Source: a virus | Direction: 5' to 3' (one strand) | DNA: 64,000 nucleotides | IMG/VR virus record: IMGVR_UViG_3300044614_002617 | Location: 46,368-110,367 of that record | In this document: positions 1-64,000 of the stretch, piece by piece | Numbering within the stretch: the first letter of the stretch is position 1 | Layout of the letters: every line of letters begins with the position of its first letter | The notes under the pieces: model-generated | The model's database searches: none | What the model was told of the DNA's origin: nothing | What the model saw: the letters and a program-made list of their open reading frames with translations, nothing else | Program-made: the position numbers and the translations under genes

Positions 1-850
1 CTTCCATTTTTCTTGGGCAATTTGAAAAATCCCAAAAGTTTAAATTCCAATCTGATTCGCAAAAATTACAAATTATATTCGGAACAACCGGAATCGTTTG
101 GGCTATGCCTCTATACGGAATGCGCAATTCAGGCTTAATTGTAGTAAAACCGCATACCACTGGAGTTTGGGTTGTCCATGCAATGTGAATAGGGCCGCCA
201 TCCATACCAACAACGGCTCTAGACTTGCTCATAATAGCAGCAAGCTCTCTAAATGATGTTTTATCTCTTAAGTCTACTCCAAATCCCGGATACTCAAAGT
301 CGCTCATTGCCAAATTGTTTTTCCATATACTGATAGATCCTGTTTTTCCTACATAAACAGGAATCAGCCCTTTTGCATAAACGTATTCCGCTATTTTTTT
401 AATTTCGGTTGGCAGAATAGTTCTTTGCTTATCTCTGTATGTAGTTATGATTACAACCGCTTTACTGAAATCTACGCCGTACTTACTAACATCCACTGGC
501 TTTAGGGGCACATATTGCAATTCAGCGTCGCTGAGTATTTTTGCCATTAAGCCAATACAAGCGTAGTGAGTTAACTTAAGCCTCGAAGGAGTCAGCTTAC
601 ATAGATTGCCGCCCGGAGCAGGAATATTTAGATAGCGAACTGAATAATCTTTGTCGTAACTTCCGCTGATTTCTGTAAATTTTTCTTCTGGAACAAAAGG
701 AAACAAATCTTTAAAATCTGGATAGATTCCAACTTTATAGTCGGTTTGCTGATGATACGTTTCGATTGCATGCTTAAGAATAGGAGCAGCGGCAATCAAG
801 TCACCTACGGCGGCGCTATTAAGGCAATAAATTGTTTTATTCGCAAACAT
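1..850 (-). CDS. GT9-family (heptosyltransferase-like) glycosyltransferase, 3' end outside window
   Basis: An open frame runs from an ATG at 850 to the window edge, giving at least 283 residues with no stop. The protein begins MFANKTIYCLNSAAVGDLIA, which resembles the N-terminal strand and loop of GT-B heptosyltransferases, and later has VVGMDGGPIHIAW, matching the conserved D-G/S-G-P-x-H-x-A signature of GT9 enzymes that contacts the nucleotide sugar. The family transfers a sugar from a nucleotide donor, usually to LPS core. In a phage it could modify host surface glycans, phage DNA or virion proteins; the sequence does not decide which. It follows the helicase stop by 2 bases, with AGAGG upstream as ribosome-binding site, so the two form one operon. 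The C-terminus is missing only because the window ends. Confidence 0.75.
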   Translation of the reverse strand, partial: MFANKTIYCLNSAAVGDLIAAAPILKHAIETYHQQTDYKVGIYPDFKDLFPFVPEEKFTEISGSYDKDYSVRYLNIPAPGGNLCKLTPSRLKLTHYACIGLMAKILSDAELQYVPLKPVDVSKYGVDFSKAVVIITTYRDKQRTILPTEIKKIAEYVYAKGLIPVYVGKTGSISIWKNNLAMSDFEYPGFGVDLRDKTSFRELAAIMSKSRAVVGMDGGPIHIAWTTQTPVVCGFTTIKPELRIPYRGIAQTIPVVPNIICNFCESDWNLNFWDFSNCPRKME

Positions 851-852
851 AA

Positions 853-2304
853 TCAAACCTCTTTATAAACAATATCATCCGTTATTGTTTCATAAACGCC
901 ATATCTTGATTTAGCATACTGTTTAAAAATATCAAAGAACTTTTCGCTATCACTATTCCAAATTCCATAACCAGCAGTTGTAATATCAATAAAGATAAGT
1001 TTTTTTCCTTTCTTGTACCGTAACCCACGACCAATAACCTGTCGAGTCAGAGCCTCCGCCGAGTTTTGAACGCAAGAAATCATAAAGTCAACATCGGGCA
1101 AGTCGATGCCCTCTCCCAGTAGGCTGCTGTTGGAAACCAGCAAATTAGTCTTTCCGTCTTTGAATTTATAAAAAGGATTTCGATAGCCACTGTGGGCGGG
1201 CTCGCAGTTTACTCCCATCTCAGTTGCATATTCACAAAATTCTGCTGATGGCTCTACGGTTTTAAATAGTACCAAGACCTTAAGGCCTCTGTTTAGTCCA
1301 CTTTTTACTAAATTAAGCACCGTATGAAGTGCTTTTTCATGAGTCGAAAGCATCTTATAAGCTGTCTGCTGATGGGTCATCTCTCGAACGCGCCCCAGTC
1401 CAGTGACCGTAAGGCAAGTGATGGCTACGGGACAAAGGTACTCATTATCAATAGCCCACTTACTGTCTCTTTGAAAGACGATAGGCCCAACAATTCCATG
1501 AAAGCCCAACTCTAAATTATCCGCTCTAACTGGCGTTGCGGTAAACCCATAAATATATTTAGCTCGACTTCCAAAAATAGCCAGCTCTTTATACATATTA
1601 GAGGAGGAATGGTGAGCTTCGTCAATAATAATAGCATCGAAGATGTCTGAATAGTTACGGCCACTATTAACAGTAGCAATAGCAATATCAACACCCTCTT
1701 TAAATTTATGTTTTCCACCGATGCCGCAACTTTTAGGAGCAATCTGTTTGATATCTTTAAGCATCTGAGAGATAAGTTCGACAGTGGGAACAACGATGAG
1801 GACTCGGAGGCCGCGCTCGATGAGGGCGCGGCTTAGTAGACTGATACACATTGACTTGCCAGTTCCTGTAGGCAGGACAATACAACCTCTCTTGTACTGA
1901 AGGGCTGTTCTGACTGCTTCGGCTTGATAGTCTCTTGGAACTTTAGGTCCAACGGGAGATAGGTTAAGCTCTCTGTCTTTTTCTTTATGGCCTTCCATAT
2001 TGGGAACAAGCCACCAGAATCCGGGAGGTACGCTCAAAGTACCGTCTTCATTATCGCCATAAAACTCAACTTTGGTTTCTAACTCTAACTGTTTAATTTC
2101 ATTTTTAATTTTGATTGCGTGTTTGTCGTTGTAAGGTTTTTGGCGTTTGAGTTGTTTAATCTTTGAAATAACGCCCTTATTTTCAACCGTCAAGAGTTTC
2201 TTGACAGTTTCAAGTACGTCTGAAGAGCCAGACAGGGTAATTTCATTATTTTTATATTCACCTATAAGACCGTGTATGGGCTCAAAGGCATTATCTTTAG
2301 CCAT
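853..2304 (-). CDS. uvsW: UvsW-like superfamily 2 DNA helicase
   Basis: This 483-residue protein has the SF2 helicase motifs in order: Walker A LPTGTGKS (144-151), DEAH box (228-231), motif III TATP (255-258) and motif VI RQVIGRGLR near residue 430. About 120 residues precede the helicase core. Size and motifs resemble T4 UvsW, which unwinds R-loops and D-loops, drives branch migration, and helps switch from origin-dependent to recombination-dependent replication. The partner genes uvsX, gp32-like, gp46/47-like and a probable uvsY lie at the other end of the window, so a recombination role is coherent. The start has GGAG six bases upstream, and a strong promoter lies just ahead. A type III restriction-like or other phage SF2 helicase is the main alternative. 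Confidence 0.85.
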   Translation of the reverse strand: MAKDNAFEPIHGLIGEYKNNEITLSGSSDVLETVKKLLTVENKGVISKIKQLKRQKPYNDKHAIKIKNEIKQLELETKVEFYGDNEDGTLSVPPGFWWLVPNMEGHKEKDRELNLSPVGPKVPRDYQAEAVRTALQYKRGCIVLPTGTGKSMCISLLSRALIERGLRVLIVVPTVELISQMLKDIKQIAPKSCGIGGKHKFKEGVDIAIATVNSGRNYSDIFDAIIIDEAHHSSSNMYKELAIFGSRAKYIYGFTATPVRADNLELGFHGIVGPIVFQRDSKWAIDNEYLCPVAITCLTVTGLGRVREMTHQQTAYKMLSTHEKALHTVLNLVKSGLNRGLKVLVLFKTVEPSAEFCEYATEMGVNCEPAHSGYRNPFYKFKDGKTNLLVSNSSLLGEGIDLPDVDFMISCVQNSAEALTRQVIGRGLRYKKGKKLIFIDITTAGYGIWNSDSEKFFDIFKQYAKSRYGVYETITDDIVYKEV

Positions 2305-2322
2305 AAGTTCTCCGTTTTGTTT

Positions 2323-2351
2323 GTATTACCAAACACAAACATATGAGTCAA
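2323..2351 (-). promoter_or_regulatory. Sigma70-type promoter for the uvsW-GT9 operon
   Basis: On the minus strand TTGACT is followed after exactly 17 bases by TAATAC, close to the sigma70 consensus in sequence and spacing. It fires toward the helicase, whose ATG lies about 20 bases downstream. The spacer contains an imperfect TGTTTG / CAAACA inverted repeat that could be an operator. Confidence 0.7.
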
Positions 2352-2360
2352 TGATAAAAT
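2352..2360 (+). promoter_or_regulatory. TGATAAAAT extended -10-like element ahead of the protease gene
   Basis: TGATAAAAT lies 28 bases upstream of the ATG at 2388. The same nine bases precede the fibre gene at 31783, and TAAAAT precedes several other plus-strand structural genes. No clear -35 is present, so if real it is an extended -10 promoter or needs a phage factor. It abuts the -35 of the divergent minus-strand promoter. Confidence 0.45.
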
Positions 2361-2387
2361 ATAACAAGTATTTCATAGGGGTTTCAG

Positions 2388-3170
2388 ATGGGACTAAAAG
2401 TCTTTGGATTGGGTGCAGTACAATCAGTCGATAAACAAGGCGAACTGATTGAAATTGCTAATATTGATACATCCAATCTACGTATGATTACAGACGAGCA
2501 TAATTCTGACCAAAAGGGAGCTTGGTGTATTGTTGGCGGGATTACTGCCCACAAAAAGATTATGTCTGAAAAAGACTGCGAAACTCCCCGTCAAAAGAAG
2601 TGCTGGGACTTGGTAAAAGTTCCATATCTTTATGTTGAAGGAGAACTCGCCGATGGACACCCTAACGCTGACGCCGCTGCTGCTCTTATCCGGTACACTG
2701 CTGCTAATCCTGATATTCCCCTAAAGATCGGTATGTCAATTGAAGGGCTTATCTTGAAACGCGGTGGCCCAGAGGGCTCTGCCGAGCATAAAGTCATCAA
2801 GCAATCTTCTGCGGACGCTATCGCTATTACGGCCAAACCCTGTAATCCACAGGCCCAAATGTTTCCAATGAACGATCTTATGAAATCTTCGATTGAGCCT
2901 CCCCCTGCAGAATATCTACAGAAGTTCATGAAGTCCGAAGGGGCTACCGAGTCGTTTAAACACCGCCCAGAAATTCGTCTTCAGCAGAAGCTCCAAGAGT
3001 TGAAAAAATCTTTGGAAGATGTTTTAAAAGGTGGTACATGCTCTGTTAAGTGCTGGAACTGTGGTGACACTGAGCGCATGTTCAAAGCATCGAGAGAGTG
3101 GAGCAATCGTTGCAAAAAATGCGGAGATGCTCGTAGTATGAAAGACATCTGGAACGCTTTAAACCAATAA
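2388..3170 (+). CDS. Putative prohead protease (S78 / XkdF-like serine protease) with C-terminal zinc ribbon
   Basis: The first 165 residues follow the layout of phage prohead proteases: a VDKQGE strand near residue 14, a candidate catalytic His38 in DEHNSDQKG, a GMSIEG strand with candidate nucleophile Ser117 (compare LSIGF in HK97-type enzymes), and a closing segment SADAIAITAKPCNPQA that resembles the EVSLVxxPAN end of the family. Such enzymes cleave scaffold and head proteins during capsid maturation. The C-terminal 45 residues carry CxxCWNCG and CKKCG, a probable zinc ribbon, which is unusual for the family. A KSE at 182-184 lies in the linker between the two parts and might be a self-cleavage site. 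The neighbouring structural genes on the same strand support a virion role. Assignment is by motif layout only. Confidence 0.6.
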   Translation: MGLKVFGLGAVQSVDKQGELIEIANIDTSNLRMITDEHNSDQKGAWCIVGGITAHKKIMSEKDCETPRQKKCWDLVKVPYLYVEGELADGHPNADAAAALIRYTAANPDIPLKIGMSIEGLILKRGGPEGSAEHKVIKQSSADAIAITAKPCNPQAQMFPMNDLMKSSIEPPPAEYLQKFMKSEGATESFKHRPEIRLQQKLQELKKSLEDVLKGGTCSVKCWNCGDTERMFKASREWSNRCKKCGDARSMKDIWNALNQ

Positions 3171-3179
3171 GAGGATGAT

Positions 3180-3557
3180 ATGCCAAACATTTTTTCTGAC
3201 AATGGTGTAGCTGGACTAAAGCTAGATTACGGCGAAGCAACAAAAGCCGCTTTGGCTGCAGCCACGGAGCTTGCCCCGGTAATGTTGATTACGTTGGCAG
3301 ATCAGTCTCATAAAATTATTTTCCATAATGATTCTGACCAAGAAGTGCAAGTTTTGATTGCAAACCCATCTAGCTTGGAAGGAGCTTGGCAAAAACTACT
3401 TTGTCTTGCTCCCGGGCAAAGTTTGCCAATTGAAAACTATGCTGGGCCTATGTGCCTATTTCCGCCTCGCACTAAATTTGCAGCATATTCTCTTGGATCG
3501 CATGTTGGAATCGCCGATCCGGAAGGCAAGTGCAGAGTTTACGCTTGGTTGGCGTAA
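3180..3557 (+). CDS. Small unknown protein, probably structural
   Basis: A 125-residue product that I do not recognise. It starts nine bases after the putative prohead protease with AGAGGATGAT upstream, so it is co-transcribed, and it is followed at once by a strong terminator. The second half is rich in predicted beta strands and hydrophobic residues (for example VQVLIANPSS and LGSHVGIADPEG), with no transmembrane segment or signal peptide. Position after a maturation protease would suit a head decoration or capsid-stabilising protein, but this is inference from context alone. Confidence 0.6.
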   Translation: MPNIFSDNGVAGLKLDYGEATKAALAAATELAPVMLITLADQSHKIIFHNDSDQEVQVLIANPSSLEGAWQKLLCLAPGQSLPIENYAGPMCLFPPRTKFAAYSLGSHVGIADPEGKCRVYAWLA

Positions 3558-3563
3558 ATAATT

Positions 3564-3589
3564 AAGGGGAGCTATGCTCCCCTTTTTTT
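3564..3589 (+). terminator. Rho-independent terminator
   Basis: A perfect 9-bp stem AAGGGGAGC / GCTCCCCTT with a TAT loop is followed by a T tract. It ends the plus-strand protease operon and sits at the junction with the convergent AP2 gene. Confidence 0.9.
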
Positions 3590-4139
3590 ATTTCTTGCCC
3601 AGTCTTGCTACTTCTTGAACTATCACATCAAAGACAGAAGTGCTTCTCTCGTCAGCCATCTCAAGTAGTCGCTTCAGAAGAAGCTCAAGGGTTTTATTAG
3701 CTATTTGTTTATCGTAATCAGCCTGAGCAGCCCCATGAACAATAATGCGATAATCACCCGTCGTAGCAACATCCTGGGTTTTATCTTTTAGAACCTTTGA
3801 AAGAACTTCTGGCTTTTTTGACCTCGCTTTTGATGGGGTTTTCTTAGAAGAATTATTAAGAACAAACACATCTGGCTTGGGTGTAGGCTTAGCAACGGAT
3901 GCCTTCTTGGATTTATTTTTTGATTTCTTGGAGGCAAACTCAGCCCTTAGTGCACTCAAGATTGGCAGCTCTTCAGAGGCGTTTTCTTTGTTTTCTTCTT
4001 GGTTAAGTGCCTGCTTAGCCTCCTCAAGAGAGGAAAACCGTCCCAAGTAGATCCTCTTGGAGTCACGAACGACTCTGACAAGATATTTACGTTCAGTTGC
4101 GCTGTAAGAAATACCCTTAATTCCAATTTTCATAATCAT
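3588..4139 (-). CDS. AP2-like DNA-binding domain protein with Lys-rich linker
   Basis: Residues 5-46 (GIKGISYSATERKYLVRV, then KRIYLGRFSSLEEAKQAL) match the AP2/ERF fold as found in phage homing endonucleases and regulators: G-I/V-x-Y, R-K-Y/W-x-V-R-V, K-x-x-LGxFxxxEEA. The middle (about 60-130) is lysine- and serine-rich and probably disordered. The C-terminal 50 residues are helical (LELLLKRLLEMADERS and onwards). No HNH catalytic motif is visible, so this is more likely a DNA-binding regulator or architectural protein than a homing nuclease. The ATG overlaps the stop of the upstream gene (ATGA); a second ATG two codons in is an alternative start. 183 residues. Confidence 0.6.
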   Translation of the reverse strand: MIMKIGIKGISYSATERKYLVRVVRDSKRIYLGRFSSLEEAKQALNQEENKENASEELPILSALRAEFASKKSKNKSKKASVAKPTPKPDVFVLNNSSKKTPSKARSKKPEVLSKVLKDKTQDVATTGDYRIIVHGAAQADYDKQIANKTLELLLKRLLEMADERSTSVFDVIVQEVARLGKK

Positions 4140-4399
4140 TCTCCCTCTTTAACAAATCTTTTGGTTACTGCACACCACTCTCCAAACATTCCATCGCGAG
4201 CAAAACGCCTATTGTCTTCAGCGGGATCGCCCACATGAAGATGAGCAAGCCCTAGTTCATCCAATCTATGAACAGCCAAATTGAACATAGATGGCGCGTA
4301 GGTGCTACGCTCGTCGGCGTATCTTTGAGCCATCCACATGGTATCTTCAATAATCTGTTTTAGTTTTTCATTTTCTTCCTTTAATTTTTTCATCGTCAC
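4136..4399 (-). CDS. Unknown small protein with N-terminal coiled coil
   Basis: This 87-residue protein begins with a short charged coiled coil (MKKLKEENEKLKQIIEDT) followed by a compact region containing two Trp and a few His residues (GDPAEDNRRFARDG, FGEWCAVTKRF). I do not recognise a family. Its stop overlaps the start of the AP2-like gene by the ATGA arrangement, so the two are translationally coupled. Nothing in the sequence gives a function. Confidence 0.6.
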   Translation of the reverse strand: MTMKKLKEENEKLKQIIEDTMWMAQRYADERSTYAPSMFNLAVHRLDELGLAHLHVGDPAEDNRRFARDGMFGEWCAVTKRFVKEGE

Positions 4400-4487
4400 A
4401 GGACACCTCCCTTTCGCTGATAGTTAGCAGCAGCATCAAAGAAGATACCAAAACAGTCCCAAAAATTGCAAGAAGAATATTTTGCAT
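4368..4487 (-). CDS. Tiny single-pass membrane peptide (39 aa)
   Basis: A 39-residue frame MQNILLAIFGTVLVSSLMLL with one predicted transmembrane helix (about 3-23) followed by a charged tail. A GGGGGG run lies just upstream of the ATG and serves as a strong ribosome-binding site. It overlaps the next gene by 32 bases in another frame. It is too short for any family assignment. The strong ribosome site and membrane helix argue that it is real; its length argues for caution. Confidence 0.5.
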   Translation of the reverse strand: MQNILLAIFGTVLVSSLMLLLTISEREVSCDDEKIKGRK

Positions 4488-4522
4488 AACTTACCCCCCA
4501 TATCCTTCTATTCGGAAATTGC

Positions 4523-4551
4523 TTGAAAAACTTTAGCCGTTATTGTAAAAT
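4523..4551 (+). promoter_or_regulatory. Sigma70-like promoter TTGAAA-17-TAAAAT for the first fibre block
   Basis: TTGAAA and TAAAAT are separated by exactly 17 bases, about 40 bases upstream of the 1635-residue fibre gene. The TAAAAT hexamer with a TTG at -35 and 17-base spacing recurs at 14530 and 37910. Confidence 0.7.
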
Positions 4552-4592
4552 AAGCCTATATTGTTGCACCCAAAATTCCCTAAGAGGGCAAA

Positions 4593-7500
4593 ATGTCTGA
4601 AATTTTACACAAAGACTTGATTGGCGAAGACATTCACGAGTTGCGTATTGCGATTGGATCGTCTGCCCCTTCTTCTATGCCTTTGTTTGTCGGGCAGGGA
4701 TATTACGATATTGTCAATAAAAAGTTTTATGTTTCGCAAGGAACGGCTACAATTTCTGATTGGGTTACCACGGAAATCCCTCCCTTTTTAGCATTTATGG
4801 ATACAAGGACTATTACTTGGACTTCTAATACAGCTGGAAATCAAATCACTTACAGCGCAAATGTTGAAGAGGCTGAGCTAATCCTTACATCTGAAAATGT
4901 TACTGATTTTTCAAATGCTGTTTTGACTATTCCTCAAATTGTTTCCTTGTTGGCGGATCAACACACTCGTTTGATTATGAGAACCGGCGGCGAACCTCAG
5001 CCAACTGTTTGGAATCCTGTTTATTTCAATGGTCTAGAGCTCGATAGCGATTCTCAAAAAATCAGATTGTCACAAGATTTGTCGGATATTGGTACTCCTA
5101 CTTTTAATGAAGTGACGCTTACTGTTAGAGCAAAAACCCCTATCCTAACTTTGACTCCGGATGGTGTGCCCGCTTCCGCATCGCTTTATCTTGATGCTGA
5201 TAAAGGCATGGTTGCAAGAGGATACGCTGGTTCAACGTCTAGCTTTACGCTTCAGAACGAGGCTGGCACGGACGTACTTAACAATCCGGTTGGTTCTAAT
5301 CAACTAATCGCCCCCTCGCTAGCGGCTGGAGCTGGAGCGTCGGGCGTGGTGCATTCCAACGCAAACGGTCTTTTAAGTGCATCTAAAATTGTCGATGCAG
5401 ACGTTGATGCTGCAGCGGCAATTCAGGGAACCAAAATCGTCCCTGATTTTGGAAGTCAAGATATTACGACAACTGGCAGTATTTTTGTTGATACAATTGA
5501 ATCGAATACTGATGATATTGGTATTTTGACAGGAAACGCAAACAAAAATATTTCGATTGGTACAGGCTCTGGATACAATACAATTACGCTTGGCGGCATA
5601 AACTCTACCGTTAATATCTCAGGAGCAACATACACCACTCCAATTGAGTATGTCTCTGAAGATAAAAACATTGTCGTAAACTTTAATGCATCTGGCCAGG
5701 ATTCGCAGGACTCAGGCGTTTATGTTCAAGAAGAATACGCCGGTGCTCATATTGATTTGTTGGATGTCACCTGGCAATCTGGAAATACAGTTAGATATGC
5801 AGTTGACGGAGCCGGAAGCGGAGTTGATGGGCTTACTGCCGGCGAATATATTCGTGTTACTGGTTTTGTAAACAGTCAAAATAATGGAACTTTTAAGGCA
5901 CTTACGGTAGATCCTGCATATATTGATGCCATTAACCCTAAAAGAACTGATGCCTCATTAGACGAAACCGGAGTTGCTGCTTCAAGCGCAGCTCGTTTGT
6001 TGCTAAACGGATATGTTCATGTGGGCTCTACTCGCATGAGCTGGGAAGTTCGAGCGCCTGCTCACTTGGGAATTATTGAACTAAAACCACAAGCAGTTGC
6101 AAAAACATTACTTTTAACTAGCGAATCCGCAGACAACGTAACCGTTAAATTTAATACAAATTTGACGATTGATCAAGATTTGCAAAAAACCTCGGCGGTT
6201 GAGTTTTCTGAACTAACGGTTTCTGATTTAACTACGGGCGTTCTGCATGCCGATGTGGACGGCAAGGTCTCTTCATCTTTGATTGTTAATGCCGATGTTG
6301 ACGGTGCGGCTGCAATTGCAGGAACTAAAATTGTTCCTGACTTTGGAAGCCAAGATATTACAACGACTGGGCACTCTTCTTCTGCAAGTGTAAAAATTAC
6401 CGGCACTGAACCAGTTGGAGGAGCTAATTTATTTTCTAGCCCCTCTAATGGATTAGTAGTTAGGGGAATTGCAGGAACAGGTTCTCAATTTAAATTTATA
6501 AGTGATTTGGGTGTAAATTTAGTAACAATTTCAGACACATCTGTTACTCTACATAACTTAACAAGTGGCCTAGTTAAATCATCCGCAGGTGTACTGTCGT
6601 CTTCCTTGCTTGTTGATGCCGATGTTGATGCAGCGGCTAATATTCAGGGCAGTAAGATTGAAGCGGCTAGTGCAACAAATGCGGGCGCCGTTACTACATC
6701 TTCGCAGTCATTTTCTGGAGATAAAACATTTACCGGAAGCTTAACTTTTTCTAGTTTTGCTACGGCGGGAGTCGTTCATAACGATGAATACGGTTTGTTG
6801 TCTACATCGTTAATAATGAACGCCGACGTTGATCCAATGGCAGCGATTTCTGCTTCTAAAATCGCCAATCAGCCAGCAGGAAACATTGCAGCCACGGACG
6901 TTCAAAGTGCGATCAATGAGATTGACACGGACAAAGTAGCAAAAGCCGGCGATAGTATGACCGGCAACCTATCCTTTTCCTCAAATTTTGGAATTGAGTC
7001 ATCAGCCGCCTTAAGCACTTTAAATGTTGGTACCGCTCCAAACACTTCTGTTCTTAATTTAGGAACAGGAAGCTCAACGAATGTGATTAATTTGGGAACG
7101 GGCTCTGGCGTAACCACAATTAATATTGGTGGCGCAGGCGATACAATTAATATTACGGGCACCCTAAACAGCGTTAATGTTACAGACATGGATGTAACTG
7201 ATAAAAATATTACGCTCAATAAACAAGGGGCACTAGCATCCGGAGACGGCGCCGGCCTTAATATTGAAGAAAATGCAGTTATTGCTGGATATGCTAAAGT
7301 TATAAACAGCCGAACAAGTTGGGGCTTTAAAGCGCCAGCAAATCAAGGAGAAGTTCAATTAACACCACCCGTTGGCTCATATATTGCAGAATTTAAGATC
7401 CCCGCATTAACAGCGTCGGCAGTTTATACGTTCCCCGCCGCAACCGACACCTTGGTTGGCCGAAATAGCACTGATAGTTTGTCTAACAAAACTCTTCTTG

Positions 7501-9500
7501 ATCCGATTATTGATCAGATTAGTCCGTACAACGTAGATAAAACACTAAAAATTAACAGTACGGCAGCATTAAAAATTCCTGCTGGAACCGACGCACAGCG
7601 AGCTGCGTTTACTGCAGAAGACGGAATGGTTAGGTACAATACAACAAGTAATTTTTTTGAAGGTCATTCAGGCGGCGGGTGGTCACCGCTAAGCGGAGGA
7701 AAGGTTGTTACCGTATCTTCTTTTACTACTTTATCTAATGAAATTAGATATTTAACAAACACATTTGCGGCACCGTTTGCGGTTACCTTGCCATTTGGCG
7801 TTTTAAATTCAAGAATTGAAATCAAAGATTCTACATATACATGGAAAAACAACAACCTAACTGTTATCCCTGCATCGGGGCAAAGGATCGATGGGTTTGC
7901 GATCGATGAGCATTTAGTTTGCGATGTTGACGGTGGATGGATTACCCTAGATTGGGATTCTGCTAACTCTCGATGGAATCTTTCAACCAACGCAATTGTT
8001 GACCTAAACGACACATACGCGACTGAGAGTTATGCCGGTATTGTTAGCACAGGGATTCAAACTTTTGCAGGCACAAAGACTTTTAACGATGGAATTGTGC
8101 TAAAAACAAATACAACTCCTGCGATTGCTCCCGCAGATGGGATTCAGGTTTACGCCAAAAATGATAACAAACTATACACGCTTAACTCTTTGGGTATTGA
8201 GCAGGCGGTTGGTTCCGGCGGATCTGTACTGTCTATTTCTCAAGCCGCACATGGTTTTACATTTAACGATATCGGTCGTCCCTTGTATCTTAACGGTTCA
8301 GTATATGCTTTTGCGCAAGCTGATACTGAAGCAAAAGCCGAAGTTGCTGCTCTGCTTAGTCGCGTTGTTGATGTTGATAATTTTGAAATTTGTCTTGGCG
8401 GGGAAGTGTCACCAGTTGGCGCAAACTTGATCGTCGGTGGCGGCGCTCTTACACCCGGAGAAGTGTATTTCCTCTCCGCATCCGAAGCTGGTAAGATTTC
8501 AACTACTCCACCTTCTGTTGTAGGTCAAATTTCCAAGCCCGTTGGTATTGCCCGAACTACGACTGAGCTTGATTTCTTCAATATGACCGGTTCTACAGTT
8601 GGCGGCACAAACGTATACACGCAGATTGGCCTTACTAATAACGCGGTTACAACCATTCAAAATGCTTCGGCTTATGACAGCGTTGAGCTTTCTGGTTGGG
8701 TTTATGTTAACGCAACTGTTAAATATCGTTTTGCTATCAAAGTTCAGGTAACTAAAAAGGGCGATAATACTAATTATTTGGTAAGCTTCCAACATTCCGG
8801 TGACACTCCACCGTCTGGATTTGACGTTGACGCTACGGCGGCTGGTCTTGTGCAAGTCACATTACCCTCAATTGCCGGATTCACGTCTGCAGTTATTCAG
8901 TTTAATCTAAATGGCCCTGCGGTTGGCGCTAGCTTGCCGTTGCAAATCGAATCAACTAATGTAAGTTTTAGTACGGTACAGGCTAAAGATAGTACCGGTA
9001 TTGCCTTTAAAAATTCATCCGGAACCACGGTCGCAACCTTAAATAATAGCGGCCATTTACTTTTGCCAAAAATTCCAGCGTTTTATGCATGGCGGCCTGG
9101 TGGCAATCAATCGACTTTAACGGGTGCGTTTGGAACGATTGCGCCCGTATTTAACACAACAAGAGTAAATGTTGATAACTGTTATAACACAACAAATGGT
9201 CGTTTTACCGCACCAGTTGCGGGTATTTATGAATTCCAGTTTGGCATTACCGCAAGATGGGTGTCTGCGGTAGGAAATCTAGAACCAACATTCTATGTAG
9301 ATGGTTCAAATGTTTCACCCAGAGGTTGTGGATATACAACATTAACTGCGGTTCAAGACCACGACTTTATGCATGTTTATGTAATGGTATCGCTCAATGC
9401 CGGACAATACGTTCAGTGCGGAATTCATGCTTGCTCCGCAGGTGTTGATTACTACTATGGTGAAAATTTAGCGTATTTTTCTGGTAAATTAATAGGTTAA
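4593..9500 (+). CDS. Large modular tail fibre with C-terminal C1q-like domain (1635 aa)
   Basis: The longest protein in the window. Near-identical internal segments recur: DADVDAAAAIQGTKI, DFGSQDITTTG and SQSFSGDKTFTG-type motifs mark repeated beta modules along the shaft, and a T-V-N-L-G-T-G-S run near 800-870 looks like a beta-helical stretch. Residues about 1245-1465 match a module also present in the 743-residue fibre at 18277 (VAxLLxR, GEVSxV, ISKPVGI, TPPxGFxxD). The last 140 residues have the C1q/TNF jelly-roll signature FTAPVAGIYEFQFGI and end YFSGKLIG, as expected for a trimeric receptor-binding tip. It opens an operon with its own promoter and is followed by several smaller C1q-like proteins. 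The role as tail fibre is an inference from family and context. No chaperone domain is seen in it. Confidence 0.85.
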   Translation: MSEILHKDLIGEDIHELRIAIGSSAPSSMPLFVGQGYYDIVNKKFYVSQGTATISDWVTTEIPPFLAFMDTRTITWTSNTAGNQITYSANVEEAELILTSENVTDFSNAVLTIPQIVSLLADQHTRLIMRTGGEPQPTVWNPVYFNGLELDSDSQKIRLSQDLSDIGTPTFNEVTLTVRAKTPILTLTPDGVPASASLYLDADKGMVARGYAGSTSSFTLQNEAGTDVLNNPVGSNQLIAPSLAAGAGASGVVHSNANGLLSASKIVDADVDAAAAIQGTKIVPDFGSQDITTTGSIFVDTIESNTDDIGILTGNANKNISIGTGSGYNTITLGGINSTVNISGATYTTPIEYVSEDKNIVVNFNASGQDSQDSGVYVQEEYAGAHIDLLDVTWQSGNTVRYAVDGAGSGVDGLTAGEYIRVTGFVNSQNNGTFKALTVDPAYIDAINPKRTDASLDETGVAASSAARLLLNGYVHVGSTRMSWEVRAPAHLGIIELKPQAVAKTLLLTSESADNVTVKFNTNLTIDQDLQKTSAVEFSELTVSDLTTGVLHADVDGKVSSSLIVNADVDGAAAIAGTKIVPDFGSQDITTTGHSSSASVKITGTEPVGGANLFSSPSNGLVVRGIAGTGSQFKFISDLGVNLVTISDTSVTLHNLTSGLVKSSAGVLSSSLLVDADVDAAANIQGSKIEAASATNAGAVTTSSQSFSGDKTFTGSLTFSSFATAGVVHNDEYGLLSTSLIMNADVDPMAAISASKIANQPAGNIAATDVQSAINEIDTDKVAKAGDSMTGNLSFSSNFGIESSAALSTLNVGTAPNTSVLNLGTGSSTNVINLGTGSGVTTINIGGAGDTINITGTLNSVNVTDMDVTDKNITLNKQGALASGDGAGLNIEENAVIAGYAKVINSRTSWGFKAPANQGEVQLTPPVGSYIAEFKIPALTASAVYTFPAATDTLVGRNSTDSLSNKTLLDPIIDQISPYNVDKTLKINSTAALKIPAGTDAQRAAFTAEDGMVRYNTTSNFFEGHSGGGWSPLSGGKVVTVSSFTTLSNEIRYLTNTFAAPFAVTLPFGVLNSRIEIKDSTYTWKNNNLTVIPASGQRIDGFAIDEHLVCDVDGGWITLDWDSANSRWNLSTNAIVDLNDTYATESYAGIVSTGIQTFAGTKTFNDGIVLKTNTTPAIAPADGIQVYAKNDNKLYTLNSLGIEQAVGSGGSVLSISQAAHGFTFNDIGRPLYLNGSVYAFAQADTEAKAEVAALLSRVVDVDNFEICLGGEVSPVGANLIVGGGALTPGEVYFLSASEAGKISTTPPSVVGQISKPVGIARTTTELDFFNMTGSTVGGTNVYTQIGLTNNAVTTIQNASAYDSVELSGWVYVNATVKYRFAIKVQVTKKGDNTNYLVSFQHSGDTPPSGFDVDATAAGLVQVTLPSIAGFTSAVIQFNLNGPAVGASLPLQIESTNVSFSTVQAKDSTGIAFKNSSGTTVATLNNSGHLLLPKIPAFYAWRPGGNQSTLTGAFGTIAPVFNTTRVNVDNCYNTTNGRFTAPVAGIYEFQFGITARWVSAVGNLEPTFYVDGSNVSPRGCGYTTLTAVQDHDFMHVYVMVSLNAGQYVQCGIHACSAGVDYYYGENLAYFSGKLIG

Positions 9501-9511
9501 CGGAGTAAAAC

Positions 9512-9964
9512 ATGGCAAAAACTACATTAATAGAAAAAGGCCAAATACTCCAATGCGCATATTATGGGGAGTTTAACGGCAGCGGTTCTAACAACAACTG
9601 GTCTTTGGTTTTAGGAACTGCGGCATTCACTCCAAGAAAAGCAAATTCTCAAATCTTAATAATGTACAACGGTACTCTTTATAACAACTCAACGCCATCC
9701 TCCGCAGGTGGTGGAGCGCGATTAAAAAGAAATGGAGTTGTGATTCAGTCTGCTCAAAATGCGGATGGTGGAGGAACATCGCCATATGCAATGTATGCTT
9801 CTGGGTTGGGTAATATGGCTACGAGACTTCATTACCAATACTTAGATACACCAAATACAACATCATCAATTAATTATTCAATAGAAGTATGTTCATATAC
9901 TTCACCTGGTTCATCATTTACTGCGTTTGGTTGGTCAGTAGTGATAATGGAGATAGCGGGGTAA
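9512..9964 (+). CDS. Small fibre-tip protein, beta-rich
   Basis: A 150-residue protein starting MAKTTLIEKGQILQ. It is rich in Gly, Asn, Ser and Thr with alternating hydrophobics, and closes with a strand SFTAFGWSVVIMEIAG that resembles the last strand of a jelly-roll tip domain. The gene starts 11 bases after the large fibre, with CGGAG as ribosome site, and the next gene starts with a similar MAKxxLI sequence, so the two may be distant duplicates. A small tip or accessory fibre protein is likely; no enzyme motif is present. Confidence 0.65.
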   Translation: MAKTTLIEKGQILQCAYYGEFNGSGSNNNWSLVLGTAAFTPRKANSQILIMYNGTLYNNSTPSSAGGGARLKRNGVVIQSAQNADGGGTSPYAMYASGLGNMATRLHYQYLDTPNTTSSINYSIEVCSYTSPGSSFTAFGWSVVIMEIAG

Positions 9965-9966
9965 GT

Positions 9967-10431
9967 ATGGCAAAAGTACCATTAATACAAAGCAGTTATC
10001 CAGTTTTCCCTGAACGACCATCATTTTTTATAGGTTGGCCTGGGGCAATGTCCTTAACTGGAACCGCTGCTCTTCCTCCTACGGGAGGAACGGTAAAATT
10101 TAATAATGGCTCTCATTTTAATACGTCAACAATGCGATTTACTTGCCCTGTTGCTGGGCTGTATTTAATAGGTGCAAGCTATTTGCGACAAAATGCAAAC
10201 AATGTTGTAGTTCGCATGAATGCTTTTAAAAATGGAACTAATGAAAACCAACAATTGCGTTCTACTGAAGCATATACTGGTTTTAATTATACAGCTGGAC
10301 AATGGTGGTTATTAAGAGCAAACATCGGAGATATTTTAGATGTTAGGATTTCTGCAGATTCAGCAACAACTTTATATGCAGATGGTGGTAATGGTGAATA
10401 TAATTGGATTTGTGGATATTTAGTGGGGTAA
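9967..10431 (+). CDS. C1q-like small fibre-tip protein
   Basis: The open frame extends upstream to 9889, but the preferred start is the ATG at 9967: it directly follows the previous stop and gives MAKVPLIQ, parallel to MAKTTLI in the neighbour. The 154 residues include MRFTCPVAGLYLIGASY, the core C1q strand pair, then a jelly-roll-like series ending YNWICGYLVG. The pattern matches the C-terminal domain of the large fibre at 4593. It is probably a receptor-binding tip or head subunit. Binding target cannot be read from the sequence. Confidence 0.7.
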   Translation: MAKVPLIQSSYPVFPERPSFFIGWPGAMSLTGTAALPPTGGTVKFNNGSHFNTSTMRFTCPVAGLYLIGASYLRQNANNVVVRMNAFKNGTNENQQLRSTEAYTGFNYTAGQWWLLRANIGDILDVRISADSATTLYADGGNGEYNWICGYLVG

Positions 10432-10434
10432 TAT

Positions 10435-11142
10435 ATGTCATCGTCAGTAATTAAACAACAATCTTCGGGTATTGCGACAGAAACGCAAAGTGGACTAGTT
10501 AGCACTGATACACAATCGTTCGGTGGCGACAAAACGTTTGCGGGCACTAAAGTAGTGGTAAATGGCAATGTTGGAGTGGGCACTGCAACGCCGGGCGCTA
10601 AAATGCAACTTTCCGCAGGAGATGCTTCGTATGCTTGGTACGGCCCAAATACAACATGGGGTGGATTTCTTATAGTTGGTGCATGTCCGAATCAAGTTAC
10701 TACACTTAAAGCACAAATCATTTCAACCGATGGCAATATGCATTTAGACTCAGCAACATCAAAAAGTGCTTATATAAATTATTACTCACAAGGCAATACA
10801 TATATTAATGGGCAAGCCGGAAATGTTGGAATAGGAACATTAACGCCTAGTTATAAGTTACATGTGAACGGTTCTGGATTTTTTAGTTCAAGCGTTTTTT
10901 GTAATAAAGGTGGATTTTCAAGCGGAGATGGAAACTATCTTAACGGATTAGACGGATTCTACGGTTCAAGTTACGATGGTTATTATCTTATGAATCGACC
11001 AGGATTTAGCAGTGCATTTTGGCAACATGACCATGGTGGTTCTACTGGAACTATTCAATGGGCAACTTCGTACGGTCAAGCTTTATATAGAAGAAATCGA
11101 ACTGATAATAATACTTGGACAGCATGGAGGCAGGTTGACTAA
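10435..11142 (+). CDS. Short tail fibre with GDKTFAG repeat and knob-like C-terminus
   Basis: 235 residues. The first 38 (MSSSVIKQQSSGIATETQSG, then TQSFGGDKTFAG) are nearly the same as in the fibre at 11515 and resemble internal repeats of the 1635-residue fibre. Two NVGIGTxTP motifs, typical of phage fibre shafts, follow at about 42-48 and 133-138. The end NTWTAWRQVD is typical of pyocin-knob type tips. Its stop overlaps the start of the next gene (TAATG). It is likely an alternative or accessory receptor-binding fibre. Confidence 0.75.
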   Translation: MSSSVIKQQSSGIATETQSGLVSTDTQSFGGDKTFAGTKVVVNGNVGVGTATPGAKMQLSAGDASYAWYGPNTTWGGFLIVGACPNQVTTLKAQIISTDGNMHLDSATSKSAYINYYSQGNTYINGQAGNVGIGTLTPSYKLHVNGSGFFSSSVFCNKGGFSSGDGNYLNGLDGFYGSSYDGYYLMNRPGFSSAFWQHDHGGSTGTIQWATSYGQALYRRNRTDNNTWTAWRQVD

Positions 11143-11489
11143 TGATCTTATATTTAAACATTAAAGAAAACAGAATAGAAGCCATCTTAAAACGTCCAGA
11201 CCCTAACAACCCCTTTAAACCATATTGTAAGGAGTTAGAACTTCCTGATGATTTTAATATTCAAGTTGAATATTTAAATGCTGAGGGGGAATCTCGCCTT
11301 AGGGAAATGACGGTCGAAGAGTTAGAAACTGCGTTGAGCTACAGAGAACGAAGATATAATAATTATCCAAAACTTGCAGAACAGATGGATATGCTTTGGC
11401 ATGCTATGGACAAAGGGGAATTACCCAAGGTTGAATCTTTTTACAATGCTATTAAACAAGTTAAAGAACAATTTCCTAAAGATAACTAA
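11142..11489 (+). CDS. Small fibre-associated protein, possible fibre chaperone
   Basis: 115 residues. The C-terminal part YPKLAEQMDMLWHAMDKGEL followed by FYNAIKQVKEQFPK matches a short helical motif (YPxxxEQLDxLW, then KxxIxxVKxxYP) that I know from many phage proteins encoded next to tail fibres. Some of those are annotated as fibre assembly proteins, though the biochemical role is not settled. It sits between two short fibres and is coupled to the first by a one-base overlap. No transmembrane segment or enzyme motif is seen. Confidence 0.65.
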   Translation: MILYLNIKENRIEAILKRPDPNNPFKPYCKELELPDDFNIQVEYLNAEGESRLREMTVEELETALSYRERRYNNYPKLAEQMDMLWHAMDKGELPKVESFYNAIKQVKEQFPKDN

Positions 11490-11514
11490 TTTTGGACTAT
11501 TTGTGGAGTAAGAA

Positions 11515-12459
11515 ATGTCATCCTCGGTAATATCTCAACAATCCTTAGGGCTAGCGACCGAGACTCAGAGCGGATTGGTTGGTACTGGGACACAATCGTT
11601 CAGTGGGGATAAGACGTTTGCCGGCGCGTATACTGTTAGGGCAATTCAGCAGGTGGGCGTGCCAAATATAGGAACGCACGCAGGATATCTTATACTTGCA
11701 AAAGCGTATGTAAGCGGATTGCAAGAAGTTTCTGAAATTACAGGAACATTTTTGTTAAGCAGAGGTGGCACCGGAACCGGCAACAGAGGAGACACTTATA
11801 CAGTTGTATCAAGATCGGCATACAATGGAGAGGGCTTAACTGTTCAGGTTTCAGTTGCGGGTAATCGTTTTTTTGTGAGAACAGTCAAGGTTACTTACCA
11901 AGGAACGATATACCATGCAATAGAAACTACTGTAACTGGGGGCGAACCAAATAATGGCATTTCATTCCAAGGTGTTATCAAAAATGCAACCCCGATTTAT
12001 GTAGATGCTACATATGTTTCAAGTATTTCTGCCTTTGGAAACTTTACGATTTTAGAAAACGGAATACTTCAAAAACCTCAAACTCCGTCTTTTAGTGGTT
12101 CGTTTTCTACATATACATCGAATACGTCAAATTATAACCCCAACCTAGCGACTTCTTTTAATGTTGGATTTGCTGTAAATGCTGGGCAATCTAGGATTAC
12201 GGTTCCAGTTGCAGGAAAATATTTTGTTCAGGCTCAGCAGCTTGTAAATACCGTTGGAACAAGTGTTTATTTACATATAAGGAAAAATTCAAACACAGTA
12301 AGATATGCGTATAGCAATAATGACGATACATACGACATGAACGTGTCTGCTATGGTAGATTGTGCAGCAAACGATTATATTGATTTTTATTATTCTGGAA
12401 CGACAACATATTCGTGGGCAGACCCTCACTCCGGTGTTATTTGCTATTTAATAGGATAA
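11515..12459 (+). CDS. Tail fibre with C1q-like tip
   Basis: 314 residues. The N-terminal 38 residues (MSSSVISQQSLGLATETQSG, then GDKTFAG) match those of the fibre at 10435, so the attachment region is shared while the rest differs. The middle has a beta-rich region with GTGTGNRGDTYTVVS. The C-terminal 130 residues show the C1q/TNF layout, with ITVPVAGKYFVQAQQLV and the final strand HSGVICYLIG. Shared start plus different tip suggests that tip domains are exchanged on a fixed base. Confidence 0.75.
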   Translation: MSSSVISQQSLGLATETQSGLVGTGTQSFSGDKTFAGAYTVRAIQQVGVPNIGTHAGYLILAKAYVSGLQEVSEITGTFLLSRGGTGTGNRGDTYTVVSRSAYNGEGLTVQVSVAGNRFFVRTVKVTYQGTIYHAIETTVTGGEPNNGISFQGVIKNATPIYVDATYVSSISAFGNFTILENGILQKPQTPSFSGSFSTYTSNTSNYNPNLATSFNVGFAVNAGQSRITVPVAGKYFVQAQQLVNTVGTSVYLHIRKNSNTVRYAYSNNDDTYDMNVSAMVDCAANDYIDFYYSGTTTYSWADPHSGVICYLIG

Positions 12460-12472
12460 AAAGGAGAATAAT

Positions 12473-12727
12473 ATGCAGGACATAACAATAAGTCTCACGG
12501 AAACCGAGTTCAAAGCGTTGAATGTGGCAGCTCTTTCGCCTCAAGAGTGGGCTAAAAACGCCGTCAAGAGCCGTGCCCAAATCGCGATCGATGAAATTGT
12601 TCAATTGTGTGTCGCAAAAAGTCTTGAAGAACAGGTACAGATTCCTAGTTCCAAAGAAGAAATTGTAGACTTGGCAATCGCTAAGGGATGGGTTAAGATA
12701 GCTTCATCGGAGGTGTCAAATGGCTGA
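12473..12727 (+). CDS. Small tail-fibre-neighbour protein (84 aa)
   Basis: The product ITISLTETEFKALNVAALSP, then EWAKNAVKSRAQIAIDEI, matches a small helical family I recognise from phages near tail-fibre genes (LTxTExKALxxxAxSPxEW, then RAxIAxDEI). No function is established to my knowledge. It has a good AAGGAG ribosome site and overlaps the next gene by eight bases. A fibre assembly or chaperone role is only suggested by position. Confidence 0.65.
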   Translation: MQDITISLTETEFKALNVAALSPQEWAKNAVKSRAQIAIDEIVQLCVAKSLEEQVQIPSSKEEIVDLAIAKGWVKIASSEVSNG

Positions 12728-13115
12728 TTTAAGTACAATTGCTACGGCTGGTAGAGATTTTCAAGATGGTGGATTTAAAATCAATTATGGCGTATATAGC
12801 CCTACCGTAACTACCGTTTCTGGAATTGCAAACGCAAATTTTGGCAACTCCTTTAGAGATATGAGAACTGGGAACAGAACCATTAATGTTCATAATCTCA
12901 AAGATGGACAATCTTTAACAATTTTGGTTCAGGGCGCACTGAACAATGTTATTACAATAGCTGTGTTTAGCGATGCGGGAGTCACTTCCGTTCCCGTAAA
13001 ATACGGAGCAGGACAAAGCGGCACCATGGCATCCGCCTACTCGCTTTTTACCGTTTATCGTGTTGGGGGGGATTTAAATTTTGCAGTGATTGGGCCAATT
13101 CACGGGATATCGTAA
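12720..13115 (+). CDS. Small beta-rich fibre module protein, paralogue of the 24345 gene
   Basis: 131 residues, closely related along its length to the 139-residue product at 24345: shared strings include INYGVxSPTV, VHNxKDGQSxTILVQGAxN, GQxGxMASAxSLFTV and a final HGIS. The second half also matches the C-terminus of the 743-residue fibre at 18277 (SNLTDGQTININVQGANGNVI, ending HGFG). So this is a free-standing version of a fibre end domain. In both locations it directly precedes a glycine-rich protein, so the pair has been duplicated as a unit. Confidence 0.7.
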   Translation: MADLSTIATAGRDFQDGGFKINYGVYSPTVTTVSGIANANFGNSFRDMRTGNRTINVHNLKDGQSLTILVQGALNNVITIAVFSDAGVTSVPVKYGAGQSGTMASAYSLFTVYRVGGDLNFAVIGPIHGIS

Positions 13116-13116
13116 T

Positions 13117-14511
13117 ATGTTTTTTAATAATGCCGTTGGTGTGCTAGCAACACAAAAAGCAACTGAAACAGAAGAAAAAATTACATCTTCTATAACAAAA
13201 ACAATGACATCCGCATACGTACCTCAAAGTATTAAAGTTTGGGGCACTGGCGGGGGAGCCGGTGGAGCCAATGGAGCAAATGGGGCAAATGGTAATACCG
13301 GCGGCTCAGGAGTAAACGGAGGTACCGGTATAGCTGGATCCGGAGACAGCGGAGGTCGTGGCTGGTCGAGCGGCGGATACGGTTACGGTGGAGCCGGCGG
13401 AGCTGGCGGAGCCGCTGGCAACGGAGGAGCAGGCGGAGCCGGTGGAGCAGGCGGAGCAGGCGGTGGAAAAGGATCCGGAAATTTAAATAATTACATTTCT
13501 GAAAATTACAATACATATGATTTTTTTTCTGATTTTATTGGCGGGGTTGATATCGCAATTGTTGTTGGAAACGGAGGGAACGCTCAAACAAACGGAAGTT
13601 CATCTGGCCTAAGTGTTAATGGGGTTCAAAAAATTATGTATTCAGGTGGGCTCATAAACCAATCACCTGGAACGCCGGGAGCAAACGGAACAAACGGTAC
13701 GGCTGGCAGCGGCGGAGCCGGTGGAGCCGGGGGTGCGCTCGTCGGAGGATCTGGAGTAAATGGCGGAGGCGCAGGAGGAGGAAGTGGCGGAGCTGGTGGC
13801 AGCGGACGAGGAGCCGGTGGAACCGGGGGCGCCGGTGGGATTGGTGGAAGCAAGAACATTGGTTTCGTCTTAAATGGTATAGAATACGGAACCGGGGGCG
13901 CCGGTGGTAACGGGGGCGCCGGTGGTAACGGTGGAATTGGTGGACTTGGTGGAAATGGCGGAAATGGCGGAAATGGTTATGGAGGGGGAGGCGGAGGACA
14001 GTCTGTTTATCAAACAGACTTTTGGTACTCTTACGCTGGAAACTCCGGAGGTTGGGGCTGGGGCGGCGGCGGCGGTAGCGGGGCGGCTGATATCTTCGCA
14101 GCTTTACCTGGAGGAAACGGAGGCTCTTCGGTAAATGGATACAGTGGAGGAGCCGGAGGTGTGCTTCCGCCTAGTAGTTATGGAGGGGGAAGCGGAGGCG
14201 GCGGCGGTGCCGGCTCCGGCGGAAATGGCGGTGGCGGTGGCGTTGGGTATTATTCAGGAGATGTGTACTATCCGGGCGGCGGAGGCGGCGGTGGCTGGGG
14301 CGGCGGAGGAAATGGCGGACGAGGGCAAGGATATTTGGGGCCATACTCCGGGGGCTCAGAAAGCGGCTATGGCGGAAGCGGTGGAGGATACGGAGGAGCA
14401 GGCGGAGCCGGGGGTGCTTCTGGTGGGGCAGGAACATCCGGAACTGCCGGTCAAGCTGGACAAGCTGGCAAAAATGGCATAATAATTATTAGATATAAAG
14501 TGTTTGAGTAG
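13117..14511 (+). CDS. Glycine-rich adhesin-like protein (copy 1)
   Basis: I place the start at the ATG at 13117 (MFFNNAVG) rather than an upstream TTG at 13090, because it sits just past the stop of the preceding gene and aligns with the start of the paralogue at 24776. After a short beta segment (SAYVPQSIKVWGTGGGAGG) nearly the whole protein is Gly-rich, with GGAGGxGG and GGNGG repeats broken by three short non-Gly islands such as NNYISENYNTYDFFSDFIGG. The end is GQAGQAGKNGIIIIRYK. This is the layout of phage glycine-rich adhesins, where Gly-rich strands can pack as polyglycine II helices (as in the gp38 adhesin of phage S16) and the islands bind receptor. 464 residues. Confidence 0.75.
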   Translation: MFFNNAVGVLATQKATETEEKITSSITKTMTSAYVPQSIKVWGTGGGAGGANGANGANGNTGGSGVNGGTGIAGSGDSGGRGWSSGGYGYGGAGGAGGAAGNGGAGGAGGAGGAGGGKGSGNLNNYISENYNTYDFFSDFIGGVDIAIVVGNGGNAQTNGSSSGLSVNGVQKIMYSGGLINQSPGTPGANGTNGTAGSGGAGGAGGALVGGSGVNGGGAGGGSGGAGGSGRGAGGTGGAGGIGGSKNIGFVLNGIEYGTGGAGGNGGAGGNGGIGGLGGNGGNGGNGYGGGGGGQSVYQTDFWYSYAGNSGGWGWGGGGGSGAADIFAALPGGNGGSSVNGYSGGAGGVLPPSSYGGGSGGGGGAGSGGNGGGGGVGYYSGDVYYPGGGGGGGWGGGGNGGRGQGYLGPYSGGSESGYGGSGGGYGGAGGAGGASGGAGTSGTAGQAGQAGKNGIIIIRYKVFE

Positions 14512-14529
14512 AAACTAGAATACAAAAAT

Positions 14530-14558
14530 TTGACTTTAAAAAAACTGTTTTGTAAAAT
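14530..14558 (+). promoter_or_regulatory. Sigma70-like promoter TTGACT-17-TAAAAT
   Basis: TTGACT and TAAAAT are 17 bases apart, 18 bases before the ATG at 14577. A TTTGGAGG ribosome site follows the -10 closely, so the leader is very short. Confidence 0.7.
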
Positions 14559-14576
14559 TTTTTTGGAGGTTCTTAT

Positions 14577-15311
14577 ATGTCAGATATTATTGTAAGAAAT
14601 GCTGGCACAGCCGTTTCTACTATTCTAGAAACAATTAAGCCAATGTCGGTCATCAAAAAAGAAGATCAGCAGTTTCTTGTTGAGCATAAAGAGCATTTTG
14701 CTCAGGTATTTGAAAAAACGCACATCTGGAGAACAGACACACAAAAGCTTTCAATTGTTTCGGATAGCTATCACCCAACTCTACACTCTAAGTTTCATCA
14801 AGCAATTCTAGAACAAAAAGTTCAATTAGACCAGACTTTCTATTTGGCAAAAGATTTTGAAATGAAAAAAATTGAAATTGAAGAACTAATGCTAGATCTA
14901 GAGGATCTGGGCGATACCGCTAGGGACGAACTTAAAAGACGTAAATTTGAAATTGAACTTCAGTTTAAAAAGTATGAACTAGATCAAATGGTTATTTCCA
15001 TGAATTATAGAATGGCGGAAGTAAAAGGTTGGCAAAAAATTCAAGAAGATCTTTTAATTAAACTGCGAGAATCGGGAATGGACGAGGAAACAATTTGGAG
15101 CAAAGACGCTGGAGAGGTGGAGTCAATGTTCTTTGGTACACTTACTCGCTTGCAGGGTCTGGCCAAAACAACGGACGGTGCCGAAGCAAATAACCTAATA
15201 GCTTTGGCTCAGTTTTACGTACAAAAAGTTCAAGAAAGTGGAAGACTTCCGGAATTAAAAAAGAAATGCAATAAGGCTCAACTGGACTCTCTTAAATTTT
15301 TAGGATATTAA
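14577..15311 (+). CDS. Unknown helical protein (244 aa)
   Basis: I do not recognise a family. The product is mostly alpha-helical and charged, with probable coiled coil around residues 95-150 (FEMKKIEIEELMLDLEDLGD, then RDELKRRKFEIELQFKKYEL). There is no signal peptide or membrane segment. The gene has its own promoter and a strong GGAGG ribosome site and opens a group of very small genes. Placed between two fibre blocks, it might be a structural or assembly factor, but the sequence gives no direct evidence. Confidence 0.6.
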   Translation: MSDIIVRNAGTAVSTILETIKPMSVIKKEDQQFLVEHKEHFAQVFEKTHIWRTDTQKLSIVSDSYHPTLHSKFHQAILEQKVQLDQTFYLAKDFEMKKIEIEELMLDLEDLGDTARDELKRRKFEIELQFKKYELDQMVISMNYRMAEVKGWQKIQEDLLIKLRESGMDEETIWSKDAGEVESMFFGTLTRLQGLAKTTDGAEANNLIALAQFYVQKVQESGRLPELKKKCNKAQLDSLKFLGY

Positions 15312-15350
15312 TATTAAAGTTCTTGCAACAAAAGACGATAAGATTTATGG

Positions 15351-15375
15351 TAAGCATGGGAGGTTCTCATGCTTA
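15351..15375 (+). promoter_or_regulatory. Hairpin enclosing the ribosome site and start of a tiny gene
   Basis: TAAGCATG pairs perfectly with CATGCTTA (8 bp). The loop holds GGGAGG and the 3' arm holds the ATG at 15369, so folding would hide both. A run of eight T follows a few bases later, so the same element could act as a weak terminator. Confidence 0.5.
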
Positions 15376-15437
15376 TTAGCTTTTTTTTAATTATTTTGAT
15401 GGCTTACGTATTCGCCAGAACAGGGAGAACTTTATGA
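15369..15437 (+). CDS. Tiny membrane peptide (22 aa)
   Basis: MLISFFLIILMAYVFARTGR plus two residues: one hydrophobic helix and a basic tail. A GGGAGG ribosome site lies six bases upstream, and the stop overlaps the next start as ATGA, which suggests translational coupling. It could be a leader peptide for the following gene rather than a functional product. Confidence 0.4.
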   Translation: MLISFFLIILMAYVFARTGRTL

Positions 15438-15622
15438 AAATGATTTATACACTAATGGATTACGAAAACGGTAAACTAAACGCAGAAGAAACAATTAAAT
15501 TGTTTCAGAATTTGATTGACAGTGGGCTTATTTTTGGTCTGCAGGGTCATTATTTGGAAGTAGCTAGAGATTTGGTAGAAGCTGGCTTGGTTAATCTCAC
15601 AACTGCTGACATTGAGGAGTGA
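15434..15622 (+). CDS. Small conserved phage protein, DUF7417-like
   Basis: 62 residues. The string MDYENGKLNAEETIKLFQNL followed by IDSGL and LQGHYLEVARDLVEAG matches a small phage protein family (DUF7417-like: MDYExGxLxxxExxxLFQxLIxxGxxxxLQGxYxRxAxxLIxxG) seen in many tailed phages and some bacteria. The function is unknown. It overlaps the preceding tiny gene (ATGA) and leads a series of small, tightly spaced genes. Confidence 0.75.
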   Translation: MKMIYTLMDYENGKLNAEETIKLFQNLIDSGLIFGLQGHYLEVARDLVEAGLVNLTTADIEE

Positions 15623-15624
15623 TT

Positions 15625-15777
15625 ATGGTAATGGAAATGTTTGTTAATAGAATTTTAAATATCTTGCTAAATAAAAATACACTTATTCATACAACAAAAG
15701 AAATAGCAGAAGCTCAAAACATGGCTCGCCGAGCAATTGCTACCTATGAGGCGGTTGTTACAGGGAATATCTTATGA
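15625..15777 (+). CDS. Unknown 50-aa protein
   Basis: MVMEMFVNRILNILLNKNTL and onwards, ending AIATYEAVVTGNIL. It is helical, amphipathic and unassigned. It begins two bases after the preceding stop, with GAGGAG as ribosome site, and its stop overlaps the next ATG (ATGA). Tight coupling on both sides supports a real gene. Confidence 0.55.
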   Translation: MVMEMFVNRILNILLNKNTLIHTTKEIAEAQNMARRAIATYEAVVTGNIL

Positions 15778-15938
15778 CCAATAAGCATGATGACGAAGAG
15801 GGTCGTCCACCAGAAACATTAAATGAAGCTCTGATGTTTCTGGCCTACCACACAGGAATGTTTGCTTTAAAAGTGGCAGCTATTATTGCTGTCTGGGTTA
15901 TGTTAGTAGACCTTTTAAGAAGCCTTATGATGCCCTAG
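15774..15938 (+). CDS. Small membrane protein (54 aa)
   Basis: MTNKHDDEEGRPPETLNEAL followed by a hydrophobic helix (about 29-49, VAAIIAVWVMLVDLLR). A charged N-terminus with one membrane helix near the C-terminus is all that can be seen. It overlaps the previous gene by the ATGA arrangement. A holin-like role cannot be excluded but the endolysin is 30 kb away and nothing specific supports it. Confidence 0.55.
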   Translation: MTNKHDDEEGRPPETLNEALMFLAYHTGMFALKVAAIIAVWVMLVDLLRSLMMP

Positions 15939-15947
15939 GGAGTTTTT

Positions 15948-16286
15948 ATGCTTAACATTATTATTATAGCTGGTATTGTTTTAGGTGGCATGTCTCTTTC
16001 CGCTGCAAAAAGAAAGCCATTGCCTGTAGGCAGCTGCATTGCCGATAAGTTACTCTGTAATGCAAACGACCCTAATCTTGATCCATGGCAAGTCGAGTGT
16101 TACAACGGCGCATTGCTGAGAATCGAGGCGGTCGGAAAGCATTCTTACAAAACGGGTTGCGTTGAAGAAACTTTTCATTGTAAAGGATTTGTTTCTTTTA
16201 GAGACGCAAGAGATTTTTTCTTTCCGATTGAATGTCCACCCAAGGTGATGCGTCTTCGTAATTCCGTTCCGCTTCCAAAGGAGTAA
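15948..16286 (+). CDS. Exported Cys-containing small protein
   Basis: 112 residues. Residues 1-20 (MLNIIIIAGIVLGGMSLSAA) form a signal peptide or anchor with a plausible SLSAA-K cleavage region. The mature part has six Cys (CIADKLLC, VECYN, GCVEETFHC, IECPP), suggesting disulfides in the periplasm. I recognise no family. An exported disulfide-rich protein from a phage could affect the cell envelope or lysis, but that is only inference. Confidence 0.6.
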   Translation: MLNIIIIAGIVLGGMSLSAAKRKPLPVGSCIADKLLCNANDPNLDPWQVECYNGALLRIEAVGKHSYKTGCVEETFHCKGFVSFRDARDFFFPIECPPKVMRLRNSVPLPKE

Positions 16287-16289
16287 GCA

Positions 16290-16475
16290 ATGCCACAAAC
16301 ACTGATCTTGCTGACTTGTGTAATGGTGTTACTAGCTTGTTTACTTTATGTTGCCGACATGGCAAATAATTTTGTTGACACAGCGACTCAAATTTATTGC
16401 GAGCAACGAGCTGATTTTAGTAAATGCTCTCAAGAATTTAAAGAAAAAATGTCAACTCTGATGAAAAGGCACTAA
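16290..16475 (+). CDS. Small membrane protein (61 aa)
   Basis: MPQTLILLTCVMVLLACLLY is an N-terminal membrane helix; the remainder (DTATQIYCEQRADFSKCSQE and onwards) is hydrophilic with two Cys spaced by nine residues. It starts three bases after the upstream stop with AAGGAG as ribosome site. N-in, C-out topology with paired Cys is likely, similar in style to the preceding exported protein. Function unknown. Confidence 0.55.
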   Translation: MPQTLILLTCVMVLLACLLYVADMANNFVDTATQIYCEQRADFSKCSQEFKEKMSTLMKRH

Positions 16476-16489
16476 TTCTACGGTTTTTT

Positions 16490-16669
16490 ATGTCTCTAAA
16501 TATTAAAAAGCTCAGAGAGCAAATAATTCTAACAAAAGAAGGCGATGACTATGTCGCCACTCACCCTTCTCATCCTACACTTTCTGTTTGTGCACCGACA
16601 ATTTTTGAAGCAGAGCAAGAAATCTTACAATATGTTATGTATATGATTTTACTAGAAAATATAAAATAA
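16490..16669 (+). CDS. Unknown 59-aa protein
   Basis: MSLNIKKLREQIILTKEGDD followed by YVATHPSHPTLSVCAPTIFE and a helix. The ordering of strands (GDDYVATHP, SVCAPT, then EAEQEI helix) has a faint likeness to the HicB antitoxin fold, but there is no neighbouring HicA-like gene. The ribosome site is weak. It is the last gene before a structured convergent junction. Confidence 0.45.
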   Translation: MSLNIKKLREQIILTKEGDDYVATHPSHPTLSVCAPTIFEAEQEILQYVMYMILLENIK

Positions 16670-16677
16670 AAGTTTAT

Positions 16678-16722
16678 ATTTTCTGCTTTTGATTACATTC
16701 TGTGTAATCGTTAACAGAAAAT
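16678..16722. terminator. Nested inverted repeat at convergent gene ends
   Basis: An outer 8-bp arm ATTTTCTG / CAGAAAAT encloses an inner 7-bp hairpin GATTACA / TGTAATC with a five-base loop. It lies between the ends of convergent genes and may work as a terminator or 3' processing structure in both directions. There is no long T tract. Confidence 0.5.
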
Positions 16723-16737
16723 ACAAACCCAAGAAGT

Positions 16738-17190
16738 TCAAATCGGATTTGACATTTTTTGAATCAGACTAAGCGTTGTTTTAGCTCTGTAAATTTCGTA
16801 TTTTTTACCCTCGATTGAGCATCTTTTCTCATCCTTGTGCATTGCAGCCTTAACTTGTTTTACCTCTTCTTCAATCTCAGGAGAATAGTTTTTGCCGTCC
16901 TCTAGCAGCACTTTTACGTAAACAGTAACCATATCGTTACTTAAAGCGGCCACTGTTAGATAAGGTGCCCCAAGGGTTACGTTTGTTTTACTAGTAACCG
17001 CTGAACCAAGAGCATTTGCCATTTCGCTGGGAGAAAGCAATACAACTCCTAATGCGTCGGACGCTTTGGTTAGCTCAGCCACTTCATCAACGCAAGACGT
17101 TGTTGGCTCTTCAAGAATTTTATTAATAGCCAAACCACTTAATGTTATTACCGCCGCTGCTGCCAAACCAAACTTTGTTACTCTTTTCAT
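16738..17190 (-). CDS. Membrane-anchored unknown protein (150 aa)
   Basis: An N-terminal basic stretch and hydrophobic segment (MKRVTKFGLAAAAVITLSGL) indicate a signal peptide or uncleaved anchor. The rest is hydrophilic, with a beta-rich region around residues 70-100 (NVTLGAPYLTVAALSNDMVT) and a helical C-terminus with one Cys. No family recognised. Its start overlaps the stop of the zinc-ribbon gene upstream (one base), so it belongs to the same minus-strand operon. Confidence 0.6.
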   Translation of the reverse strand: MKRVTKFGLAAAAVITLSGLAINKILEEPTTSCVDEVAELTKASDALGVVLLSPSEMANALGSAVTSKTNVTLGAPYLTVAALSNDMVTVYVKVLLEDGKNYSPEIEEEVKQVKAAMHKDEKRCSIEGKKYEIYRAKTTLSLIQKMSNPI

Positions 17191-17480
17191 TACTCACCTC
17201 CTGTTTCATTATCGTATTTTTTATTAGAAACTTTAATATTTTCTTTATCGTCGCCATTCCACTCTTTTTTTACATGCTCATCTAATTTAGGCTTGTGTTT
17301 CAGCGGATAGTAATGATTTGTAATTACGTTCAGCACCATGGCTACATGCTGAGCTTTAAAACCTTCAGGCAATTTACTTGCCAGCTCTTCAGTTAAGTGA
17401 TCAAAACATAATTTTTTTGAAAACATTGGAGTAACCATCGCGTCGCATTTTTTGCATTTTTGCCACCGCTCATTTTCCAT
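17190..17480 (-). CDS. Small protein with N-terminal zinc-ribbon-like motif
   Basis: 96 residues. WQKCKKCDAMVTPMFSKKLC, then FDH, gives CxxC plus C and H spaced as a possible zinc site in the first 30 residues. The rest includes LPEGFKAQHVAMVLNVITNH (helical) and a charged tail. It may bind nucleic acid or protein; the family is unknown to me. Confidence 0.55.
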   Translation of the reverse strand: MENERWQKCKKCDAMVTPMFSKKLCFDHLTEELASKLPEGFKAQHVAMVLNVITNHYYPLKHKPKLDEHVKKEWNGDDKENIKVSNKKYDNETGGE

Positions 17481-17491
17481 AAGTCTCCTAA

Positions 17492-18031
17492 TTAAAAAAA
17501 GATTTCTTCAAACTCTTCATAATCTTTTTCAAAAATTCGCATAGTCTTATCTTTGTCAGAAATAGCTTTTAAGATGGGGGTTTTGCCCACATTATCTATT
17601 TCCGTAAAAATCCACTTAGTTCTGGTGGACTTATGAAACAAAACAGAGCCGACAGAAAACGGAAGTTTTTTTGATTTTTCGGTCTTTTTTTCTTCGGAAG
17701 TATTAGTGCGCGAATCATCCACCCACCCCCAATTTTGTTGTGATGAGGGAGGATATGTAGTGGTGTTTGTTTGAGTCTTGGTTGACAGGTCTATTTTAAC
17801 TAAGCTCAAAGACACGGGGTCTTGATACTCAACAGTCGTTATCCATGCGTCATAAGTGCATGGAATCAATCTTTTAATCATACTGTCGTGCACACTATAC
17901 TGACTGTATGTTGGGTACAACATTGTAAAATTATGACAATCTTTACTGTCTACCGTTCCATCCGCCTGCAGAACAAACGAAGAGATTTGGTCAAAATACA
18001 TATCGCCTTGGTCTAGTGGTTTTGCAGCCAT
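17492..18031 (-). CDS. Unknown protein (179 aa)
   Basis: I do not recognise this product. It has a beta-rich N-terminal half, a Ser/Thr- and Lys-rich linker (about 100-125) and a C-terminal segment VGSVLFHKSTRTKWIFTEID, then KTPILKAISDKDKTMRIFEK, that could be a small SH3-like or similar barrel. No signal peptide or membrane segment. Expressed from the minus side of the overlapping divergent promoters, in front of two other small genes. Confidence 0.6.
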   Translation of the reverse strand: MAAKPLDQGDMYFDQISSFVLQADGTVDSKDCHNFTMLYPTYSQYSVHDSMIKRLIPCTYDAWITTVEYQDPVSLSLVKIDLSTKTQTNTTTYPPSSQQNWGWVDDSRTNTSEEKKTEKSKKLPFSVGSVLFHKSTRTKWIFTEIDNVGKTPILKAISDKDKTMRIFEKDYEEFEEIFF

Positions 18032-18045
18032 ACCAACTCCAACTG

Positions 18046-18126
18046 TTATTTTGAATAAAAATCAATTAAAAATCTTAACAAAGCCGGCAATATTAAAATT
18101 AATATAATAATAACAATGTCTTGCAT
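18046..18126 (-). CDS. Tiny membrane peptide (26 aa)
   Basis: MQDIVIIILILILPALLRFL plus six residues: a single strongly hydrophobic helix. AGGAG lies seven bases upstream of the ATG. It is the first frame after the minus-strand promoter and could be a small membrane protein or a leader peptide. Confidence 0.45.
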   Translation of the reverse strand: MQDIVIIILILILPALLRFLIDFYSK

Positions 18127-18150
18127 TTTTACTCCTATATTTTTTTTAAC

Positions 18151-18179
18151 TTGCAACCACATACTAAACCTGATATAAA
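18151..18179 (+). promoter_or_regulatory. Sigma70-like promoter TTGCAA-17-TATAAA for the second fibre block
   Basis: TTGCAA and TATAAA are 17 bases apart, with a TGA just before the -10 giving an extended -10. The leader to the GTG at 18277 is about 90 bases. It overlaps the minus-strand promoter face to face. Confidence 0.65.
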
Positions 18180-18189
18180 TGTCTTGCAA
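18161..18189 (-). promoter_or_regulatory. Sigma70-like promoter TTGCAA-17-TAGTAT for the minus-strand operon
   Basis: Read on the minus strand, TTGCAA at 18184-18189 and TAGTAT at 18161-18166 are 17 bases apart. It fires toward 18126 and beyond. Each promoter's -10 falls inside the other's spacer, so polymerase could probably not bind both at once. Confidence 0.6.
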
Positions 18190-18276
18190 GCTCTTTTTGG
18201 TTTTTTAAAATTGTTTGTAAAAATCATAGACTTAAATATTAAAATAGGTATGCGTTTTTAGTACAAAGGAGAAAAC

Positions 18277-20508
18277 GTGAGCTATGTAGGCAAAAAACCT
18301 AGCTTTAAGCAGGTTCGCACAAATGAAATCGTTGTCCCAAAGGGCACCGACATTACTACAGCTGGAGTGATTACTGCTCTAGACGTTAGTAACATCAGTT
18401 TTGTGAAGCTTACGGCTGCTACTGAGTTGCAAGGCATCGTAGCGCCTGAGTCTCCGGCAATTGATGGTAAGTTGGTAACTATCGTAAACGCTTCTTCATC
18501 GGATTTGGTTATTTCTGATCAATCCGGCGGAGCGTCTGTAAATAATCGCATAGTTACCGGCACAAGTCGAAATATGCGAATTACCGCCGGCGCTTCTTTT
18601 ACGGTCGCATATGATGTTGATTCGTCTCGATGGCGAGTTACCGCTACATCGGCAGATGTTAATATTGGTCGATTGGACGTTGGAACTGGCGCACTTGCTC
18701 TAAACTCAGAAGACGTCTCCCTTACTCCGGAAAATATCAATTCATCTTTGATTGAGGTTACGGCGGGAACCGCCGCTAAAATTCGTTCCGTTGACACACA
18801 GAATGTCGGAAATCTTATTGTTTTTACCAACAAAACTGGTCAAATTTTTCAAATTAAAAATGAAGATACTGACGTACTCGTTGCGGAAAAGCGTATTCGC
18901 ACTGGTACAGGCGGCCCAATCCTAATTCAAAATAACGCCTCTGTGATGTTGGGCTACTTGGCCGATAGATGGCACGTAGTTGGTGGTACCGGATCGGGTG
19001 GTGGCGCCACGGAACAGGTTACACAAACTGGAATTGGAAACTTGCTTACATATCCCGTTGGTACTCCACTTTATGTTGACACAACAACGGGTCTGTGGAC
19101 AAAAGCAAGTGCCGTTTCGGCAGACGCTGCAGAAGTTGCAGGCCTTCTTGGTCGTAGCCTAAACACTAATTTTGCTGAAGTTGCTTTGGCGGGAGAAGTA
19201 AGCGAAGTAACCGCAGATGCCTTTGCGGAGGCCGTATTGCCACCCAAGGGCTCCGCTGTGTTTTTGTCTACCACAGCGGGAAAACTTACAGTTTCCGATG
19301 TGACTACAGTTGGGTGTATTAGTAAACCAGTCGGCATTGTCCATAATGTAACAGGAACATCTTCGGTTGATATTATATTTTACAATCAACGAGGGGTTGT
19401 TGTTGGCGGCGTAAACGCAAGAACACAAATTCTTCTTGGTGGCTCCCCAAGTGCGCCGGTTGTTACGCCAATTCAAAATGTTTCACAATACGAAGCGGGT
19501 GAGATTGCCGGTTGGATTACAATTAATGCGAGCACTGATTATCAGTTTTATTTTCAAGCTCAGTTTACAAAAATTCCTAACACATCGAATTACAGTATTG
19601 CCGTTCCTCAAACAGTTGGGTCGACTCCTCCAGCGGGTTTTTCGATGGACGTTGTGTCAGGAGTCGTGCAAGTAACTTTGCCCGCGTTGGCTGGTTTTGT
19701 TACTGCATACGTCAATTTTGCTCTAAATGCACCGGCAGTTGGCGCAACACTGCCTTTAAGTATTAATTCAACGAGTGTGTATACAACATACAAAATGGTG
19801 TCTGGCGCATACAGTATTGGGAGCACGGACAGCTTAATTGCCGCAACCGGCGCAAGCACTTATGCTATTACCCTACCGACGGCTGTCGGTGCCTTGGGCG
19901 TTGCCTATACGATTAAGTCCGAAATGAACGCGGGAGTTGCGCTAACGGTTAACACAACAAGCGGACAGCTTATAGACACGGTTTCATCTAAAACACTAGC
20001 AACTGGCGAAGTTCTTAAGGTTGTAAGTGACGGAAATAAATGGATAGCTATTATTTCTCAACAAGACGTAACCGCAGCATTAACCGCATCTAGGGCGGTT
20101 CAAACGGATGTGGATAAAAAATTAGTCAGCGCTGGCTTTAGCTTGCCTGCTGTTGCCGGCTCTAATTTGCAATTTTTATCGTCCAATGGAGATGGAACTT
20201 CGTCTTGGAGAGACGTTATAAAGCTAACCGCAACCACAAGCGGAGCCGTTGATGCAAGCCTAAGCGATTCTTTTATTCACAACGGGAGCGGCTCTAGAAC
20301 AATTTCTGTCAGTAATTTAACGGATGGCCAGACAATTAACATAAACGTGCAGGGCGCAAATGGAAATGTTATTAGTTGGACTACTACAGGCTTAACGCAA
20401 AAAACAGGAATAACTTATAGTAATACGATGATCAGCGTGAATAGCATTTTCACACTGTCTCGCTTTGGGTCAAATGTTTTTATTAGCTCTTTGCATGGAT
20501 TTGGGTGA
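18277..20508 (+). CDS. Modular tail fibre (743 aa)
   Basis: Begins with GTG; SYVGKKPSFKQVRTNE is a typical N-terminus for phage fibre and structural proteins, and AAAGGAG lies just upstream. The shaft carries several ITLP-type modules (AATGASTYAITLPTAVG, then VNTTSGQLIDTV), one of which is also in the S74 fibre at 22935. Residues about 280-505 match the module in the 1635-residue fibre at 4593 (EVAGLLGRS, GEVSEV, ISKPVGI, TPPAGF). The last 80 residues (SNLTDGQTININVQGANGNV, ending HGFG) match the small proteins at 12720 and 24345. It is thus built from parts found in at least three other genes here. Confidence 0.8.
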   Translation: MSYVGKKPSFKQVRTNEIVVPKGTDITTAGVITALDVSNISFVKLTAATELQGIVAPESPAIDGKLVTIVNASSSDLVISDQSGGASVNNRIVTGTSRNMRITAGASFTVAYDVDSSRWRVTATSADVNIGRLDVGTGALALNSEDVSLTPENINSSLIEVTAGTAAKIRSVDTQNVGNLIVFTNKTGQIFQIKNEDTDVLVAEKRIRTGTGGPILIQNNASVMLGYLADRWHVVGGTGSGGGATEQVTQTGIGNLLTYPVGTPLYVDTTTGLWTKASAVSADAAEVAGLLGRSLNTNFAEVALAGEVSEVTADAFAEAVLPPKGSAVFLSTTAGKLTVSDVTTVGCISKPVGIVHNVTGTSSVDIIFYNQRGVVVGGVNARTQILLGGSPSAPVVTPIQNVSQYEAGEIAGWITINASTDYQFYFQAQFTKIPNTSNYSIAVPQTVGSTPPAGFSMDVVSGVVQVTLPALAGFVTAYVNFALNAPAVGATLPLSINSTSVYTTYKMVSGAYSIGSTDSLIAATGASTYAITLPTAVGALGVAYTIKSEMNAGVALTVNTTSGQLIDTVSSKTLATGEVLKVVSDGNKWIAIISQQDVTAALTASRAVQTDVDKKLVSAGFSLPAVAGSNLQFLSSNGDGTSSWRDVIKLTATTSGAVDASLSDSFIHNGSGSRTISVSNLTDGQTININVQGANGNVISWTTTGLTQKTGITYSNTMISVNSIFTLSRFGSNVFISSLHGFG

Positions 20509-20511
20509 TAT

Positions 20512-21408
20512 ATGGCTTTTCCAATTGCTCATTTTCAAAATTTTATCGGTAGGGGTTATTTCGGTGGAGGTTTTTCCGGTAGTTTTTTAAACGAAATAGA
20601 TGGTATACAATTTAATACTGAAGCTGCCATCAACCCATCTGCAACTCTAGCGGTAGTTAGAATTAATTTGGCGGGCGTCAATTCAGCATCCAGGGGTTAT
20701 TTCGGTGGAGGTTTTTCTGGCGGCGCCACATATTCAAATGAAATAGATGGTATACAATTTAATACTGAAGCTGCCATCAACCCATCTGCAACTTTGGCGG
20801 TAGCTAGAACTTCATTGGCGGGCGTCAATTCAGCATCCAGGGGTTATTTCGGTGGAGGTTTTGATGTCAGTTCGGTAAACGAAATAGATGGAATAGATTT
20901 TAATACTGAAGCTGCCATCAACCCATCTGCAACTTTGGCGGCAGCTAGAGATGGTTTGGTAGGCGTCAATTCGGCATCTAGAGGTTATTTTGGTGGAGGT
21001 GCATATACAAACGAAATAGATGGCATACAATTTAATACTGAAGCTGCCATCAACCCATCTGCAACTCTAGCGGTAGCTAGATTTGGAATGGCAGGCGTCA
21101 ATTCGGCATCCAGGGGTTATTTCGGTGGAGGTTTTGATACTAACGGTCTGGTAAACGAAATAGATGGAATAGATTTTAATACTGAAGCTGCCATCAACCC
21201 ATCTGCAACTCTAGTAGAATCCAGAGGCGGCTCAGCGGGTGTTAATTCGATGTCTAGGGGTTATTTTGGTGGAGGGTATTCTGGTAACCCTACATATTCA
21301 AATGAAATAGACGGAATACAGTTTAGCACTGAAGTCGTCACAAATCCATCTGCAACTTTGGCAGTAGCTAGAAATAATCTAGCAGGCGTTCAGTGGGGTG
21401 CATTATGA
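20512..21408 (+). CDS. Kelch-like tandem-repeat protein
   Basis: After 13 residues the protein is six repeats of 44-49 residues: RGYFGGG, a variable loop, NEIDGIxFNTEAAINPSATL, then A-x-x-R-x-x-L-A-G-V-N-S. The aromatic, double-Gly and spacing fit one beta-propeller blade per repeat, as in kelch-type repeat proteins common in metagenomic phages; six blades would close a propeller. The only strongly variable parts are the loop after GGG and a few residues after the R, where a ligand could bind. The nucleotide copies are nearly identical, so they are recent. Lies among fibre genes, so a host-binding role is likely but inferred. Confidence 0.75.
   Translation: MAFPIAHFQNFIGRGYFGGGFSGSFLNEIDGIQFNTEAAINPSATLAVVRINLAGVNSASRGYFGGGFSGGATYSNEIDGIQFNTEAAINPSATLAVARTSLAGVNSASRGYFGGGFDVSSVNEIDGIDFNTEAAINPSATLAAARDGLVGVNSASRGYFGGGAYTNEIDGIQFNTEAAINPSATLAVARFGMAGVNSASRGYFGGGFDTNGLVNEIDGIDFNTEAAINPSATLVESRGGSAGVNSMSRGYFGGGYSGNPTYSNEIDGIQFSTEVVTNPSATLAVARNNLAGVQWGAL
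20551..21390 (+). repeat. Six tandem repeats of 132-147 bp inside the kelch-like gene
   Basis: The segment GAAGCTGCCATCAACCCATC and its flanks recur in near-identical form at spacings of 147, 141, 132, 144 and 147 bases; the last copy is the most diverged. Length differences are multiples of three and fall in one loop. Confidence 0.9.
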
Positions 21409-22028
21409 AATACTCTGAATTGGTAGAAAAAGAGCTTTTGGATAAATGCGAAGATATTCCGTTTGGCAATTCGCTATATCAGGACGAAAGTTTTGTCCTT
21501 AACACTTCTTATACGGATGCTCGAGCGGTTCGCAATATAGGCCTTGCATTATCTGCACGGGTTAGAGCGCTAAAAGAGTTGGAATACGGGCTAGAAACAC
21601 TTCAAGTAGAACTGGAAGAGTTGGATTATAAAATTGAAAATAGTCCAGATTCTTTTGAGCGTCGAAAGTTGGCTATAGAAAAAAGAAAAAAACAAGACGG
21701 CACTGCGTATACATTAAAGCTGCTAAAAGATACGCTATATGAAATTGAATATTTTCGTAAAATATTAGAAAAATTACCAAAATTATCAAGAGCAGAGTTT
21801 GAAGAGCAAGAAAAACAATATTTTATGGAATCTTTAACTAGACAAGCAGTTGGGTTGAGCGAACCTGACAAAAACCTCGCAGCTATGGGGCTGAAAGAAC
21901 GTCCAAAGGTAGACTTTATTTCTGCCACTTTATCTGAAAAATTAAATATATCAGTATCCGCCGTTTTAGGCGGCATAGTCTTGCCATCCCACGAAAATAT
22001 TCTTAAGCTAAGCGGAGGAGATGAATAA
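21405..22028 (+). CDS. Unknown helical protein between fibre genes
   Basis: I place the start at 21405 (MKYSELVEKE), which overlaps the preceding stop as ATGA; an in-frame upstream start would add four residues. About 207 residues, mostly helical, with coiled coil around 65-135 (LEYGLETLQVELEELDYKIE and LKLLKDTLYEIEYFRKILEK). No membrane segment or enzyme motif. It is coupled to the next gene by a TAATG overlap. A fibre assembly factor or trimeric connector would suit its place, but I know no family for it. Confidence 0.6.
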   Translation: MKYSELVEKELLDKCEDIPFGNSLYQDESFVLNTSYTDARAVRNIGLALSARVRALKELEYGLETLQVELEELDYKIENSPDSFERRKLAIEKRKKQDGTAYTLKLLKDTLYEIEYFRKILEKLPKLSRAEFEEQEKQYFMESLTRQAVGLSEPDKNLAAMGLKERPKVDFISATLSEKLNISVSAVLGGIVLPSHENILKLSGGDE

Positions 22029-22687
22029 TGCCTATAGTTTCAATGTTAGTAAGCGTTAATGGGCCTGGAACTATCCCTCTTGGTGCTGTTATTTCGATTG
22101 GCAATCCTGGGGCATGGGCTTTGCCCGCTGCGGGAGAAATCAAAGATGGATATGCTCTGTGTAACGGTCAAGCCTTTCCTGCCGGCAGTAGCCCGTTATT
22201 TTCTGGAACAATGCCAAACCTTTCAGACAGTAGATTTTTGCAAGGTTCTAGTTCTGTGGGCGGAACAGGCGGTGCCAATAGCAAAACACTAGCGACCGCT
22301 GAGTTACCTGCACATACTCATACAATGGCACACACTCACGGTATAGATCATGACCACCCCAACGCTTCAACAGGCTCTAGCGGTGACCATGACCATAGAA
22401 TTTTGTCTCCATTTGGAGGTGCCGGGAATGAATACTTAAGTTGGAATACTGGACCCGATAACAACTACGCGGGACCTGAATTAAATGCAACTAATTCGCC
22501 TCCAGACAACTTTTCTTTAGTTAGAACGGAGTATTTAGGTAGTCATACACACAGTTTGGATTTACCAAATTTTACTGGAACATCTGGAGCCGCTTCTAAT
22601 TCAACGACGAGCCCCGTTGGCTCTGGAACTTCTTTTGATATTCGTCCACAATACTTTAATGTTGTTTATTTGATGAGGGTAATTTAA
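22028..22687 (+). CDS. Phage tail collar-domain fibre with HxH metal-binding repeats
   Basis: 219 residues. PLGAVISIGNPGAWALP and GYALCNGQAFP followed by PNLSDSRFLQG match the phage tail collar domain. Then come repeated HxH motifs (HTHTMAHTHG, HDHP, DHDHR, HTHS), which in T4 gp37 and related tips coordinate metal ions along the trimer axis. The end FDIRPQYFNVVYLMRVI matches the close of this domain family. Likely a short tail-fibre or receptor-binding tip. Confidence 0.85.
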   Translation: MPIVSMLVSVNGPGTIPLGAVISIGNPGAWALPAAGEIKDGYALCNGQAFPAGSSPLFSGTMPNLSDSRFLQGSSSVGGTGGANSKTLATAELPAHTHTMAHTHGIDHDHPNASTGSSGDHDHRILSPFGGAGNEYLSWNTGPDNNYAGPELNATNSPPDNFSLVRTEYLGSHTHSLDLPNFTGTSGAASNSTTSPVGSGTSFDIRPQYFNVVYLMRVI

Positions 22688-22688
22688 T

Positions 22689-22925
22689 ATGGAATATGTA
22701 ATTGTTTATAAATACAAGGCATCTTGGTTTTGGAAAAAACAAAAAGTAACCGGTCACTCCTATAATAAAGAAGTGGACAAGCTAGTTCTCTTTAAAAAAG
22801 ACGGTTCACTTGAAGAGGTTGCGGAGTGGTCTAAGCATCACGTTAAGTTGGGTGTGGACTTTGTTGCTGCGCAAAAAAAGCAAATGGAAAAAGAAACAGG
22901 AACAGATATAAAGTTAAATGTATAA
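22689..22925 (+). CDS. Small fibre-neighbour protein (78 aa)
   Basis: MEYVIVYKYKASWFWKKQKV, then GHSYNKEVDKLVLFKKDGSL and VKLGVDFVAAQKKQMEKETG, matches a small phage protein I have seen near tail-fibre genes (KATWFWKxxKVxGH, then KxVLYxxDGSxxEI). The function is not known to me. It starts two bases after the collar fibre, which suggests a partner or chaperone of the fibre. Confidence 0.6.
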   Translation: MEYVIVYKYKASWFWKKQKVTGHSYNKEVDKLVLFKKDGSLEEVAEWSKHHVKLGVDFVAAQKKQMEKETGTDIKLNV

Positions 22926-22934
22926 GGATTTATT

Positions 22935-24320
22935 ATGGCTTTAAAAACAATATATCAAGGCCCAAATGGCGCCGTTGCTATAGATGAACAGCAGAATACG
23001 ACTGTATCTGCTGATTATAATGCTGTTTTTTCTGATTATATTATCACTGCCACAGGAGCAGGAAACTTTACGATTACCCTACCTCCAGCAAATCCGTCCA
23101 ACGGTAAAAATGTAGTCGTTAAGTGCTTGACTACAAACCCAATCACAGTGAGCGCTCAAAGCGGAGAGTTTATTGACACTGTACCCTCCAAGGCTCTTTT
23201 AAACGGCGAAGTTCTTGAGGTGCTAAGTGACGGTACCAAATGGATTAATACCGCAGGCGATGCAATCTCTGGTTCAAAAATTATTAACGGAACTGTTACC
23301 GGAGATAAATTAGCTGCCAACAGTGTTACTGCTGACAAATTAGCTACTAACAGTGTTACTGCGGATAAAATCGCTAACAATACAATAACAGGAGCAAAAT
23401 TAGCCGCAGACAGCGTTACGGCCGACAAAATTGCCACTGGAGCCGTTGGAACAACTGAAATTAGTACAAGTGCTGAGCCAACTGTTAGTACGATATATTC
23501 TAATAGTTGGTTTAGAAGCAATGGAAATTCTGGCTGGTACAATCAAACGTATGGCGGCGGAATTTTTATGGAATCTTCGGATGTTATAAAAACCTATGGA
23601 GGTAAAAATTTTTACTGTAGCGGACAAATTTCTGCAGGAAGCTTTTGGGGATCTTATTACGGAACAATGTACCCATCAACCATTAGGTTTTACCCAGACA
23701 ATCCGGGATCTGGAACAGGAGATACCGCAATTATGTCTTGGGGTCAAAAATCAAGTTTTACGGAAAATTGCAGACTAACCATTGAGGTTCAAAACGACCC
23801 AACCGATGATGTTTTAATTACAACAAATCAGGGATATATACAAGTCGGCGGAACAGATTACGACGCCGGAATAAATATAAAAGCATCGAGTCAGATAATT
23901 TTATGGTATCCCAATAGACGTTTTGTATTACAATCCGATGGAAATGCGGTAATATACAATCAATTTGGTACGGCAGTGTGGGCATCGGGAACAGCCGGTT
24001 CGGATCTTAAATTAAAAGAAAATATAAAAACATATACAGAGCTCAGTGTAGAAAAAATTAAAAAATTAAGAGTAATAGAGTTTAATTATATAGAAAATTA
24101 CGATAATTCTATGGAAACAAAAGTAGGTTTTATTGCTCAAGATGTAGAAAAAATTATACCTCAAGCGGTAAAAAGCATTGGTCAAAATCAAGAAAAAACT
24201 CTTTTGCTTCATAAAGAAGAAATAGTTCCGTATCTTGTAAAAGCCGTTCAGGAGCAGCAAACACAAATAGAAGCTTTGGAAGAACGAATTAAAAAATTAG
24301 AAGAATTGATAAAATATTAA
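22935..24320 (+). CDS. Tail fibre with C-terminal S74 self-cleaving chaperone domain
   Basis: 461 residues. The start has an ITLP-type module (TATGAGNFTITLPPANPSN) like that in the 743-residue fibre. A repeated hydrophilic beta stretch follows (GDKLAANSVTADKLATNSVT). From residue 356 the protein has the S74 intramolecular chaperone: SDLKLKENIK with the Ser356 and Lys361 dyad, GFIAQDVEKIIPQAV, and a coiled-coil tail EEIVPYLVKAVQEQQTQIEA. The domain guides trimerisation and then cleaves itself off at the Ser, so the mature fibre should be about 355 residues. No catalytic residue appears to be missing. Confidence 0.85.
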   Translation: MALKTIYQGPNGAVAIDEQQNTTVSADYNAVFSDYIITATGAGNFTITLPPANPSNGKNVVVKCLTTNPITVSAQSGEFIDTVPSKALLNGEVLEVLSDGTKWINTAGDAISGSKIINGTVTGDKLAANSVTADKLATNSVTADKIANNTITGAKLAADSVTADKIATGAVGTTEISTSAEPTVSTIYSNSWFRSNGNSGWYNQTYGGGIFMESSDVIKTYGGKNFYCSGQISAGSFWGSYYGTMYPSTIRFYPDNPGSGTGDTAIMSWGQKSSFTENCRLTIEVQNDPTDDVLITTNQGYIQVGGTDYDAGINIKASSQIILWYPNRRFVLQSDGNAVIYNQFGTAVWASGTAGSDLKLKENIKTYTELSVEKIKKLRVIEFNYIENYDNSMETKVGFIAQDVEKIIPQAVKSIGQNQEKTLLLHKEEIVPYLVKAVQEQQTQIEALEERIKKLEELIKY

Positions 24321-24344
24321 TTTTATTAAAAAAAGGAAGTAATC

Positions 24345-24764
24345 ATGGCAAATTCAGCAATTGCAACAGCTACCCTAACAGACCTAAGAACTCGCTATCA
24401 AGACGGGAGTTTGAAAATTGATTATGGTGTTTTTAGTCCAACTGTTGATGTAAGTAGTAATACTGTTGATGCTTCTTTGGGCGCGAACTTTAAAGCCTTG
24501 GGTTCGGGCAACAGAACCTTGTCTGTTCATAATATGAAAGATGGCCAATCTGTAACGATTTTAGTTCAAGGCGCAGTAAACGATGCTATTACGTTAAATG
24601 CGTACTCCGACGGAGGAGTAACAGCATTATCGGTAAAATTTGCTGCAGGTCAAAACGGAATTATGGCTTCTGCATGGTCGTTGTTTACTGTTATGAGAAT
24701 CGGTGGGACAAGCGGCGCAGGCGCTAATTTTGCCGTTGTTGGTGTAATGCACGGAATTTCATAA
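24345..24764 (+). CDS. Small beta-rich fibre module protein, paralogue of the 12720 gene
   Basis: 139 residues, the second copy of the protein at 12720, with the strings LKIDYGVFSPTVD, VHNMKDGQSVTILVQGAVND, GQNGIMASAWSLFTV and a final HGIS. A short insertion GGTSGAGANF distinguishes the copies. It again precedes a glycine-rich protein by 12 bases, supporting duplication of the two-gene unit and a functional partnership. Confidence 0.7.
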   Translation: MANSAIATATLTDLRTRYQDGSLKIDYGVFSPTVDVSSNTVDASLGANFKALGSGNRTLSVHNMKDGQSVTILVQGAVNDAITLNAYSDGGVTALSVKFAAGQNGIMASAWSLFTVMRIGGTSGAGANFAVVGVMHGIS

Positions 24765-24775
24765 GAGAGATAAAA

Positions 24776-26149
24776 ATGATATTCAATGCTCCAATTAAAG
24801 TAACCCCTCAAAGAACCGAAGAAGTTGAAGAAAAAATTACATCTTCTACAACAAAAACAATGACATCTGCATATGTACCTCAAAGCATTAAGGTTTGGGG
24901 TATTGGCGGAGGCGCAGGAGGAGGAGGAGGCGGGAGCGGAAGCAACGGTAGCTCCGGTGGGGCGGGATGGACAGGCGAAACCGGTGGAGGCGGTAGCGGG
25001 AGTGCTGGGTCAAATGCTCCCGATCAGTATTCCAATCCCGGAAATTCAGGAACCGGGGGTACAGCTTATGGAGGTTACGGTGGAGCTGGTGGAGCGGGTG
25101 GAAGCGGAGGCTCGGGCGGAAATGGTGGAGCGGGCGGAAACGGGGGCGGCCGAGGAGCTGGAAACTTAAATGGTTACCTTGCCGGAAACTCTTTTGACAG
25201 CTTAGCCGATTACATTGGAAATTTGACTTTGAGTATTACTATCGGTAGCGGGGGATCTGCCAATTCAAGTGGCGGCACTACTGTTGTTGCAATTAACGCT
25301 GTGCCTAAAATTACCTATTCCGGTGGCCTGCTGTCTGCAGGAAATGCTGGAAACGGAGGGGGTTTTGGCAGTGGAGGAGGTAGTGGCAGTGGAGGAGGAT
25401 CCAGAGGCTCTGGCCAGGTTTTGGGACCAAACGGTAAGGATGCTAGGGGGGCGCCGGGCGGCGGTCGCGGTGGCGGAGGTTCTGGAGGTGGCGGAGGTTC
25501 TGGAGGTGGCGGAGGTTCTGGCGGAGCAGGCCAATCTGGAATAATTATTTCAGGAATCGAATATGGCGGAGGGGGCTCTGGTGGGGCCGGAGGTTCCGGC
25601 GGAGCTGGCGGAGCCGGAGGTAACGGCGGAGCGGGCGGAAACGGTGGCATGGGATATGGAGGCGGCGGAGGAGGAAGCTTTGAGTCTGCCTTTAGAAACG
25701 GTGGCTCCGGAGGAGCTGGGTGGGCAGGCGGAGGAGGCGGATCTACTGGGGCGCCATCATCATTTTCAGGAAGCGGAGGTATATCCATTTATAGCGGAAG
25801 ATCCGGCGGTTCTGGGGGGCAAGGTGCATTAAGAACCACGGTAGGATATGTTTATTTTTATGGCGGTGGCGGCGGCGGAGGAGGAACGTGGCAAAACGGA
25901 GGAAGAGGTACAAATGCATCGGCAATAAGCCAAACGCATGGAACAGCCGGAGCCGGCGGCGCTGATGGCGGCGGAGGCGGTGGGCGGTTTGGATCCGGTG
26001 GTGGTCGCGGTGGCGCTGGGGGCGGAGTTGGTGGAGCTGGAGGAGACGGCGGAGCATCTGGCGCTGGGGGCGGAAGCGGACAAACCGGACAAGCTGGACA
26101 AGCTGGCAAAAATGGCATAATAATATTAAGATATAAAATATTCAAATAA
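24776..26149 (+). CDS. Glycine-rich adhesin-like protein (copy 2)
   Basis: 457 residues. The N-terminus (EEVEEKITSSTTKTMTSAYV, then PQSIKVWGIGGGAGG) and C-terminus (GQAGQAGKNGIIILRYK) are almost the same as in copy 1 at 13117, while the Gly-rich middle has diverged. Non-Gly islands include GNLNGYLAGNSFDSLADYIG, GGSFESAFRNGG and RTTVGYVYFYGG; these loops are where receptor specificity would be expected in a gp38-type adhesin. Antisense frames opposite the Gly codons look like Pro-rich ORFs but are artefacts. Confidence 0.75.
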   Translation: MIFNAPIKVTPQRTEEVEEKITSSTTKTMTSAYVPQSIKVWGIGGGAGGGGGGSGSNGSSGGAGWTGETGGGGSGSAGSNAPDQYSNPGNSGTGGTAYGGYGGAGGAGGSGGSGGNGGAGGNGGGRGAGNLNGYLAGNSFDSLADYIGNLTLSITIGSGGSANSSGGTTVVAINAVPKITYSGGLLSAGNAGNGGGFGSGGGSGSGGGSRGSGQVLGPNGKDARGAPGGGRGGGGSGGGGGSGGGGGSGGAGQSGIIISGIEYGGGGSGGAGGSGGAGGAGGNGGAGGNGGMGYGGGGGGSFESAFRNGGSGGAGWAGGGGGSTGAPSSFSGSGGISIYSGRSGGSGGQGALRTTVGYVYFYGGGGGGGGTWQNGGRGTNASAISQTHGTAGAGGADGGGGGGRFGSGGGRGGAGGGVGGAGGDGGASGAGGGSGQTGQAGQAGKNGIIILRYKIFK

Positions 26150-26162
26150 GGAGGCAACTATC

Positions 26163-26711
26163 ATGGCACTAAGAGATTATCTTTCTGCAAAGACCTATAC
26201 TGCAATTTCAAATTTAATCTACGAAAAAAACCTCAAACGCTGCACAGCGATGCTTGAGATCTGGACAGATGATTCAAAAACGCTTCTTCTCGCAAACAAA
26301 GGCGTAACAATTGACGGAACAATTAAAATTCCTCCTGTCGCAAGTCTAGAGATTCTAGCTCAATCTGAGCCAGAAGACAAAAACCCTGACATGTACTATA
26401 TTATTGCTCAAGACGCAAAAGGCTCATTTGCTGGTTATGAAGGACAGCTAACGCGGTTCAACCCACATACAAATAATTGGGATAAGTGGGTTTTGTGGGA
26501 AGGTCTTATGGTTTTTGTTGAAGATGAAAGTAAGTATTATCAAAGAGTCGACGGAAACTGGAAAGAAAATCTAGATTGCTCTTCCGATGCTCGCATTTGG
26601 GACAAATGGATGGCTCCCGAAATTGCTATGGCAAAGGGAACCAATCCTATGCAACAAATGTATAAATTTATGAAAACATTGCCACAATTTAAAAACTGCA
26701 AAGACGCTTAA
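26163..26711 (+). CDS. DUF2793-like tail protein
   Basis: 182 residues. VASLEILAQSEPEDKNPDMY, then GSFAGYEGQLTRFNPHTNNW, then VLWEGLMVFVEDESKYYQRV and GNWKEN, follow the repeating pattern of DUF2793-type phage tail proteins (P-x-D, YxI, G-x-W-x-G, W-x-x-x-x-P/W-EG, YxV). The link is by pattern only. It closes the second fibre block and is followed by a terminator. Function in tail or fibre binding is inferred from context. Confidence 0.6.
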   Translation: MALRDYLSAKTYTAISNLIYEKNLKRCTAMLEIWTDDSKTLLLANKGVTIDGTIKIPPVASLEILAQSEPEDKNPDMYYIIAQDAKGSFAGYEGQLTRFNPHTNNWDKWVLWEGLMVFVEDESKYYQRVDGNWKENLDCSSDARIWDKWMAPEIAMAKGTNPMQQMYKFMKTLPQFKNCKDA

Positions 26712-26727
26712 AAATAATTATAGACAC

Positions 26728-26766
26728 AATCTCCATCATCTGATATATGGATGATGGAGATTTTTT
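26728..26766 (+). terminator. Strong terminator whose 3' arm contains the next gene's ribosome site
   Basis: A perfect 13-bp stem AATCTCCATCATC / GATGATGGAGATT with a nine-base loop is followed by T6, and the ATG of the next gene follows at once at 26767. The only ribosome-binding site for that gene, GGAGA, lies within the 3' arm. Confidence 0.9.
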
Positions 26767-27288
26767 ATGAATCAGTTTTACGTGAGAAAAAAATTTATGG
26801 TTTTTGTGGCTTATCTTTTAATGGGTACATTATTAACTGCCTATGGGGTTGACCGCTATAGGTTCAAAGGCCCTAAATACCAAGCTCCAGAAACCATCGA
26901 AGCCGTCGATTACTTTAAAGCAAAATGTATAGAATATAAAGTTCAAGATTATTGCGCGTATGGATTTCGCAATCTTGTAAGAATTGATGTAGTAAATGAA
27001 ATTTGGTTTCAATCTCACAATAAAGATATTGTTCATATCGGTTTGGCCGAATATTCTGTCTTTTCTCCCTTAACAAAAATTTCAATTGACAAAAGGCTAC
27101 TAGCCGATAAAGTAATTTTTGACACAACTGTTATTCATGAGTTGGGGCATGCTGTGTTAAATCTTGACCACAACGACGAAAAGCCGGCAATCATGAACTC
27201 TTCGGTTGGAGACAGTTATTTTTTACAGGCAAATTATGAAATATTAATAAATGAAATGTTTAAAGATTTTAGCGATTCAGTGAAATAA
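26767..27288 (+). CDS. Membrane-anchored zinc metalloprotease-like protein
   Basis: 173 residues. An N-terminal helix (about 11-27, MVFVAYLLMGTLLTAYG) is a signal peptide or anchor. The sequence TVIHELGHAVLNLDHND contains HExxH (His124, Glu125, His128) plus His135 as candidate third ligand, and IMN at 142-144 resembles the Met-turn seen after such sites. This is the HELGHxxLxxDH type found in several small bacterial metallopeptidases. Active in the periplasm if exported. Just ahead is a terminator that includes its ribosome site, so expression is probably low or conditional. Lies between fibre genes; the substrate is unknown. Confidence 0.7.
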   Translation: MNQFYVRKKFMVFVAYLLMGTLLTAYGVDRYRFKGPKYQAPETIEAVDYFKAKCIEYKVQDYCAYGFRNLVRIDVVNEIWFQSHNKDIVHIGLAEYSVFSPLTKISIDKRLLADKVIFDTTVIHELGHAVLNLDHNDEKPAIMNSSVGDSYFLQANYEILINEMFKDFSDSVK

Positions 27289-27311
27289 TTATTTGGTATG
27301 GGGGATTAAGA

Positions 27312-28190
27312 ATGGCTAACAATGACTTTGTAACCGAAGAAAGTGTTAGGCAGCTGATTAATGAACTAATAGCCATTGAGTCTGCAGCCAGAGAAGCCCA
27401 AATTAATCAAGAAGCCGTTACGAGAGAGATAAACGACGACGCTCTTGACCAACGGATTACTCAAGAAGTTGCAGAAAGACAGGAGCAGCTAAGATCGCTG
27501 CAAAACTCTGTAAACCAATCAATTACAAGGATTGATGGAAACGTCGCTCAGCTACAGGCACTGTTTAATCAAAGATATGACAAAACGACTCAACTTATCT
27601 CTAACCTTAACGCTTCTTTTGAGACAAAAATAGCTCTTCTAGACGGATTAATTGAAACAGTTAATTCCAATAAAGCAAAGCTAGATATTATCCTAGGAAA
27701 CGAAACGGTTGCGGGCTCTATCGCGAAGACACTGTTTGATGCCAAAGCGTATACAGACAGCAAGGTTCAAGAGGTACTGGGGGGCGCGCCAGAGCTTTTA
27801 GATACTCTTAAAGAGCTAGCAGATTCGTTGGGAAACGATTCAAACTTTATTACGACTGTAAATAACTCAATACAGGAACTCAGGAACACATCTGCGTCTA
27901 ACAAACAAGATATTTTAAATCTACTGTCTCAAGACCTTATTAAGAAAAAAGTAATACCTATCACTCAAGCGCATATTCAGCAAGGATATGTGGAACTAGA
28001 CGATATTGAAATTGTTCCCGATTCGATCGTTGCTTTTATTAATCGTCTTGGTTTGTTTGAAGGCGAGGACTTCTCTGTATCAGAAGTCGGAAGCAAAACA
28101 AGATTTATCTTTCAAAACAACTTACTGCAAAACGCTTATGAAGAGTTAGAGGCAGGCGATGTTTTGAGGGTAAAATATTGGACTTTGTAA
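27312..28190 (+). CDS. Coiled-coil fibre protein with shared C-terminal domain (292 aa)
   Basis: Mostly heptad-patterned helix (AAREAQINQEAVTREINDDA and similar) consistent with a trimeric coiled coil. Around 150-185, LGGAPELLDTLKELADSLG matches LVGAAPALLDTLKELSDALG near the end of the 1118-residue fibre. The last 80 residues (QQGYVELDDIEIVPDSIVAF, FEGEDFSVSE, AGDVLRVKYW) form a beta domain that recurs at the end of the fibres at 28242 and 31783. Confidence 0.7.
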   Translation: MANNDFVTEESVRQLINELIAIESAAREAQINQEAVTREINDDALDQRITQEVAERQEQLRSLQNSVNQSITRIDGNVAQLQALFNQRYDKTTQLISNLNASFETKIALLDGLIETVNSNKAKLDIILGNETVAGSIAKTLFDAKAYTDSKVQEVLGGAPELLDTLKELADSLGNDSNFITTVNNSIQELRNTSASNKQDILNLLSQDLIKKKVIPITQAHIQQGYVELDDIEIVPDSIVAFINRLGLFEGEDFSVSEVGSKTRFIFQNNLLQNAYEELEAGDVLRVKYWTL

Positions 28191-28207
28191 TTTTTCTTTG
28201 TTAAATA
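28178..28207 (+). promoter_or_regulatory. Possible promoter TTGGAC-18-TAAATA
   Basis: TTGGAC overlaps the end of the upstream gene, and TAAATA lies 35 bases before the ATG at 28242. Spacing is 18, and the match is weaker than at the TAAAAT sites. Confidence 0.35.
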
Positions 28208-28241
28208 AGGACTATACCGTTTAAACAAAGGAGAAGAGTAG

Positions 28242-31200
28242 ATGACGGTCAACTTAAGAATTAAGAAAAAGAACATTGACGATAATGCGATTGACGGTAC
28301 AAAAATTCAACTTCTTCAAAATGAATCGGTAAAAGCCGTTGACTCTTCTGGACAAGTCGTTGACCTTGTTAAGTTAGATGCAAACGGAAATGTTTTAGGT
28401 AACGGCCACGAATTGGCTAAAAAAGCAGATCTTATTCAAGAAGCTTCTAGTCGGGTTGCAGGCGACAACTCCTTGGATGCTCGTCTAGATATTCTTGAAG
28501 GCGACGCACAGACAGTCGGTTCCGTTCAAAAAGCTCTTAAAGACGGAAAAGACTATACAGACGAGCAGCTACTAAACGAAAAAACCGCTCGCATTAATGC
28601 TGATAACGTATTGCAACAAAACATTGATACGGAAACTTTGGCCAGAATCGACGCAGACCGAGAAGAGCAGTCTGCTCGTATTGCTGCAGATAATCTAGAA
28701 AAGTCTCAAAGAGAAGCTGCAGATGTGGAGCTTCGAGGGCTGATTGATGATGAAGTTGCTGCAAGAATTTCGGGAGACTCTTCCTTAACCCAAAGACTAA
28801 ACTCTTTGGAAGCCGATGAAAACACAGACGGATCTCTCTTAAAAATTTTTAAAGATGCCAAAACATATACAGACACAAAAGTAAACATTGAAATCACCTC
28901 CAGAAGGGCTGCCGACAACTCTCTCGATGCTCGTCTAGATGTTGTTCAGGGAGATAGTGGCACTCCGGGCTCTATTGCTAAGGCGCAGTGGGATGCCGAA
29001 AGATACGCTGACAGCGAAGTTGCTGCCGAAAGGGCACTTCGTGAAGACGGAGACTCCGACCTATACTCTAAAATTGAACTCGAAGTGACAAGCTTGTATG
29101 CAGCCATAAATTCAGCGCAGCACAGTTTGGGCACACGAATCACAGATGAGACAAATCAAAGAGTCAACGGAGACAACTCCCTTGATGCCCGCCTAGACGT
29201 AGTCCAAGGCGATGAAAATACTGCGGGTTCTATCTCTAAGGCTTTAAAAGATGCTAAGGCTTACACAGACCAAAAGGCTCTTGATGCCGACGCTAATCTA
29301 ATTAACGCAATTAACACCGAAACAACGCTGCGTATTGCTTCAGATAATTCTCTCGATGCTCGTCTAGACGTAGTTCAAGGCAATGAGAATACTGCGGGCT
29401 CTGTTCTTAAATCGCTTAAAGACGCTAAGGAATATACAGACGGTCAGGTTGCTGTTGAAAAAACAAGAGCAATGACCGCAGAAGCCAGCCTAAATACCAA
29501 GATTGAGTTCTTTAAAGACAACGCAGATCCGGCGGCAATCGACTCCCTTAAGGAAATTGTAACTGCATTCCAAGCTGCGGACAATAACCTTAATAATGCT
29601 ATTAGTAATATCTCTGTAAACGTAACTGCTGAACTTAATGCAGAAATTACTTCTAGAAGGGCTGCCGACACCAGTCTGGACTCTAAGATTACGGCCACCG
29701 TTTCTGTAGAAGCTTCAATTAGAGCTTTGTCTGATACTAATTTAGGCTCTCGAATCGACACCGAAATAACTAATCGCACAAATGGCGACAATAGTTTGGG
29801 CACACGAATTACGGACGAAACAAACCAAAGAGTCGCTGGAGATAATTCCCTAACTACACGTCTAAATGTAGTTCAAGGCGATGAAAATACTGCGGGTTCT
29901 ATCTCTAAGGCTTTAAAAGACGCTAAAGCATACACAGACCAAAAGGCTCTCGACGCTGATGCCAACCTGCTTAATGCGATTAATGCAGAGGTTACCTCTA
30001 GGCAGGCTGCCGTTAGTTCGGAGGCTACATCTAGAGCCAACGGAGACAACTCTCTTGATGCGCGTCTAGATGTAGTTCAGGGAGATGGTACCCCGGGATC
30101 CATCTCTAAAGCTCAGTATGATGCTGAAAGGTACGCTGATCACGTTGTTGCTATCGAAAAAACAAGAGCTATTACTGCAGAAAATAGCCTCCACTATCGT
30201 TTAAATTTCTTTGAAGAAAACACAGATAGCGCTAAACTTGATTCTCTAAAAGAAATTGTAGACGCTTTCCAGTCTGCAGACGGTAACCTTAATAATGCCA
30301 TTAGCAATATTTCCGTAAACGTAACTGCTGAACTTAATGCAGAAATCACCTCCAGAAGGGCTGCCGAGTCATCCCTCGACGAAAGATTGGACATTGTTCA
30401 AGGAGATAGTGGCACTCCGGGCTCTATTGCTAAGGCGCAGTGGGATGCCGAAAGATACGCTGACAGCGAAGTTGCCCATGAGCGCATCAGGGCAGAAACC
30501 GCCGAGGCGTCACTAAGAAATGCGGTCAATGACGAAGCCAGCGCTAGGCTATCGGGAGACGCGGATTTAAGTTCTAGAATCAGCGTACTTGAAGGCGATT
30601 ATCTAACTACCGGCTCTATTGCCAATATGTTGGCTCAAGCAAAAGAGTATACAGATCAAGAGATTGACAAAGAAGAGTCGGCTCGAATCGCTGATGTTAA
30701 TGCGGAAGAGTCTGCACGTATTCAAGCAATTAATACAGAAGCGACTGCCCGAGCGGACGGCGATGATCAGTTGGCTAGTCTTATTCAGGCTGAAACGAAT
30801 AACCGTGTGTCAGCTATTAATACTGAAAGAAATTCAAGAACTTCTGCCGTCAACCAACTTAATAGTAAAATTGACACAGAGACAAACAGTCGTCAAACAG
30901 CTGTAATTAGTCTTGAAAATGCTTTGGAAGACGAAACGACTTATCGCATTGAAAGCGATTCTGAGTTGCAAAGTCAAATAGACGATCTTTTAACCCGAGT
31001 AGGGGCGGTCGAAATTACGGCTGCTGAGGGTGGCTCTACTTTTGATTTGCAAGAAAAAACAGAAAGAATTGCGGCTGACTCTTCGTTAGAGGCGGCGATT
31101 TCTGCCGAAGTTACCTCAAGGCAACAGGCAATCGCTGATTTGGTTGGCGCGGCGCCGGCTCTTTTAGACACCCTAAAAGAATTGTCCGATGCTTTGGGTC

Positions 31201-31598
31201 AAGACGCTAACTTTGCAACAACTATTACAAATAGATTTAACGCAATTGAATCTAGCTTAACTATCGCCACTCAGGATGGAGTAATATATACAAATCAAAA
31301 ACATGAAGAAATACTAAGTCTTATTTCTAACACGTTGTTAAAGCAAGAATCTTTTGTTCTTGATGAAGAAGATGTTGCAAACGGGTATGTAGAGTGGCCA
31401 GAAACTGGAATTATCTTAAGATCCATTAATGCGTTTGCCGACCGTTTGTGTATTTTTGAAGGAACTGACTATTCCCTAACTGTAACGAATGGCATAGCTC
31501 GGCTTACATTCTTAAATAGTCTTACTGGCAACGGAGCAGAAGCGGTAGAGGAGGGTGATTCAATCAGGATCACTTATTGGAAAACTCCAACTACTTAA
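28242..31598 (+). CDS. Long coiled-coil tail fibre (1118 aa)
   Basis: The protein is built of many related repeats: EITSRRAADNSLDARLDVVQ, GDENTAGSISKALKDAKAYT and GTPGSIAKAQWDAERYADSE appear again and again with small changes, alternating helical heptads with short turns. The MTVNLRIKKKNIDDNAIDGT start matches the start of the fibre at 31783 (SNLRIKKKHIDAKAIDGSKI), so the base is shared. The last 85 residues (NGYVEWPETGIILRSINAFA, FEGTDYSLTV, EGDSIRITYW) are the shared C-terminal domain. A strong terminator follows. Some repeats are identical over tens of bases, so recombination between them could vary the fibre length. Confidence 0.8.
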   Translation: MTVNLRIKKKNIDDNAIDGTKIQLLQNESVKAVDSSGQVVDLVKLDANGNVLGNGHELAKKADLIQEASSRVAGDNSLDARLDILEGDAQTVGSVQKALKDGKDYTDEQLLNEKTARINADNVLQQNIDTETLARIDADREEQSARIAADNLEKSQREAADVELRGLIDDEVAARISGDSSLTQRLNSLEADENTDGSLLKIFKDAKTYTDTKVNIEITSRRAADNSLDARLDVVQGDSGTPGSIAKAQWDAERYADSEVAAERALREDGDSDLYSKIELEVTSLYAAINSAQHSLGTRITDETNQRVNGDNSLDARLDVVQGDENTAGSISKALKDAKAYTDQKALDADANLINAINTETTLRIASDNSLDARLDVVQGNENTAGSVLKSLKDAKEYTDGQVAVEKTRAMTAEASLNTKIEFFKDNADPAAIDSLKEIVTAFQAADNNLNNAISNISVNVTAELNAEITSRRAADTSLDSKITATVSVEASIRALSDTNLGSRIDTEITNRTNGDNSLGTRITDETNQRVAGDNSLTTRLNVVQGDENTAGSISKALKDAKAYTDQKALDADANLLNAINAEVTSRQAAVSSEATSRANGDNSLDARLDVVQGDGTPGSISKAQYDAERYADHVVAIEKTRAITAENSLHYRLNFFEENTDSAKLDSLKEIVDAFQSADGNLNNAISNISVNVTAELNAEITSRRAAESSLDERLDIVQGDSGTPGSIAKAQWDAERYADSEVAHERIRAETAEASLRNAVNDEASARLSGDADLSSRISVLEGDYLTTGSIANMLAQAKEYTDQEIDKEESARIADVNAEESARIQAINTEATARADGDDQLASLIQAETNNRVSAINTERNSRTSAVNQLNSKIDTETNSRQTAVISLENALEDETTYRIESDSELQSQIDDLLTRVGAVEITAAEGGSTFDLQEKTERIAADSSLEAAISAEVTSRQQAIADLVGAAPALLDTLKELSDALGQDANFATTITNRFNAIESSLTIATQDGVIYTNQKHEEILSLISNTLLKQESFVLDEEDVANGYVEWPETGIILRSINAFADRLCIFEGTDYSLTVTNGIARLTFLNSLTGNGAEAVEEGDSIRITYWKTPTT

Positions 31599-31627
31599 GT
31601 TTATTATATAAATTCCATACCCCCATG

Positions 31628-31660
31628 GAGTCAGCCTGCTATAGGCTGACTCTTTTTTTT
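31628..31660 (+). terminator. Rho-independent terminator
   Basis: A perfect 10-bp stem GAGTCAGCCT / AGGCTGACTC with a GCTAT loop is followed by eight T. It ends the 1118-residue fibre transcript. Confidence 0.95.
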
Positions 31661-31732
31661 AATATATTGTTATTGTTAGTTTTTTTAAAAAAGATATTAA
31701 AAAATAAGAAAAAAAACAAAATTGATATTTTC

Positions 31733-31741
31733 TGATAAAAT
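31733..31741 (+). promoter_or_regulatory. TGATAAAAT extended -10-like element
   Basis: It is identical to the element before the protease gene at 2352. It lies 42 bases before the ATG, downstream of a terminator, so a new start of transcription is expected here. No -35 match is seen; the upstream DNA is A/T tracts. Confidence 0.5.
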
Positions 31742-31782
31742 TATATTGCATTTTATTAACAGCCAAAAAGGAGAGGCAAGGA

Positions 31783-33741
31783 ATGAGTAACTTACGTATT
31801 AAAAAGAAACACATTGACGCTAAGGCAATTGACGGCTCAAAAATTGAACTATTAGCCGACGAGGCCCTTAAAGCGATTTCCAACGGTGTTGCCGTTGATC
31901 TTATTAAAATTGACAGCGCTGGTATTGTTTCGGCAAAAGGGCTACCAATTGCCTACTCTTCAGAAGTTTCTTCTGAAGCTTCCGTTCGTCTTGCTAAAGA
32001 CGAAAGCCTTGAAACACGTATTTCTGGCGAAGCTTCTACTCGAGTTGCCAAGGTAGATAGTCTAGATTCACGTGTATCTTCAGAGTCTTCTACTCGTCTT
32101 GCTAAAGACAACAGCCTAGAAACTCGTATTTCTTCAGAAGAATCAGTTCGTCTTGCTAAAGATGGCAGCCTAGATTCACGTGTATCTGCCGAAGAGTCTG
32201 CCCGAGCTGCTGCTGATACAAGCCTAACTACTCGTATTTCTTCAGAAGAGTCTGTTCGTCTTGCTAAAGACAATAGCCTAGAGTCACGTCTTTCTTCGGA
32301 AGAAGCCGCTCGTCTTGCAGCAGACAATAGCTTAGTAAACCGCTTGTCGATGGAAACAGTTGAAGGTGTTTCGACTGAAGCTTCTATTCGTCTTATTAAA
32401 GACACTAGTCTTGAAACACGTCTTTCTACTGAAGAAGCTGCTCGTACATCTGCAGATTCTATTCTTGCCACAGCAATGCAGTCAGTAGTAGAAGCGGAAG
32501 CTTCTGTTCGTCTTGCTAAAGATGGCAGCCTTGAAGCTAAACTTTCTGGAGATATGTCTACAGAAGTTTCTTCAAGAGTTTCTGGCGACGTAAGTGTCCT
32601 TGCTGCTGCAAAAGCATACGTTGACGATGTTGTTGGTGTCGATTCAGCTTCTGTAGCTAACTTCCTCAATCTAGCTGCCGCAATGGAAGATAATGATCCT
32701 GCAACTGGAATTGTCAACTCTTTGGCCGCAGAGGCTTCTGCCCGCGCTGCCGCAGACACAAGCCTAGCTACTCGTATTTCTTCAGAAGAATCTGTTCGTC
32801 TTGCTAAAGATGGCAGCCTTGAAGCTAAACTTTCTGGAGATATGTCTACAGAAGTTTCCATCCGTGCTGCTGCTGATACAAGTCTAGAATCACGCATCTC
32901 TTCAGAAGAATCTGTTCGTCTTGCTAAAGATGGCAGCCTTGAAGCTAAACTTTCTGGAGATATGTCTACAGAAGTTTCCATCCGTGCTGCTGCTGACACA
33001 AGCCTAGAATCACGAGTATCTAACGAAGAATCAGCCCGCGCTTCTGCGGTTAGCTCAGAGGCTTCTGTTCGTGCTGCTGCCGATTCAAGCTTGGCAAGCC
33101 GTCTTGATAACATTGAGACAGCCGGCACAACCAACGCTTCGTCACTCGGTGGAGGTATTTCAACAGAAGCATCCATTCGTGCCGCCGCTGATACAAGCCT
33201 TGAAACACGCATCTCTTCGGAAGCGTCCGCTCGCGCTGCTGCAGTTAGCTCAGAAGTTTCTTCTAGAGTTTCTGGCGACGCAAGTGTCCTTGCTGCCGCA
33301 AAGGCATATGTTGATGATGTTGTTGGCGTTGACTCAGCTTCTGTAGCTAACTTTCTCAGTTTAGCTGCCGCAATGGAAGATAATGATCCTGCAACTGGAA
33401 TCATTGACTCCTTGGCTGCTGAGGCTTCTTCTCGCGTTGCTGCTGATTCAAGCCTAGCAACAAGCATTTCCGACCTTGCTGCAAAACACCACAAAGAGAG
33501 CAAAGCTCTTGCTGCCGGTGATATCTCAAACGGCTATATTGACTTTGCTTTTGAAGCGAAGGCTGGATCGGTCGTTGCAGCTGTGGGTCGTCTCATGATT
33601 CACGAAGGTGAAGATTATGATCTCAGCGTAGTTGCTGGTAAAACCCGCCTTACATTTAAGGCCGGTGGACCTTTGGCTTCTAACGGAGCTGAAGCCGTTA
33701 TTGCGGGAGATGTTATTTACGTTAAGTATATGAAGGCTTAA
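31783..33741 (+). CDS. Coiled-coil tail fibre with S/R/A-rich repeats (652 aa)
   Basis: Starts like the 1118-residue fibre (SNLRIKKKHIDAKAIDGSKI), then carries about twenty short repeats of the type TRISSEESVRLAKDGSLEAK and SIRAAADTSLESR, typical of a trimeric coiled-coil shaft. A non-repeat unit AAAKAYVDDVVGVDSASVAN, then FLNLAAAMEDNDPATGI, occurs twice. The last 80 residues (SNGYIDFAFEAKAGSVVAAV, HEGEDYDLSVV, GDVIYVKYMKA) are the shared C-terminal domain. A long antisense frame across this gene is a by-product of the repeats. Confidence 0.8.
   Translation: MSNLRIKKKHIDAKAIDGSKIELLADEALKAISNGVAVDLIKIDSAGIVSAKGLPIAYSSEVSSEASVRLAKDESLETRISGEASTRVAKVDSLDSRVSSESSTRLAKDNSLETRISSEESVRLAKDGSLDSRVSAEESARAAADTSLTTRISSEESVRLAKDNSLESRLSSEEAARLAADNSLVNRLSMETVEGVSTEASIRLIKDTSLETRLSTEEAARTSADSILATAMQSVVEAEASVRLAKDGSLEAKLSGDMSTEVSSRVSGDVSVLAAAKAYVDDVVGVDSASVANFLNLAAAMEDNDPATGIVNSLAAEASARAAADTSLATRISSEESVRLAKDGSLEAKLSGDMSTEVSIRAAADTSLESRISSEESVRLAKDGSLEAKLSGDMSTEVSIRAAADTSLESRVSNEESARASAVSSEASVRAAADSSLASRLDNIETAGTTNASSLGGGISTEASIRAAADTSLETRISSEASARAAAVSSEVSSRVSGDASVLAAAKAYVDDVVGVDSASVANFLSLAAAMEDNDPATGIIDSLAAEASSRVAADSSLATSISDLAAKHHKESKALAAGDISNGYIDFAFEAKAGSVVAAVGRLMIHEGEDYDLSVVAGKTRLTFKAGGPLASNGAEAVIAGDVIYVKYMKA
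32779..32996 (+). repeat. Direct repeat, two exact 98-bp copies at 120-bp spacing
   Basis: Bases 32779-32876 and 32899-32996 are identical and in frame, encoding one 40-residue fibre repeat unit each. Part of the unit occurs again near 32505. Confidence 0.85.
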
Positions 33742-33753
33742 TAAGATAAGCTA

Positions 33754-33779
33754 AGAAGAGGGGGATAACCCCCTCTTCT
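33754..33779 (+). terminator. Strong hairpin after the 652-aa fibre gene, no T tract
   Basis: An 11-bp perfect stem AGAAGAGGGGG / CCCCCTCTTCT closes on an ATAA loop 12 bases after the stop. The following bases are CTAAATAAAC, so termination may be weak or Rho-assisted; an RNA-stabilising 3' hairpin is the alternative. Confidence 0.6.
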
Positions 33780-33817
33780 CTAAATAAACATATATATAAA
33801 AAAAGGAAAAAATAAGT

Positions 33818-35569
33818 ATGCCAACATTACAGTTATCAAATCCAAATGGCGGTACGTGGACGGCCGGCCCTAATGCCAGTACTAGCAGAAGTATACCTTC
33901 AGCGTGCGGAACCGCAAGTGCGGCTTTAGTTTTTGGAGGCGTTTCCAATCAACAAGCGCAAATATTTAATGGATCTGCATGGTCTACGGACTCAGGATTA
34001 GCAAGCTATGGTACAGGAGCAATGTACGCCGGTGCAGGTTCCCTTAACGCCGCCCTATTTTGGGGTCAAAATGATACCGGCAATCAGGCTTCATCTTTTC
34101 AAAACATCAAACGCACGGGATCGACTTGGAGCGTTTCTACTTCTGGAACATTGAGCTATAAGGGGATGGCGGGATGCGGTTTGCAAAATGCTGCACTTTC
34201 AGTCGGCGGAACCACAGCTAGCTGGAACATAAGTAACAACACCTCAACTTTTAATGGTAGTACTTGGAGCACTCTTGGTGGGGTTAGCTTTTTTTCGCCC
34301 GCTAATAATAACAGAGGCTCAGGTTTCGGAAACACGGCGGTTACCGGAGCTACCAATGCTGCTTTGTTGTGCGGCGGAGATAGACAAAATACCACTCCTA
34401 CCAATGTTTGTGAAAAATTTAATGGCAGCACCTGGAGCACCACTGGATCGCTCAATACTGCTCGAAGTCAAGTTGCATCCAGAGGAACCGAAAGTTCCGC
34501 TATGGTTTTTGGTGGGGCGGGAAGCTCTTCTGCACTTAGCTCTTCTGAAGTTTTCAACGGCTCTACATGGGCTGTGGGACAGTCAATGACTAAAGCTAGA
34601 GCCTCGCATACTTCCGCCGGAAGCTCCTCCTCTTCAGCTGCCGCAATAGGGGAAGGCTATACGAACAACACCATAAGCATAGAAACATATGTGGGAGCGG
34701 GCGGAAATAATGCCGTTTCTCTTTCTGTGGCTGAAGGCGCTCTTGCTAATAGTACTATTGCTACCCTTTCTGCTTCAGAAGCAGGAATGGCGTTTACCAA
34801 GGTAGCGGGAGCTGGCGATACAGATAACGCTTCATTTAACATCTCAGGCAGCGATCTTATTACACTTGCAAATTTCGATTATGAAACAAAAGCTTCATAC
34901 TCTGTACGTGTTCGGGCATCTAACGGCTCAACAACGTATGAAAATGTTGTAACAATTGATGTTTCAAACGTAAACGAAGCTCCATCTAACATTACGCTTT
35001 CTGTGGCTTCTATTCAAGAGGGCAATGCTGTTAATGCTGTAATTGGTCAGCTTTCTGCAATTGACCCAGACACTGGAGACACCTCATTTACATTTAGCAT
35101 TTCTGGCGGAGCCGATGCGGCTAAGTTTAACATTAGCGGCAACGACCTTCGTGCTTCGCAAGCTTTTGATTACGAAGCTCCTGCCGACGCAAATGCCGAC
35201 AATGTGTATGTTATTCAAATTACTGCACAAGACGCCGGTGGTTTAACTTATGCCAAATCATTCAATATTAGCGTATCAAACAATGCGGCAGATGATTCTG
35301 TTGCAGTGTCCTCTTCGCAAGTTGTTAGCGGTACGGGCGGCAAGGTGGCGGCTAGTTCGGCTAATAACCCAACAACGATTCCTTTCTTGCTCAACGGCGC
35401 AGCTCTTCCAGTTGGTTCAGTTGTTCGTTGGACTGCCGGAAGTAATCAAAAGTTCTTAAAAATTGATGGCGGTGCCACTGCCTTTAAAGCGCTTCCGGTT
35501 TCGGCACCCGCCTCATGGGGCTGGAGCGAAGCAGGCGAAGCTGCTTGGGCTACATTGCAAAGCTTTTAA
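33818..35569 (+). CDS. Kelch-propeller and cadherin-like adhesin (583 aa)
   Basis: Residues 1-290 are kelch-type repeats: FNGSxWST occurs several times (QIFNGSAWSTD, STFNGSTWSTL, EKFNGSTWSTT, EVFNGSTWAVG) with Gly-rich turns such as VFGGVSNQQA and VFGGAGSSSA. Residues about 300-390 and 392-490 are two cadherin-like domains (NEAPSNITLSVASIQEGNAV, DPDTGDTSFTFSISGGADAA, FDYEA, ITAQDAGGLTYAKSF). The end is a small beta domain. This is a cell-surface binding layout rather than an enzyme. Terminators on both sides make it a single-gene unit, possibly an accessory or decoration fibre. Confidence 0.75.
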   Translation: MPTLQLSNPNGGTWTAGPNASTSRSIPSACGTASAALVFGGVSNQQAQIFNGSAWSTDSGLASYGTGAMYAGAGSLNAALFWGQNDTGNQASSFQNIKRTGSTWSVSTSGTLSYKGMAGCGLQNAALSVGGTTASWNISNNTSTFNGSTWSTLGGVSFFSPANNNRGSGFGNTAVTGATNAALLCGGDRQNTTPTNVCEKFNGSTWSTTGSLNTARSQVASRGTESSAMVFGGAGSSSALSSSEVFNGSTWAVGQSMTKARASHTSAGSSSSSAAAIGEGYTNNTISIETYVGAGGNNAVSLSVAEGALANSTIATLSASEAGMAFTKVAGAGDTDNASFNISGSDLITLANFDYETKASYSVRVRASNGSTTYENVVTIDVSNVNEAPSNITLSVASIQEGNAVNAVIGQLSAIDPDTGDTSFTFSISGGADAAKFNISGNDLRASQAFDYEAPADANADNVYVIQITAQDAGGLTYAKSFNISVSNNAADDSVAVSSSQVVSGTGGKVAASSANNPTTIPFLLNGAALPVGSVVRWTAGSNQKFLKIDGGATAFKALPVSAPASWGWSEAGEAAWATLQSF

Positions 35570-35596
35570 TATTATCGAATAATTAATTAAACAATG

Positions 35597-35626
35597 CCCA
35601 CCCCAAAAGGGTGGGTTTTGTTTTTT
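35597..35626 (+). terminator. Rho-independent terminator
   Basis: A 7-bp stem CCCACCC / GGGTGGG with a CAAAA loop is followed by TTTTGTTTTTT. Confidence 0.9.
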
Positions 35627-35628
35627 AA

Positions 35629-35637
35629 TAGTAAAAT
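35629..35637 (+). promoter_or_regulatory. TAGTAAAAT -10-like element after the terminator
   Basis: TAAAAT lies 33 bases upstream of the ATG at 35670 and two bases after the T tract of the preceding terminator. The position expected for -35 falls in the terminator stem and does not match. Confidence 0.4.
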
Positions 35638-35669
35638 GTTGCTGTAAGTCAACATAAAGAGAGAAATTC

Positions 35670-37901
35670 ATGAGCGGAAATACAACCACACCAATAGCAA
35701 TGTCTGGCTATATTACCCCTGCCTATACCTTTACTCCCGGTGTAGCCGGTGTGGGTACTATCAATCTCTCAGGGATTAATGGGTTTGACATCAAACGCCT
35801 CGTTGCAATTATCAATCAAACAGCCGGCGTGGTTATCTATTCATCCGCAAACTCTTCGTATAATTACACAAATGTAGTTGGAACTACAATAACACTCAAA
35901 GCCGACACAAGTGATCAAAATTCTACAGATATTTTGCAAGTTGTATACGACACAGGATATGTCGTTTTAGATCCAACCTTCCCAATCAATATTGACAGTG
36001 TTTATGTTTCTAATGAGGTCGAAGTTAAAAATGATGCAGGCAACCCTATTCCTGTTACAGGTGCTCTTACAGATGCCCAGCTTCGTGCAACCCCTGTTCC
36101 AGTATCTATTTCGTCTTCAATCGAACTAGAAGTTAAAAACGATTCTGGAAATCCTTTGCCCATCTCAGGTGCAGTTAGCGCAACACAATCAGGTACTTGG
36201 AACATCAATGACGTTTCAGGAACAATTAGCCTGCCCACCGGAGCAGCAACTGCCGCTAAGCAAGACAGTCAATCAACGCAACTAACAGCCATCAAAGCTG
36301 CAATTGATGCCTTGTCGATTAATGCTTCAGCTCCTCAAGATATCTTGGGAGTTGGCGTTATGGGGTCGAGAAACAATCAGGTTGAAATTAATTTTGAGAC
36401 AGCCCCCGGAAATACATTAATTACCGAAACTTTCACAGGCGGCGGTCTTGTAACAATTACGAATGGTCATTCTATTTATGCAACGGGAGCGGCGGCTACT
36501 GCCTCCGCAAAAGTAGTCACTGTTCAAAATGTTGTTTATCGCCCTGCGCATGAAATTTACAGCTATTTTACGGCTGCGTTCACTACGGGTGTTGCAAATA
36601 CTTTTCAGCGAATTGGTATTTTTAATGACACAAATGGTTTTTATATTGGATATGAAAATAATTTATTTGGAATTACTAAAAGAACTTCTGGGGCTAATAC
36701 ATTTGTTGCAAGAAGTTCGTGGAATGGTGACCCGCTGGATGGCAGCGGCACTTCTAGATTTACTCGCGGAGGCATTCCAGAGGCAATTAATCTAAACTAC
36801 AGCAATCTTTTTAGAATTAGATTCGCTTGGCTAGGGTCTGGTCCCGTTGTATTTGAAGTGTTTAGTCCAGATGGTTTTTGGGTTGCTTTTCATACATTTA
36901 GGATACCAAATAGCTCATATGACCCATCAATCGCAAATCCAGATTTACCACTGAGCTTGCATATTTCTAAAAATGCGGCAAACGGTACAAATATTGCTGT
37001 TGCCACAGCTTGTTGGGCAGGCGGAACGACATCGGACTACGTTAAGATTAGCGATACCTTAACAACCAATACATTGGCATCTTTGACTCGCTCTGTTATT
37101 ACAGGACAGACAACCGCAGGAGGCGGTGGGTTTGTTAATGTTAAAGTAAACCCATCGGGAGCACTAAACGTAGCGGCCACTCAAGACAGTGCGTGGAATA
37201 TTACTAATATTACAGGCACAGTCAGCCTACCTACAGGTGCAGCTACCTTAGCTGCACAAAATACCGGCAACGCAAGTCTAAGCAGTATTGACGGCAAAAC
37301 CCCTGTGTTGGGGCAAGCAGCAATGGCCGGTTCTACTCCGGTCGTTATTGCCTCCAATCAATCGAACGTGCCCGTTGCGGTTCAAGACACATGGAAGGCA
37401 ACTTATACAGCAGGTGCTACAAATTACACACCTTACGCAAATGCAACGGATATTTTGACAATTAGCGGCAGTGCAAATAAAGTCATCAGAATCTATAAAA
37501 TTCATATTTCTGCAATAGCAACAGGAAATAATACACATTATGATTTATTTTTAATTAAACGCTCTACAGCAAATACGGGCGGAACGCCAACAGCCATAAC
37601 GCCCGTTGCCCACGACTCTTTAAATCCAACACCTACAGCGGTTGTAACTCGATACGCAAGCTTGCCGACATTGGGCACAACGGTTGGAACAATTAATCAA
37701 AGTGATTTGTTTGCGAGCACAAACAGCAAAGGTGCCGACAACCCCGTACAGCCCGGAAATGTTTTGCAAATTAATTTTGGTACACACCACAATCTTCAGC
37801 CCCTTACATTAAGGGGTGCGAATGAAGTATTGGCTATTAATTTGGGCGGCATTACTGTTGCGGCTAACTTAGAAATCGATATTGAGTGGACGGAAGAATA
37901 A
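35670..37901 (+). CDS. Structural protein, probably fibre or tail-associated (743 aa)
   Basis: The product has repeated linkers of the type VEVKNDAGNPIPVTGALTD, LEVKNDSGNPLPISGAVSA and SGTWNINDVSGTISLPTGAA, all of which I know from large phage structural proteins with repeat sequences. Residues about 240-460 form a compact beta-rich domain (FTAAFTTGVANTFQRIGIFN, FWVAFHTFRIPNSSY) without enzyme motifs. The C-terminal 130 residues are beta-rich (ANKVIRIYKIHISAIATGNN). No signal peptide. Its role (fibre, baseplate or capsid spike) cannot be settled by reading. Confidence 0.65.
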   Translation: MSGNTTTPIAMSGYITPAYTFTPGVAGVGTINLSGINGFDIKRLVAIINQTAGVVIYSSANSSYNYTNVVGTTITLKADTSDQNSTDILQVVYDTGYVVLDPTFPINIDSVYVSNEVEVKNDAGNPIPVTGALTDAQLRATPVPVSISSSIELEVKNDSGNPLPISGAVSATQSGTWNINDVSGTISLPTGAATAAKQDSQSTQLTAIKAAIDALSINASAPQDILGVGVMGSRNNQVEINFETAPGNTLITETFTGGGLVTITNGHSIYATGAAATASAKVVTVQNVVYRPAHEIYSYFTAAFTTGVANTFQRIGIFNDTNGFYIGYENNLFGITKRTSGANTFVARSSWNGDPLDGSGTSRFTRGGIPEAINLNYSNLFRIRFAWLGSGPVVFEVFSPDGFWVAFHTFRIPNSSYDPSIANPDLPLSLHISKNAANGTNIAVATACWAGGTTSDYVKISDTLTTNTLASLTRSVITGQTTAGGGGFVNVKVNPSGALNVAATQDSAWNITNITGTVSLPTGAATLAAQNTGNASLSSIDGKTPVLGQAAMAGSTPVVIASNQSNVPVAVQDTWKATYTAGATNYTPYANATDILTISGSANKVIRIYKIHISAIATGNNTHYDLFLIKRSTANTGGTPTAITPVAHDSLNPTPTAVVTRYASLPTLGTTVGTINQSDLFASTNSKGADNPVQPGNVLQINFGTHHNLQPLTLRGANEVLAINLGGITVAANLEIDIEWTEE

Positions 37902-37909
37902 CCTCTTAA

Positions 37910-37938
37910 TTGCCAAACATCCCAAAACGCGGTAAAAT
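37910..37938 (+). promoter_or_regulatory. Sigma70-like promoter TTGCCA-17-TAAAAT for the effector-like cassette
   Basis: TTGCCA and TAAAAT are 17 bases apart, 31 bases before the ATG at 37970, and match the form of the promoters at 4523 and 14530. Confidence 0.65.
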
Positions 37939-37952
37939 GCTAGATGTTTGGC
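37912..37952 (+). repeat. 9-bp inverted repeat around the promoter
   Basis: GCCAAACAT (37912-37920) and ATGTTTGGC (37944-37952) are perfect inverted repeats separated by 23 bases that include the -10. They may be an operator or may fold as a hairpin in read-through RNA. Confidence 0.7.
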
Positions 37953-37969
37953 GTCTTTAGGGAGTTATC

Positions 37970-38680
37970 ATGCAAAGTCTTAAGTCTTTACAAAAACAGC
38001 TTGAAAAGTTGCAGAAAGCAGAAAAATGCAGTAAAGACAATAATTTAAATAAAAAAGCTCTTTTAAAAAAATCTCTTAAGTCTTTGTTAGCTGAATACGA
38101 AAAGCTCAAAAAAGCTGAATATCTTAATAATACATATTATCCAGATCATGTTGACGCTGCTCGTAAAAAAGAACATCCTACTAAAAAACACCTAATTGGC
38201 CATTATGCTAAAAATGGCGAACCTACTTGGACTTATAACAAACATCTTGCATACGAGCAGGATGAAGGTCTTAAAAAGCTTATTGATGGTAAGCAAATAT
38301 CTAAAGATGGTAAGCTTTTACCAAACAAATTAAATTCCCTGTCTCAAGAAAATATTCAACTGCTAAGAGAGCATACACTGAGCACTCTATTAAAAGATCC
38401 CGATAGGCATGTTATGGCCGCAAACACAGACCCCTCAAAACCCAAAGACCATGCAGAAGTCAGAGTTAGACACCTTATTAATGCCTTGACAGGCTCTGAT
38501 GGGTATGAGTTAAAAGATAGTCCTATGGGTGGCTTTGAAATTTATGCTCCGAGACATTCTGGCTCTGATAAGGCACAAGACATTGCAACTCGTTGGACTT
38601 TTCACCCTAATAAAAAAAGATTTAGGTCTGAAAGAATCTATCCGATAAGTGTGAGCGGAGGGGATGGCGATGGAAAATAA
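37970..38680 (+). CDS. Unknown basic protein opening the effector-like cassette (236 aa)
   Basis: The N-terminal 55 residues are a Lys-rich coiled coil (SLQKQLEKLQKAEKCSKDNN, then LLAEYEKLKKAEYLNN) with KAE at 16-18 and 50-52. The remainder has charged helices and a basic C-terminus, with TWTYNKHLAYEQDEG and KDPDRHVMAANTDPSKPKDH as the more conserved-looking parts. No family recognised, no membrane segment. A strong promoter precedes it and the genes downstream follow with little or no gap, so it is the first gene of a unit with the HExxH, kinase-fusion and Nudix proteins. Confidence 0.6.
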   Translation: MQSLKSLQKQLEKLQKAEKCSKDNNLNKKALLKKSLKSLLAEYEKLKKAEYLNNTYYPDHVDAARKKEHPTKKHLIGHYAKNGEPTWTYNKHLAYEQDEGLKKLIDGKQISKDGKLLPNKLNSLSQENIQLLREHTLSTLLKDPDRHVMAANTDPSKPKDHAEVRVRHLINALTGSDGYELKDSPMGGFEIYAPRHSGSDKAQDIATRWTFHPNKKRFRSERIYPISVSGGDGDGK

Positions 38681-38852
38681 ACAAATAAGTCATGAAGAGC
38701 TGATTGCTCGCGGCTTAGATCCAGACCTTGGCAGACTTATTGAAGAAGCTGAGCCAATGAGAATAGACAGAATTGGTTGGCTTGAGAGTAAGATAATTAG
38801 TATGTCTCTTTTTGTAAAGATATGGGCAGTAAAGATTCGGAGATTTTTTTAA
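38670..38852 (+). CDS. Small unknown protein (60 aa)
   Basis: Two ATGs, at 38664 and 38670, are in frame; the second has GGAGGGG at proper spacing, so MENKQISHEELIARGLDPDL is preferred. A possible amphipathic helix lies in the second half (WLESKIISMSLFVKIWAVKI), followed by a basic end. It overlaps both neighbours by a few bases, and its TAA overlaps the next start (TAATG). Confidence 0.5.
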   Translation: MENKQISHEELIARGLDPDLGRLIEEAEPMRIDRIGWLESKIISMSLFVKIWAVKIRRFF

Positions 38853-39613
38853 TGTCAAATGATAAAAAAGAGCATCAAAACAAAAAATCTTTCAAAGCAA
38901 CGCCCGCTGTACTGCAGGCATTACGGGCCATAAAGACAGCTATTTTAGAAAAAAGACCCGTTGTCCTCAACAAAACAAGAGGCACACTCAAATTTCCTAA
39001 AATCCTCCCCAAAGACACACGCCCAGAAGAAAACGTCAAGCAAATTCCTAAAAACGAGCCTCATCAAGAAATGAAACCCCATGGTCTATGGGACGTACAA
39101 CCTGCTAAACAACAATTCATTCAAGCAGCACTGACCGGAGTCCCTCCTGAACAAAGATACAGAGGCGCTCAGCAAATTCAAGAAGCAATTCAAGGTGGTA
39201 TGCTCGGAGCCTACACTCACAAAACCAAACAAGCTTTTGCTCTTGAGCCTGACTTTGCCGTCAAAGGACACGAAGCCATTCATGCCATGGTAGACAAGGC
39301 GGCTACTCATTTTGGGGTAGATGAAAAACAAGTCTACGAGCATCTTAATAGCTTAATCCATCCAGAAGACAAAGAAATCTTGGCCCATACCCTTAAGACT
39401 ACCGGCTATCCCTCTCACGTTCACTATTCTGAAATGGTGCCTTGGATTCATACCATCTTGCACAACAAGCCAGCTAGAGAATATTTCTTTAATTCTTTAA
39501 AGTTTTATAAGAATAACGTCGATGAGACAAAACAGAGGCAGGCGGTTCAGCGTCTTGGTAGGACATGGAACGCTATTGTAAAAATGGGTAAAGAGCTAGA
39601 CAAGTTACCATGA
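38852..39613 (+). CDS. HExxH-containing protein, possible gluzincin-type metalloprotease (253 aa)
   Basis: I prefer the ATG at 38852, which overlaps the previous stop and has CGGAG upstream; an earlier ATG at 38822 lies inside the previous gene. The first 75 residues are Lys/Pro-rich and probably unstructured. FAVKGHEAIHAMVDKA contains His140, Glu141 and His144; HYSEMVPWI further on offers Glu194 as a third zinc ligand, the arrangement of gluzincins. Helix-rich elsewhere, no signal peptide, so it would act in the cytoplasm or after injection. The motif is short and could be chance, but the helical context on both sides fits the fold. Sits in the same unit as the kinase fusion. Confidence 0.55.
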   Translation: MSNDKKEHQNKKSFKATPAVLQALRAIKTAILEKRPVVLNKTRGTLKFPKILPKDTRPEENVKQIPKNEPHQEMKPHGLWDVQPAKQQFIQAALTGVPPEQRYRGAQQIQEAIQGGMLGAYTHKTKQAFALEPDFAVKGHEAIHAMVDKAATHFGVDEKQVYEHLNSLIHPEDKEILAHTLKTTGYPSHVHYSEMVPWIHTILHNKPAREYFFNSLKFYKNNVDETKQRQAVQRLGRTWNAIVKMGKELDKLP

Positions 39614-39620
39614 GGAAGTT

Positions 39621-40022
39621 ATGAGTACATTAAAGCGCGGCTATTTGAACTGCGCAACATATAAAAATAATTACACTTTTTATATTGGAGAAGGGTTCTT
39701 ACAAGATTCTTTTTTACATCTTGCTGTAAACCCAAATCCTAGCCTATTGTTTGCTGAGATGTTGACTGAATGCAAATGGACTCCTTACAAGTCTTATGTT
39801 GAGATGTTGGTAACAATTAAAGAATTGCCGTCAAATAAAAATATTCTTAATGATTTCAACAAAATGACTACTGATTGTTATTTGAGGCACACGGTTGGTG
39901 ACCAAGAATCTGTCTATCTACTCAAAAACAATGAGCTATTTTGTACAGAAGACTTACAAAAGCCAATCAAGTTAAATGAATTGATGTTTTTAGACGGCAA
40001 GTGGACAATTGTAAAATCATGA
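39621..40022 (+). CDS. Unknown protein (133 aa)
   Basis: MSTLKRGYLNCATYKNNYTF and onwards; mixed alpha/beta with three Cys, no recognisable motif, no membrane segment. It starts seven bases after the HExxH protein with GAGGAAG as ribosome site, and ends 22 bases before the kinase fusion. Its place in the cassette is the only clue to function. Confidence 0.55.
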   Translation: MSTLKRGYLNCATYKNNYTFYIGEGFLQDSFLHLAVNPNPSLLFAEMLTECKWTPYKSYVEMLVTIKELPSNKNILNDFNKMTTDCYLRHTVGDQESVYLLKNNELFCTEDLQKPIKLNELMFLDGKWTIVKS

Positions 40023-40044
40023 TATTTGACTGAAAGGCGTCGTT

Positions 40045-42705
40045 GTGAAAACACTCAAAGACCTAACAGATAGAATTGCTGCAGAACACGGCTTGGAGTG
40101 GTACCAACCCCTTAATAAAGCTGAAGATTCTGCTGGCATGACAGCTATTCACTTGGGTAACGGTTATTCACTGCACCATGAGCATTCTGAAAACGGCCAT
40201 GACATTTGGGCTGTTGGGTTTAATGGCGAGCGTGCTGGCACCTTCATGTTAAGAACAGAAGACACTCGCAGAGGCAAGCCAATGGTGGCTTGGGCTGGCT
40301 TAGAGAAGCCACATAGAGGTAAAGGAATTGGAACTCTTGCCTATAAAGCGTTAGCTGTTCATTACGGGGGGCTAGACTCAGATAAAGCATCGTCATCCGA
40401 TGAAGCTGTTAAGGCTTGGATAAGGGCTGGCGGGCGTCAAATGAAGATAAAAAGTCAATTTGGCAAGCCTCGATATACTTTGGATGGGGATAAAAAGAAT
40501 CTACCTATTAAATGGAATGAAGATTTGATTAAGGGCTTTAAAAGCCAGTGGGGTGGCACTCTTCCCGACACAGACAATTCGCACGTCGAAAGAAATGAAT
40601 GGTGGCACGGAACTCCATCGGGAAGATTTCCTCTTAATAATATTCACGTGGGCAGCAAGAAAGCCGCTCATGAAGCCTTAACCGCAACAATAGGGCATCC
40701 TGTTGAGGGCGAGTGGGATGGTACTAGAGAATACGGAAAGACCTTACTGGCTGGCAAAAAAACCTTGGAAGCTAGAGGGATTTCTATTACCGGCTATTCA
40801 GCAGACGCTCCGCTTGAAGACCACTATCCCACGGGTAAAGCCAAGTATTCCGACGGAACACAAGTTTCTTCGTCGGAAAAACCTAATATGCTAAGATTCA
40901 AGATAAAAGGCAAAATGACCAGCCATCCGCATACGCCGAGAACAGATATGGCCGCAAATGCAATAATGAAAAGAAAAGGTATAAAACAAGGAATTTATTA
41001 TGTAAACGAGGGGGAAGACCCTGGCTCAATTAGCGCCGTTGTTCCTTCGGTAGAGCATTTAGAACAAATTAATAATTCTATTAAAAAATCCTCTGACCTT
41101 AACTCTCTCATCCAACAAGCCAAAACCCGTTTAGAAGGCGTCAAAAAGGTTGGCTCTCAAGAGTCACGCCCTATGATATTTGCCAACAAAGACGAAACAA
41201 AACATGGGTTTGTAACTGTAGACCCTTCTAAAAAAGGCCAATGGCGCGTCACTCATTTCGTCAAAGGCAAGCCCGCAGGTCATTCAGAAGCACCTACATT
41301 TAGCGATGCCATCAAAGTAGCTCATGAGTCAGGCTATAACGTCTTTAAAGAAATTCCTGAAGAGCAACTCTTTAAAGCAGAGTCTCTTGTTAAGGCTGCT
41401 CATCCGTCGGACCTTAAAAAGATGGTTAACAAAACAAACCACGATGCTAAAGAAATTGTAGACGCCGCTCCTCATGCTGTTCACGCACCTGACCAAGAAT
41501 ATGTTAATTTTTTAAATGACCCAAAAGTTCAAAAAGGACTAGGAAGTAAAGACGTTGGTGGAATTTCAGCCAAGATGGTGCATAAAGTAGGCGATGAAAC
41601 TTACATGGCTAAGCCTTACTATAAAAAAGTTGAGTCAGCTGCACGAGCAATAAATCCGCATCCGATTTCTGGTTGGGCTTCTATAGCTACTAAAAATCTT
41701 TATAATGCTGCAAATATTGGGCATTTATGTGAAGATGTATCTTTTCACGAGCATAACGGTATTCCCATGACTGTTCATAAGTTTGCCAAAAATGCTCATG
41801 AAGTTGGTGATCCTGGTTATGAGTATACCTTTCAAAACAGAATTAAAAATCCTAACATTGAAGCTCAAGGTAAAAAAATAGCAATTATGGATTTTTTAAC
41901 AAATAATTTAGACCGCCATACCTCAAATATTATGTTTCATCCAAATGAAAAAAAAACCGACCATAATCTTCTTGCTATTGACCACGAAAGAAGCTTTCAG
42001 TATAATAAAGGATGGGGCATCTTAGAGCCCCGTTATGCCGTTAACGAAAGACCTCGATCTTATTTCAATCATTCACTAGGGCTTAAGCCTTTTTCAATAA
42101 GTGACGAAACCGACTTACCTGAGCATCAAACAACAAAGGCGTGGTGGCGAGCAAATAAAGATAATATATCAAATTCTTTTAATAAAGATATAGAAAGCAT
42201 TAAAGACCCTTATCTTAAAAATCACATTAAAACTAACTTTACAAAAAGATGGGAATGGCTTAATGAGCATTCTAATCCAGACCATTTTGATTTTTTTGAT
42301 GCTGCCAATATCCCTGTTGAAATGACTAAGGAACGTCTTCCAAAAACCGATTATCAAGCAATTATAAAAAACTTGCCTGATAATCCTTATAAGGCACTCG
42401 GCGTTATTGATGGTCTTTTTGCCAAAAAGCTATCTTTTGCCACAAAAGAAACTTTGGTAGATCTTTGGGACCAACAAGTTGATAAGATGTCTGGAGAAGA
42501 AGTTGGTAACTATCTTAAGGATATTGAAAAAACAAAAAATCATCCTCACCCCAAAGGCGCTTACGGGTCCTTAATGAACAGATTGGTTCAGGAAAATCAT
42601 CAACAGGGAATACAGCATTTAGTACAAAATAACATAATAGATTCGCCATATTGGAAAGAAAAGTTTAAAGCAGTACTAAGATTAGGGGCACCAAAAAAAC
42701 CATGA
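40045..42705 (+). CDS. Polyvalent protein: GNAT-like, ART-like and HipA/PI3K-like kinase domains (886 aa)
   Basis: GTG start with AAAGG upstream. Residues about 35-145 fit a GNAT acetyltransferase: a strand pair, EKPHRGKGIGTLAYKALA (R91-G-K-G-I-G acetyl-CoA loop). Residues about 183-335 begin EWWHGTPSGRF with His188-Gly, then IHVGSKKAAHEAL, resembling the first motif of ADP-ribosyltransferase-like domains; this is the weakest call. Residues about 500-660 fit the HipA / PI3K-like kinase core: MAKPYYK with candidate ATP-binding Lys, then IMDFLTNNLDRHTSNIMF (Asp623, His625, Asn628 catalytic loop) and LLAIDHERSF (Asp646 metal site). KAE motifs lie near domain edges at 25-27 and 444-446. No signal peptide. 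Such mixtures are typical of phage polyvalent proteins thought to enter with the DNA. The Nudix gene overlaps its stop (ATGA). Confidence 0.65.
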   Translation: MKTLKDLTDRIAAEHGLEWYQPLNKAEDSAGMTAIHLGNGYSLHHEHSENGHDIWAVGFNGERAGTFMLRTEDTRRGKPMVAWAGLEKPHRGKGIGTLAYKALAVHYGGLDSDKASSSDEAVKAWIRAGGRQMKIKSQFGKPRYTLDGDKKNLPIKWNEDLIKGFKSQWGGTLPDTDNSHVERNEWWHGTPSGRFPLNNIHVGSKKAAHEALTATIGHPVEGEWDGTREYGKTLLAGKKTLEARGISITGYSADAPLEDHYPTGKAKYSDGTQVSSSEKPNMLRFKIKGKMTSHPHTPRTDMAANAIMKRKGIKQGIYYVNEGEDPGSISAVVPSVEHLEQINNSIKKSSDLNSLIQQAKTRLEGVKKVGSQESRPMIFANKDETKHGFVTVDPSKKGQWRVTHFVKGKPAGHSEAPTFSDAIKVAHESGYNVFKEIPEEQLFKAESLVKAAHPSDLKKMVNKTNHDAKEIVDAAPHAVHAPDQEYVNFLNDPKVQKGLGSKDVGGISAKMVHKVGDETYMAKPYYKKVESAARAINPHPISGWASIATKNLYNAANIGHLCEDVSFHEHNGIPMTVHKFAKNAHEVGDPGYEYTFQNRIKNPNIEAQGKKIAIMDFLTNNLDRHTSNIMFHPNEKKTDHNLLAIDHERSFQYNKGWGILEPRYAVNERPRSYFNHSLGLKPFSISDETDLPEHQTTKAWWRANKDNISNSFNKDIESIKDPYLKNHIKTNFTKRWEWLNEHSNPDHFDFFDAANIPVEMTKERLPKTDYQAIIKNLPDNPYKALGVIDGLFAKKLSFATKETLVDLWDQQVDKMSGEEVGNYLKDIEKTKNHPHPKGAYGSLMNRLVQENHQQGIQHLVQNNIIDSPYWKEKFKAVLRLGAPKKP

Positions 42706-43367
42706 TTCTTCACATTAAGAGCCACGTGACTAGCTTTGAGTACTCAATTCCTGCAACTTATGAAGGAATTAAAAGCCTTTTTGATATGTTTCCTTTTGTA
42801 GAACAAATAGTTGCACACCATCATAATTTAAATCAGGCTCTCGAAGAGATTGTCGAGTATCTTAGCTCTCACCATATGGATGCTTGGTTGTCAGCAGAAG
42901 CACCTCTTAAAAAATCAGAAGACAAAACCCGCGTAGCCTCTATTGTTGTCTGCAGTGGCGACAGGATGTTGATGCTTCAACGTAGAGATAACGACAAGTG
43001 GACATTCCCCGGTGGCCATTTGAACAACGGCGAGTCGTTTATTGACGGTGCTGTAAGAGAGTTGTTTGAAGAGGCAGGCATCAGAGCAAACCCAGATGAA
43101 CTTATTCTTATGGGCGACAAACAGACTTTCCAAGGCAAGACTATCCATGTCTACCTATATAAAGTCAATAGCGAAATAGCAACTACAGCATCGAACGATC
43201 CAGACAAAGAAGCCAAACAATTCAAGTGGTTGCCACATATTTTACCAGAAGAAATTAAAGAAAACCTCTACATTCCTGTAGGAGACAACGCTTCTTTGAG
43301 TATGTTTATGAAGTATCTCTTAAGTCAGAAGATTCAGGAGCTTAAAAGCAAAATAAATAAAGATTAA
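42702..43367 (+). CDS. Nudix hydrolase with N-terminal extension (221 aa)
   Basis: The complete Nudix box G-x5-E-x7-R-E-L-x-E-E-x-G-I is present at 105-127 (GHLNNGESFIDGAVRELFEE, then AGI). The fold around it (RVASIVVCSGDRMLMLQRRD, then KWTFPGG) is typical. Nudix enzymes hydrolyse nucleoside diphosphates linked to another group; T4 encodes one acting on ADP-ribose and dinucleotides. The 70-residue N-terminal region is unusual and ends at KSED (71-74), right before the catalytic domain. Coupling to the ART-like / kinase fusion makes ADP-ribose or NAD-derived substrates plausible, but the substrate cannot be read from the sequence. Confidence 0.85.
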   Translation: MILHIKSHVTSFEYSIPATYEGIKSLFDMFPFVEQIVAHHHNLNQALEEIVEYLSSHHMDAWLSAEAPLKKSEDKTRVASIVVCSGDRMLMLQRRDNDKWTFPGGHLNNGESFIDGAVRELFEEAGIRANPDELILMGDKQTFQGKTIHVYLYKVNSEIATTASNDPDKEAKQFKWLPHILPEEIKENLYIPVGDNASLSMFMKYLLSQKIQELKSKINKD

Positions 43368-43573
43368 TTTACATTTTCTTTATTATTGGGTTTGTTCTCA
43401 ATGGCGCGAATTAATCTTGCCGCATAATGTCTGTGAAAGTCTTGATTTGTTTTGTTGGAAGGATTTTTTTCTAATTCATCTAAATAAGCCATCAAGATTA
43501 ATTTAGCTACTCTATTATCTTCGCTAATTCTTCTTATAAGATTTTCGTCGATTTTATATTCTGTTTGGTTCAT
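43364..43573 (-). CDS. Unknown small helical protein (69 aa)
   Basis: MNQTEYKIDENLIRRISEDN and onwards, all helical, ending in a polar tail with KPNNKENVN. Its 3' end overlaps the end of the convergent Nudix gene by four bases, and its start overlaps the stop of the ClpP-like gene (ATGA). No family recognised. Confidence 0.55.
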   Translation of the reverse strand: MNQTEYKIDENLIRRISEDNRVAKLILMAYLDELEKNPSNKTNQDFHRHYAARLIRAIENKPNNKENVN

Positions 43574-44202
43574 CTTATTGATTTCTTTATATTTTCGTAT
43601 TCTTCATCTTTGACGTGATAGTCCCCAGCGTTTGCCGACTTAATTTGCCTTGCTCCGTTAATATACCATTCTCCGCCATCGTCGGCAATTTTCTTAATTA
43701 GCTCTTCATATGTCATATACATTCTGGCTGCGCACCTATTTAACAAACCATACTCTTGAGCATAACTTTTAATTCCTTGAATAAGCACCTCGGGGACTGT
43801 AGCCGTGGTTTTACTTCCAAAAACCAAATAATGATGATGCACCATTAAAAGAGTATTGTCTCTAAAAACCCTAATAGTGCAGTGTTGATAAATCTCAAAA
43901 GCTGCACTGGCAGCAAAATCAGCAACGCAAATGGTTCTATAGCGAGACATCCTAGTAATAATGGCTTCGGCGGCATCAACATCTCCGCCATTGCTTGAAA
44001 TATACATTAAAACTGTGTCGCCCGGCTTGGCATCCTGAATGTGCTTATCAAACTGACTTACAGCCAGCCAATCAACATCAAAACTAAAATTAAATACTTT
44101 ACTAGAACTTACTTGCATTTCTGCCAGCACTTCCGCTGGAATACTTGGAATGGGCTTTGTGCAAGCCATCAGAAGTATTAGTAAAAGTAAAAAATATTTC
44201 AT
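43570..44202 (-). CDS. ClpP/SppA-like serine protease lipoprotein
   Basis: MKYFLLLLILLMACTKPIPS is a lipoprotein signal with Cys14 as lipidation site. The mature part follows the ClpP fold: DTVLMYISSNGGDVDAAEAI gives the SxGG strand-turn near 69-73, ADFAASAAFEIYQHC holds candidate nucleophile Ser99, and LLMVHHHYL (His122-124) supplies the candidate catalytic His. Lipidation places it outside the cytoplasm, where ClpX or ClpA is absent, so it would act more like SppA. 210 residues. A paralogue lies at 49294. Function unknown; possibly envelope protein turnover or lysis control. Downstream partners in the operon are small unknowns. Confidence 0.75.
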   Translation of the reverse strand: MKYFLLLLILLMACTKPIPSIPAEVLAEMQVSSSKVFNFSFDVDWLAVSQFDKHIQDAKPGDTVLMYISSNGGDVDAAEAIITRMSRYRTICVADFAASAAFEIYQHCTIRVFRDNTLLMVHHHYLVFGSKTTATVPEVLIQGIKSYAQEYGLLNRCAARMYMTYEELIKKIADDGGEWYINGARQIKSANAGDYHVKDEEYENIKKSIR

Positions 44203-44762
44203 TTTATTATCCTTTTAGCAGGATAAAAAACAGAATGAACAAGGCGCACACACTGTTCTTTGGTAATAACATTTTTTTCCATCAACGTAAACAAGGCGTT
44301 TCTTGCTGCTATAGAAGGACTATATGATAGGCACATGTGCAATACATTTAAAAAAACTTTTTCATCCTCATTTAAATCCGCGCGATACGTATTTATATGC
44401 TCTTCTAAATCCGCTCTAACAGCAGAAATACGCTCGTCAAGCTCTCGACGCTCTTTAACATTTTGCTGCAAGGTTTTTTCGATTTTTTTGGCAATTAATA
44501 GGTTGACGCCTAAACGATTTGACACTTTACTCAAACAAAACAACAAGATGCGCCTTGCTGCAAAATCATCTAAAAAGTTACCTGACAGGACAATATCAAT
44601 TTTGTCTAAAGAATCTATGTGATTTAATCTAACAAAGTCAACGATTGTACCTTGCCAATTAGGATCTAGTGTCTTCCAGATACGTGGGCCAGCCTCTGAT
44701 ATGTAATACACATCAAATCTGTTAATTTTTCTAGATGTATCAAGAAGTTTGCTTTCTTTCAT
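44199..44762 (-). CDS. Unknown helical protein (187 aa)
   Basis: Mostly helical, with a probable coiled coil at about 95-125 (IEKTLQQNVKERRELDERIS). The N-terminal part has FDVYYISEAGPRIWKTLDPN, which I do not recognise. No signal peptide or membrane segment. Overlaps the start of the ClpP-like gene by four bases (ATGA), so it is translated with it. Confidence 0.55.
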   Translation of the reverse strand: MKESKLLDTSRKINRFDVYYISEAGPRIWKTLDPNWQGTIVDFVRLNHIDSLDKIDIVLSGNFLDDFAARRILLFCLSKVSNRLGVNLLIAKKIEKTLQQNVKERRELDERISAVRADLEEHINTYRADLNEDEKVFLNVLHMCLSYSPSIAARNALFTLMEKNVITKEQCVRLVHSVFYPAKRIIK

Positions 44763-44767
44763 AGACT

Positions 44768-44989
44768 TTATTTCTTTAAGCCTTTCTTAGGTTTTACATT
44801 TATTAGGAGCTTGGTGGCCTTGCCTTCGAGAATAGAAATAGCCATAGAGGCTGGCATAGATAACCAAGTCATTCCGCCGTCTTCTGTATAAATAGAGCAA
44901 TGTTCTTTGCGGGTCAAAACACGGCAGACTTTGTCTGGATTAATCCAAACTTCATTTCCATCACTGTCTACAAAGCTAATAAGTTTCAT
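44768..44989 (-). CDS. Small beta-rich protein (73 aa)
   Basis: MKLISFVDSDGNEVWINPDK then VCRVLTRKEHCSIYTEDGGM has the strand-turn-strand look of FlbD-like small proteins (an N-P-D after a first hairpin, then I-x-T-x-D-G). The similarity is weak and the function unknown. It overlaps the upstream gene by four bases. Confidence 0.5.
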   Translation of the reverse strand: MKLISFVDSDGNEVWINPDKVCRVLTRKEHCSIYTEDGGMTWLSMPASMAISILEGKATKLLINVKPKKGLKK

Positions 44990-45336
44990 TTTTTCTTCCT
45001 TTTTTTAGTATAAACTTCCTCTTCTTCTTCGTCATACTCCGCATACTTATCATACGCATCTTCGGCTTCGTCTTCATAATCATTCCGAGGATACCCCGGA
45101 GACTTATAGTTTTTCAACTTATCGTCTTTTTTTGGGGGTTCTTTAGGTTCTACTTTTTTAGTAATCACCACTTCAGCGCCGCCCGGTACCAACCTAATCT
45201 CTTGAGTAGGAAACCTAAACTGGACGTAAGTCAAGAACTCGTCTATTGTTTCTTTCTCTCTCTCCCATTTGAAATCAAAAATCTCGGTTACGGTTCTGCC
45301 GGTCACACATTCATACTTACGACTAGATACCTTCAA
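44986..45336 (-). CDS. Unknown protein with acidic tail (116 aa)
   Basis: The first 60 residues are a mixed fold (TVTEIFDFKWEREKETIDEF). Then follow a Lys/Pro linker and an Asp/Glu/Tyr-rich stretch (DYEDEAEDAYDKYAEYDEEE) before a basic end. Acidic tails like this occur in single-strand binding and histone-like proteins and in DNA mimics, but nothing specific supports any of these. Confidence 0.5.
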   Translation of the reverse strand: MKVSSRKYECVTGRTVTEIFDFKWEREKETIDEFLTYVQFRFPTQEIRLVPGGAEVVITKKVEPKEPPKKDDKLKNYKSPGYPRNDYEDEAEDAYDKYAEYDEEEEEVYTKKRKKK

Positions 45337-45347
45337 CTTTTTCTCCT

Positions 45348-45374
45348 AAATAGAAGGTTAATCTTCTTCTATTT
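45348..45374 (-). promoter_or_regulatory. Hairpin just upstream of the acidic-tail gene
   Basis: AAATAGAAG / CTTCTATTT form a 9-bp stem between the stop of the 101-residue gene and the AGGAG ribosome site of the next. It may be a processing site or attenuator in the minus-strand transcript. Confidence 0.4.
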
Positions 45375-45679
45375 TAGTCGGGAAAATGACGTTTTAGTGC
45401 AAATTCAATAATTTTAGACACTTCTTCTTTGGCCATACCGCCATTTTTCATGCTTTCTACGGTATAGAGTAAAATACATGCCATTGCTTCATTTCTGTGA
45501 TTTTGGTTCTTAATAGCGTTGAGCCTGTTGGCAAAGTCATGCGATAATAGGCTGACCAAAATTGAAATTTGATCTATTTTTTTATTCTTTTTTTCTTTTT
45601 TTTCATTAATATCAATAACTTTCAAGAGAATCCTTTCTGTATCTAAATAGTGTTGATTTTGTTGAATTTTATCAACCAA
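45374..45679 (-). CDS. Unknown helical protein (101 aa)
   Basis: MVDKIQQNQHYLDTERILLK followed by a Lys/Glu-rich stretch and helices (ISILVSLLSHDFANRLNAIK). It is unassigned, with no signal peptide. It is the first gene of this minus-strand group, divergent to the endolysin gene. No clear promoter is visible in the short gap, although a TATA-rich stretch lies there. Confidence 0.5.
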   Translation of the reverse strand: MVDKIQQNQHYLDTERILLKVIDINEKKEKKNKKIDQISILVSLLSHDFANRLNAIKNQNHRNEAMACILLYTVESMKNGGMAKEEVSKIIEFALKRHFPD

Positions 45680-45686
45680 CCATTAA

Positions 45687-45696
45687 GATATAAAAT
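45687..45696 (+). promoter_or_regulatory. GATATAAAAT -10-like element ahead of the endolysin
   Basis: TATAAAAT lies 41 bases upstream of the endolysin ATG, the same place as in other plus-strand late genes. No convincing -35 is seen. Confidence 0.45.
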
Positions 45697-45736
45697 GATG
45701 GTAGCCTAATTTGGCCAACGAGACAATGGAGAACTT

Positions 45737-46324
45737 ATGGAAAAAAAAATTTTAGACTCAGCGCTTCCTCTGATCAAAGCCTATGAGGGTTGTCATCTTA
45801 AAGCATACAAATGTCCAGCGGGTGTTTGGACTATTGGCTGGGGGCAAACTGGCAAAGATATTAAGGAAGGTGTTGTTTGGACTCAAGAACAGGCCGATGC
45901 TGCTTTGGAAAAAAGCGTTGCTGAGCTCACCAAGGGGGCTCTTGAGTTAATTAAAGTTCGCTTACGTCCAGAGCAGATTGGAGCCTTGGTGTCATTTGCC
46001 TATAACGTAGGACTTGGTGACCTTGCTAAGAGTACTTTACTCAGACTTGTTAACGCTAAGGCCGATACAGAAGACATTGTTAAGCAGTTTCTTGTGTGGA
46101 ACAAGGCAGGTGGCAAGCCACTTATGGGTTTACTCTATAGGCGAGCTTCTGAAGCTCTTATGTTTAAGTCAGAAACCTTTAAAAGATTCAACTCTCTGGA
46201 GGAGATGGAACCTTACTTTGAAATTGAGCATGAACTGTTGCCACCTAAACCGGTTACCCCAACCAAACCCAAGGCGGCCGCTACTCCAAAAACCAAATCA
46301 TCAGCGCCCAAAAAGAAAGTTTAA
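45737..46324 (+). CDS. Endolysin, GH24 lysozyme
   Basis: T4-lysozyme family muramidase that cuts the glycan strand of peptidoglycan at lysis. The catalytic triad pattern E-x8-(D/C)-x5-T is present as Glu17, Cys26 and Thr32 in AYEGCHLKAYKCPAGVWTIG, with WTIGWGQTG after it; the Cys variant is known in this family. RPEQIGALVSFAYNVG and LLYRRASEALMF match later conserved blocks. The C-terminal 45 residues are a Pro/Lys/Thr-rich tail (KPVTPTKPKAAATPKTKS) beyond the usual length, perhaps for envelope binding. There is no signal peptide or SAR helix, so a holin is needed; none is obvious next to it. Confidence 0.9.
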   Translation: MEKKILDSALPLIKAYEGCHLKAYKCPAGVWTIGWGQTGKDIKEGVVWTQEQADAALEKSVAELTKGALELIKVRLRPEQIGALVSFAYNVGLGDLAKSTLLRLVNAKADTEDIVKQFLVWNKAGGKPLMGLLYRRASEALMFKSETFKRFNSLEEMEPYFEIEHELLPPKPVTPTKPKAAATPKTKSSAPKKKV

Positions 46325-46327
46325 TTT

Positions 46328-46888
46328 ATGCTATTAGAATTATACAAAAAAATTCCTAATTGGGGCAAGATCGGAGTCGTCTGTATCGCAGTAGGTTACT
46401 TTATTGGACGTAACTCTGTTCCTGTCCACACAGAAACTACTACCGATAAGGTAGTGGTTGTTGAAAAAGAAAAGAACGAAGAAGAAACCAAGTCAACCGA
46501 AGAGTCTACTACAAAAAAGACTGGTCCTGTAATTATTGTAAGAGAGGAGACAAGGCCAGACGGTACCAAAATTGTAGAAAGAACAAAACAAGGTGGAACT
46601 AAAGAAGAGACTAAAAGGAAAGAAGACAATTCTAAAAAAGTAGAAGAAAAGACAAAAGTAGTTGAAGTTATTAAAGAAGTTAAAGTTACAGAACCGTTTC
46701 CAAGCTATTCTATCGGTGCTCACATCAAGGCACCTGTAGATGAAATTACTTCAAATCATTTAAAGAAAGAATTGGACGTAACCGCTGGATACAGAGTCTA
46801 CAAGAAATTATGGCTAGAGGGGGTTGTTTCCTCCCCCCTTGATTTCAAAAAGCCAGCACTTGGTGTTGGATTTCGGGTCGAGTTTTAA
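46328..46888 (+). CDS. Membrane-anchored periplasmic protein, spanin-like
   Basis: 186 residues. One membrane helix (about 12-29, GKIGVVCIAVGYFIG) precedes a long charged region with coiled-coil character (KVVVVEKEKNEEETKSTEES, KKVEEKTKVVEVIKEVKV) and a C-terminal beta segment (LWLEGVVSSP, LGVGFRVEF) ending in Phe. It starts three bases after the endolysin. Position and topology fit an i-spanin-type protein that links inner and outer membranes at lysis, but no separate o-spanin lipoprotein is seen beside it, and the beta end is unusual. Confidence 0.55.
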   Translation: MLLELYKKIPNWGKIGVVCIAVGYFIGRNSVPVHTETTTDKVVVVEKEKNEEETKSTEESTTKKTGPVIIVREETRPDGTKIVERTKQGGTKEETKRKEDNSKKVEEKTKVVEVIKEVKVTEPFPSYSIGAHIKAPVDEITSNHLKKELDVTAGYRVYKKLWLEGVVSSPLDFKKPALGVGFRVEF

Positions 46889-47260
46889 TTATTCGGCGGA
46901 TTTTTGTTTTTCAGACAACACAAAAGCAGCCATTTGAATAGTAGCCTTATAGGGGGCGATAGCTTCTTTAAGGCCGCTTTCTAACAGCTTTTTAGCTTCC
47001 ACGGCTCTTTGATACTCTTCATGAGCTTCTAGCTCTTCTTCGCCTCGCTGAACCTGAACCGCAGAGTTAGCAATGAGCTCTTCTAGCTCCTGCTGAGACA
47101 TCTTAAGAACTTCTTGAATACGGTCAAAAGACATAAACTTAGCGACTTTGCTATGAAGTTTTTTTGGCACTCCATACTCTTCGAGCATTCCCTTCTTTTC
47201 TTTAGAAGAGACATCATCGGTAACTGATTCATTTGAATGAATTTTTTTAAGTCTAGCCAT
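46889..47260 (-). CDS. Unknown helical protein (123 aa)
   Basis: The ATG at 47260 (MARLKKIHSNES) has AGGAG upstream and is preferred to an in-frame TTG two codons earlier. The protein is helical and charged, with probable coiled coil over residues 55-100 (SQQELEELIANSAVQVQRGE). No family is recognised. It is the last gene of the long minus-strand block, its stop directly abutting the convergent spanin-like gene. Confidence 0.55.
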   Translation of the reverse strand: MARLKKIHSNESVTDDVSSKEKKGMLEEYGVPKKLHSKVAKFMSFDRIQEVLKMSQQELEELIANSAVQVQRGEEELEAHEEYQRAVEAKKLLESGLKEAIAPYKATIQMAAFVLSEKQKSAE

Positions 47261-47274
47261 AATCAAAACTCCTA

Positions 47275-47754
47275 TTAATAAAGTAGTGCGTCGTCTTCGG
47301 AATCGGGCAAATCAATTTCTTCGTACACTGGTTGTTTCCTAACAGCCCTAACAACTTGTTGAGGTTGAGGTGCCACCTTTCTTGGCTGCTGCTGAGGCTG
47401 TTGAGGCTGCTGCGCTCTCTGTTGCTGCGAAGGCTGGCCAACAACGCTCCGCACTGATTGTACCAAAGCTTGTTGAAGCTTAACACAAGAATTTACAATA
47501 TCTTCGACCTTTTGTTGCGCCAAAGACAAATCTTCCTCAACTGCCTCATTTCCCATTAAAGACTCTACGTGCTTTTCAGCTGCCTCAACAAAAATCTTAT
47601 GAATAGCGTCCCCTTGTGACATACTCAAAAACGCATCGCGAATTGCTTTAGACTCTACGGCTTCAATAATCTGATTAGCCAGCTTAACTTTCTGCAGAGT
47701 AGAAAGTTTCTTGGGAGTTGGCTGCTCAGTGTATTCTACTGGTTCTGCGCTCAT
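47275..47754 (-). CDS. Unknown protein with Gln-rich linker
   Basis: Two starts have good ribosome sites: 47754 (MSAEPVEYTE, AGGAG upstream, 10 bases after the preceding stop) and 47790 (MRKKKSLTEG, GGGGAG upstream, overlapping the preceding gene). I prefer 47754. The product has a helical N-terminal half (LQKVKLANQIIEAVESKAIR), a Gln/Pro-rich linker (QQQRAQQPQQPQQQPRK) and an acidic end EEIDLPDSEDDALLY that could dock on a partner as SSB tails do. It lies close to uvsX. No family recognised. Confidence 0.55.
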   Translation of the reverse strand: MSAEPVEYTEQPTPKKLSTLQKVKLANQIIEAVESKAIRDAFLSMSQGDAIHKIFVEAAEKHVESLMGNEAVEEDLSLAQQKVEDIVNSCVKLQQALVQSVRSVVGQPSQQQRAQQPQQPQQQPRKVAPQPQQVVRAVRKQPVYEEIDLPDSEDDALLY

Positions 47755-47764
47755 TGGTTCTCCT

Positions 47765-48103
47765 TCAGTCAGCGACTTCTTCTTGCGCATTTTCTGCTCC
47801 CCAAGTTACTGTGAGTTCTCGTATTTCCTTAAGGAGCAAAACACTAAACTCCTTCGATGTTGTATTCTCAATCAGAATACTCTTAATTTTTGAAAAAAAC
47901 AAGGAGTGTATACGTTTTTTGGGTATTCTTCCAACAACATGGCCATACACATCGATATCTTCCTTAAAGCCAAGATCGTCCAAAGTCTGCGACGCAGCAA
48001 CCTCAACTTGTTCGCGTGGGAACCTACCCTTACGGAAGGGAGTTGAGGCAATATCCGCTGCCACAGTCAAGCAATCTATAGCTGCCGACTTATCTCCCCT
48101 CAT
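47765..48103 (-). CDS. Unknown small protein next to uvsX (112 aa)
   Basis: MRGDKSAAIDCLTVAADIAS then GRIPKKRIHSLFFSKIKSIL: mixed helical, no motif that I recognise. It starts two bases after the uvsX stop, so it is translated with the recombinase. A recombination accessory role is only suggested by neighbourhood. Confidence 0.55.
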   Translation of the reverse strand: MRGDKSAAIDCLTVAADIASTPFRKGRFPREQVEVAASQTLDDLGFKEDIDVYGHVVGRIPKKRIHSLFFSKIKSILIENTTSKEFSVLLLKEIRELTVTWGAENAQEEVAD

Positions 48104-48105
48104 GT

Positions 48106-49251
48106 TTAGTCCTCAAGATCTACATTAACTGTTTCGTTTTCTGACAATTTCATGGAAGCCGTCATACACTGACGCTCAACCGCTGAATAAGATGGAGTTC
48201 CCGGCACTAACGAGTCTTCTGTCTTCTCTTGACCGTGGAACTTGTGCTCCATGCCCTTGTCATCCTTATATGCCCACCAATGAAGACTGGGTTTGCCAGA
48301 GTCTCCCGTTGGGTGATAAACGACTCCTAGCTTCTTGGCCAAATTAAAGAGCGACCTGTTCTTATTAACAATTTGACAAGTTTCCATGTTTACCTGAAAC
48401 TCAACAACACGCCCTTCGACAGTATTGCGACTCTTAAGAACACGAGCGCGGATTGTCTTACCAACCTTAACGGCATCCTTATCGCTGTTCTCAATAGTAT
48501 TATTGTCGGCAGTCAGGCCGGCATCTTTACGCTCTACAGACTCCATGAGGAGCATAAGGTCAGCTTGGTGCTTGAGCTTTTGTCCACCGGTCACAATCCA
48601 CTTTTTAGGGCCGCTTGGGTCTGCTGCCATGTCTTGAATAGCGTGCTGAATCAAAAAGCAAGCAACCTTGTTTTCAGCAGAGATACGAGTCATAGCTTTA
48701 ACGAGCGGACCCATAACCTTAGCCATACCGCCAAACTTGTTGCCCGCTTGCTCAATCTCACCCTCTTTGATCTTCTTTTCGTCGTATGCAGCGGTAGCGC
48801 CGCCCAATGAGTCTACACCAATTGCAACAAGGCTTCCGGGAGCTTCTTTAACACCCTCTTCAAGCATAGATAGTTTGGCAAACACTTTATCTGGCTCGTT
48901 AGAGCTAATAATCAATAGGCGGTCAAGGTCAATTCCAAATTGAGCAAGACGGCGTACACGATCAGGTTTATTGTGCAAATAGTATTCAATATCAAAGATT
49001 ACAGCGCCTGCTTCTGGATTGGCCTTCATGAGCTGACCGATCCAGTAGTACATTAGGAATGACTTACAAGCTCCGGGAACACCGGCAAGAATAGTAATCC
49101 GATCTGTGGGGATTTTGCCTGTTCCCCAGTTGAGTGCGGGATCTCCTGCGTCAAAGTTGGTTTTATCCTCCTGAGACGCAAGGTTAGCCGCCATCACTGC
49201 ATAATCAAGGTCGCGGGTCAATTTAGAGAAATAACTTGGAAGCTTAGCCAT
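48106..49251 (-). CDS. uvsX: UvsX-like RecA family recombinase
   Basis: 381 residues. Walker A is GVPGACKS (57-64), with Ala61 where most RecA proteins have Gly; the Walker B strand is VAIGVDSLGG; and SAENKVACFLIQHAIQDMAA plus VTGGQKLKHQADLML match the L2 and core region of UvsX/RecA. It forms filaments on single-stranded DNA and drives strand invasion for recombination-dependent replication and repair. The gene group with gp32-like, UvsY-like, UvsW-like, gp46/47-like and RuvC-like proteins supports this. The Ala substitution in Walker A is unusual but small. GGGGGAC lies upstream of the start. Confidence 0.85.
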   Translation of the reverse strand: MAKLPSYFSKLTRDLDYAVMAANLASQEDKTNFDAGDPALNWGTGKIPTDRITILAGVPGACKSFLMYYWIGQLMKANPEAGAVIFDIEYYLHNKPDRVRRLAQFGIDLDRLLIISSNEPDKVFAKLSMLEEGVKEAPGSLVAIGVDSLGGATAAYDEKKIKEGEIEQAGNKFGGMAKVMGPLVKAMTRISAENKVACFLIQHAIQDMAADPSGPKKWIVTGGQKLKHQADLMLLMESVERKDAGLTADNNTIENSDKDAVKVGKTIRARVLKSRNTVEGRVVEFQVNMETCQIVNKNRSLFNLAKKLGVVYHPTGDSGKPSLHWWAYKDDKGMEHKFHGQEKTEDSLVPGTPSYSAVERQCMTASMKLSENETVNVDLED

Positions 49252-49269
49252 AAAGTCCCCCTAACAATA

Positions 49270-49307
49270 AACAAAAATAAAACAAGACCCTGATTAATCA
49301 AGGTCTT
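49270..49307 (-). terminator. Minus-strand terminator after the exported ClpP-like gene
   Basis: On the minus strand AAGACC / GGTCTT closes a hairpin over a palindromic TGATTAATCA and is followed by GTTTTATTTTTG. The stem overlaps the last codons and stop of the ClpP-like gene, so part of the transcript would stop before uvsX. Confidence 0.7.
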
Positions 49308-50250
49308 TTTTAACGCCCAAAGCTTCGTTAATAACTCGGCGAGCGTCTGCTTTGTAGTCTACAATACGGTTGATTTCGCGTGCAAGCTTTTTTTCTTGTT
49401 CGTCTGTAAGAGAGATTACTCTTTCAAGTGTGACTGACTTTGGCTCATAAACCAATGGACAGCCTGACCAAACGACATTGATCTTTACAAATCCACCAAA
49501 CAAAGAAATATTTTCTTTTTCTTCTTTATTAACAAGTTCCTTTGAACAGACGGCCTGCGCAACGCGGTCGGCCGCCTTGGCTTTGACAGCCTCTCTTCCA
49601 AACAGCCAGTAGTCATCACGAATTAGCTGACGAAAACGCTCTAGGGGTAGCTCCATGCGTTTAGCCTGTGCTGCATCCATTGTTGTTGTAATTTGTTTCA
49701 AAAACTCAACAAACGCAATTGCATTTGGCTGAGGCTGATGGCGCAAACCAAAAGAAGCAACATGTTGCATCAAGATTGATGACTCTAGAACAACTCTTTC
49801 GTCGCATGCTTGCAAAATCACAAAAGACATCGAAGCTGAGAAATCCGTAATACAAACGACCTTCTTGTTAACAGAACGAATAGCCTGAACAAGTTGCGCG
49901 CCGTCAATAACCGAACCACCAGGAGAACTAAGAAACAAGTTTACGGTTGAACCTTGATGAGTCATCAAAGCTGCAATAACTTTTGAGACAGACGCACCGC
50001 TCACTTCACCACGAAGTACAATTAGATTTTCTGTCAATGTAATGCTGCTTTTTGAATCAGACAGTCTCTGTTGACATTCAAGACCCTGACACGTTACATC
50101 GCCGCCTGTCTGCGTTAGTACGGTCTTCTTGCTATTGTTAGAAAATTCCGATGCCATTGCCGATGGAGCAAGAGCAAGCAAAATAGATGGCACAAGGGAT
50201 TTAAAAAACACAAAACCTCCAGTCATTGCAACAACATAAGAAAACACCAT
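49294..50250 (-). CDS. Exported ClpP/SppA-like serine protease (318 aa)
   Basis: An N-terminal hydrophobic stretch with a plausible Ala-x-Ala site (LLALAPSAMASEF) indicates export. The core follows ClpP: FLSSPGGSVIDGAQLVQAIR (the SPGG turn), ITDFSASMSFVILQACDERV with candidate nucleophile Ser140, and ILMQHVAS with candidate His163; DDYWLFGREAVKAKAADRV resembles the end of the ClpP catalytic domain. It is longer than ClpP and has a helical C-terminal tail. It is a paralogue of the lipoprotein at 43570. Placed inside the recombination genes yet exported, it does not obviously share their role. A start eight codons later is possible. Confidence 0.75.
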   Translation of the reverse strand: MVFSYVVAMTGGFVFFKSLVPSILLALAPSAMASEFSNNSKKTVLTQTGGDVTCQGLECQQRLSDSKSSITLTENLIVLRGEVSGASVSKVIAALMTHQGSTVNLFLSSPGGSVIDGAQLVQAIRSVNKKVVCITDFSASMSFVILQACDERVVLESSILMQHVASFGLRHQPQPNAIAFVEFLKQITTTMDAAQAKRMELPLERFRQLIRDDYWLFGREAVKAKAADRVAQAVCSKELVNKEEKENISLFGGFVKINVVWSGCPLVYEPKSVTLERVISLTDEQEKKLAREINRIVDYKADARRVINEALGVKKDLD

Positions 50251-50266
50251 GTCTCTTACATTTTAA

Positions 50267-50746
50267 TTAAACCATACTTCCTGACATTTGTCTAGTCTCA
50301 CTGAAGCCATATCTTGAAGCTTTTATACTGGATTGGGCCATAATCAGATTCATCTTAATCAAATTAAGCTGTTCCAGCATAGCTTCGTACATTGCTTCGC
50401 GCTGCTGAGCTGTTTGTACATCTACATCGAGATTGACAAAATGCTCTCTAAGATCAGCAGTGGGCTTAGCAATATTCATTGCTTGGCAGTATTCCGGAAA
50501 GCGTTCTAGGGCAGCAAGCGCTTTAGAGCGTTTAACCTCGGAACGTGCCATATTAAAACTATAAGTTACAGATCCTAAGTAGCCGCTTAAAAGACTCATA
50601 CCTTCAGATAGAGCAGAAATGGCTCTATTTGCGTCGTAGTCCGTCTTGAGCTCATGGATATTTGAAGCAATCACAAGATAGTTTTTAAGAGTGTCGATAT
50701 ACTCAGGAATTACATCTTGAGAGTCCACTCGTTTAACTTCTTTCAT
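50267..50746 (-). CDS. Probable UvsY-like recombination mediator
   Basis: 159 residues, all helical. The C-terminal part LNLIKMNLIMAQSSIKASRY then GFSETRQM resembles the end of T4 UvsY (a helix, then IKSRGFxI and a short tail), and ARSEVKRSKALAALERFPEY fits the preceding part. UvsY loads UvsX onto gp32-covered single-stranded DNA. Position between the gp32-like gene and uvsX supports the idea strongly; sequence likeness alone is weak. If wrong, it is an unknown helical protein of the recombination operon. Confidence 0.5.
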   Translation of the reverse strand: MKEVKRVDSQDVIPEYIDTLKNYLVIASNIHELKTDYDANRAISALSEGMSLLSGYLGSVTYSFNMARSEVKRSKALAALERFPEYCQAMNIAKPTADLREHFVNLDVDVQTAQQREAMYEAMLEQLNLIKMNLIMAQSSIKASRYGFSETRQMSGSMV

Positions 50747-50773
50747 ACACCCCCCTACTCTTTTGTGGTTAAG

Positions 50774-50798
50774 AGTGTTCCGGAATTACCGGAACACT
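50774..50798 (-). promoter_or_regulatory. Perfect hairpin over the stop of the gp32-like gene
   Basis: A 10-bp perfect stem AGTGTTCCGG / CCGGAACACT has the stop codon in its five-base loop. There is no T tract, so this is more likely a transcript-protecting or attenuating structure than a terminator. Confidence 0.6.
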
Positions 50799-51748
50799 GC
50801 ATCAAGAGCATCATCAATTGACGATTGGGCTGCTGCCTTTGGAGCTGCTGGTTTGGCCTGTGGAGCAGGAGTAGGGGCAGACATCATAGCGGGAACATCA
50901 ACCTCTTCGCTAACACTCACTGCGGGCGTATTACTGCGGCGCTCTGGAGTTTTGCCGGTAGAAAGATACTCCTGAACCTCTCCCACAGTCCACATGTAGT
51001 TAGAGGCAATCTCAATAACGTCTGGCAGGTCGGACTCTTTGAGACTCTTAAGGGCTTGCGAAGGCTCTGCCTTAAAAACAGCCAAAACAGGATCATCAAG
51101 ACCCTCCACTTTTTGTTCTGTTCTATAAAGATCTACAGAATACTCGGTGTTCAGTCCTGAACCGGTGCGAGAAATGCGCAACCACCCTGTAGGAGCCATA
51201 GTATTAAACAAATTGGTGCCCTTACGGCGCAAAGTCTGATACAAGCCCTCTTGAGCCGGTTTGTCACCGTAGGCCTCTGTGCCAAACAAAATCTTAATAA
51301 CAGTCTCTGGGACTTCAAGCGGCTCAACCTTATCTGAACCTAAGACATTTACAAGAAGAACGCCTCTGCGCGTTGGTCTATGGATTCTTGCTTGGGCATC
51401 GAGCTCTTTATACTCGGCGCTTTCTTTGTTTTTAATTTCTTTTTGTTTTTTCTTTAATTCCATAAACAGTTCAAACTGCGGATCTTTTTGACCTTGAACC
51501 TGAAGGCTTGGACGTGTCCAATTAGCCATAGTGCCGTCTGGCATCTTTTTCTTATAGGTAAACTTGTTAAAGCCATAGTAGAAAGCAGGATTACCTCCTC
51601 CGTCTTTCATGTAAACAATAGGGATGATTTTGCAGATAAGTGGCTTTCCTTCTGGCACAGTAAGCGCCTTGGGACGGCCTCCGGCAGCGGAACCAGACTT
51701 TGCGGTTTCAGGAAGAGCATCGGGATTAAAGTTATCAAGAAATGACAT
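50786..51748 (-). CDS. gp32-like single-stranded DNA-binding protein
   Basis: 320 residues. The N-terminal third has KPLICKIIPIVYMKDGGGNP and FYYGFNKFTYKKKMPDGTMA, the strand-rich OB-like start of gp32-type SSBs; the middle has RPTRRGVLLVNVLGSD and LRISRTGSGLNTEYSVDLYR. The C-terminal 60 residues are Pro/Ala-rich and end SSIDDALDAVFR, an acidic-amphipathic tip like that of SSBs, for binding partner proteins. It lies one gene from the UvsY-like and two from UvsX. I do not see the zinc site of T4 gp32, which is absent in some relatives. Confidence 0.7.
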   Translation of the reverse strand: MSFLDNFNPDALPETAKSGSAAGGRPKALTVPEGKPLICKIIPIVYMKDGGGNPAFYYGFNKFTYKKKMPDGTMANWTRPSLQVQGQKDPQFELFMELKKKQKEIKNKESAEYKELDAQARIHRPTRRGVLLVNVLGSDKVEPLEVPETVIKILFGTEAYGDKPAQEGLYQTLRRKGTNLFNTMAPTGWLRISRTGSGLNTEYSVDLYRTEQKVEGLDDPVLAVFKAEPSQALKSLKESDLPDVIEIASNYMWTVGEVQEYLSTGKTPERRSNTPAVSVSEEVDVPAMMSAPTPAPQAKPAAPKAAAQSSIDDALDAVFR

Positions 51749-51762
51749 AGTAGTGCCTCCAA

Positions 51763-52413
51763 TTAAACATGCTTAGCGATAAATTCAAAAGAAGTGTCAG
51801 CGCTCTCGGCTGTCACAATAAGAGTATCGTCAAAATTGAGGTTATCTTTAGGTGAATCGGATATAAGTAGTAATTTTGAAGACATAGTTTTTAATGTAGA
51901 GTAATAGTCTTCGGAAATATCATGAACCACTGTAAAGTATACCTTTGTGTCTGTACGTTGAGTGTCAAACATACAGCTCAAAGTTGTTCCGTCTTGGCAG
52001 CTAACCAAATAGTCTAAAATGCGCGCATAGTCATAAGGCTCCTTTACTACTAAATCAGTTCCGTTATAAGACTTAACAGGATCATCCGATACCCTGCAAA
52101 CCTCGTTAAAATGAATCATAATTTCCTGCAACAAGAGAAGAGACACGGATTCAGATAATTCCATAATATCGCCCGTAGCGGGCAATCTGTGGGAGTAGCC
52201 ATCTTCTCTTAGATAATTGACAGCATCCATTACAAACAAACCATGCCATGGCATATACTTGGCCTGAGCTTCTAAGAGCTGCTGAACAAGACCTCTAAAA
52301 ATACCGTTGTCTTTTGACTTTAGAACAACCCATACGGGCACTGAAGTATGTTTACTGTAGATAGTAGACTGCTTGTCTCTAAATGCCCACCGGCTTTTTT
52401 CAAGTCTTTGCAT
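51763..52413 (-). CDS. Unknown protein between resolvase and SSB genes (216 aa)
   Basis: A mixed alpha/beta protein with WRVVLKSK-like strands (SVPVWVVLKSKDNGIFRGLV) and a long helical middle (SESVSLLLLQEIMIHFNEVC). No motif recognised. It overlaps the end of the RuvC-like gene by 14 bases and lies 14 bases before the gp32-like gene, so it is part of the recombination operon. Could be an accessory factor of replication; there is no direct evidence. Confidence 0.55.
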   Translation of the reverse strand: MQRLEKSRWAFRDKQSTIYSKHTSVPVWVVLKSKDNGIFRGLVQQLLEAQAKYMPWHGLFVMDAVNYLREDGYSHRLPATGDIMELSESVSLLLLQEIMIHFNEVCRVSDDPVKSYNGTDLVVKEPYDYARILDYLVSCQDGTTLSCMFDTQRTDTKVYFTVVHDISEDYYSTLKTMSSKLLLISDSPKDNLNFDDTLIVTAESADTSFEFIAKHV

Positions 52414-52978
52414 TTATTTTGCCTTTCTTTTTAGGGGTCTGTTTCTTCTTTTTGCTTTGCTTTTTAGGCTTTGGTTCTTTTTCTACAATGAATTGCCCGT
52501 ACTGGTTGTACCAATAGCCAATCAATAGGGCATCAATGATGCCTTCGTGTGGCTTGCTGCTTCTTTCTGTAGCAAGAAAATCCTCTAAAGGGAAGAGTTT
52601 TTTTGCAACCTCTAAGCTTCTTGCCTTGGGGTCTTCGACGGATGACTCCGGATCGTGAAGTTTTGTTGCCCAAGTACGTGGAGCAACCAACGCCACATTC
52701 TCTATAACGACAGTAGCCATCGCAAACAATAGTCCAAAGTTATAGCCAGAAGTCCAAGCTGAACTGACCCCCTCCCCCGGCCTTGGCGCCTGTCGCTCTA
52801 AAACAACGACATCCGGCTTATGATCAGTCATAAGACGGTTAACTTCTATTAAATTAATTGTTGACTTTTTATTCTTAAGATTCTTGTCAATTGGCATCCT
52901 GCCGCGAACAACAATTACAGGACCGTCTAAGATTGCATATCCGCCCGAAATACCGGGGTCAAAAGCCAAAATTTTCAT
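52400..52978 (-). CDS. ruvC: RuvC-like Holliday junction resolvase
   Basis: 192 residues with the RuvC active-site pattern: Asp7 in AFDPGISGGYA, Glu61 in VVVLERQAPRPG, and HEGIIDALLIG with His144 and Asp149. The family cuts four-way junctions and, in phages, resolves replicative branches before packaging, the job done in T4 by gp49. The C-terminus adds a Lys-rich tail (KPKKQSKKKKQTPKKKGK) that probably binds DNA. It overlaps the primase-like gene start-to-stop (ATGA). Confidence 0.85.
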   Translation of the reverse strand: MKILAFDPGISGGYAILDGPVIVVRGRMPIDKNLKNKKSTINLIEVNRLMTDHKPDVVVLERQAPRPGEGVSSAWTSGYNFGLLFAMATVVIENVALVAPRTWATKLHDPESSVEDPKARSLEVAKKLFPLEDFLATERSSKPHEGIIDALLIGYWYNQYGQFIVEKEPKPKKQSKKKKQTPKKKGKINAKT

Positions 52979-53976
52979 AAATTATTCCAATCAATAAGAT
53001 TATCCGTCTTATTGATACTAAATTCTTGTTTTTTTGTCAATGCTCCAGCTTCTTGCATTAGTTTTTCTATAGTGGGCAAGACTCGATCGTTGTGCATCTC
53101 TGGGTCTTTAAAGCAATGGAAGATGGCCTCCGATCCTGTAACATGTAAGTTGTCGCCATGATTATCGCTGCCCTCTTCTCTACAGCAAGGGCACGCTACT
53201 TGCAATCTTCCGCCAATTTCTGTCGATAATCCAAGATATGTGCTTACATACCAATTTAATTTTTTAATGATATCTTTTCTGTCGTGAGACGCAGGCGCTG
53301 CTTGAGCGTCTTTTTGAAAGATTTGGTACCATTTCGTTTGCTTGTATTTCTCTTCGAACTCAGAAGAATAAATAATGCTAAACAATTCTGAATTGTCAAT
53401 TCTGTCAGATATTTCGATAATCTGCTGTACTGCGCCATTACGCCTAGCGTTCGGAAAGCGAGTGAAGCGAGCGGGATCGCTACATGCACGGTCATTTTTC
53501 TCTTCGCATAGATAATGAATCCTGTAAAAGATGTCTTTGTATTGTAATAAGCCATTGCTCTTAAGCTCTCCTACGTGATGATACAGGGGTTCTTTTAAAG
53601 AAATAATAAAATGGTATGATTTGCCGCCTGAGTAAATGCAAGCCGAGTAGGGCAATCCCAATTTCTTCATAAATGGAATTTGCTCTTCGAGTGGTAATTT
53701 ATCAAACTCAATAAGAAAATTTCTAAGAACAAATACATTCTCTGAAGTTTTGTTGATATTAAGTTGCTTAGCTGCGTTTATGGCAATGTACGCGCCCTTT
53801 TCAAAGTCTCTGTCGATAAAATTAACAATTGCCTGCTCTTTAGATATGGAAAAATGCTTTTGAAGTAAAAAGTCCGTTGCCCAGACGTACTGTTCCTCGC
53901 CATATAGTAAAGTCATATACTTAATAACAGGCATCAATGCGTCCTTATTGATACCATCTCTTGGGGTTTTTCGCAT
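52975..53976 (-). CDS. AEP-like (PrimPol-type) primase with zinc motif
   Basis: 333 residues. NFLIEFDKLP (Glu90, Asp92), YSGGKSYHFIISL (116-128) and CSDPARFTRFPNARR (165-179) follow the order of archaeo-eukaryotic primase motifs: acidic pair, SGGKGxH-type and a basic motif. CPCCREEG then HCFKDP near the C-terminal part would bind zinc. It would make primers for the DnaE-like polymerase, replacing the gp61-type primase. The second acidic residue is one off the usual D-x-D, so activity needs checking. It lies between RuvC-like and AAA+ genes in the replication operon. Confidence 0.65.
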   Translation of the reverse strand: MRKTPRDGINKDALMPVIKYMTLLYGEEQYVWATDFLLQKHFSISKEQAIVNFIDRDFEKGAYIAINAAKQLNINKTSENVFVLRNFLIEFDKLPLEEQIPFMKKLGLPYSACIYSGGKSYHFIISLKEPLYHHVGELKSNGLLQYKDIFYRIHYLCEEKNDRACSDPARFTRFPNARRNGAVQQIIEISDRIDNSELFSIIYSSEFEEKYKQTKWYQIFQKDAQAAPASHDRKDIIKKLNWYVSTYLGLSTEIGGRLQVACPCCREEGSDNHGDNLHVTGSEAIFHCFKDPEMHNDRVLPTIEKLMQEAGALTKKQEFSINKTDNLIDWNNL

Positions 53977-53989
53977 AAATATCCTTTAA

Positions 53990-54985
53990 TCAGTAATCTT
54001 CGTCGCCAAAACCCATTGAACGCTGTTCTTTTTTTAGACCGCCTGACTCAGCCTTCTTACGTTGTAGTAGCACCTCAGCAACTGCATCTGCAAGAGAAAT
54101 ATCGTAAAGCTCATGACGCAATACCGCTTCCTTGCTATACGCAGGAGTCATCTTAGTGCCAGCAAACAACTGCTTCTCATCGGCAGTTAGCTTCCTGTCC
54201 ATAAACTTTTCTACAAGAAAAATAATTTCTTCGTCTTTTGGTGGTTCTACCTCACGGACAATATCAAACCGCCCTGGTCTACTGGTCAAAGTTTTGTTCA
54301 ATACGTCTAGGTAGTTGGTTGTTGCTACAACTAGAGTAGGGATTTTAAATACATCTGCGTTGCCGTCCAAGAAGTTAAGCATCTCGGAGTCAACACGGCC
54401 TGCTCTTTCTTCAAGGCCAGACCCGCCAATATCTTCAATTACCAAAAGAATCAGGCTGGCAGCCGACTCTTGAGCATTAGAGAACATATCAATCAAAGTC
54501 TCAAAGCTGACTTGCTGAGAATCTACCCTCAAAATACAAGCTTTGGGCATCTTGATGATTTGGCGGCAAAAGTAGTTAATGAGGCTAGATTTGCCAATCC
54601 CCGGTTCACTGCCGAACAGGAATCCCCTTTTAGGGGCAATCTTTCTTTTCTTGTAGATGTCTAACTTTGACATAAACGCATTGAAGTGTTTCATAAGTTC
54701 TCTGGAGGTGTCTGTCTCGTAATACTGAACTTCGGTCAGCTCCATGGGCTGAAGACCGTCTTCAGGAGTGATACGCCATGCCCCTTCGGTAATCTTATAC
54801 GTTTCTTTTGTTTTTGGTGTTTGAATATCCATATCCAGTAGGTGGGGCTCAGACACCTTAACGACGTTTCCTGACTCGTCCACCGACTCAATAGTCTTAT
54901 TAACAACTAGCTGATAGTTGCCTAACTCAACCTGTAGACCGGGATGAAGTTTGGTGATGCTACGAACTTTGGCTATCTTAGACAT
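53990..54985 (-). CDS. AAA+ ATPase (BCS1/FtsH-like core)
   Basis: Walker A GSEPGIGKSS (125-134), Walker B LLVIEDIGG near 178, sensor 1 VVATTNYLDVL and arginine-finger motif LTSRPGRFDIV are all present, followed by a helical lid and basic tail. The N-terminal 100 residues are a beta-rich domain unknown to me. The SRPGRFD motif points to the classical AAA group (FtsH, BCS1, proteasomal) rather than to clamp loaders, whose Walker B reads DEAD/DExx. It lies among replication genes, so remodelling of replication or virion complexes is possible; the substrate is not visible. Confidence 0.75.
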   Translation of the reverse strand: MSKIAKVRSITKLHPGLQVELGNYQLVVNKTIESVDESGNVVKVSEPHLLDMDIQTPKTKETYKITEGAWRITPEDGLQPMELTEVQYYETDTSRELMKHFNAFMSKLDIYKKRKIAPKRGFLFGSEPGIGKSSLINYFCRQIIKMPKACILRVDSQQVSFETLIDMFSNAQESAASLILLVIEDIGGSGLEERAGRVDSEMLNFLDGNADVFKIPTLVVATTNYLDVLNKTLTSRPGRFDIVREVEPPKDEEIIFLVEKFMDRKLTADEKQLFAGTKMTPAYSKEAVLRHELYDISLADAVAEVLLQRKKAESGGLKKEQRSMGFGDEDY

Positions 54986-54995
54986 AAAGACTCCA

Positions 54996-55256
54996 TTAAA
55001 AGCTAAAAATCAAATCATCCATCGTTACATAAGATGTGTCCGTTGTTTTTGAGCGCATTTGCGGATCTATAACATCGCTATGCCAAACCGAGTTATCGGA
55101 AGACTTGGTAACCGCTGATACTAAAACAAATAACTCTTCGTTATAAAGCGAATGAGTAGAAATACTTAAAATTAGTCTAGGGGCATCATCATCAACATAA
55201 TTGGCGTTTTGCGACGTTTGATCTAATCCACCATTCATGTATCTATTTGGCCTCAT
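54996..55256 (-). CDS. Small unknown protein, paralogue of its upstream neighbour
   Basis: The ATG at 55256 (MRPNRYMNGGLDQT) has AGAGG at good spacing and is preferred to an upstream TTG. 86 residues. The segment DQTSQNANYVDDDAPRLILS parallels EQTNQDAQYIDEAPVRIQSI of the protein encoded immediately upstream, so the two arose by duplication. No family recognised. It follows the helicase operon and precedes the AAA+ gene. Confidence 0.55.
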   Translation of the reverse strand: MRPNRYMNGGLDQTSQNANYVDDDAPRLILSISTHSLYNEELFVLVSAVTKSSDNSVWHSDVIDPQMRSKTTDTSYVTMDDLIFSF

Positions 55257-55509
55257 TGTCTGCCTCTTCAATTAACTTGCAAATCCATTTTTCTTGTTGT
55301 CTGACTTTAAAGGCGGGATCATAAGCATCAAAGCATCTGAGTCGTTTGGTCGCATCGCTAAAACCCAAGGCGTAAATATCTACATACTGTCTATCGTTTT
55401 CCAATACATATATCAAAATGCTTTGGATTCTAACAGGCGCCTCATCGATATATTGAGCATCTTGATTGGTTTGTTCGGGACTACTGAGATTTACATAATT
55501 AGCTCTCAT
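55243..55509 (-). CDS. Small unknown protein, paralogue of its downstream neighbour
   Basis: 88 residues: MRANYVNLSSPEQTNQDAQY then IDEAPVRIQSILIYVLENDR. It shares the N-terminal plan of the 54996 gene but has a distinct helical end (EKWICKLIEEADNEAK). It overlaps the helicase stop (ATGA) and the next start, so helicase and both small proteins are translated together. A helicase loader or accessory role is possible by position only. Confidence 0.55.
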   Translation of the reverse strand: MRANYVNLSSPEQTNQDAQYIDEAPVRIQSILIYVLENDRQYVDIYALGFSDATKRLRCFDAYDPAFKVRQQEKWICKLIEEADNEAK

Positions 55510-56525
55510 TCCTCCTCCACATCTTCTGCCGGAATTAAAACAAAGTTGTCATTCATCTGCCAAGTCGTAATATCTTTGCCGTACTTGTAAGGATAACGGA
55601 CTTTTTGAATCTTAAGCCAAGTACGTACTTCATTATTTGCATTAACTTTTTTAACAAGCATAAGGCCATGGGTTGCGTGGGTCAATGACTCTTTTGATTT
55701 TCTCAAACAACTAAACATATCCCACTGAAACGCCGACCGTCCTGCCGGCGGATACATTTGCTGAAAGCAAATTACAGGAGCATACTTGGGAGACTTGCGG
55801 CTATTAATTCTAAGACCAAACTGTTGACTCATGGTTTCAATTTTCTTAAAATCCTCAACCTTACCTTTGCCCGTATAGCCAATATCAGCCATAGCGTTAG
55901 ATAACTGGTCAACAAAAATCAAATCTGGATTAAACTCTTGAGCACATCTGAACGTATAAGTACATAAAGTCAACCAACCCAAAGACAACCCTTGAGAAGA
56001 TTCAGCGTCCTCAATGCGAGAATACTGATAAACGCGCTTAAATGCTTTTTCGTAAGATAAACCTAACATTGCGGCTAATTTTCTGCTGATTTCGTTTCTG
56101 TATGCTTCGATCGGCAACTCGTTAGAAATAATTAAAATTCTACGCCTATTGGCAATTGCATGAGCGGCGGATTGCATACAAAAAGTTGACTTACCGTTGC
56201 CCGTAGGAGCACCCACAACTACCAAGGCTTTTTTGTGTAAAGTAAGCTGAAACTCATCTGAAAAAAATGGAATACGGTCTTCGACCATATCCTGAAAGTC
56301 TTTGGCCTCTGAGAGTGCCTGCTCAACAAGGCGCTCTTTAAAGTCGTCTTCCGCTTCTTTTTGTTGACGTTCAGACTCAGCCAATAGTTCTTTGACCTGA
56401 GCGGGATTAACGAGAATATCTTTTTGAGTGTCTCCGGTCTTAACAGAGACGCTCCACGGAGTATCGGCTCCGATATCCCCAAACTGTGGGCTAGACCAAT
56501 TTTCATCTTCGTCGTGAATAGCCAC
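55506..56525 (-). CDS. DnaB-like replicative helicase
   Basis: GTG start with CGAGG upstream. 339 residues: an N-terminal helical region, then the RecA-like core with Walker A GAPTGNGKS (105-113), Walker B LIFVDQLSN, and downstream KIQKVRYPYKYGKD typical of DnaB/gp41-type helicases. It would unwind the fork for the DnaE-like polymerase with the AEP-like primase. At 339 residues it is shorter than DnaB or T4 gp41 because the N-terminal domain is reduced. Primase and helicase are separate proteins, as in T4. Confidence 0.8.
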   Translation of the reverse strand: MAIHDEDENWSSPQFGDIGADTPWSVSVKTGDTQKDILVNPAQVKELLAESERQQKEAEDDFKERLVEQALSEAKDFQDMVEDRIPFFSDEFQLTLHKKALVVVGAPTGNGKSTFCMQSAAHAIANRRRILIISNELPIEAYRNEISRKLAAMLGLSYEKAFKRVYQYSRIEDAESSQGLSLGWLTLCTYTFRCAQEFNPDLIFVDQLSNAMADIGYTGKGKVEDFKKIETMSQQFGLRINSRKSPKYAPVICFQQMYPPAGRSAFQWDMFSCLRKSKESLTHATHGLMLVKKVNANNEVRTWLKIQKVRYPYKYGKDITTWQMNDNFVLIPAEDVEEE

Positions 56526-56567
56526 AATAACCTCGGCTTAAAGTTGCCATCTTATCGGCGTCATAAA

Positions 56568-59500
56568 TCATAACTTTAGTTCCATCAACGGAACAATTCT
56601 CTTTACGTCTGGAAAATATTTTCCATTCCATAACTTAGGCGTCAACAGAACCATAACAATCTTCTTTGTTTTAAGGTGCTCTTCATATTTGGCTACTGAA
56701 GAGCCAAATACGTTAATTCCCTCTATCTTATCTGTGCCAGTATCTAAAGTAAAACTCAAGTAATTATTTCCCGCTTTTGATAACTTGGTTTCTACTTTTG
56801 TGATGATTCCGACAACTCCTGCAAGGATTCTGGGTTCTTGTGTATAAGAAATGTATCTTCTGGCATTGTCGGAAGACTCAATTACTTTTGACCACGATTC
56901 AATAATGTCCATGCGAGGCGCCCTTATCCCGCCTTCCGTATTCTTGGCGTCCGTTGGTTTAAATTCAATTGGACGAGTAAATAAAATATTATCATCAACG
57001 TCTCCTTCTTGAAATCCAAACTTTTCAACAATTGTTTTGCTAATGTCTTTTAGTAACGCAACGCTATAAGTGTAAATAGGATTATTTTCAGAGCGCCACA
57101 AAGACAAGGTAAACTCATCCTCAATCATAGAAAGCGTAACTGTTTGAGTTCTTTTGAGCTTTCCGCCAGTTGACTTAGACTGCATGGCATCGCGTAATTG
57201 GGAAGCGTGAATGATTATATTTTTAGTATCATCTGTCTGTAGGGGTAAGATCTCTTTAAAAGCTCCCGCATAAAGAAGATTAACCACGGCCGCTGCCGTA
57301 AAGTGAGTTCTTTGTTTGGCTTTTTTTGAGTCGGCCAACGCCAATAGGAGACTGCCCCATTGATGGTCGGGATTAGACATGTCTACATGTTCACGAACAA
57401 ACTCGCCAACTGCCTTGGCGGCCTCAACGCCAACGCCTTTAATCATAGCTAACGGAGCGCGAATCTTGTCGCCCTCTACAATCCATTCGTGAGAGTGGGA
57501 GTGTAGAACAGAAGGCTGAAGAACATACTCGCGGCATTCAGACAAGAAAGCCAGAATTTTTTCTTCTTTTCCACGATTTACCGTGAGCTTGCCGAGCCAG
57601 TAATAGGCAGGATAGTAGCACTTAATCACCGCCTCGATATAAGCAATGACGCCGTAACTTGCGCTATGGCTTTTGTTAAAGCTATATCGTGCGCTTGCAA
57701 CCACAGTATCAACCAATCGCTGAGCCTGCTCTTCAGTCCAGCCCCTACGAATAGCTGCTTGTTTAAGATCGTCGCACAGCGAATCCATTAATTTTTTATC
57801 TTTTTTGCCAGTAGCTCGTCGCCAATCATCGGCTTGCTGATCGTTTAGTCCAAGAATCAATTTGGCAATTGCCATGAGTTGCTCTTGATAAACAAGCACT
57901 CCATACGTTTCGGATAGGATTGGTTCTAACTCAGGATGGACGTAATAAGCAGATTTACGATTATTAGAACATTCAACATAATAATCAGCGGCAGTAAGAA
58001 TACTCCCGTCAGGAGCAGGAGCGTCAAGAGCGCCCGGACGACACAAAGCAATAAGGGCAGCCAAGTCCTTAATATTTTTTGGCGGAGCTTTTTTAATAAA
58101 GGGAGCAACGGCTCCACCACTAATCTGAAAAATACCGGAAATTTTGTTCTGATGAATGACATCTGCAAAAACCTTGTCATCATGCTCTGGCTGCTTCCAG
58201 TCAAATACGACGCCCAGATTTTCTTGTACCGCCTTAAAGCTATGCGACAAGCTTTCAAGAGTTTTAACACCGAGAAAATCGAATTTAACGCCGCCAACAT
58301 ATTCTACCCATTTCATTGTATAGGCTGTCGCCAACTGGTCATTGACTTTTGTTAGAGGGATGACGCTTTGAATTGGCACTGGAGTAATTACAACTCCGCC
58401 TGCATGGACACCACGAGCTTTGGGGATACCTGAGCAAGCCAAGACAACTTCCCAAATTTCTTTTTCTTCTTCAATGTATTTTTTAAATTTTTCAGCAGCT
58501 TGCGTGCCATTTTCTAAAAAGCCTTGCACGTGTTCGCCCGTAGACTCATCCTCGTATCCAAACAAGAAGTGCATATCGGACACACCCTGCGGTACGAAAG
58601 GCATATCGTCTAGCACGTCTTCTGTAGATGATCGTACCTTACCAAAAATCCACCTTTCGACTTCGCGGATAGTCAGCTTGAGGCGCATAGCCACGTCTGT
58701 CGAAATCAAAGCCATATTGTCTTTATACTTAGCCTTTAAGTAATCAAGACACACTTCACGAATAGAGATATCAAGGTCAATATCAGGAAATGATCCGCCT
58801 TTAACGCGACCTTCATTTAAGAAACGTGAAAATGGCAGCTTCCACTCAATGGGGTCAATAATAGAAATGCCAATCAAATAGAGCACTAAGGAGCTGCAAC
58901 CAGAACCACGGGGGTTGGCCAAGTAACCACGCTCACGCATAGCTATACAAACATCATGTACCGTAAACACATATGGTAGAAAATCGTAACCCAACTGAGT
59001 GAGAACACGAATCTCTTCTTTAAGGCGTTCTGAATAAATAGCGATTTTTTCTGGATCTTTAGGAAACCGTCCCGTTTGGACAATTAATTTTTTAAGATGC
59101 TGAACAGATGAGGTATCCGAAGAGACGTTATAGACGGATTCCATCGTAGGAAGTAAATGTCTGTTTTTACTTGTAAAAAACTTATAATCCTTAAATTGTT
59201 CAAAAATTTTATATGAGTTGTCTACCCATTCTTCGATATCTCTTGTTGTAATGTCGGGCATTTGCTTCATGAGTGAATCTGCCCAAACCTCTGTTGGTTC
59301 TAATGAGTATGAGCAACTAAAACGCCAGTTATCGCCAAGACGAACATCTTGAACGACTTTATGTTCTTTGACGGCAATATGAGCATCTTCTGAGATAACA
59401 ACAGGATCTTTATACTTACGCGCCATCTGAACCATAAACTGATTACTGGCTTTTTGAAGATCAATAGGCAGGCCACATTCATCTAAATCATTTGGAACAA

Positions 59501-60158
59501 ACATACCCGACTTGATAATTTCTTTTGAAACTTTGTCGTACTCTGGCCTAATCCACTTTTGGTCTAGAATATGAGGCATAACTTCTACAAAGAATGACTC
59601 CGGATCTACGATAGAACGAATTTGCTGATAAATTTGTTCTGCGAGTTCAGGATTACCAGACTTAAGTGCTTTGGAAACAGCCGACCCGTAGCAGCCGCTA
59701 CCCAAAACAATCTCACTTCCAATCTCTTGCAGCTCTTCCCAAGTTAACAATGGCTTCATGTCGCCATACTTAATCAAAGCGCGTTCGTGGGCAATAGGGG
59801 TGAGCGAAGAAAAATATTCGTATGCTTTTTGTGTCTTAAACAAAACAGTCATATGACAAGTAGCTGGCTCTTCTTTGCCGTTTTTATAAATCTTTGGTGG
59901 TTCCCAAGGAGACATAAGATAAATTTCGATGCCGTGGATGGGCGTTAAGCCGGCCTTCATTGATTCTTCGTACAATTCAGCTAAACCGCCCATTTGTCCA
60001 TGGTCTGTCAACGTGGCAGACTTACGCCCAAGTTCTTTCGACCGCTTGACAAGAGCCTTGACTGAAGACCCCCCATCAAGAGATGCTTGGGCGCTGTGGC
60101 AGTGAAAACACATGCACAGCGAACGGTATTTGGGCTTATTGGGCACCAAGATGTCCAT
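56568..60158 (-). CDS. dnaE: DNA polymerase III alpha-like (DnaE, family C)
   Basis: 1196 residues with the DnaE plan: N-terminal PHP domain (CMCFHCHSAQASLDGG with His19 and His21; SATLTDHGQMGGLAELYEES), palm with catalytic Asp459 and Asp461 in FPDIDLD and Asp627 in KFDFLG, GARGVHAGG-type fingers (ARGVHAGGVVITP), and YxxQxxM-type motif VLVYQEQLMAIA. The C-terminal 130 residues include an OB-like region (ILAGVVGIITKVETKLSKAG). The family replicates bacterial chromosomes and is uncommon in phages with UvsX/gp32-type recombination, which mostly use family A or B polymerases. The PHP metal residues appear partly kept, so proofreading there is possible. Confidence 0.9.
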   Translation of the reverse strand: MDILVPNKPKYRSLCMCFHCHSAQASLDGGSSVKALVKRSKELGRKSATLTDHGQMGGLAELYEESMKAGLTPIHGIEIYLMSPWEPPKIYKNGKEEPATCHMTVLFKTQKAYEYFSSLTPIAHERALIKYGDMKPLLTWEELQEIGSEIVLGSGCYGSAVSKALKSGNPELAEQIYQQIRSIVDPESFFVEVMPHILDQKWIRPEYDKVSKEIIKSGMFVPNDLDECGLPIDLQKASNQFMVQMARKYKDPVVISEDAHIAVKEHKVVQDVRLGDNWRFSCSYSLEPTEVWADSLMKQMPDITTRDIEEWVDNSYKIFEQFKDYKFFTSKNRHLLPTMESVYNVSSDTSSVQHLKKLIVQTGRFPKDPEKIAIYSERLKEEIRVLTQLGYDFLPYVFTVHDVCIAMRERGYLANPRGSGCSSLVLYLIGISIIDPIEWKLPFSRFLNEGRVKGGSFPDIDLDISIREVCLDYLKAKYKDNMALISTDVAMRLKLTIREVERWIFGKVRSSTEDVLDDMPFVPQGVSDMHFLFGYEDESTGEHVQGFLENGTQAAEKFKKYIEEEKEIWEVVLACSGIPKARGVHAGGVVITPVPIQSVIPLTKVNDQLATAYTMKWVEYVGGVKFDFLGVKTLESLSHSFKAVQENLGVVFDWKQPEHDDKVFADVIHQNKISGIFQISGGAVAPFIKKAPPKNIKDLAALIALCRPGALDAPAPDGSILTAADYYVECSNNRKSAYYVHPELEPILSETYGVLVYQEQLMAIAKLILGLNDQQADDWRRATGKKDKKLMDSLCDDLKQAAIRRGWTEEQAQRLVDTVVASARYSFNKSHSASYGVIAYIEAVIKCYYPAYYWLGKLTVNRGKEEKILAFLSECREYVLQPSVLHSHSHEWIVEGDKIRAPLAMIKGVGVEAAKAVGEFVREHVDMSNPDHQWGSLLLALADSKKAKQRTHFTAAAVVNLLYAGAFKEILPLQTDDTKNIIIHASQLRDAMQSKSTGGKLKRTQTVTLSMIEDEFTLSLWRSENNPIYTYSVALLKDISKTIVEKFGFQEGDVDDNILFTRPIEFKPTDAKNTEGGIRAPRMDIIESWSKVIESSDNARRYISYTQEPRILAGVVGIITKVETKLSKAGNNYLSFTLDTGTDKIEGINVFGSSVAKYEEHLKTKKIVMVLLTPKLWNGKYFPDVKRIVPLMELKL

Positions 60159-60163
60159 GCTTA

Positions 60164-60496
60164 TTACTCTTTGTGACTGAGTTTTTTATTGATTCTGCTG
60201 AGTGCATCTTCTGCCACTTCTTCTGAAACATCATTCAAGAAGCTGACTACACGCTCCATATCATGAGCATGATAAGACATCAAGTGCATTGCAAGATTTT
60301 TTACTGCGTCGGAACAACTTAAAACCATGGCTACGTTACTCAAATCTTCCGCAGTAACCGAAAAGGTTGTCTTTAGTCCTGCCTTTTCGGAAACAAGCCA
60401 GCCTGCGCCCTCATCATCCATTTGAACGGACAACGGTGAATCAGCCGTAGGGCGTACAACATCAAAATGTGGCATTTTGTGCAAAGTGGTCTTCAT
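60164..60496 (-). CDS. Unknown small protein between recombination nuclease and polymerase genes
   Basis: 110 residues: MKTTLHKMPHFDVVRPTADS, a beta-rich front, then a helix-rich back (LSNVAMVLSCSDAVKNLAMH). No motif recognised. Spaced by 11 bases from the SbcC-like gene and by five from DnaE, so it is translated within the operon. A polymerase accessory role is only suggested by position. Confidence 0.55.
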   Translation of the reverse strand: MKTTLHKMPHFDVVRPTADSPLSVQMDDEGAGWLVSEKAGLKTTFSVTAEDLSNVAMVLSCSDAVKNLAMHLMSYHAHDMERVVSFLNDVSEEVAEDALSRINKKLSHKE

Positions 60497-60507
60497 AAAA
60501 TCCTCCG

Positions 60508-62679
60508 TTAAATGTAAATAACTTCATCAAACAAACCGTCATCCAGTCCATGCTCAACAATAATTACAAGCTTCCTGCCCGATACACTACGCAAACTCTC
60601 AATGCAATCGTTCTTCAGCTCAGTATGCGCTCCAGCAAAGGCTTCGTCAAGCAAAAGTATGGGACTGTTAAACAAGTCCGATAAAGCCAACTGGAACGCC
60701 AACATCGCACGGTTCTGCTCTCCTCCTGAAAGCTGGTCAAGACTATCATACTCCATCCCTTTATGGAATACTGATACGCTCATCTTTGCACGTACACTGT
60801 CGTCTTTGTTGAGACGAACATTGTTGAGTGTAATTACTGTACCCTGATTCGGAAACAGCAATTCAGTGTACACTTTGGCGTGCTGGTTGATAGCATTCAA
60901 AATATCTGCTATCGACTGAGTTGCCGCAGTATCACTCAACTCTTTTAGTTTCAGGACATTCTTGAGTTTAAACTCGTTCGATGTTTGCTGCTGGAGCATA
61001 TCATCGTATTTGTCCTGCGCCTCCTTAGCCTTCTTACTATACCTTTCGACATCTTGTTCGGATTGCTTTAGATGTATTTCGTAAATATCATCCATCTCAG
61101 CACTTTTTATAGATTCTGCCATCTCTCCGAGGTCTGCGTCGAGCCTCTGACCAAGAAACAATAGTTTTGCAACTTTATGAGCGAGAGTTTCTATTAATGT
61201 TTTAGTTTCTTCTTTCTTTTGTTTTTTGGTAGCCAAGTCTTTTTCTAAATTAACAATTTTTTCTGTAGACTCTTTAATTCTATCTTGAATAATAGGCAGT
61301 TTGATATTATATGCAGTTACTAAACTGTTAATATTTTTAATCTTTTCTTCAAACTGCCTAAGTTGTTCATGGGTTTGAGCTGCGGGCAGTGGCGTTTCGC
61401 CTAACTCAGATGTTTGTTCCATTAAGCTTTTTAGTTCTTTTTGCAAATGCAATAGGGAGATGTGTTCATCATCTAGTTTGTCGCGTAATTTTTTAGCCAC
61501 TTCGCGTTCTTTATTGAGTTCAGAAGGAGAATGACCATTATAATCGTTTGATTTTATTAAATAATTACCAGATATAGAAACAAGTTCACTACAATGAGGA
61601 CACGGCATCCCTTCAGCGCTCAATTCCGCTTGATATATCTGATGATTGAGTGATTCAATTTTTCTTTTTTGTTCAAAAATTTTTGTTGATAAATCATCAA
61701 TAGTTTTTTGAATAGTCTCAATATCGCCATGTTTGGTAACAATCTCTTGTATTTTTTGCAACTTTTTAACAGACTCTTCTGACCTTGTAAGCCAGATAGT
61801 CTGGGCACGAATCAGCTCGTCGGCTGCTTTAATCTTTTCTGGAGTGTATTTTGAGTCAGGAACCACCAAAGATTCTAAATCTTTATTATTTGATTCTAAG
61901 TTCTTCCGCTCTTCTTTTAGCTCAGCGGTTATGGATTCAATTGACTCTTTTAGCTGGTCAAGCAAGTTATCAGCTTTACCTAACTCATTTTGCTTGTTTT
62001 GGTAAGCATGGTTTGTGTTCTTGTATTCTGTTGTCAGCTCTTTTGCTTTTTTTAGGATAACCGCTCTTTCGTCGGAAGTGTAACGAGGGCGCGGAGCCTC
62101 ATTCATGCGCTGCTTGGCTTGCTCTAGGTCGTTTTGTGCCGACTTGACCATTTCAGCCAATAGAGATACTTGGCCTGCATTAACTTCAATCTTGTTTTCT
62201 GTCTCTTTAATCAAAGCAGCAATCTTTAGCTTATGTGCTTCTGGGTCTTCGTTACCGAAAGCAATTTTCTGAACAAACCGCAATTGGTCTGCTGCTGTAT
62301 ACGACAACAGCGACCCTTTAAGTTTTTGCTTAATGTATGAACATGATTGGAATATCTCAGCGTTCATGTTCAGTATACTGTCAATAAAAGCCTGTGCAGC
62401 TTCGTTTTCGTACCCATTAGATTCAACTAACAGCCGGTTGGGTGAATTCTGGCGAGTAATGACCTGACCGTTTGATTCAATAGTCACTATTGGCTTCTTG
62501 GAGCCAGTCAAAGGCTTGATACCCTTGACGAGGGCATCTCCGTATAGTCCCCATACCAAAGACTCAATGACGGTACTCTTACCAGTACCCGAATCTCCGG
62601 CAATACGGACAAGGCCCGTTTCAGGCAATTCAATGTCTTTCTCGTCTATTGACCTGAAATTCTTTATTTTAAGTTTCAT
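60508..62679 (-). CDS. sbcC: SbcC/Rad50-like (T4 gp46-like) recombination ATPase
   Basis: 723 residues. Walker A GDSGTGKST (28-36), a long coiled coil, a zinc-hook CPHC at 360-363 in its middle, a second coiled coil, signature LSGGEQNRAML and Walker B PILLLDEAFAG are all present in the usual order. With the SbcD-like nuclease encoded just upstream it forms the complex that resects DNA ends for UvsX-driven recombination; in T4 it also supports host DNA breakdown. No residue of the ATP site seems lost. Confidence 0.9.
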   Translation of the reverse strand: MKLKIKNFRSIDEKDIELPETGLVRIAGDSGTGKSTVIESLVWGLYGDALVKGIKPLTGSKKPIVTIESNGQVITRQNSPNRLLVESNGYENEAAQAFIDSILNMNAEIFQSCSYIKQKLKGSLLSYTAADQLRFVQKIAFGNEDPEAHKLKIAALIKETENKIEVNAGQVSLLAEMVKSAQNDLEQAKQRMNEAPRPRYTSDERAVILKKAKELTTEYKNTNHAYQNKQNELGKADNLLDQLKESIESITAELKEERKNLESNNKDLESLVVPDSKYTPEKIKAADELIRAQTIWLTRSEESVKKLQKIQEIVTKHGDIETIQKTIDDLSTKIFEQKRKIESLNHQIYQAELSAEGMPCPHCSELVSISGNYLIKSNDYNGHSPSELNKEREVAKKLRDKLDDEHISLLHLQKELKSLMEQTSELGETPLPAAQTHEQLRQFEEKIKNINSLVTAYNIKLPIIQDRIKESTEKIVNLEKDLATKKQKKEETKTLIETLAHKVAKLLFLGQRLDADLGEMAESIKSAEMDDIYEIHLKQSEQDVERYSKKAKEAQDKYDDMLQQQTSNEFKLKNVLKLKELSDTAATQSIADILNAINQHAKVYTELLFPNQGTVITLNNVRLNKDDSVRAKMSVSVFHKGMEYDSLDQLSGGEQNRAMLAFQLALSDLFNSPILLLDEAFAGAHTELKNDCIESLRSVSGRKLVIIVEHGLDDGLFDEVIYI

Positions 62680-62708
62680 AATATTCCTAAAATAACAAAA
62701 AATATGTT

Positions 62709-63674
62709 TTAAGATAAAACTTGATTAAACACCTTCATCAGCTCTTCGTCAGTTCCTACCATTTCCTTTAGCAATTCCAAATAAGTCTTTTTGTTTACTT
62801 GGAGCTGTTCTTTCTGCTTGTTGGTTGGTGATAGTATCATTTTAATGTTATTTGCTACAAGTTTTAAATATGCTTGGGTTTTTCTAAACGCAGTCAAATC
62901 TGCAGACTCACCTTCGACTATCAACCTAACATGAGTGTTGGCTGGTGGTTTATATCCTTTAACATCTTCTACGCTCAAAGTTAATGTTAGCTTTTTGGGC
63001 ATTTCAGTATCTATCCGCGTATGACATACTGTGTCGCCAAACTCAAATAGACTGATGGCTTTTTCGTCTGTTTCTGCAAACGTAGTCATATAAGGAGTGC
63101 CAACATAACAGATATTCTTCTGTAACCACTGGTGCTCGTGAATGTGGCCACTAATGACTAGGGGGAAGTCTTCAGGCCATTTATCGCCATGCTCCATCTT
63201 GATACCGTTTAGCTCTACTCCGTAGAAGTCTTGGTGGCACAAAATCGCCTTAGCGCTCTTCCAGCCTTCATGAGTATCAAGAGCCTCTACAAACCTCCCC
63301 GGAGGTACGTAAGGCATCATGACTAGCCCATACTGCTCAACTACCCTATCAACCACCATAACGCGCTCTAGACCGTTAAATGCCTTTAAGAAATGGTTGT
63401 CTGATAGAAACTGAGAATTGTTGACGTAGTCGTGGTTACCAACAAGAACATAGACTGGACAGATTGAGCCTATTTCTTTTAGCAACTTAAGCACTTGATT
63501 GAATGGCTGAACATATGTTGTTCCATGGTTGTGAAGCAAATCACCCATAAAAACGACAATATTGGGAGCTGTGTCCCAAACTTTTTTCTTTAGTTTTTCA
63601 ATCAGTAGGTCGTTTTCAGCAATAGATGCGTGCCTAAAGTGAATATCTCCAACGCATAAAACTTTTAAAATCAT
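62709..63674 (-). CDS. sbcD: SbcD/Mre11-like (T4 gp47-like) nuclease
   Basis: 321 residues. The metallophosphoesterase motifs are in order: GDIHFRH (Asp10, His12), GDLLHNHG (Asp45), GNHDY (Asn80, His81), HQDF and SGHIHEHQW. The C-terminal third is the DNA-binding cap. It forms a nuclease-ATPase complex with the SbcC-like protein made by the next gene, 29 bases downstream. Its start overlaps the stop of the preceding metalloprotease gene (ATGA). Confidence 0.9.
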   Translation of the reverse strand: MILKVLCVGDIHFRHASIAENDLLIEKLKKKVWDTAPNIVVFMGDLLHNHGTTYVQPFNQVLKLLKEIGSICPVYVLVGNHDYVNNSQFLSDNHFLKAFNGLERVMVVDRVVEQYGLVMMPYVPPGRFVEALDTHEGWKSAKAILCHQDFYGVELNGIKMEHGDKWPEDFPLVISGHIHEHQWLQKNICYVGTPYMTTFAETDEKAISLFEFGDTVCHTRIDTEMPKKLTLTLSVEDVKGYKPPANTHVRLIVEGESADLTAFRKTQAYLKLVANNIKMILSPTNKQKEQLQVNKKTYLELLKEMVGTDEELMKVFNQVLS

Positions 63675-63983
63675 TTTGATTTACCTGCCCATGTTTTAAA
63701 TCTTTTAATTGTTTCAGCTTTGGTAATAGGCTTTTTACAGCTGCTCATTAGTGGGCAAGTTTCATCATGCTCAATTCCAAAAGCCGTATGAAGCACCTCA
63801 TGTGCGACTATAGCAAAAAGCGCTTCGTGTGAATGATTCATAATAGCGCCCTCGGTGATCCAAATTGCTTTGATTTCCATATGAGCTACGCCAAGGCACC
63901 GTCCATTTACATCGTCTTCCGTTACGCGAACATAGATGCGCGGAAATCGTTTTATTTTTTTTTAATTCGTAAATACACTCCAT
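63671..63983 (-). CDS. Small zinc metalloprotease-like protein, frame broken at a 9-A run
   Basis: The C-terminal frame has IVAHEVLHTAFGIEHDETCP then LMSS: HExLH plus His-Asp and a Met after it, a compact zinc-metalloprotease site. This frame has no ATG before MEIKAIW, yet useful sequence (FPRIYVRVTEDDVNGRCLGV, then AH) continues upstream into a stop within a run of nine A (63955-63963 on the plus strand as T). An ATG at 63983 with MECIYELKK runs into the same A tract in the other frame. Losing one A, or skipping one base there, joins both parts into a single protein of about 103 residues. Either a sequencing error, slippage or a real break. Confidence 0.6.
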
Positions 63984-64000
63984 AACCTTGTAACGTAATC

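What the first reader, a model, noticed from the sequence alone, without database searches (positions are those of the whole stretch)
13117..26149. Duplicated pair: small beta-rich protein plus glycine-rich adhesin
The pairs at 12720/13117 and 24345/24776 keep order, spacing and almost identical ends of the Gly-rich proteins, while the Gly-rich centres and their short islands differ. This suggests two adhesin alleles carried side by side, perhaps for different receptors, with ends kept alike by attachment to the same partner or by gene conversion.
Basis: partly seen in the sequence, partly recalled or inferred. Interest (0 to 1): 0.6.

Follow-up and report, generated by a model that had tools for sequence, protein, structure and literature searches.

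The report
Two paired glycine-rich phage tip adhesins
This virus of bacteria appears to carry two copies of a two-gene tail-fibre tip, one kept nearly constant and one repeatedly replaced among its relatives, with leftover traces of the replacement that show how such phages may change what they stick to.

Summary
Two gene pairs (small beta-rich protein, then Gly-rich protein of ~460 aa, 41-42% Gly) lie at 12720/13117 and 24345/24776. The small proteins are 56-59% identical; the Gly proteins share ~97 nt near the 5' end (89%) and ~125 nt at the 3' end (74%), while their centres differ. The pairs are two old paralogous loci, not recent alleles: both occur in two related IMG/VR phages, and A matches A and B matches B. 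Relatives show how they evolve. (1) Small gene plus Gly residues 1-18 is strictly locus-specific; from residue 19 this signal vanishes, as expected if A and B exchange that stretch. (2) GlyA is 464 aa in all six phages and was partly exchanged between phages. (3) The GlyB centre is unrelated among phages (18% of non-Gly sites, as A versus B) although its small gene is 88% identical. (4) One relative keeps an orphan 3' end of a Gly adhesin where the window's GlyB ends, behind a new adhesin with its own DUF2793 partner. Best reading: fibre-tip adhesins working like T2/S16 gp38, Pam3 gp24 or hafunavirus adhesins, with a stable and a replaceable locus. Sequence membership in gp38 or Gly_rich_2 was not met. 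Binding and expression are untested.

The parts
12720..13115 (+). small A: 131-aa beta-rich protein, likely connector or fibre-end domain
   Evidence: AF2 model of its paralogue has a beta core at pLDDT ~89 and matches phage tail-fibre domains in BFVD, E ~1e-5
13117..14511 (+). GlyA: 464-aa Gly-rich protein (41% Gly, GGX runs), putative fibre-tip adhesin, conserved locus
   Evidence: 464 aa in window and in all five relatives
13171..13267 (+). GlyA 5' stretch (from residue 19) shared with GlyB, where the A/B identity is lost
13300..13779 (+). segment of GlyA recently exchanged with the G002 lineage (2.3% differences against 13.8% downstream)
14380..14504 (+). GlyA 3' stretch shared with GlyB, ends in strand IIIIRYKVF
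24345..24764 (+). small B: 139-aa paralogue of small A
24776..26149 (+). GlyB: 457-aa Gly-rich protein, replaceable locus
24827..24923 (+). GlyB 5' stretch shared with GlyA; beyond it the gene diverges abruptly from G002
26018..26142 (+). GlyB 3' stretch shared with GlyA; homologous to the orphan 3' end in L007 10312-10473
26163..26711 (+). 182-aa DUF2793-like protein directly after GlyB, putative partner or assembly factor of the B adhesin
   Evidence: PF10983, E 3e-6, above cut-off; three copies in G001, one behind the active adhesin, one behind the relic
20230..20508 (+). C-terminal domain of the 743-aa fibre, homologous to small A and B
   Evidence: E 7e-12; hhalign 98%
20512..21408 (+). 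298-aa protein of six ~47-aa kelch-like repeats, a different putative tip behind the same connector domain
   Evidence: phrog_19111 E 6.5e-52; D3
22935..24320 (+). 461-aa tail fibre with C-terminal S74 chaperone domain, upstream of pair B

Best explanation
Each pair is a tail-fibre tip module: the small beta protein is a connector (the same domain is the C-terminal end of a long fibre in this phage), and the Gly-rich protein caps it as the receptor-binding adhesin. The beta-strand ends of the Gly protein would form its base and the GGX stretches a lattice of polyglycine-II-like strands, with the short non-Gly islands as binding loops. The phage carries two such modules at two old, separate loci. 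Locus A is kept nearly constant and travels between phages as a block. Locus B is the replaceable one: its centre, and in one relative the whole adhesin together with its DUF2793 partner gene, has been replaced. Residues 19-51, and to a lesser degree the C-terminal end, serve as shared homology and are evened out between A and B; residues 1-18 stay matched to the locus's own small protein. Shown: duplication, its age, locus-specificity, exchange tracts, relic. Inferred: fibre-tip position, fold of the centre, receptor binding, partner role of the DUF2793 protein.
For: Order and spacing are conserved in all eight pairs of six phages plus the window's two. Neighbours are tail fibres with C1q/TNF-like, collar and S74 domains. 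The small protein fold matches phage tail-fibre domains and the fibre C-terminus. Quartet sites A|B in small genes are 92 of 100, in Gly residues 1-18 13 of 13, in residues 19-51 3 of 7 (window/G002) and 0 of 6 (window/G001), Fisher p 0.0018 and 7e-6. Pair A is a 90% block in a 75-81% background, with a 480-bp tract at 2.3% differences (p 6e-13). GlyB centre identity between window and G001 is 0.18 against 0.42 for GlyA, although small B is 88% and small A 82% identical. An orphan Gly 3' end lies in G001 at the syntenic place, with the true 182-aa orthologue behind it (65%) and a 44% paralogue behind the active adhesin. No reverse transcriptase, invertase or integrase was found in the records held.
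Against: No family or PDB match for the Gly proteins; AF2 failed on GlyA (pLDDT 37), so the lattice fold is an analogy. Only two full GlyB genes and one truncated one are known. Window and relatives are assembled metagenome contigs; Gly repeats may cause chimeric joins. Residues 19-51 hold few informative sites (6-7), and strong constraint could blur them. Nothing shows expression, virion location or binding.
Confidence: 0.6

Rival explanations
1. Ordinary ancient gene duplication: both ends are alike only because they hold the folding core or bind the same partner, without any gene conversion; differences in the centres are plain divergence of fast-evolving loops.
For: The alike stretches coincide with predicted strands. 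Synonymous divergence A-B in the N-end is still 0.40-0.59, so any conversion is not recent.
Against: The A/B signal switches off sharply at residue 19, at synonymous sites too, while small gene and residues 1-18 keep it. GlyB centre divergence is out of line with its 88%-identical small gene, and the orphan 3' end shows a replacement, not slow divergence.
Confidence: 0.22
2. Programmed variation: the two genes, or the orphan end in G001, form a donor/recipient system (DGR, invertible segment or silent cassette) that switches the tip during growth.
For: The orphan 3' end has a homologous C-end and could serve as donor; shared ends lie in direct orientation 11.6 kb apart.
Against: No reverse transcriptase, serine invertase or tyrosine integrase in the held parts of six records. 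Both genes are complete with their own starts; the orphan holds only ~38 adhesin residues.
Confidence: 0.06
3. The Gly-rich proteins are not adhesins but fibre shaft or spacer proteins, the small proteins being structural subunits; variation is drift in low-complexity sequence.
For: No receptor-binding evidence, no solved homologue.
Against: GlyA keeps exactly 464 codons, with pN 0.06 against pS 0.20 between window and G002. The last-gene position behind a fibre-end domain, the variable islands and the turnover fit tips of known phages (PMC6851490, PMC9608196, PMC8651126).
Confidence: 0.12

Closest known systems
gp38 adhesins of T2-type phages (Salmonella phage S16, PDB 6F45; PP01)
   Same: Separate gene directly after the fibre's distal part; Gly-rich motifs alternating with hypervariable segments; modular evolution (PMC6851490, PMC12892980)
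   Different: No sequence similarity (hhalign at the level of shuffled controls; PF05268 not found). No N-terminal Trp-bearing helical attachment domain: the first 50 residues are predicted strand. Much larger (464 against 249 aa), long GGX runs, two copies per phage
Pam3 gp24 tail fibre (TNF-like plus glycine-rich domain, PDB 7yfw)
   Same: Strands of a beta domain flank and extend into Gly-rich loops stacked as a lattice, with variable distal tips (PMC9608196); the strand-flanked layout of GlyA predicted is similar
   Different: Pam3 is one self-contained trimeric fibre with an N-terminal helical shaft and a Tfa-like chaperone; here no shaft, a separate small beta protein, and no sequence match
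Hafunavirus Gly-rich tail adhesin plus small downstream gene
   Same: Gly-rich adhesin followed by a small gene in a hypervariable locus that sets host range (PMC8651126)
   Different: Described as one adhesin per virus in the passages read; here two loci and an upstream small beta protein; homology not tested
Pfam Gly_rich_2 (PF21722)
   Same: By eye, a similar start (strand ending in VWGxGGGxGG) and a mid-protein Ixx-G-GG strand (recalled, not a test)
   Different: No match at E <= 10 in the genome

Membership tests
T2-type gp38 adhesin (PF05268) | Sequence match to PF05268 or to S16 gp38 | tested here: not met
   no match at E<=10; hhalign no better than shuffled gp38
T2-type gp38 adhesin (PF05268) | N-terminal helical attachment domain with exposed Trp | tested here: not met
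   Residues 1-41 of GlyA hold no Trp and are predicted as strands (weak model)
T2-type gp38 adhesin (PF05268) | Gly-rich motifs folded as a polyglycine II sandwich with hypervariable loops | tested here: inconclusive
   Gly runs and islands present but AF2 pLDDT 37
T2-type gp38 adhesin (PF05268) | Gene directly downstream of the distal fibre gene | tested here: inconclusive
   Directly downstream of a small protein that is homologous to a fibre C-terminus, not of a full fibre gene
Gly_rich_2 (PF21722) | Profile match above 24.3 bits | tested here: not met
   composition bias may hide a distant match
Pam3 gp24-type TNF-like/Gly-rich fibre | TNF-like domain plus Gly-rich lattice | tested here: inconclusive
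   No PDB sequence match; fold not predictable here
Phage tail-fibre C-terminal beta domain (for small A/B) | Beta fold shared with tail-fibre ends | tested here: met
   own fibre; 81 BFVD hits with E<=0.001, many named tail fibre, others uncharacterised; no PDB hit better than 0.02
Diversity-generating retroelement / invertible fibre system | Reverse transcriptase or site-specific recombinase | tested here: not met
   in incomplete records

The most novel reading that the evidence does not exclude
A two-tier tip system: one phage lineage keeps a constant Gly-rich adhesin at one locus and a replaceable one at a second, mounted through one connector family that also accepts an unrelated kelch-like tip. 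Replacement at the second locus brings in adhesin plus cognate DUF2793 partner and leaves an orphan adhesin 3' end behind, as displaced toxin ends do in polymorphic toxin loci.
Probability: 0.3. Interest if true: 0.6.

Novelty: new variant of a known kind. Interest (0 to 1): 0.48.

Why it matters
Host range of many phages is set by small tip adhesins, but how tips are replaced without losing a working one is seldom visible. Here a conserved and a variable tip locus sit in one genome, with exchange tracts, a sharp boundary between docking part and exchangeable part (residue 18/19), and a leftover of a displaced tip. It gives testable predictions on which residues dock and which bind, and suggests a partner gene (DUF2793) for the variable tip.

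Tried and rejected
Family searches with all Gly proteins (Pfam, PHROGs, NCBIfam) found nothing; Gly composition defeats HMMER filters. PDB sequence searches gave only Gly-linker and collagen noise. The small-protein match to Tako8 is a sum of seven insignificant repeats and was rejected. AF2 of GlyA failed, so no fold search was run on it. No relatives in named phages or prokaryote genomes. Looking for the window's 743-aa fibre end in other viruses gave nothing significant. Codon constraint as the cause of the low-divergence tract in GlyA was rejected: the same codons are saturated between window and G001. A DGR or invertase was looked for and not found.

Full report
Setting. The window is positions 46368-110367 of a 110,367-base virus record. 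It holds tail-fibre genes up to about 43 kb and a DnaE-like DNA polymerase (phrog_405, E 5.7e-187) whose nearest named relative is that of Myxococcus phage Mx1 at 32% identity. Neither the small protein nor GlyB has a match in 50,697 named phage records, and the small protein family has none in one-per-species prokaryote genomes. The host is unknown.

What is there. Pair A is 12720-13115 and 13117-14511; pair B is 24345-24764 and 24776-26149. The small proteins align over their whole length at 56-59% identity. The Gly proteins (464 and 457 aa, 41-42% Gly, strong period of three from GGX runs up to ~28 residues) share a 97-nt stretch near the start (89%) and a 125-nt stretch at the end (74%). 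At sites that are not Gly in both, identity is 24/26 in the N-stretch, 13/18 at the C-end, 45/229 in the centre.

A third copy of the connector. The C-terminal ~90 residues of the 743-aa fibre at 18277-20508 are homologous to the small proteins (BLASTP 7e-12, hhalign 98%). Four bases later a 298-aa protein of six kelch-like repeats follows. In G001 and G002 this fibre ends in a collar-type domain instead, and relative to G002 the window carries about 2 kb of extra sequence here (about 19978-22114). So one connector domain sits in front of two unrelated tip candidates. The AF2 model of small B has a confident beta core (pLDDT about 87-91 from residue 41 to 120) and matches tail-fibre proteins in BFVD (E about 1e-5), but nothing significant in the PDB.

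Relatives. IMG/VR gave five phages: G001 = 3300043427_003220, G002 = 3300020196_000142, G003 = 3300020578_000341, G004 = 3300020083_000006, G005 = 3300020183_005033. G001 and G002 hold both pairs; G003-G005 show only A, and their contigs end 43-64 bases after the GlyA stop. G002, G003 and G004 are near identical here, so the independent lineages are fewer than six. Small A is 82-92% identical to other small A genes and small B 86-88% to other small B genes, while A against B is 55-59%. The duplication is thus older than these phages.

Where locus identity ends. Counting sites that support A|B grouping, within-genome grouping or cross grouping in the window/G002 quartet gives 92:4:4 in the small genes, 13:0:0 in Gly residues 1-18, and 3:1:3 in residues 19-51. 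For window/G001 it is 57:4:2, 7:0:1 and 0:3:3 (Fisher p 0.0018 and 7e-6). So small protein and Gly residues 1-18 form one locus-specific block, and residues 19-51 have been exchanged or evened out. Both G001 copies read EERF where all window and G002 copies read EEKI. Synonymous divergence between A and B is 0.40-0.59 in this stretch against 0.65-0.75 in the small genes, so it is not recent. Inference: residues 1-18 dock on the matching small protein; the shared stretch is core structure and a place for crossovers.

Locus A is conserved and moves as a block. GlyA has 464 codons in all six phages. Against G002, window 12091-14499 is 90% identical in a background of 75-81%. Within GlyA, 13300-13779 differs at 11 of 480 sites, 13780-14499 at 99 of 720 (p 6e-13); fourfold sites agree, and the same codons are saturated against G001, so this is recent transfer, not constraint. 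G002 and G005 have nearly identical GlyA but a divergent tract inside small A.

Locus B is replaceable. Small B is 88% identical between window and G001, yet the non-Gly sites of the GlyB centre are 18% identical (40/224, 70 gap columns), no more than A against B, while GlyA has 42% with 8 gap columns. Against G002, GlyB is similar up to about codon 41 and then diverges at 23 of 60 sites; the contig ends there.

A displaced tip. In G001, L007 10312-10473 reads MLKYQFTVRKSPTVGAGGPSGGASASGGAAGQSGTAGQSGKNGIMIIRYKIFK*. Its last 37 codons match the end of window GlyB (26 of 37 positions including the stop; 74% of nt), and the alignment runs on into the gene behind it. That gene is the best match (65%) of the window's 182-aa DUF2793-like gene, which in the window follows GlyB directly. 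In G001 the working adhesin lies upstream with its own copy of the DUF2793 gene (44% to the window's), and a third copy (51%) follows. The simplest reading is that a new adhesin plus its partner gene was inserted at or before the old adhesin, of which only the 3' end is left. In other phages chaperones or accessory proteins are encoded directly behind the fibre or adhesin (PMC7289586), which fits a partner role of the DUF2793 protein; this is inference.

Comparison. The closest workings are S16 and PP01 gp38 (PMC6851490, PMC12892980), Pam3 gp24 (PMC9608196; PDB code from PMC12671077) and the hafunavirus Gly-rich adhesins with a small gene behind them (PMC8651126). Membership in the gp38 and Gly_rich_2 families was tested and not met. 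The comparison of the orphan end with displaced toxin ends in polymorphic toxin loci rests on general knowledge and is an analogy only.

Limits. B is represented by two full genes and one fragment; all sequences are metagenomic; the Gly centres could not be folded; expression, virion position and binding are untested.

Noticed in passing
window 20512-21408: 298-aa protein of six ~47-aa kelch-like repeats (phrog_19111), inserted with a 211-aa gene between fibre and collar protein relative to G002; related sequence occurs at 15 places in Synechococcus phage S-SKS1.
   Followed up: partly
L007 10312-10473 (G001): Orphan 3' end of a Gly-rich adhesin with its own ATG, preceded by a terminator-like hairpin, between two DUF2793-like genes.
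   Followed up: yes
L015 12536-13411 (G002): 291-aa protein that by eye looks like a glucose-1-phosphate thymidylyltransferase (RmlA-like) inside the tail-fibre region, absent at this place in window and G001; a sugar-nucleotide gene among receptor-binding genes.
   Followed up: no
window 4593-12459: Several fibre or short proteins ending in C1q/TNF-like heads (phrog_15750, PF00386): 1635-aa fibre, 180-aa and 314-aa proteins; their number and heads differ between relatives.
   Followed up: no
ends of G003, G004, G005: Three contigs end 43-64 bases after the GlyA stop, suggesting population variation begins right there.
   Followed up: partly
L041 (3300022752_000195) 957-1998: More distant relative in which the 78-aa gene upstream of locus B is followed by the homologue of window 14577-15311 and not by fibre plus pair B.
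   Followed up: no
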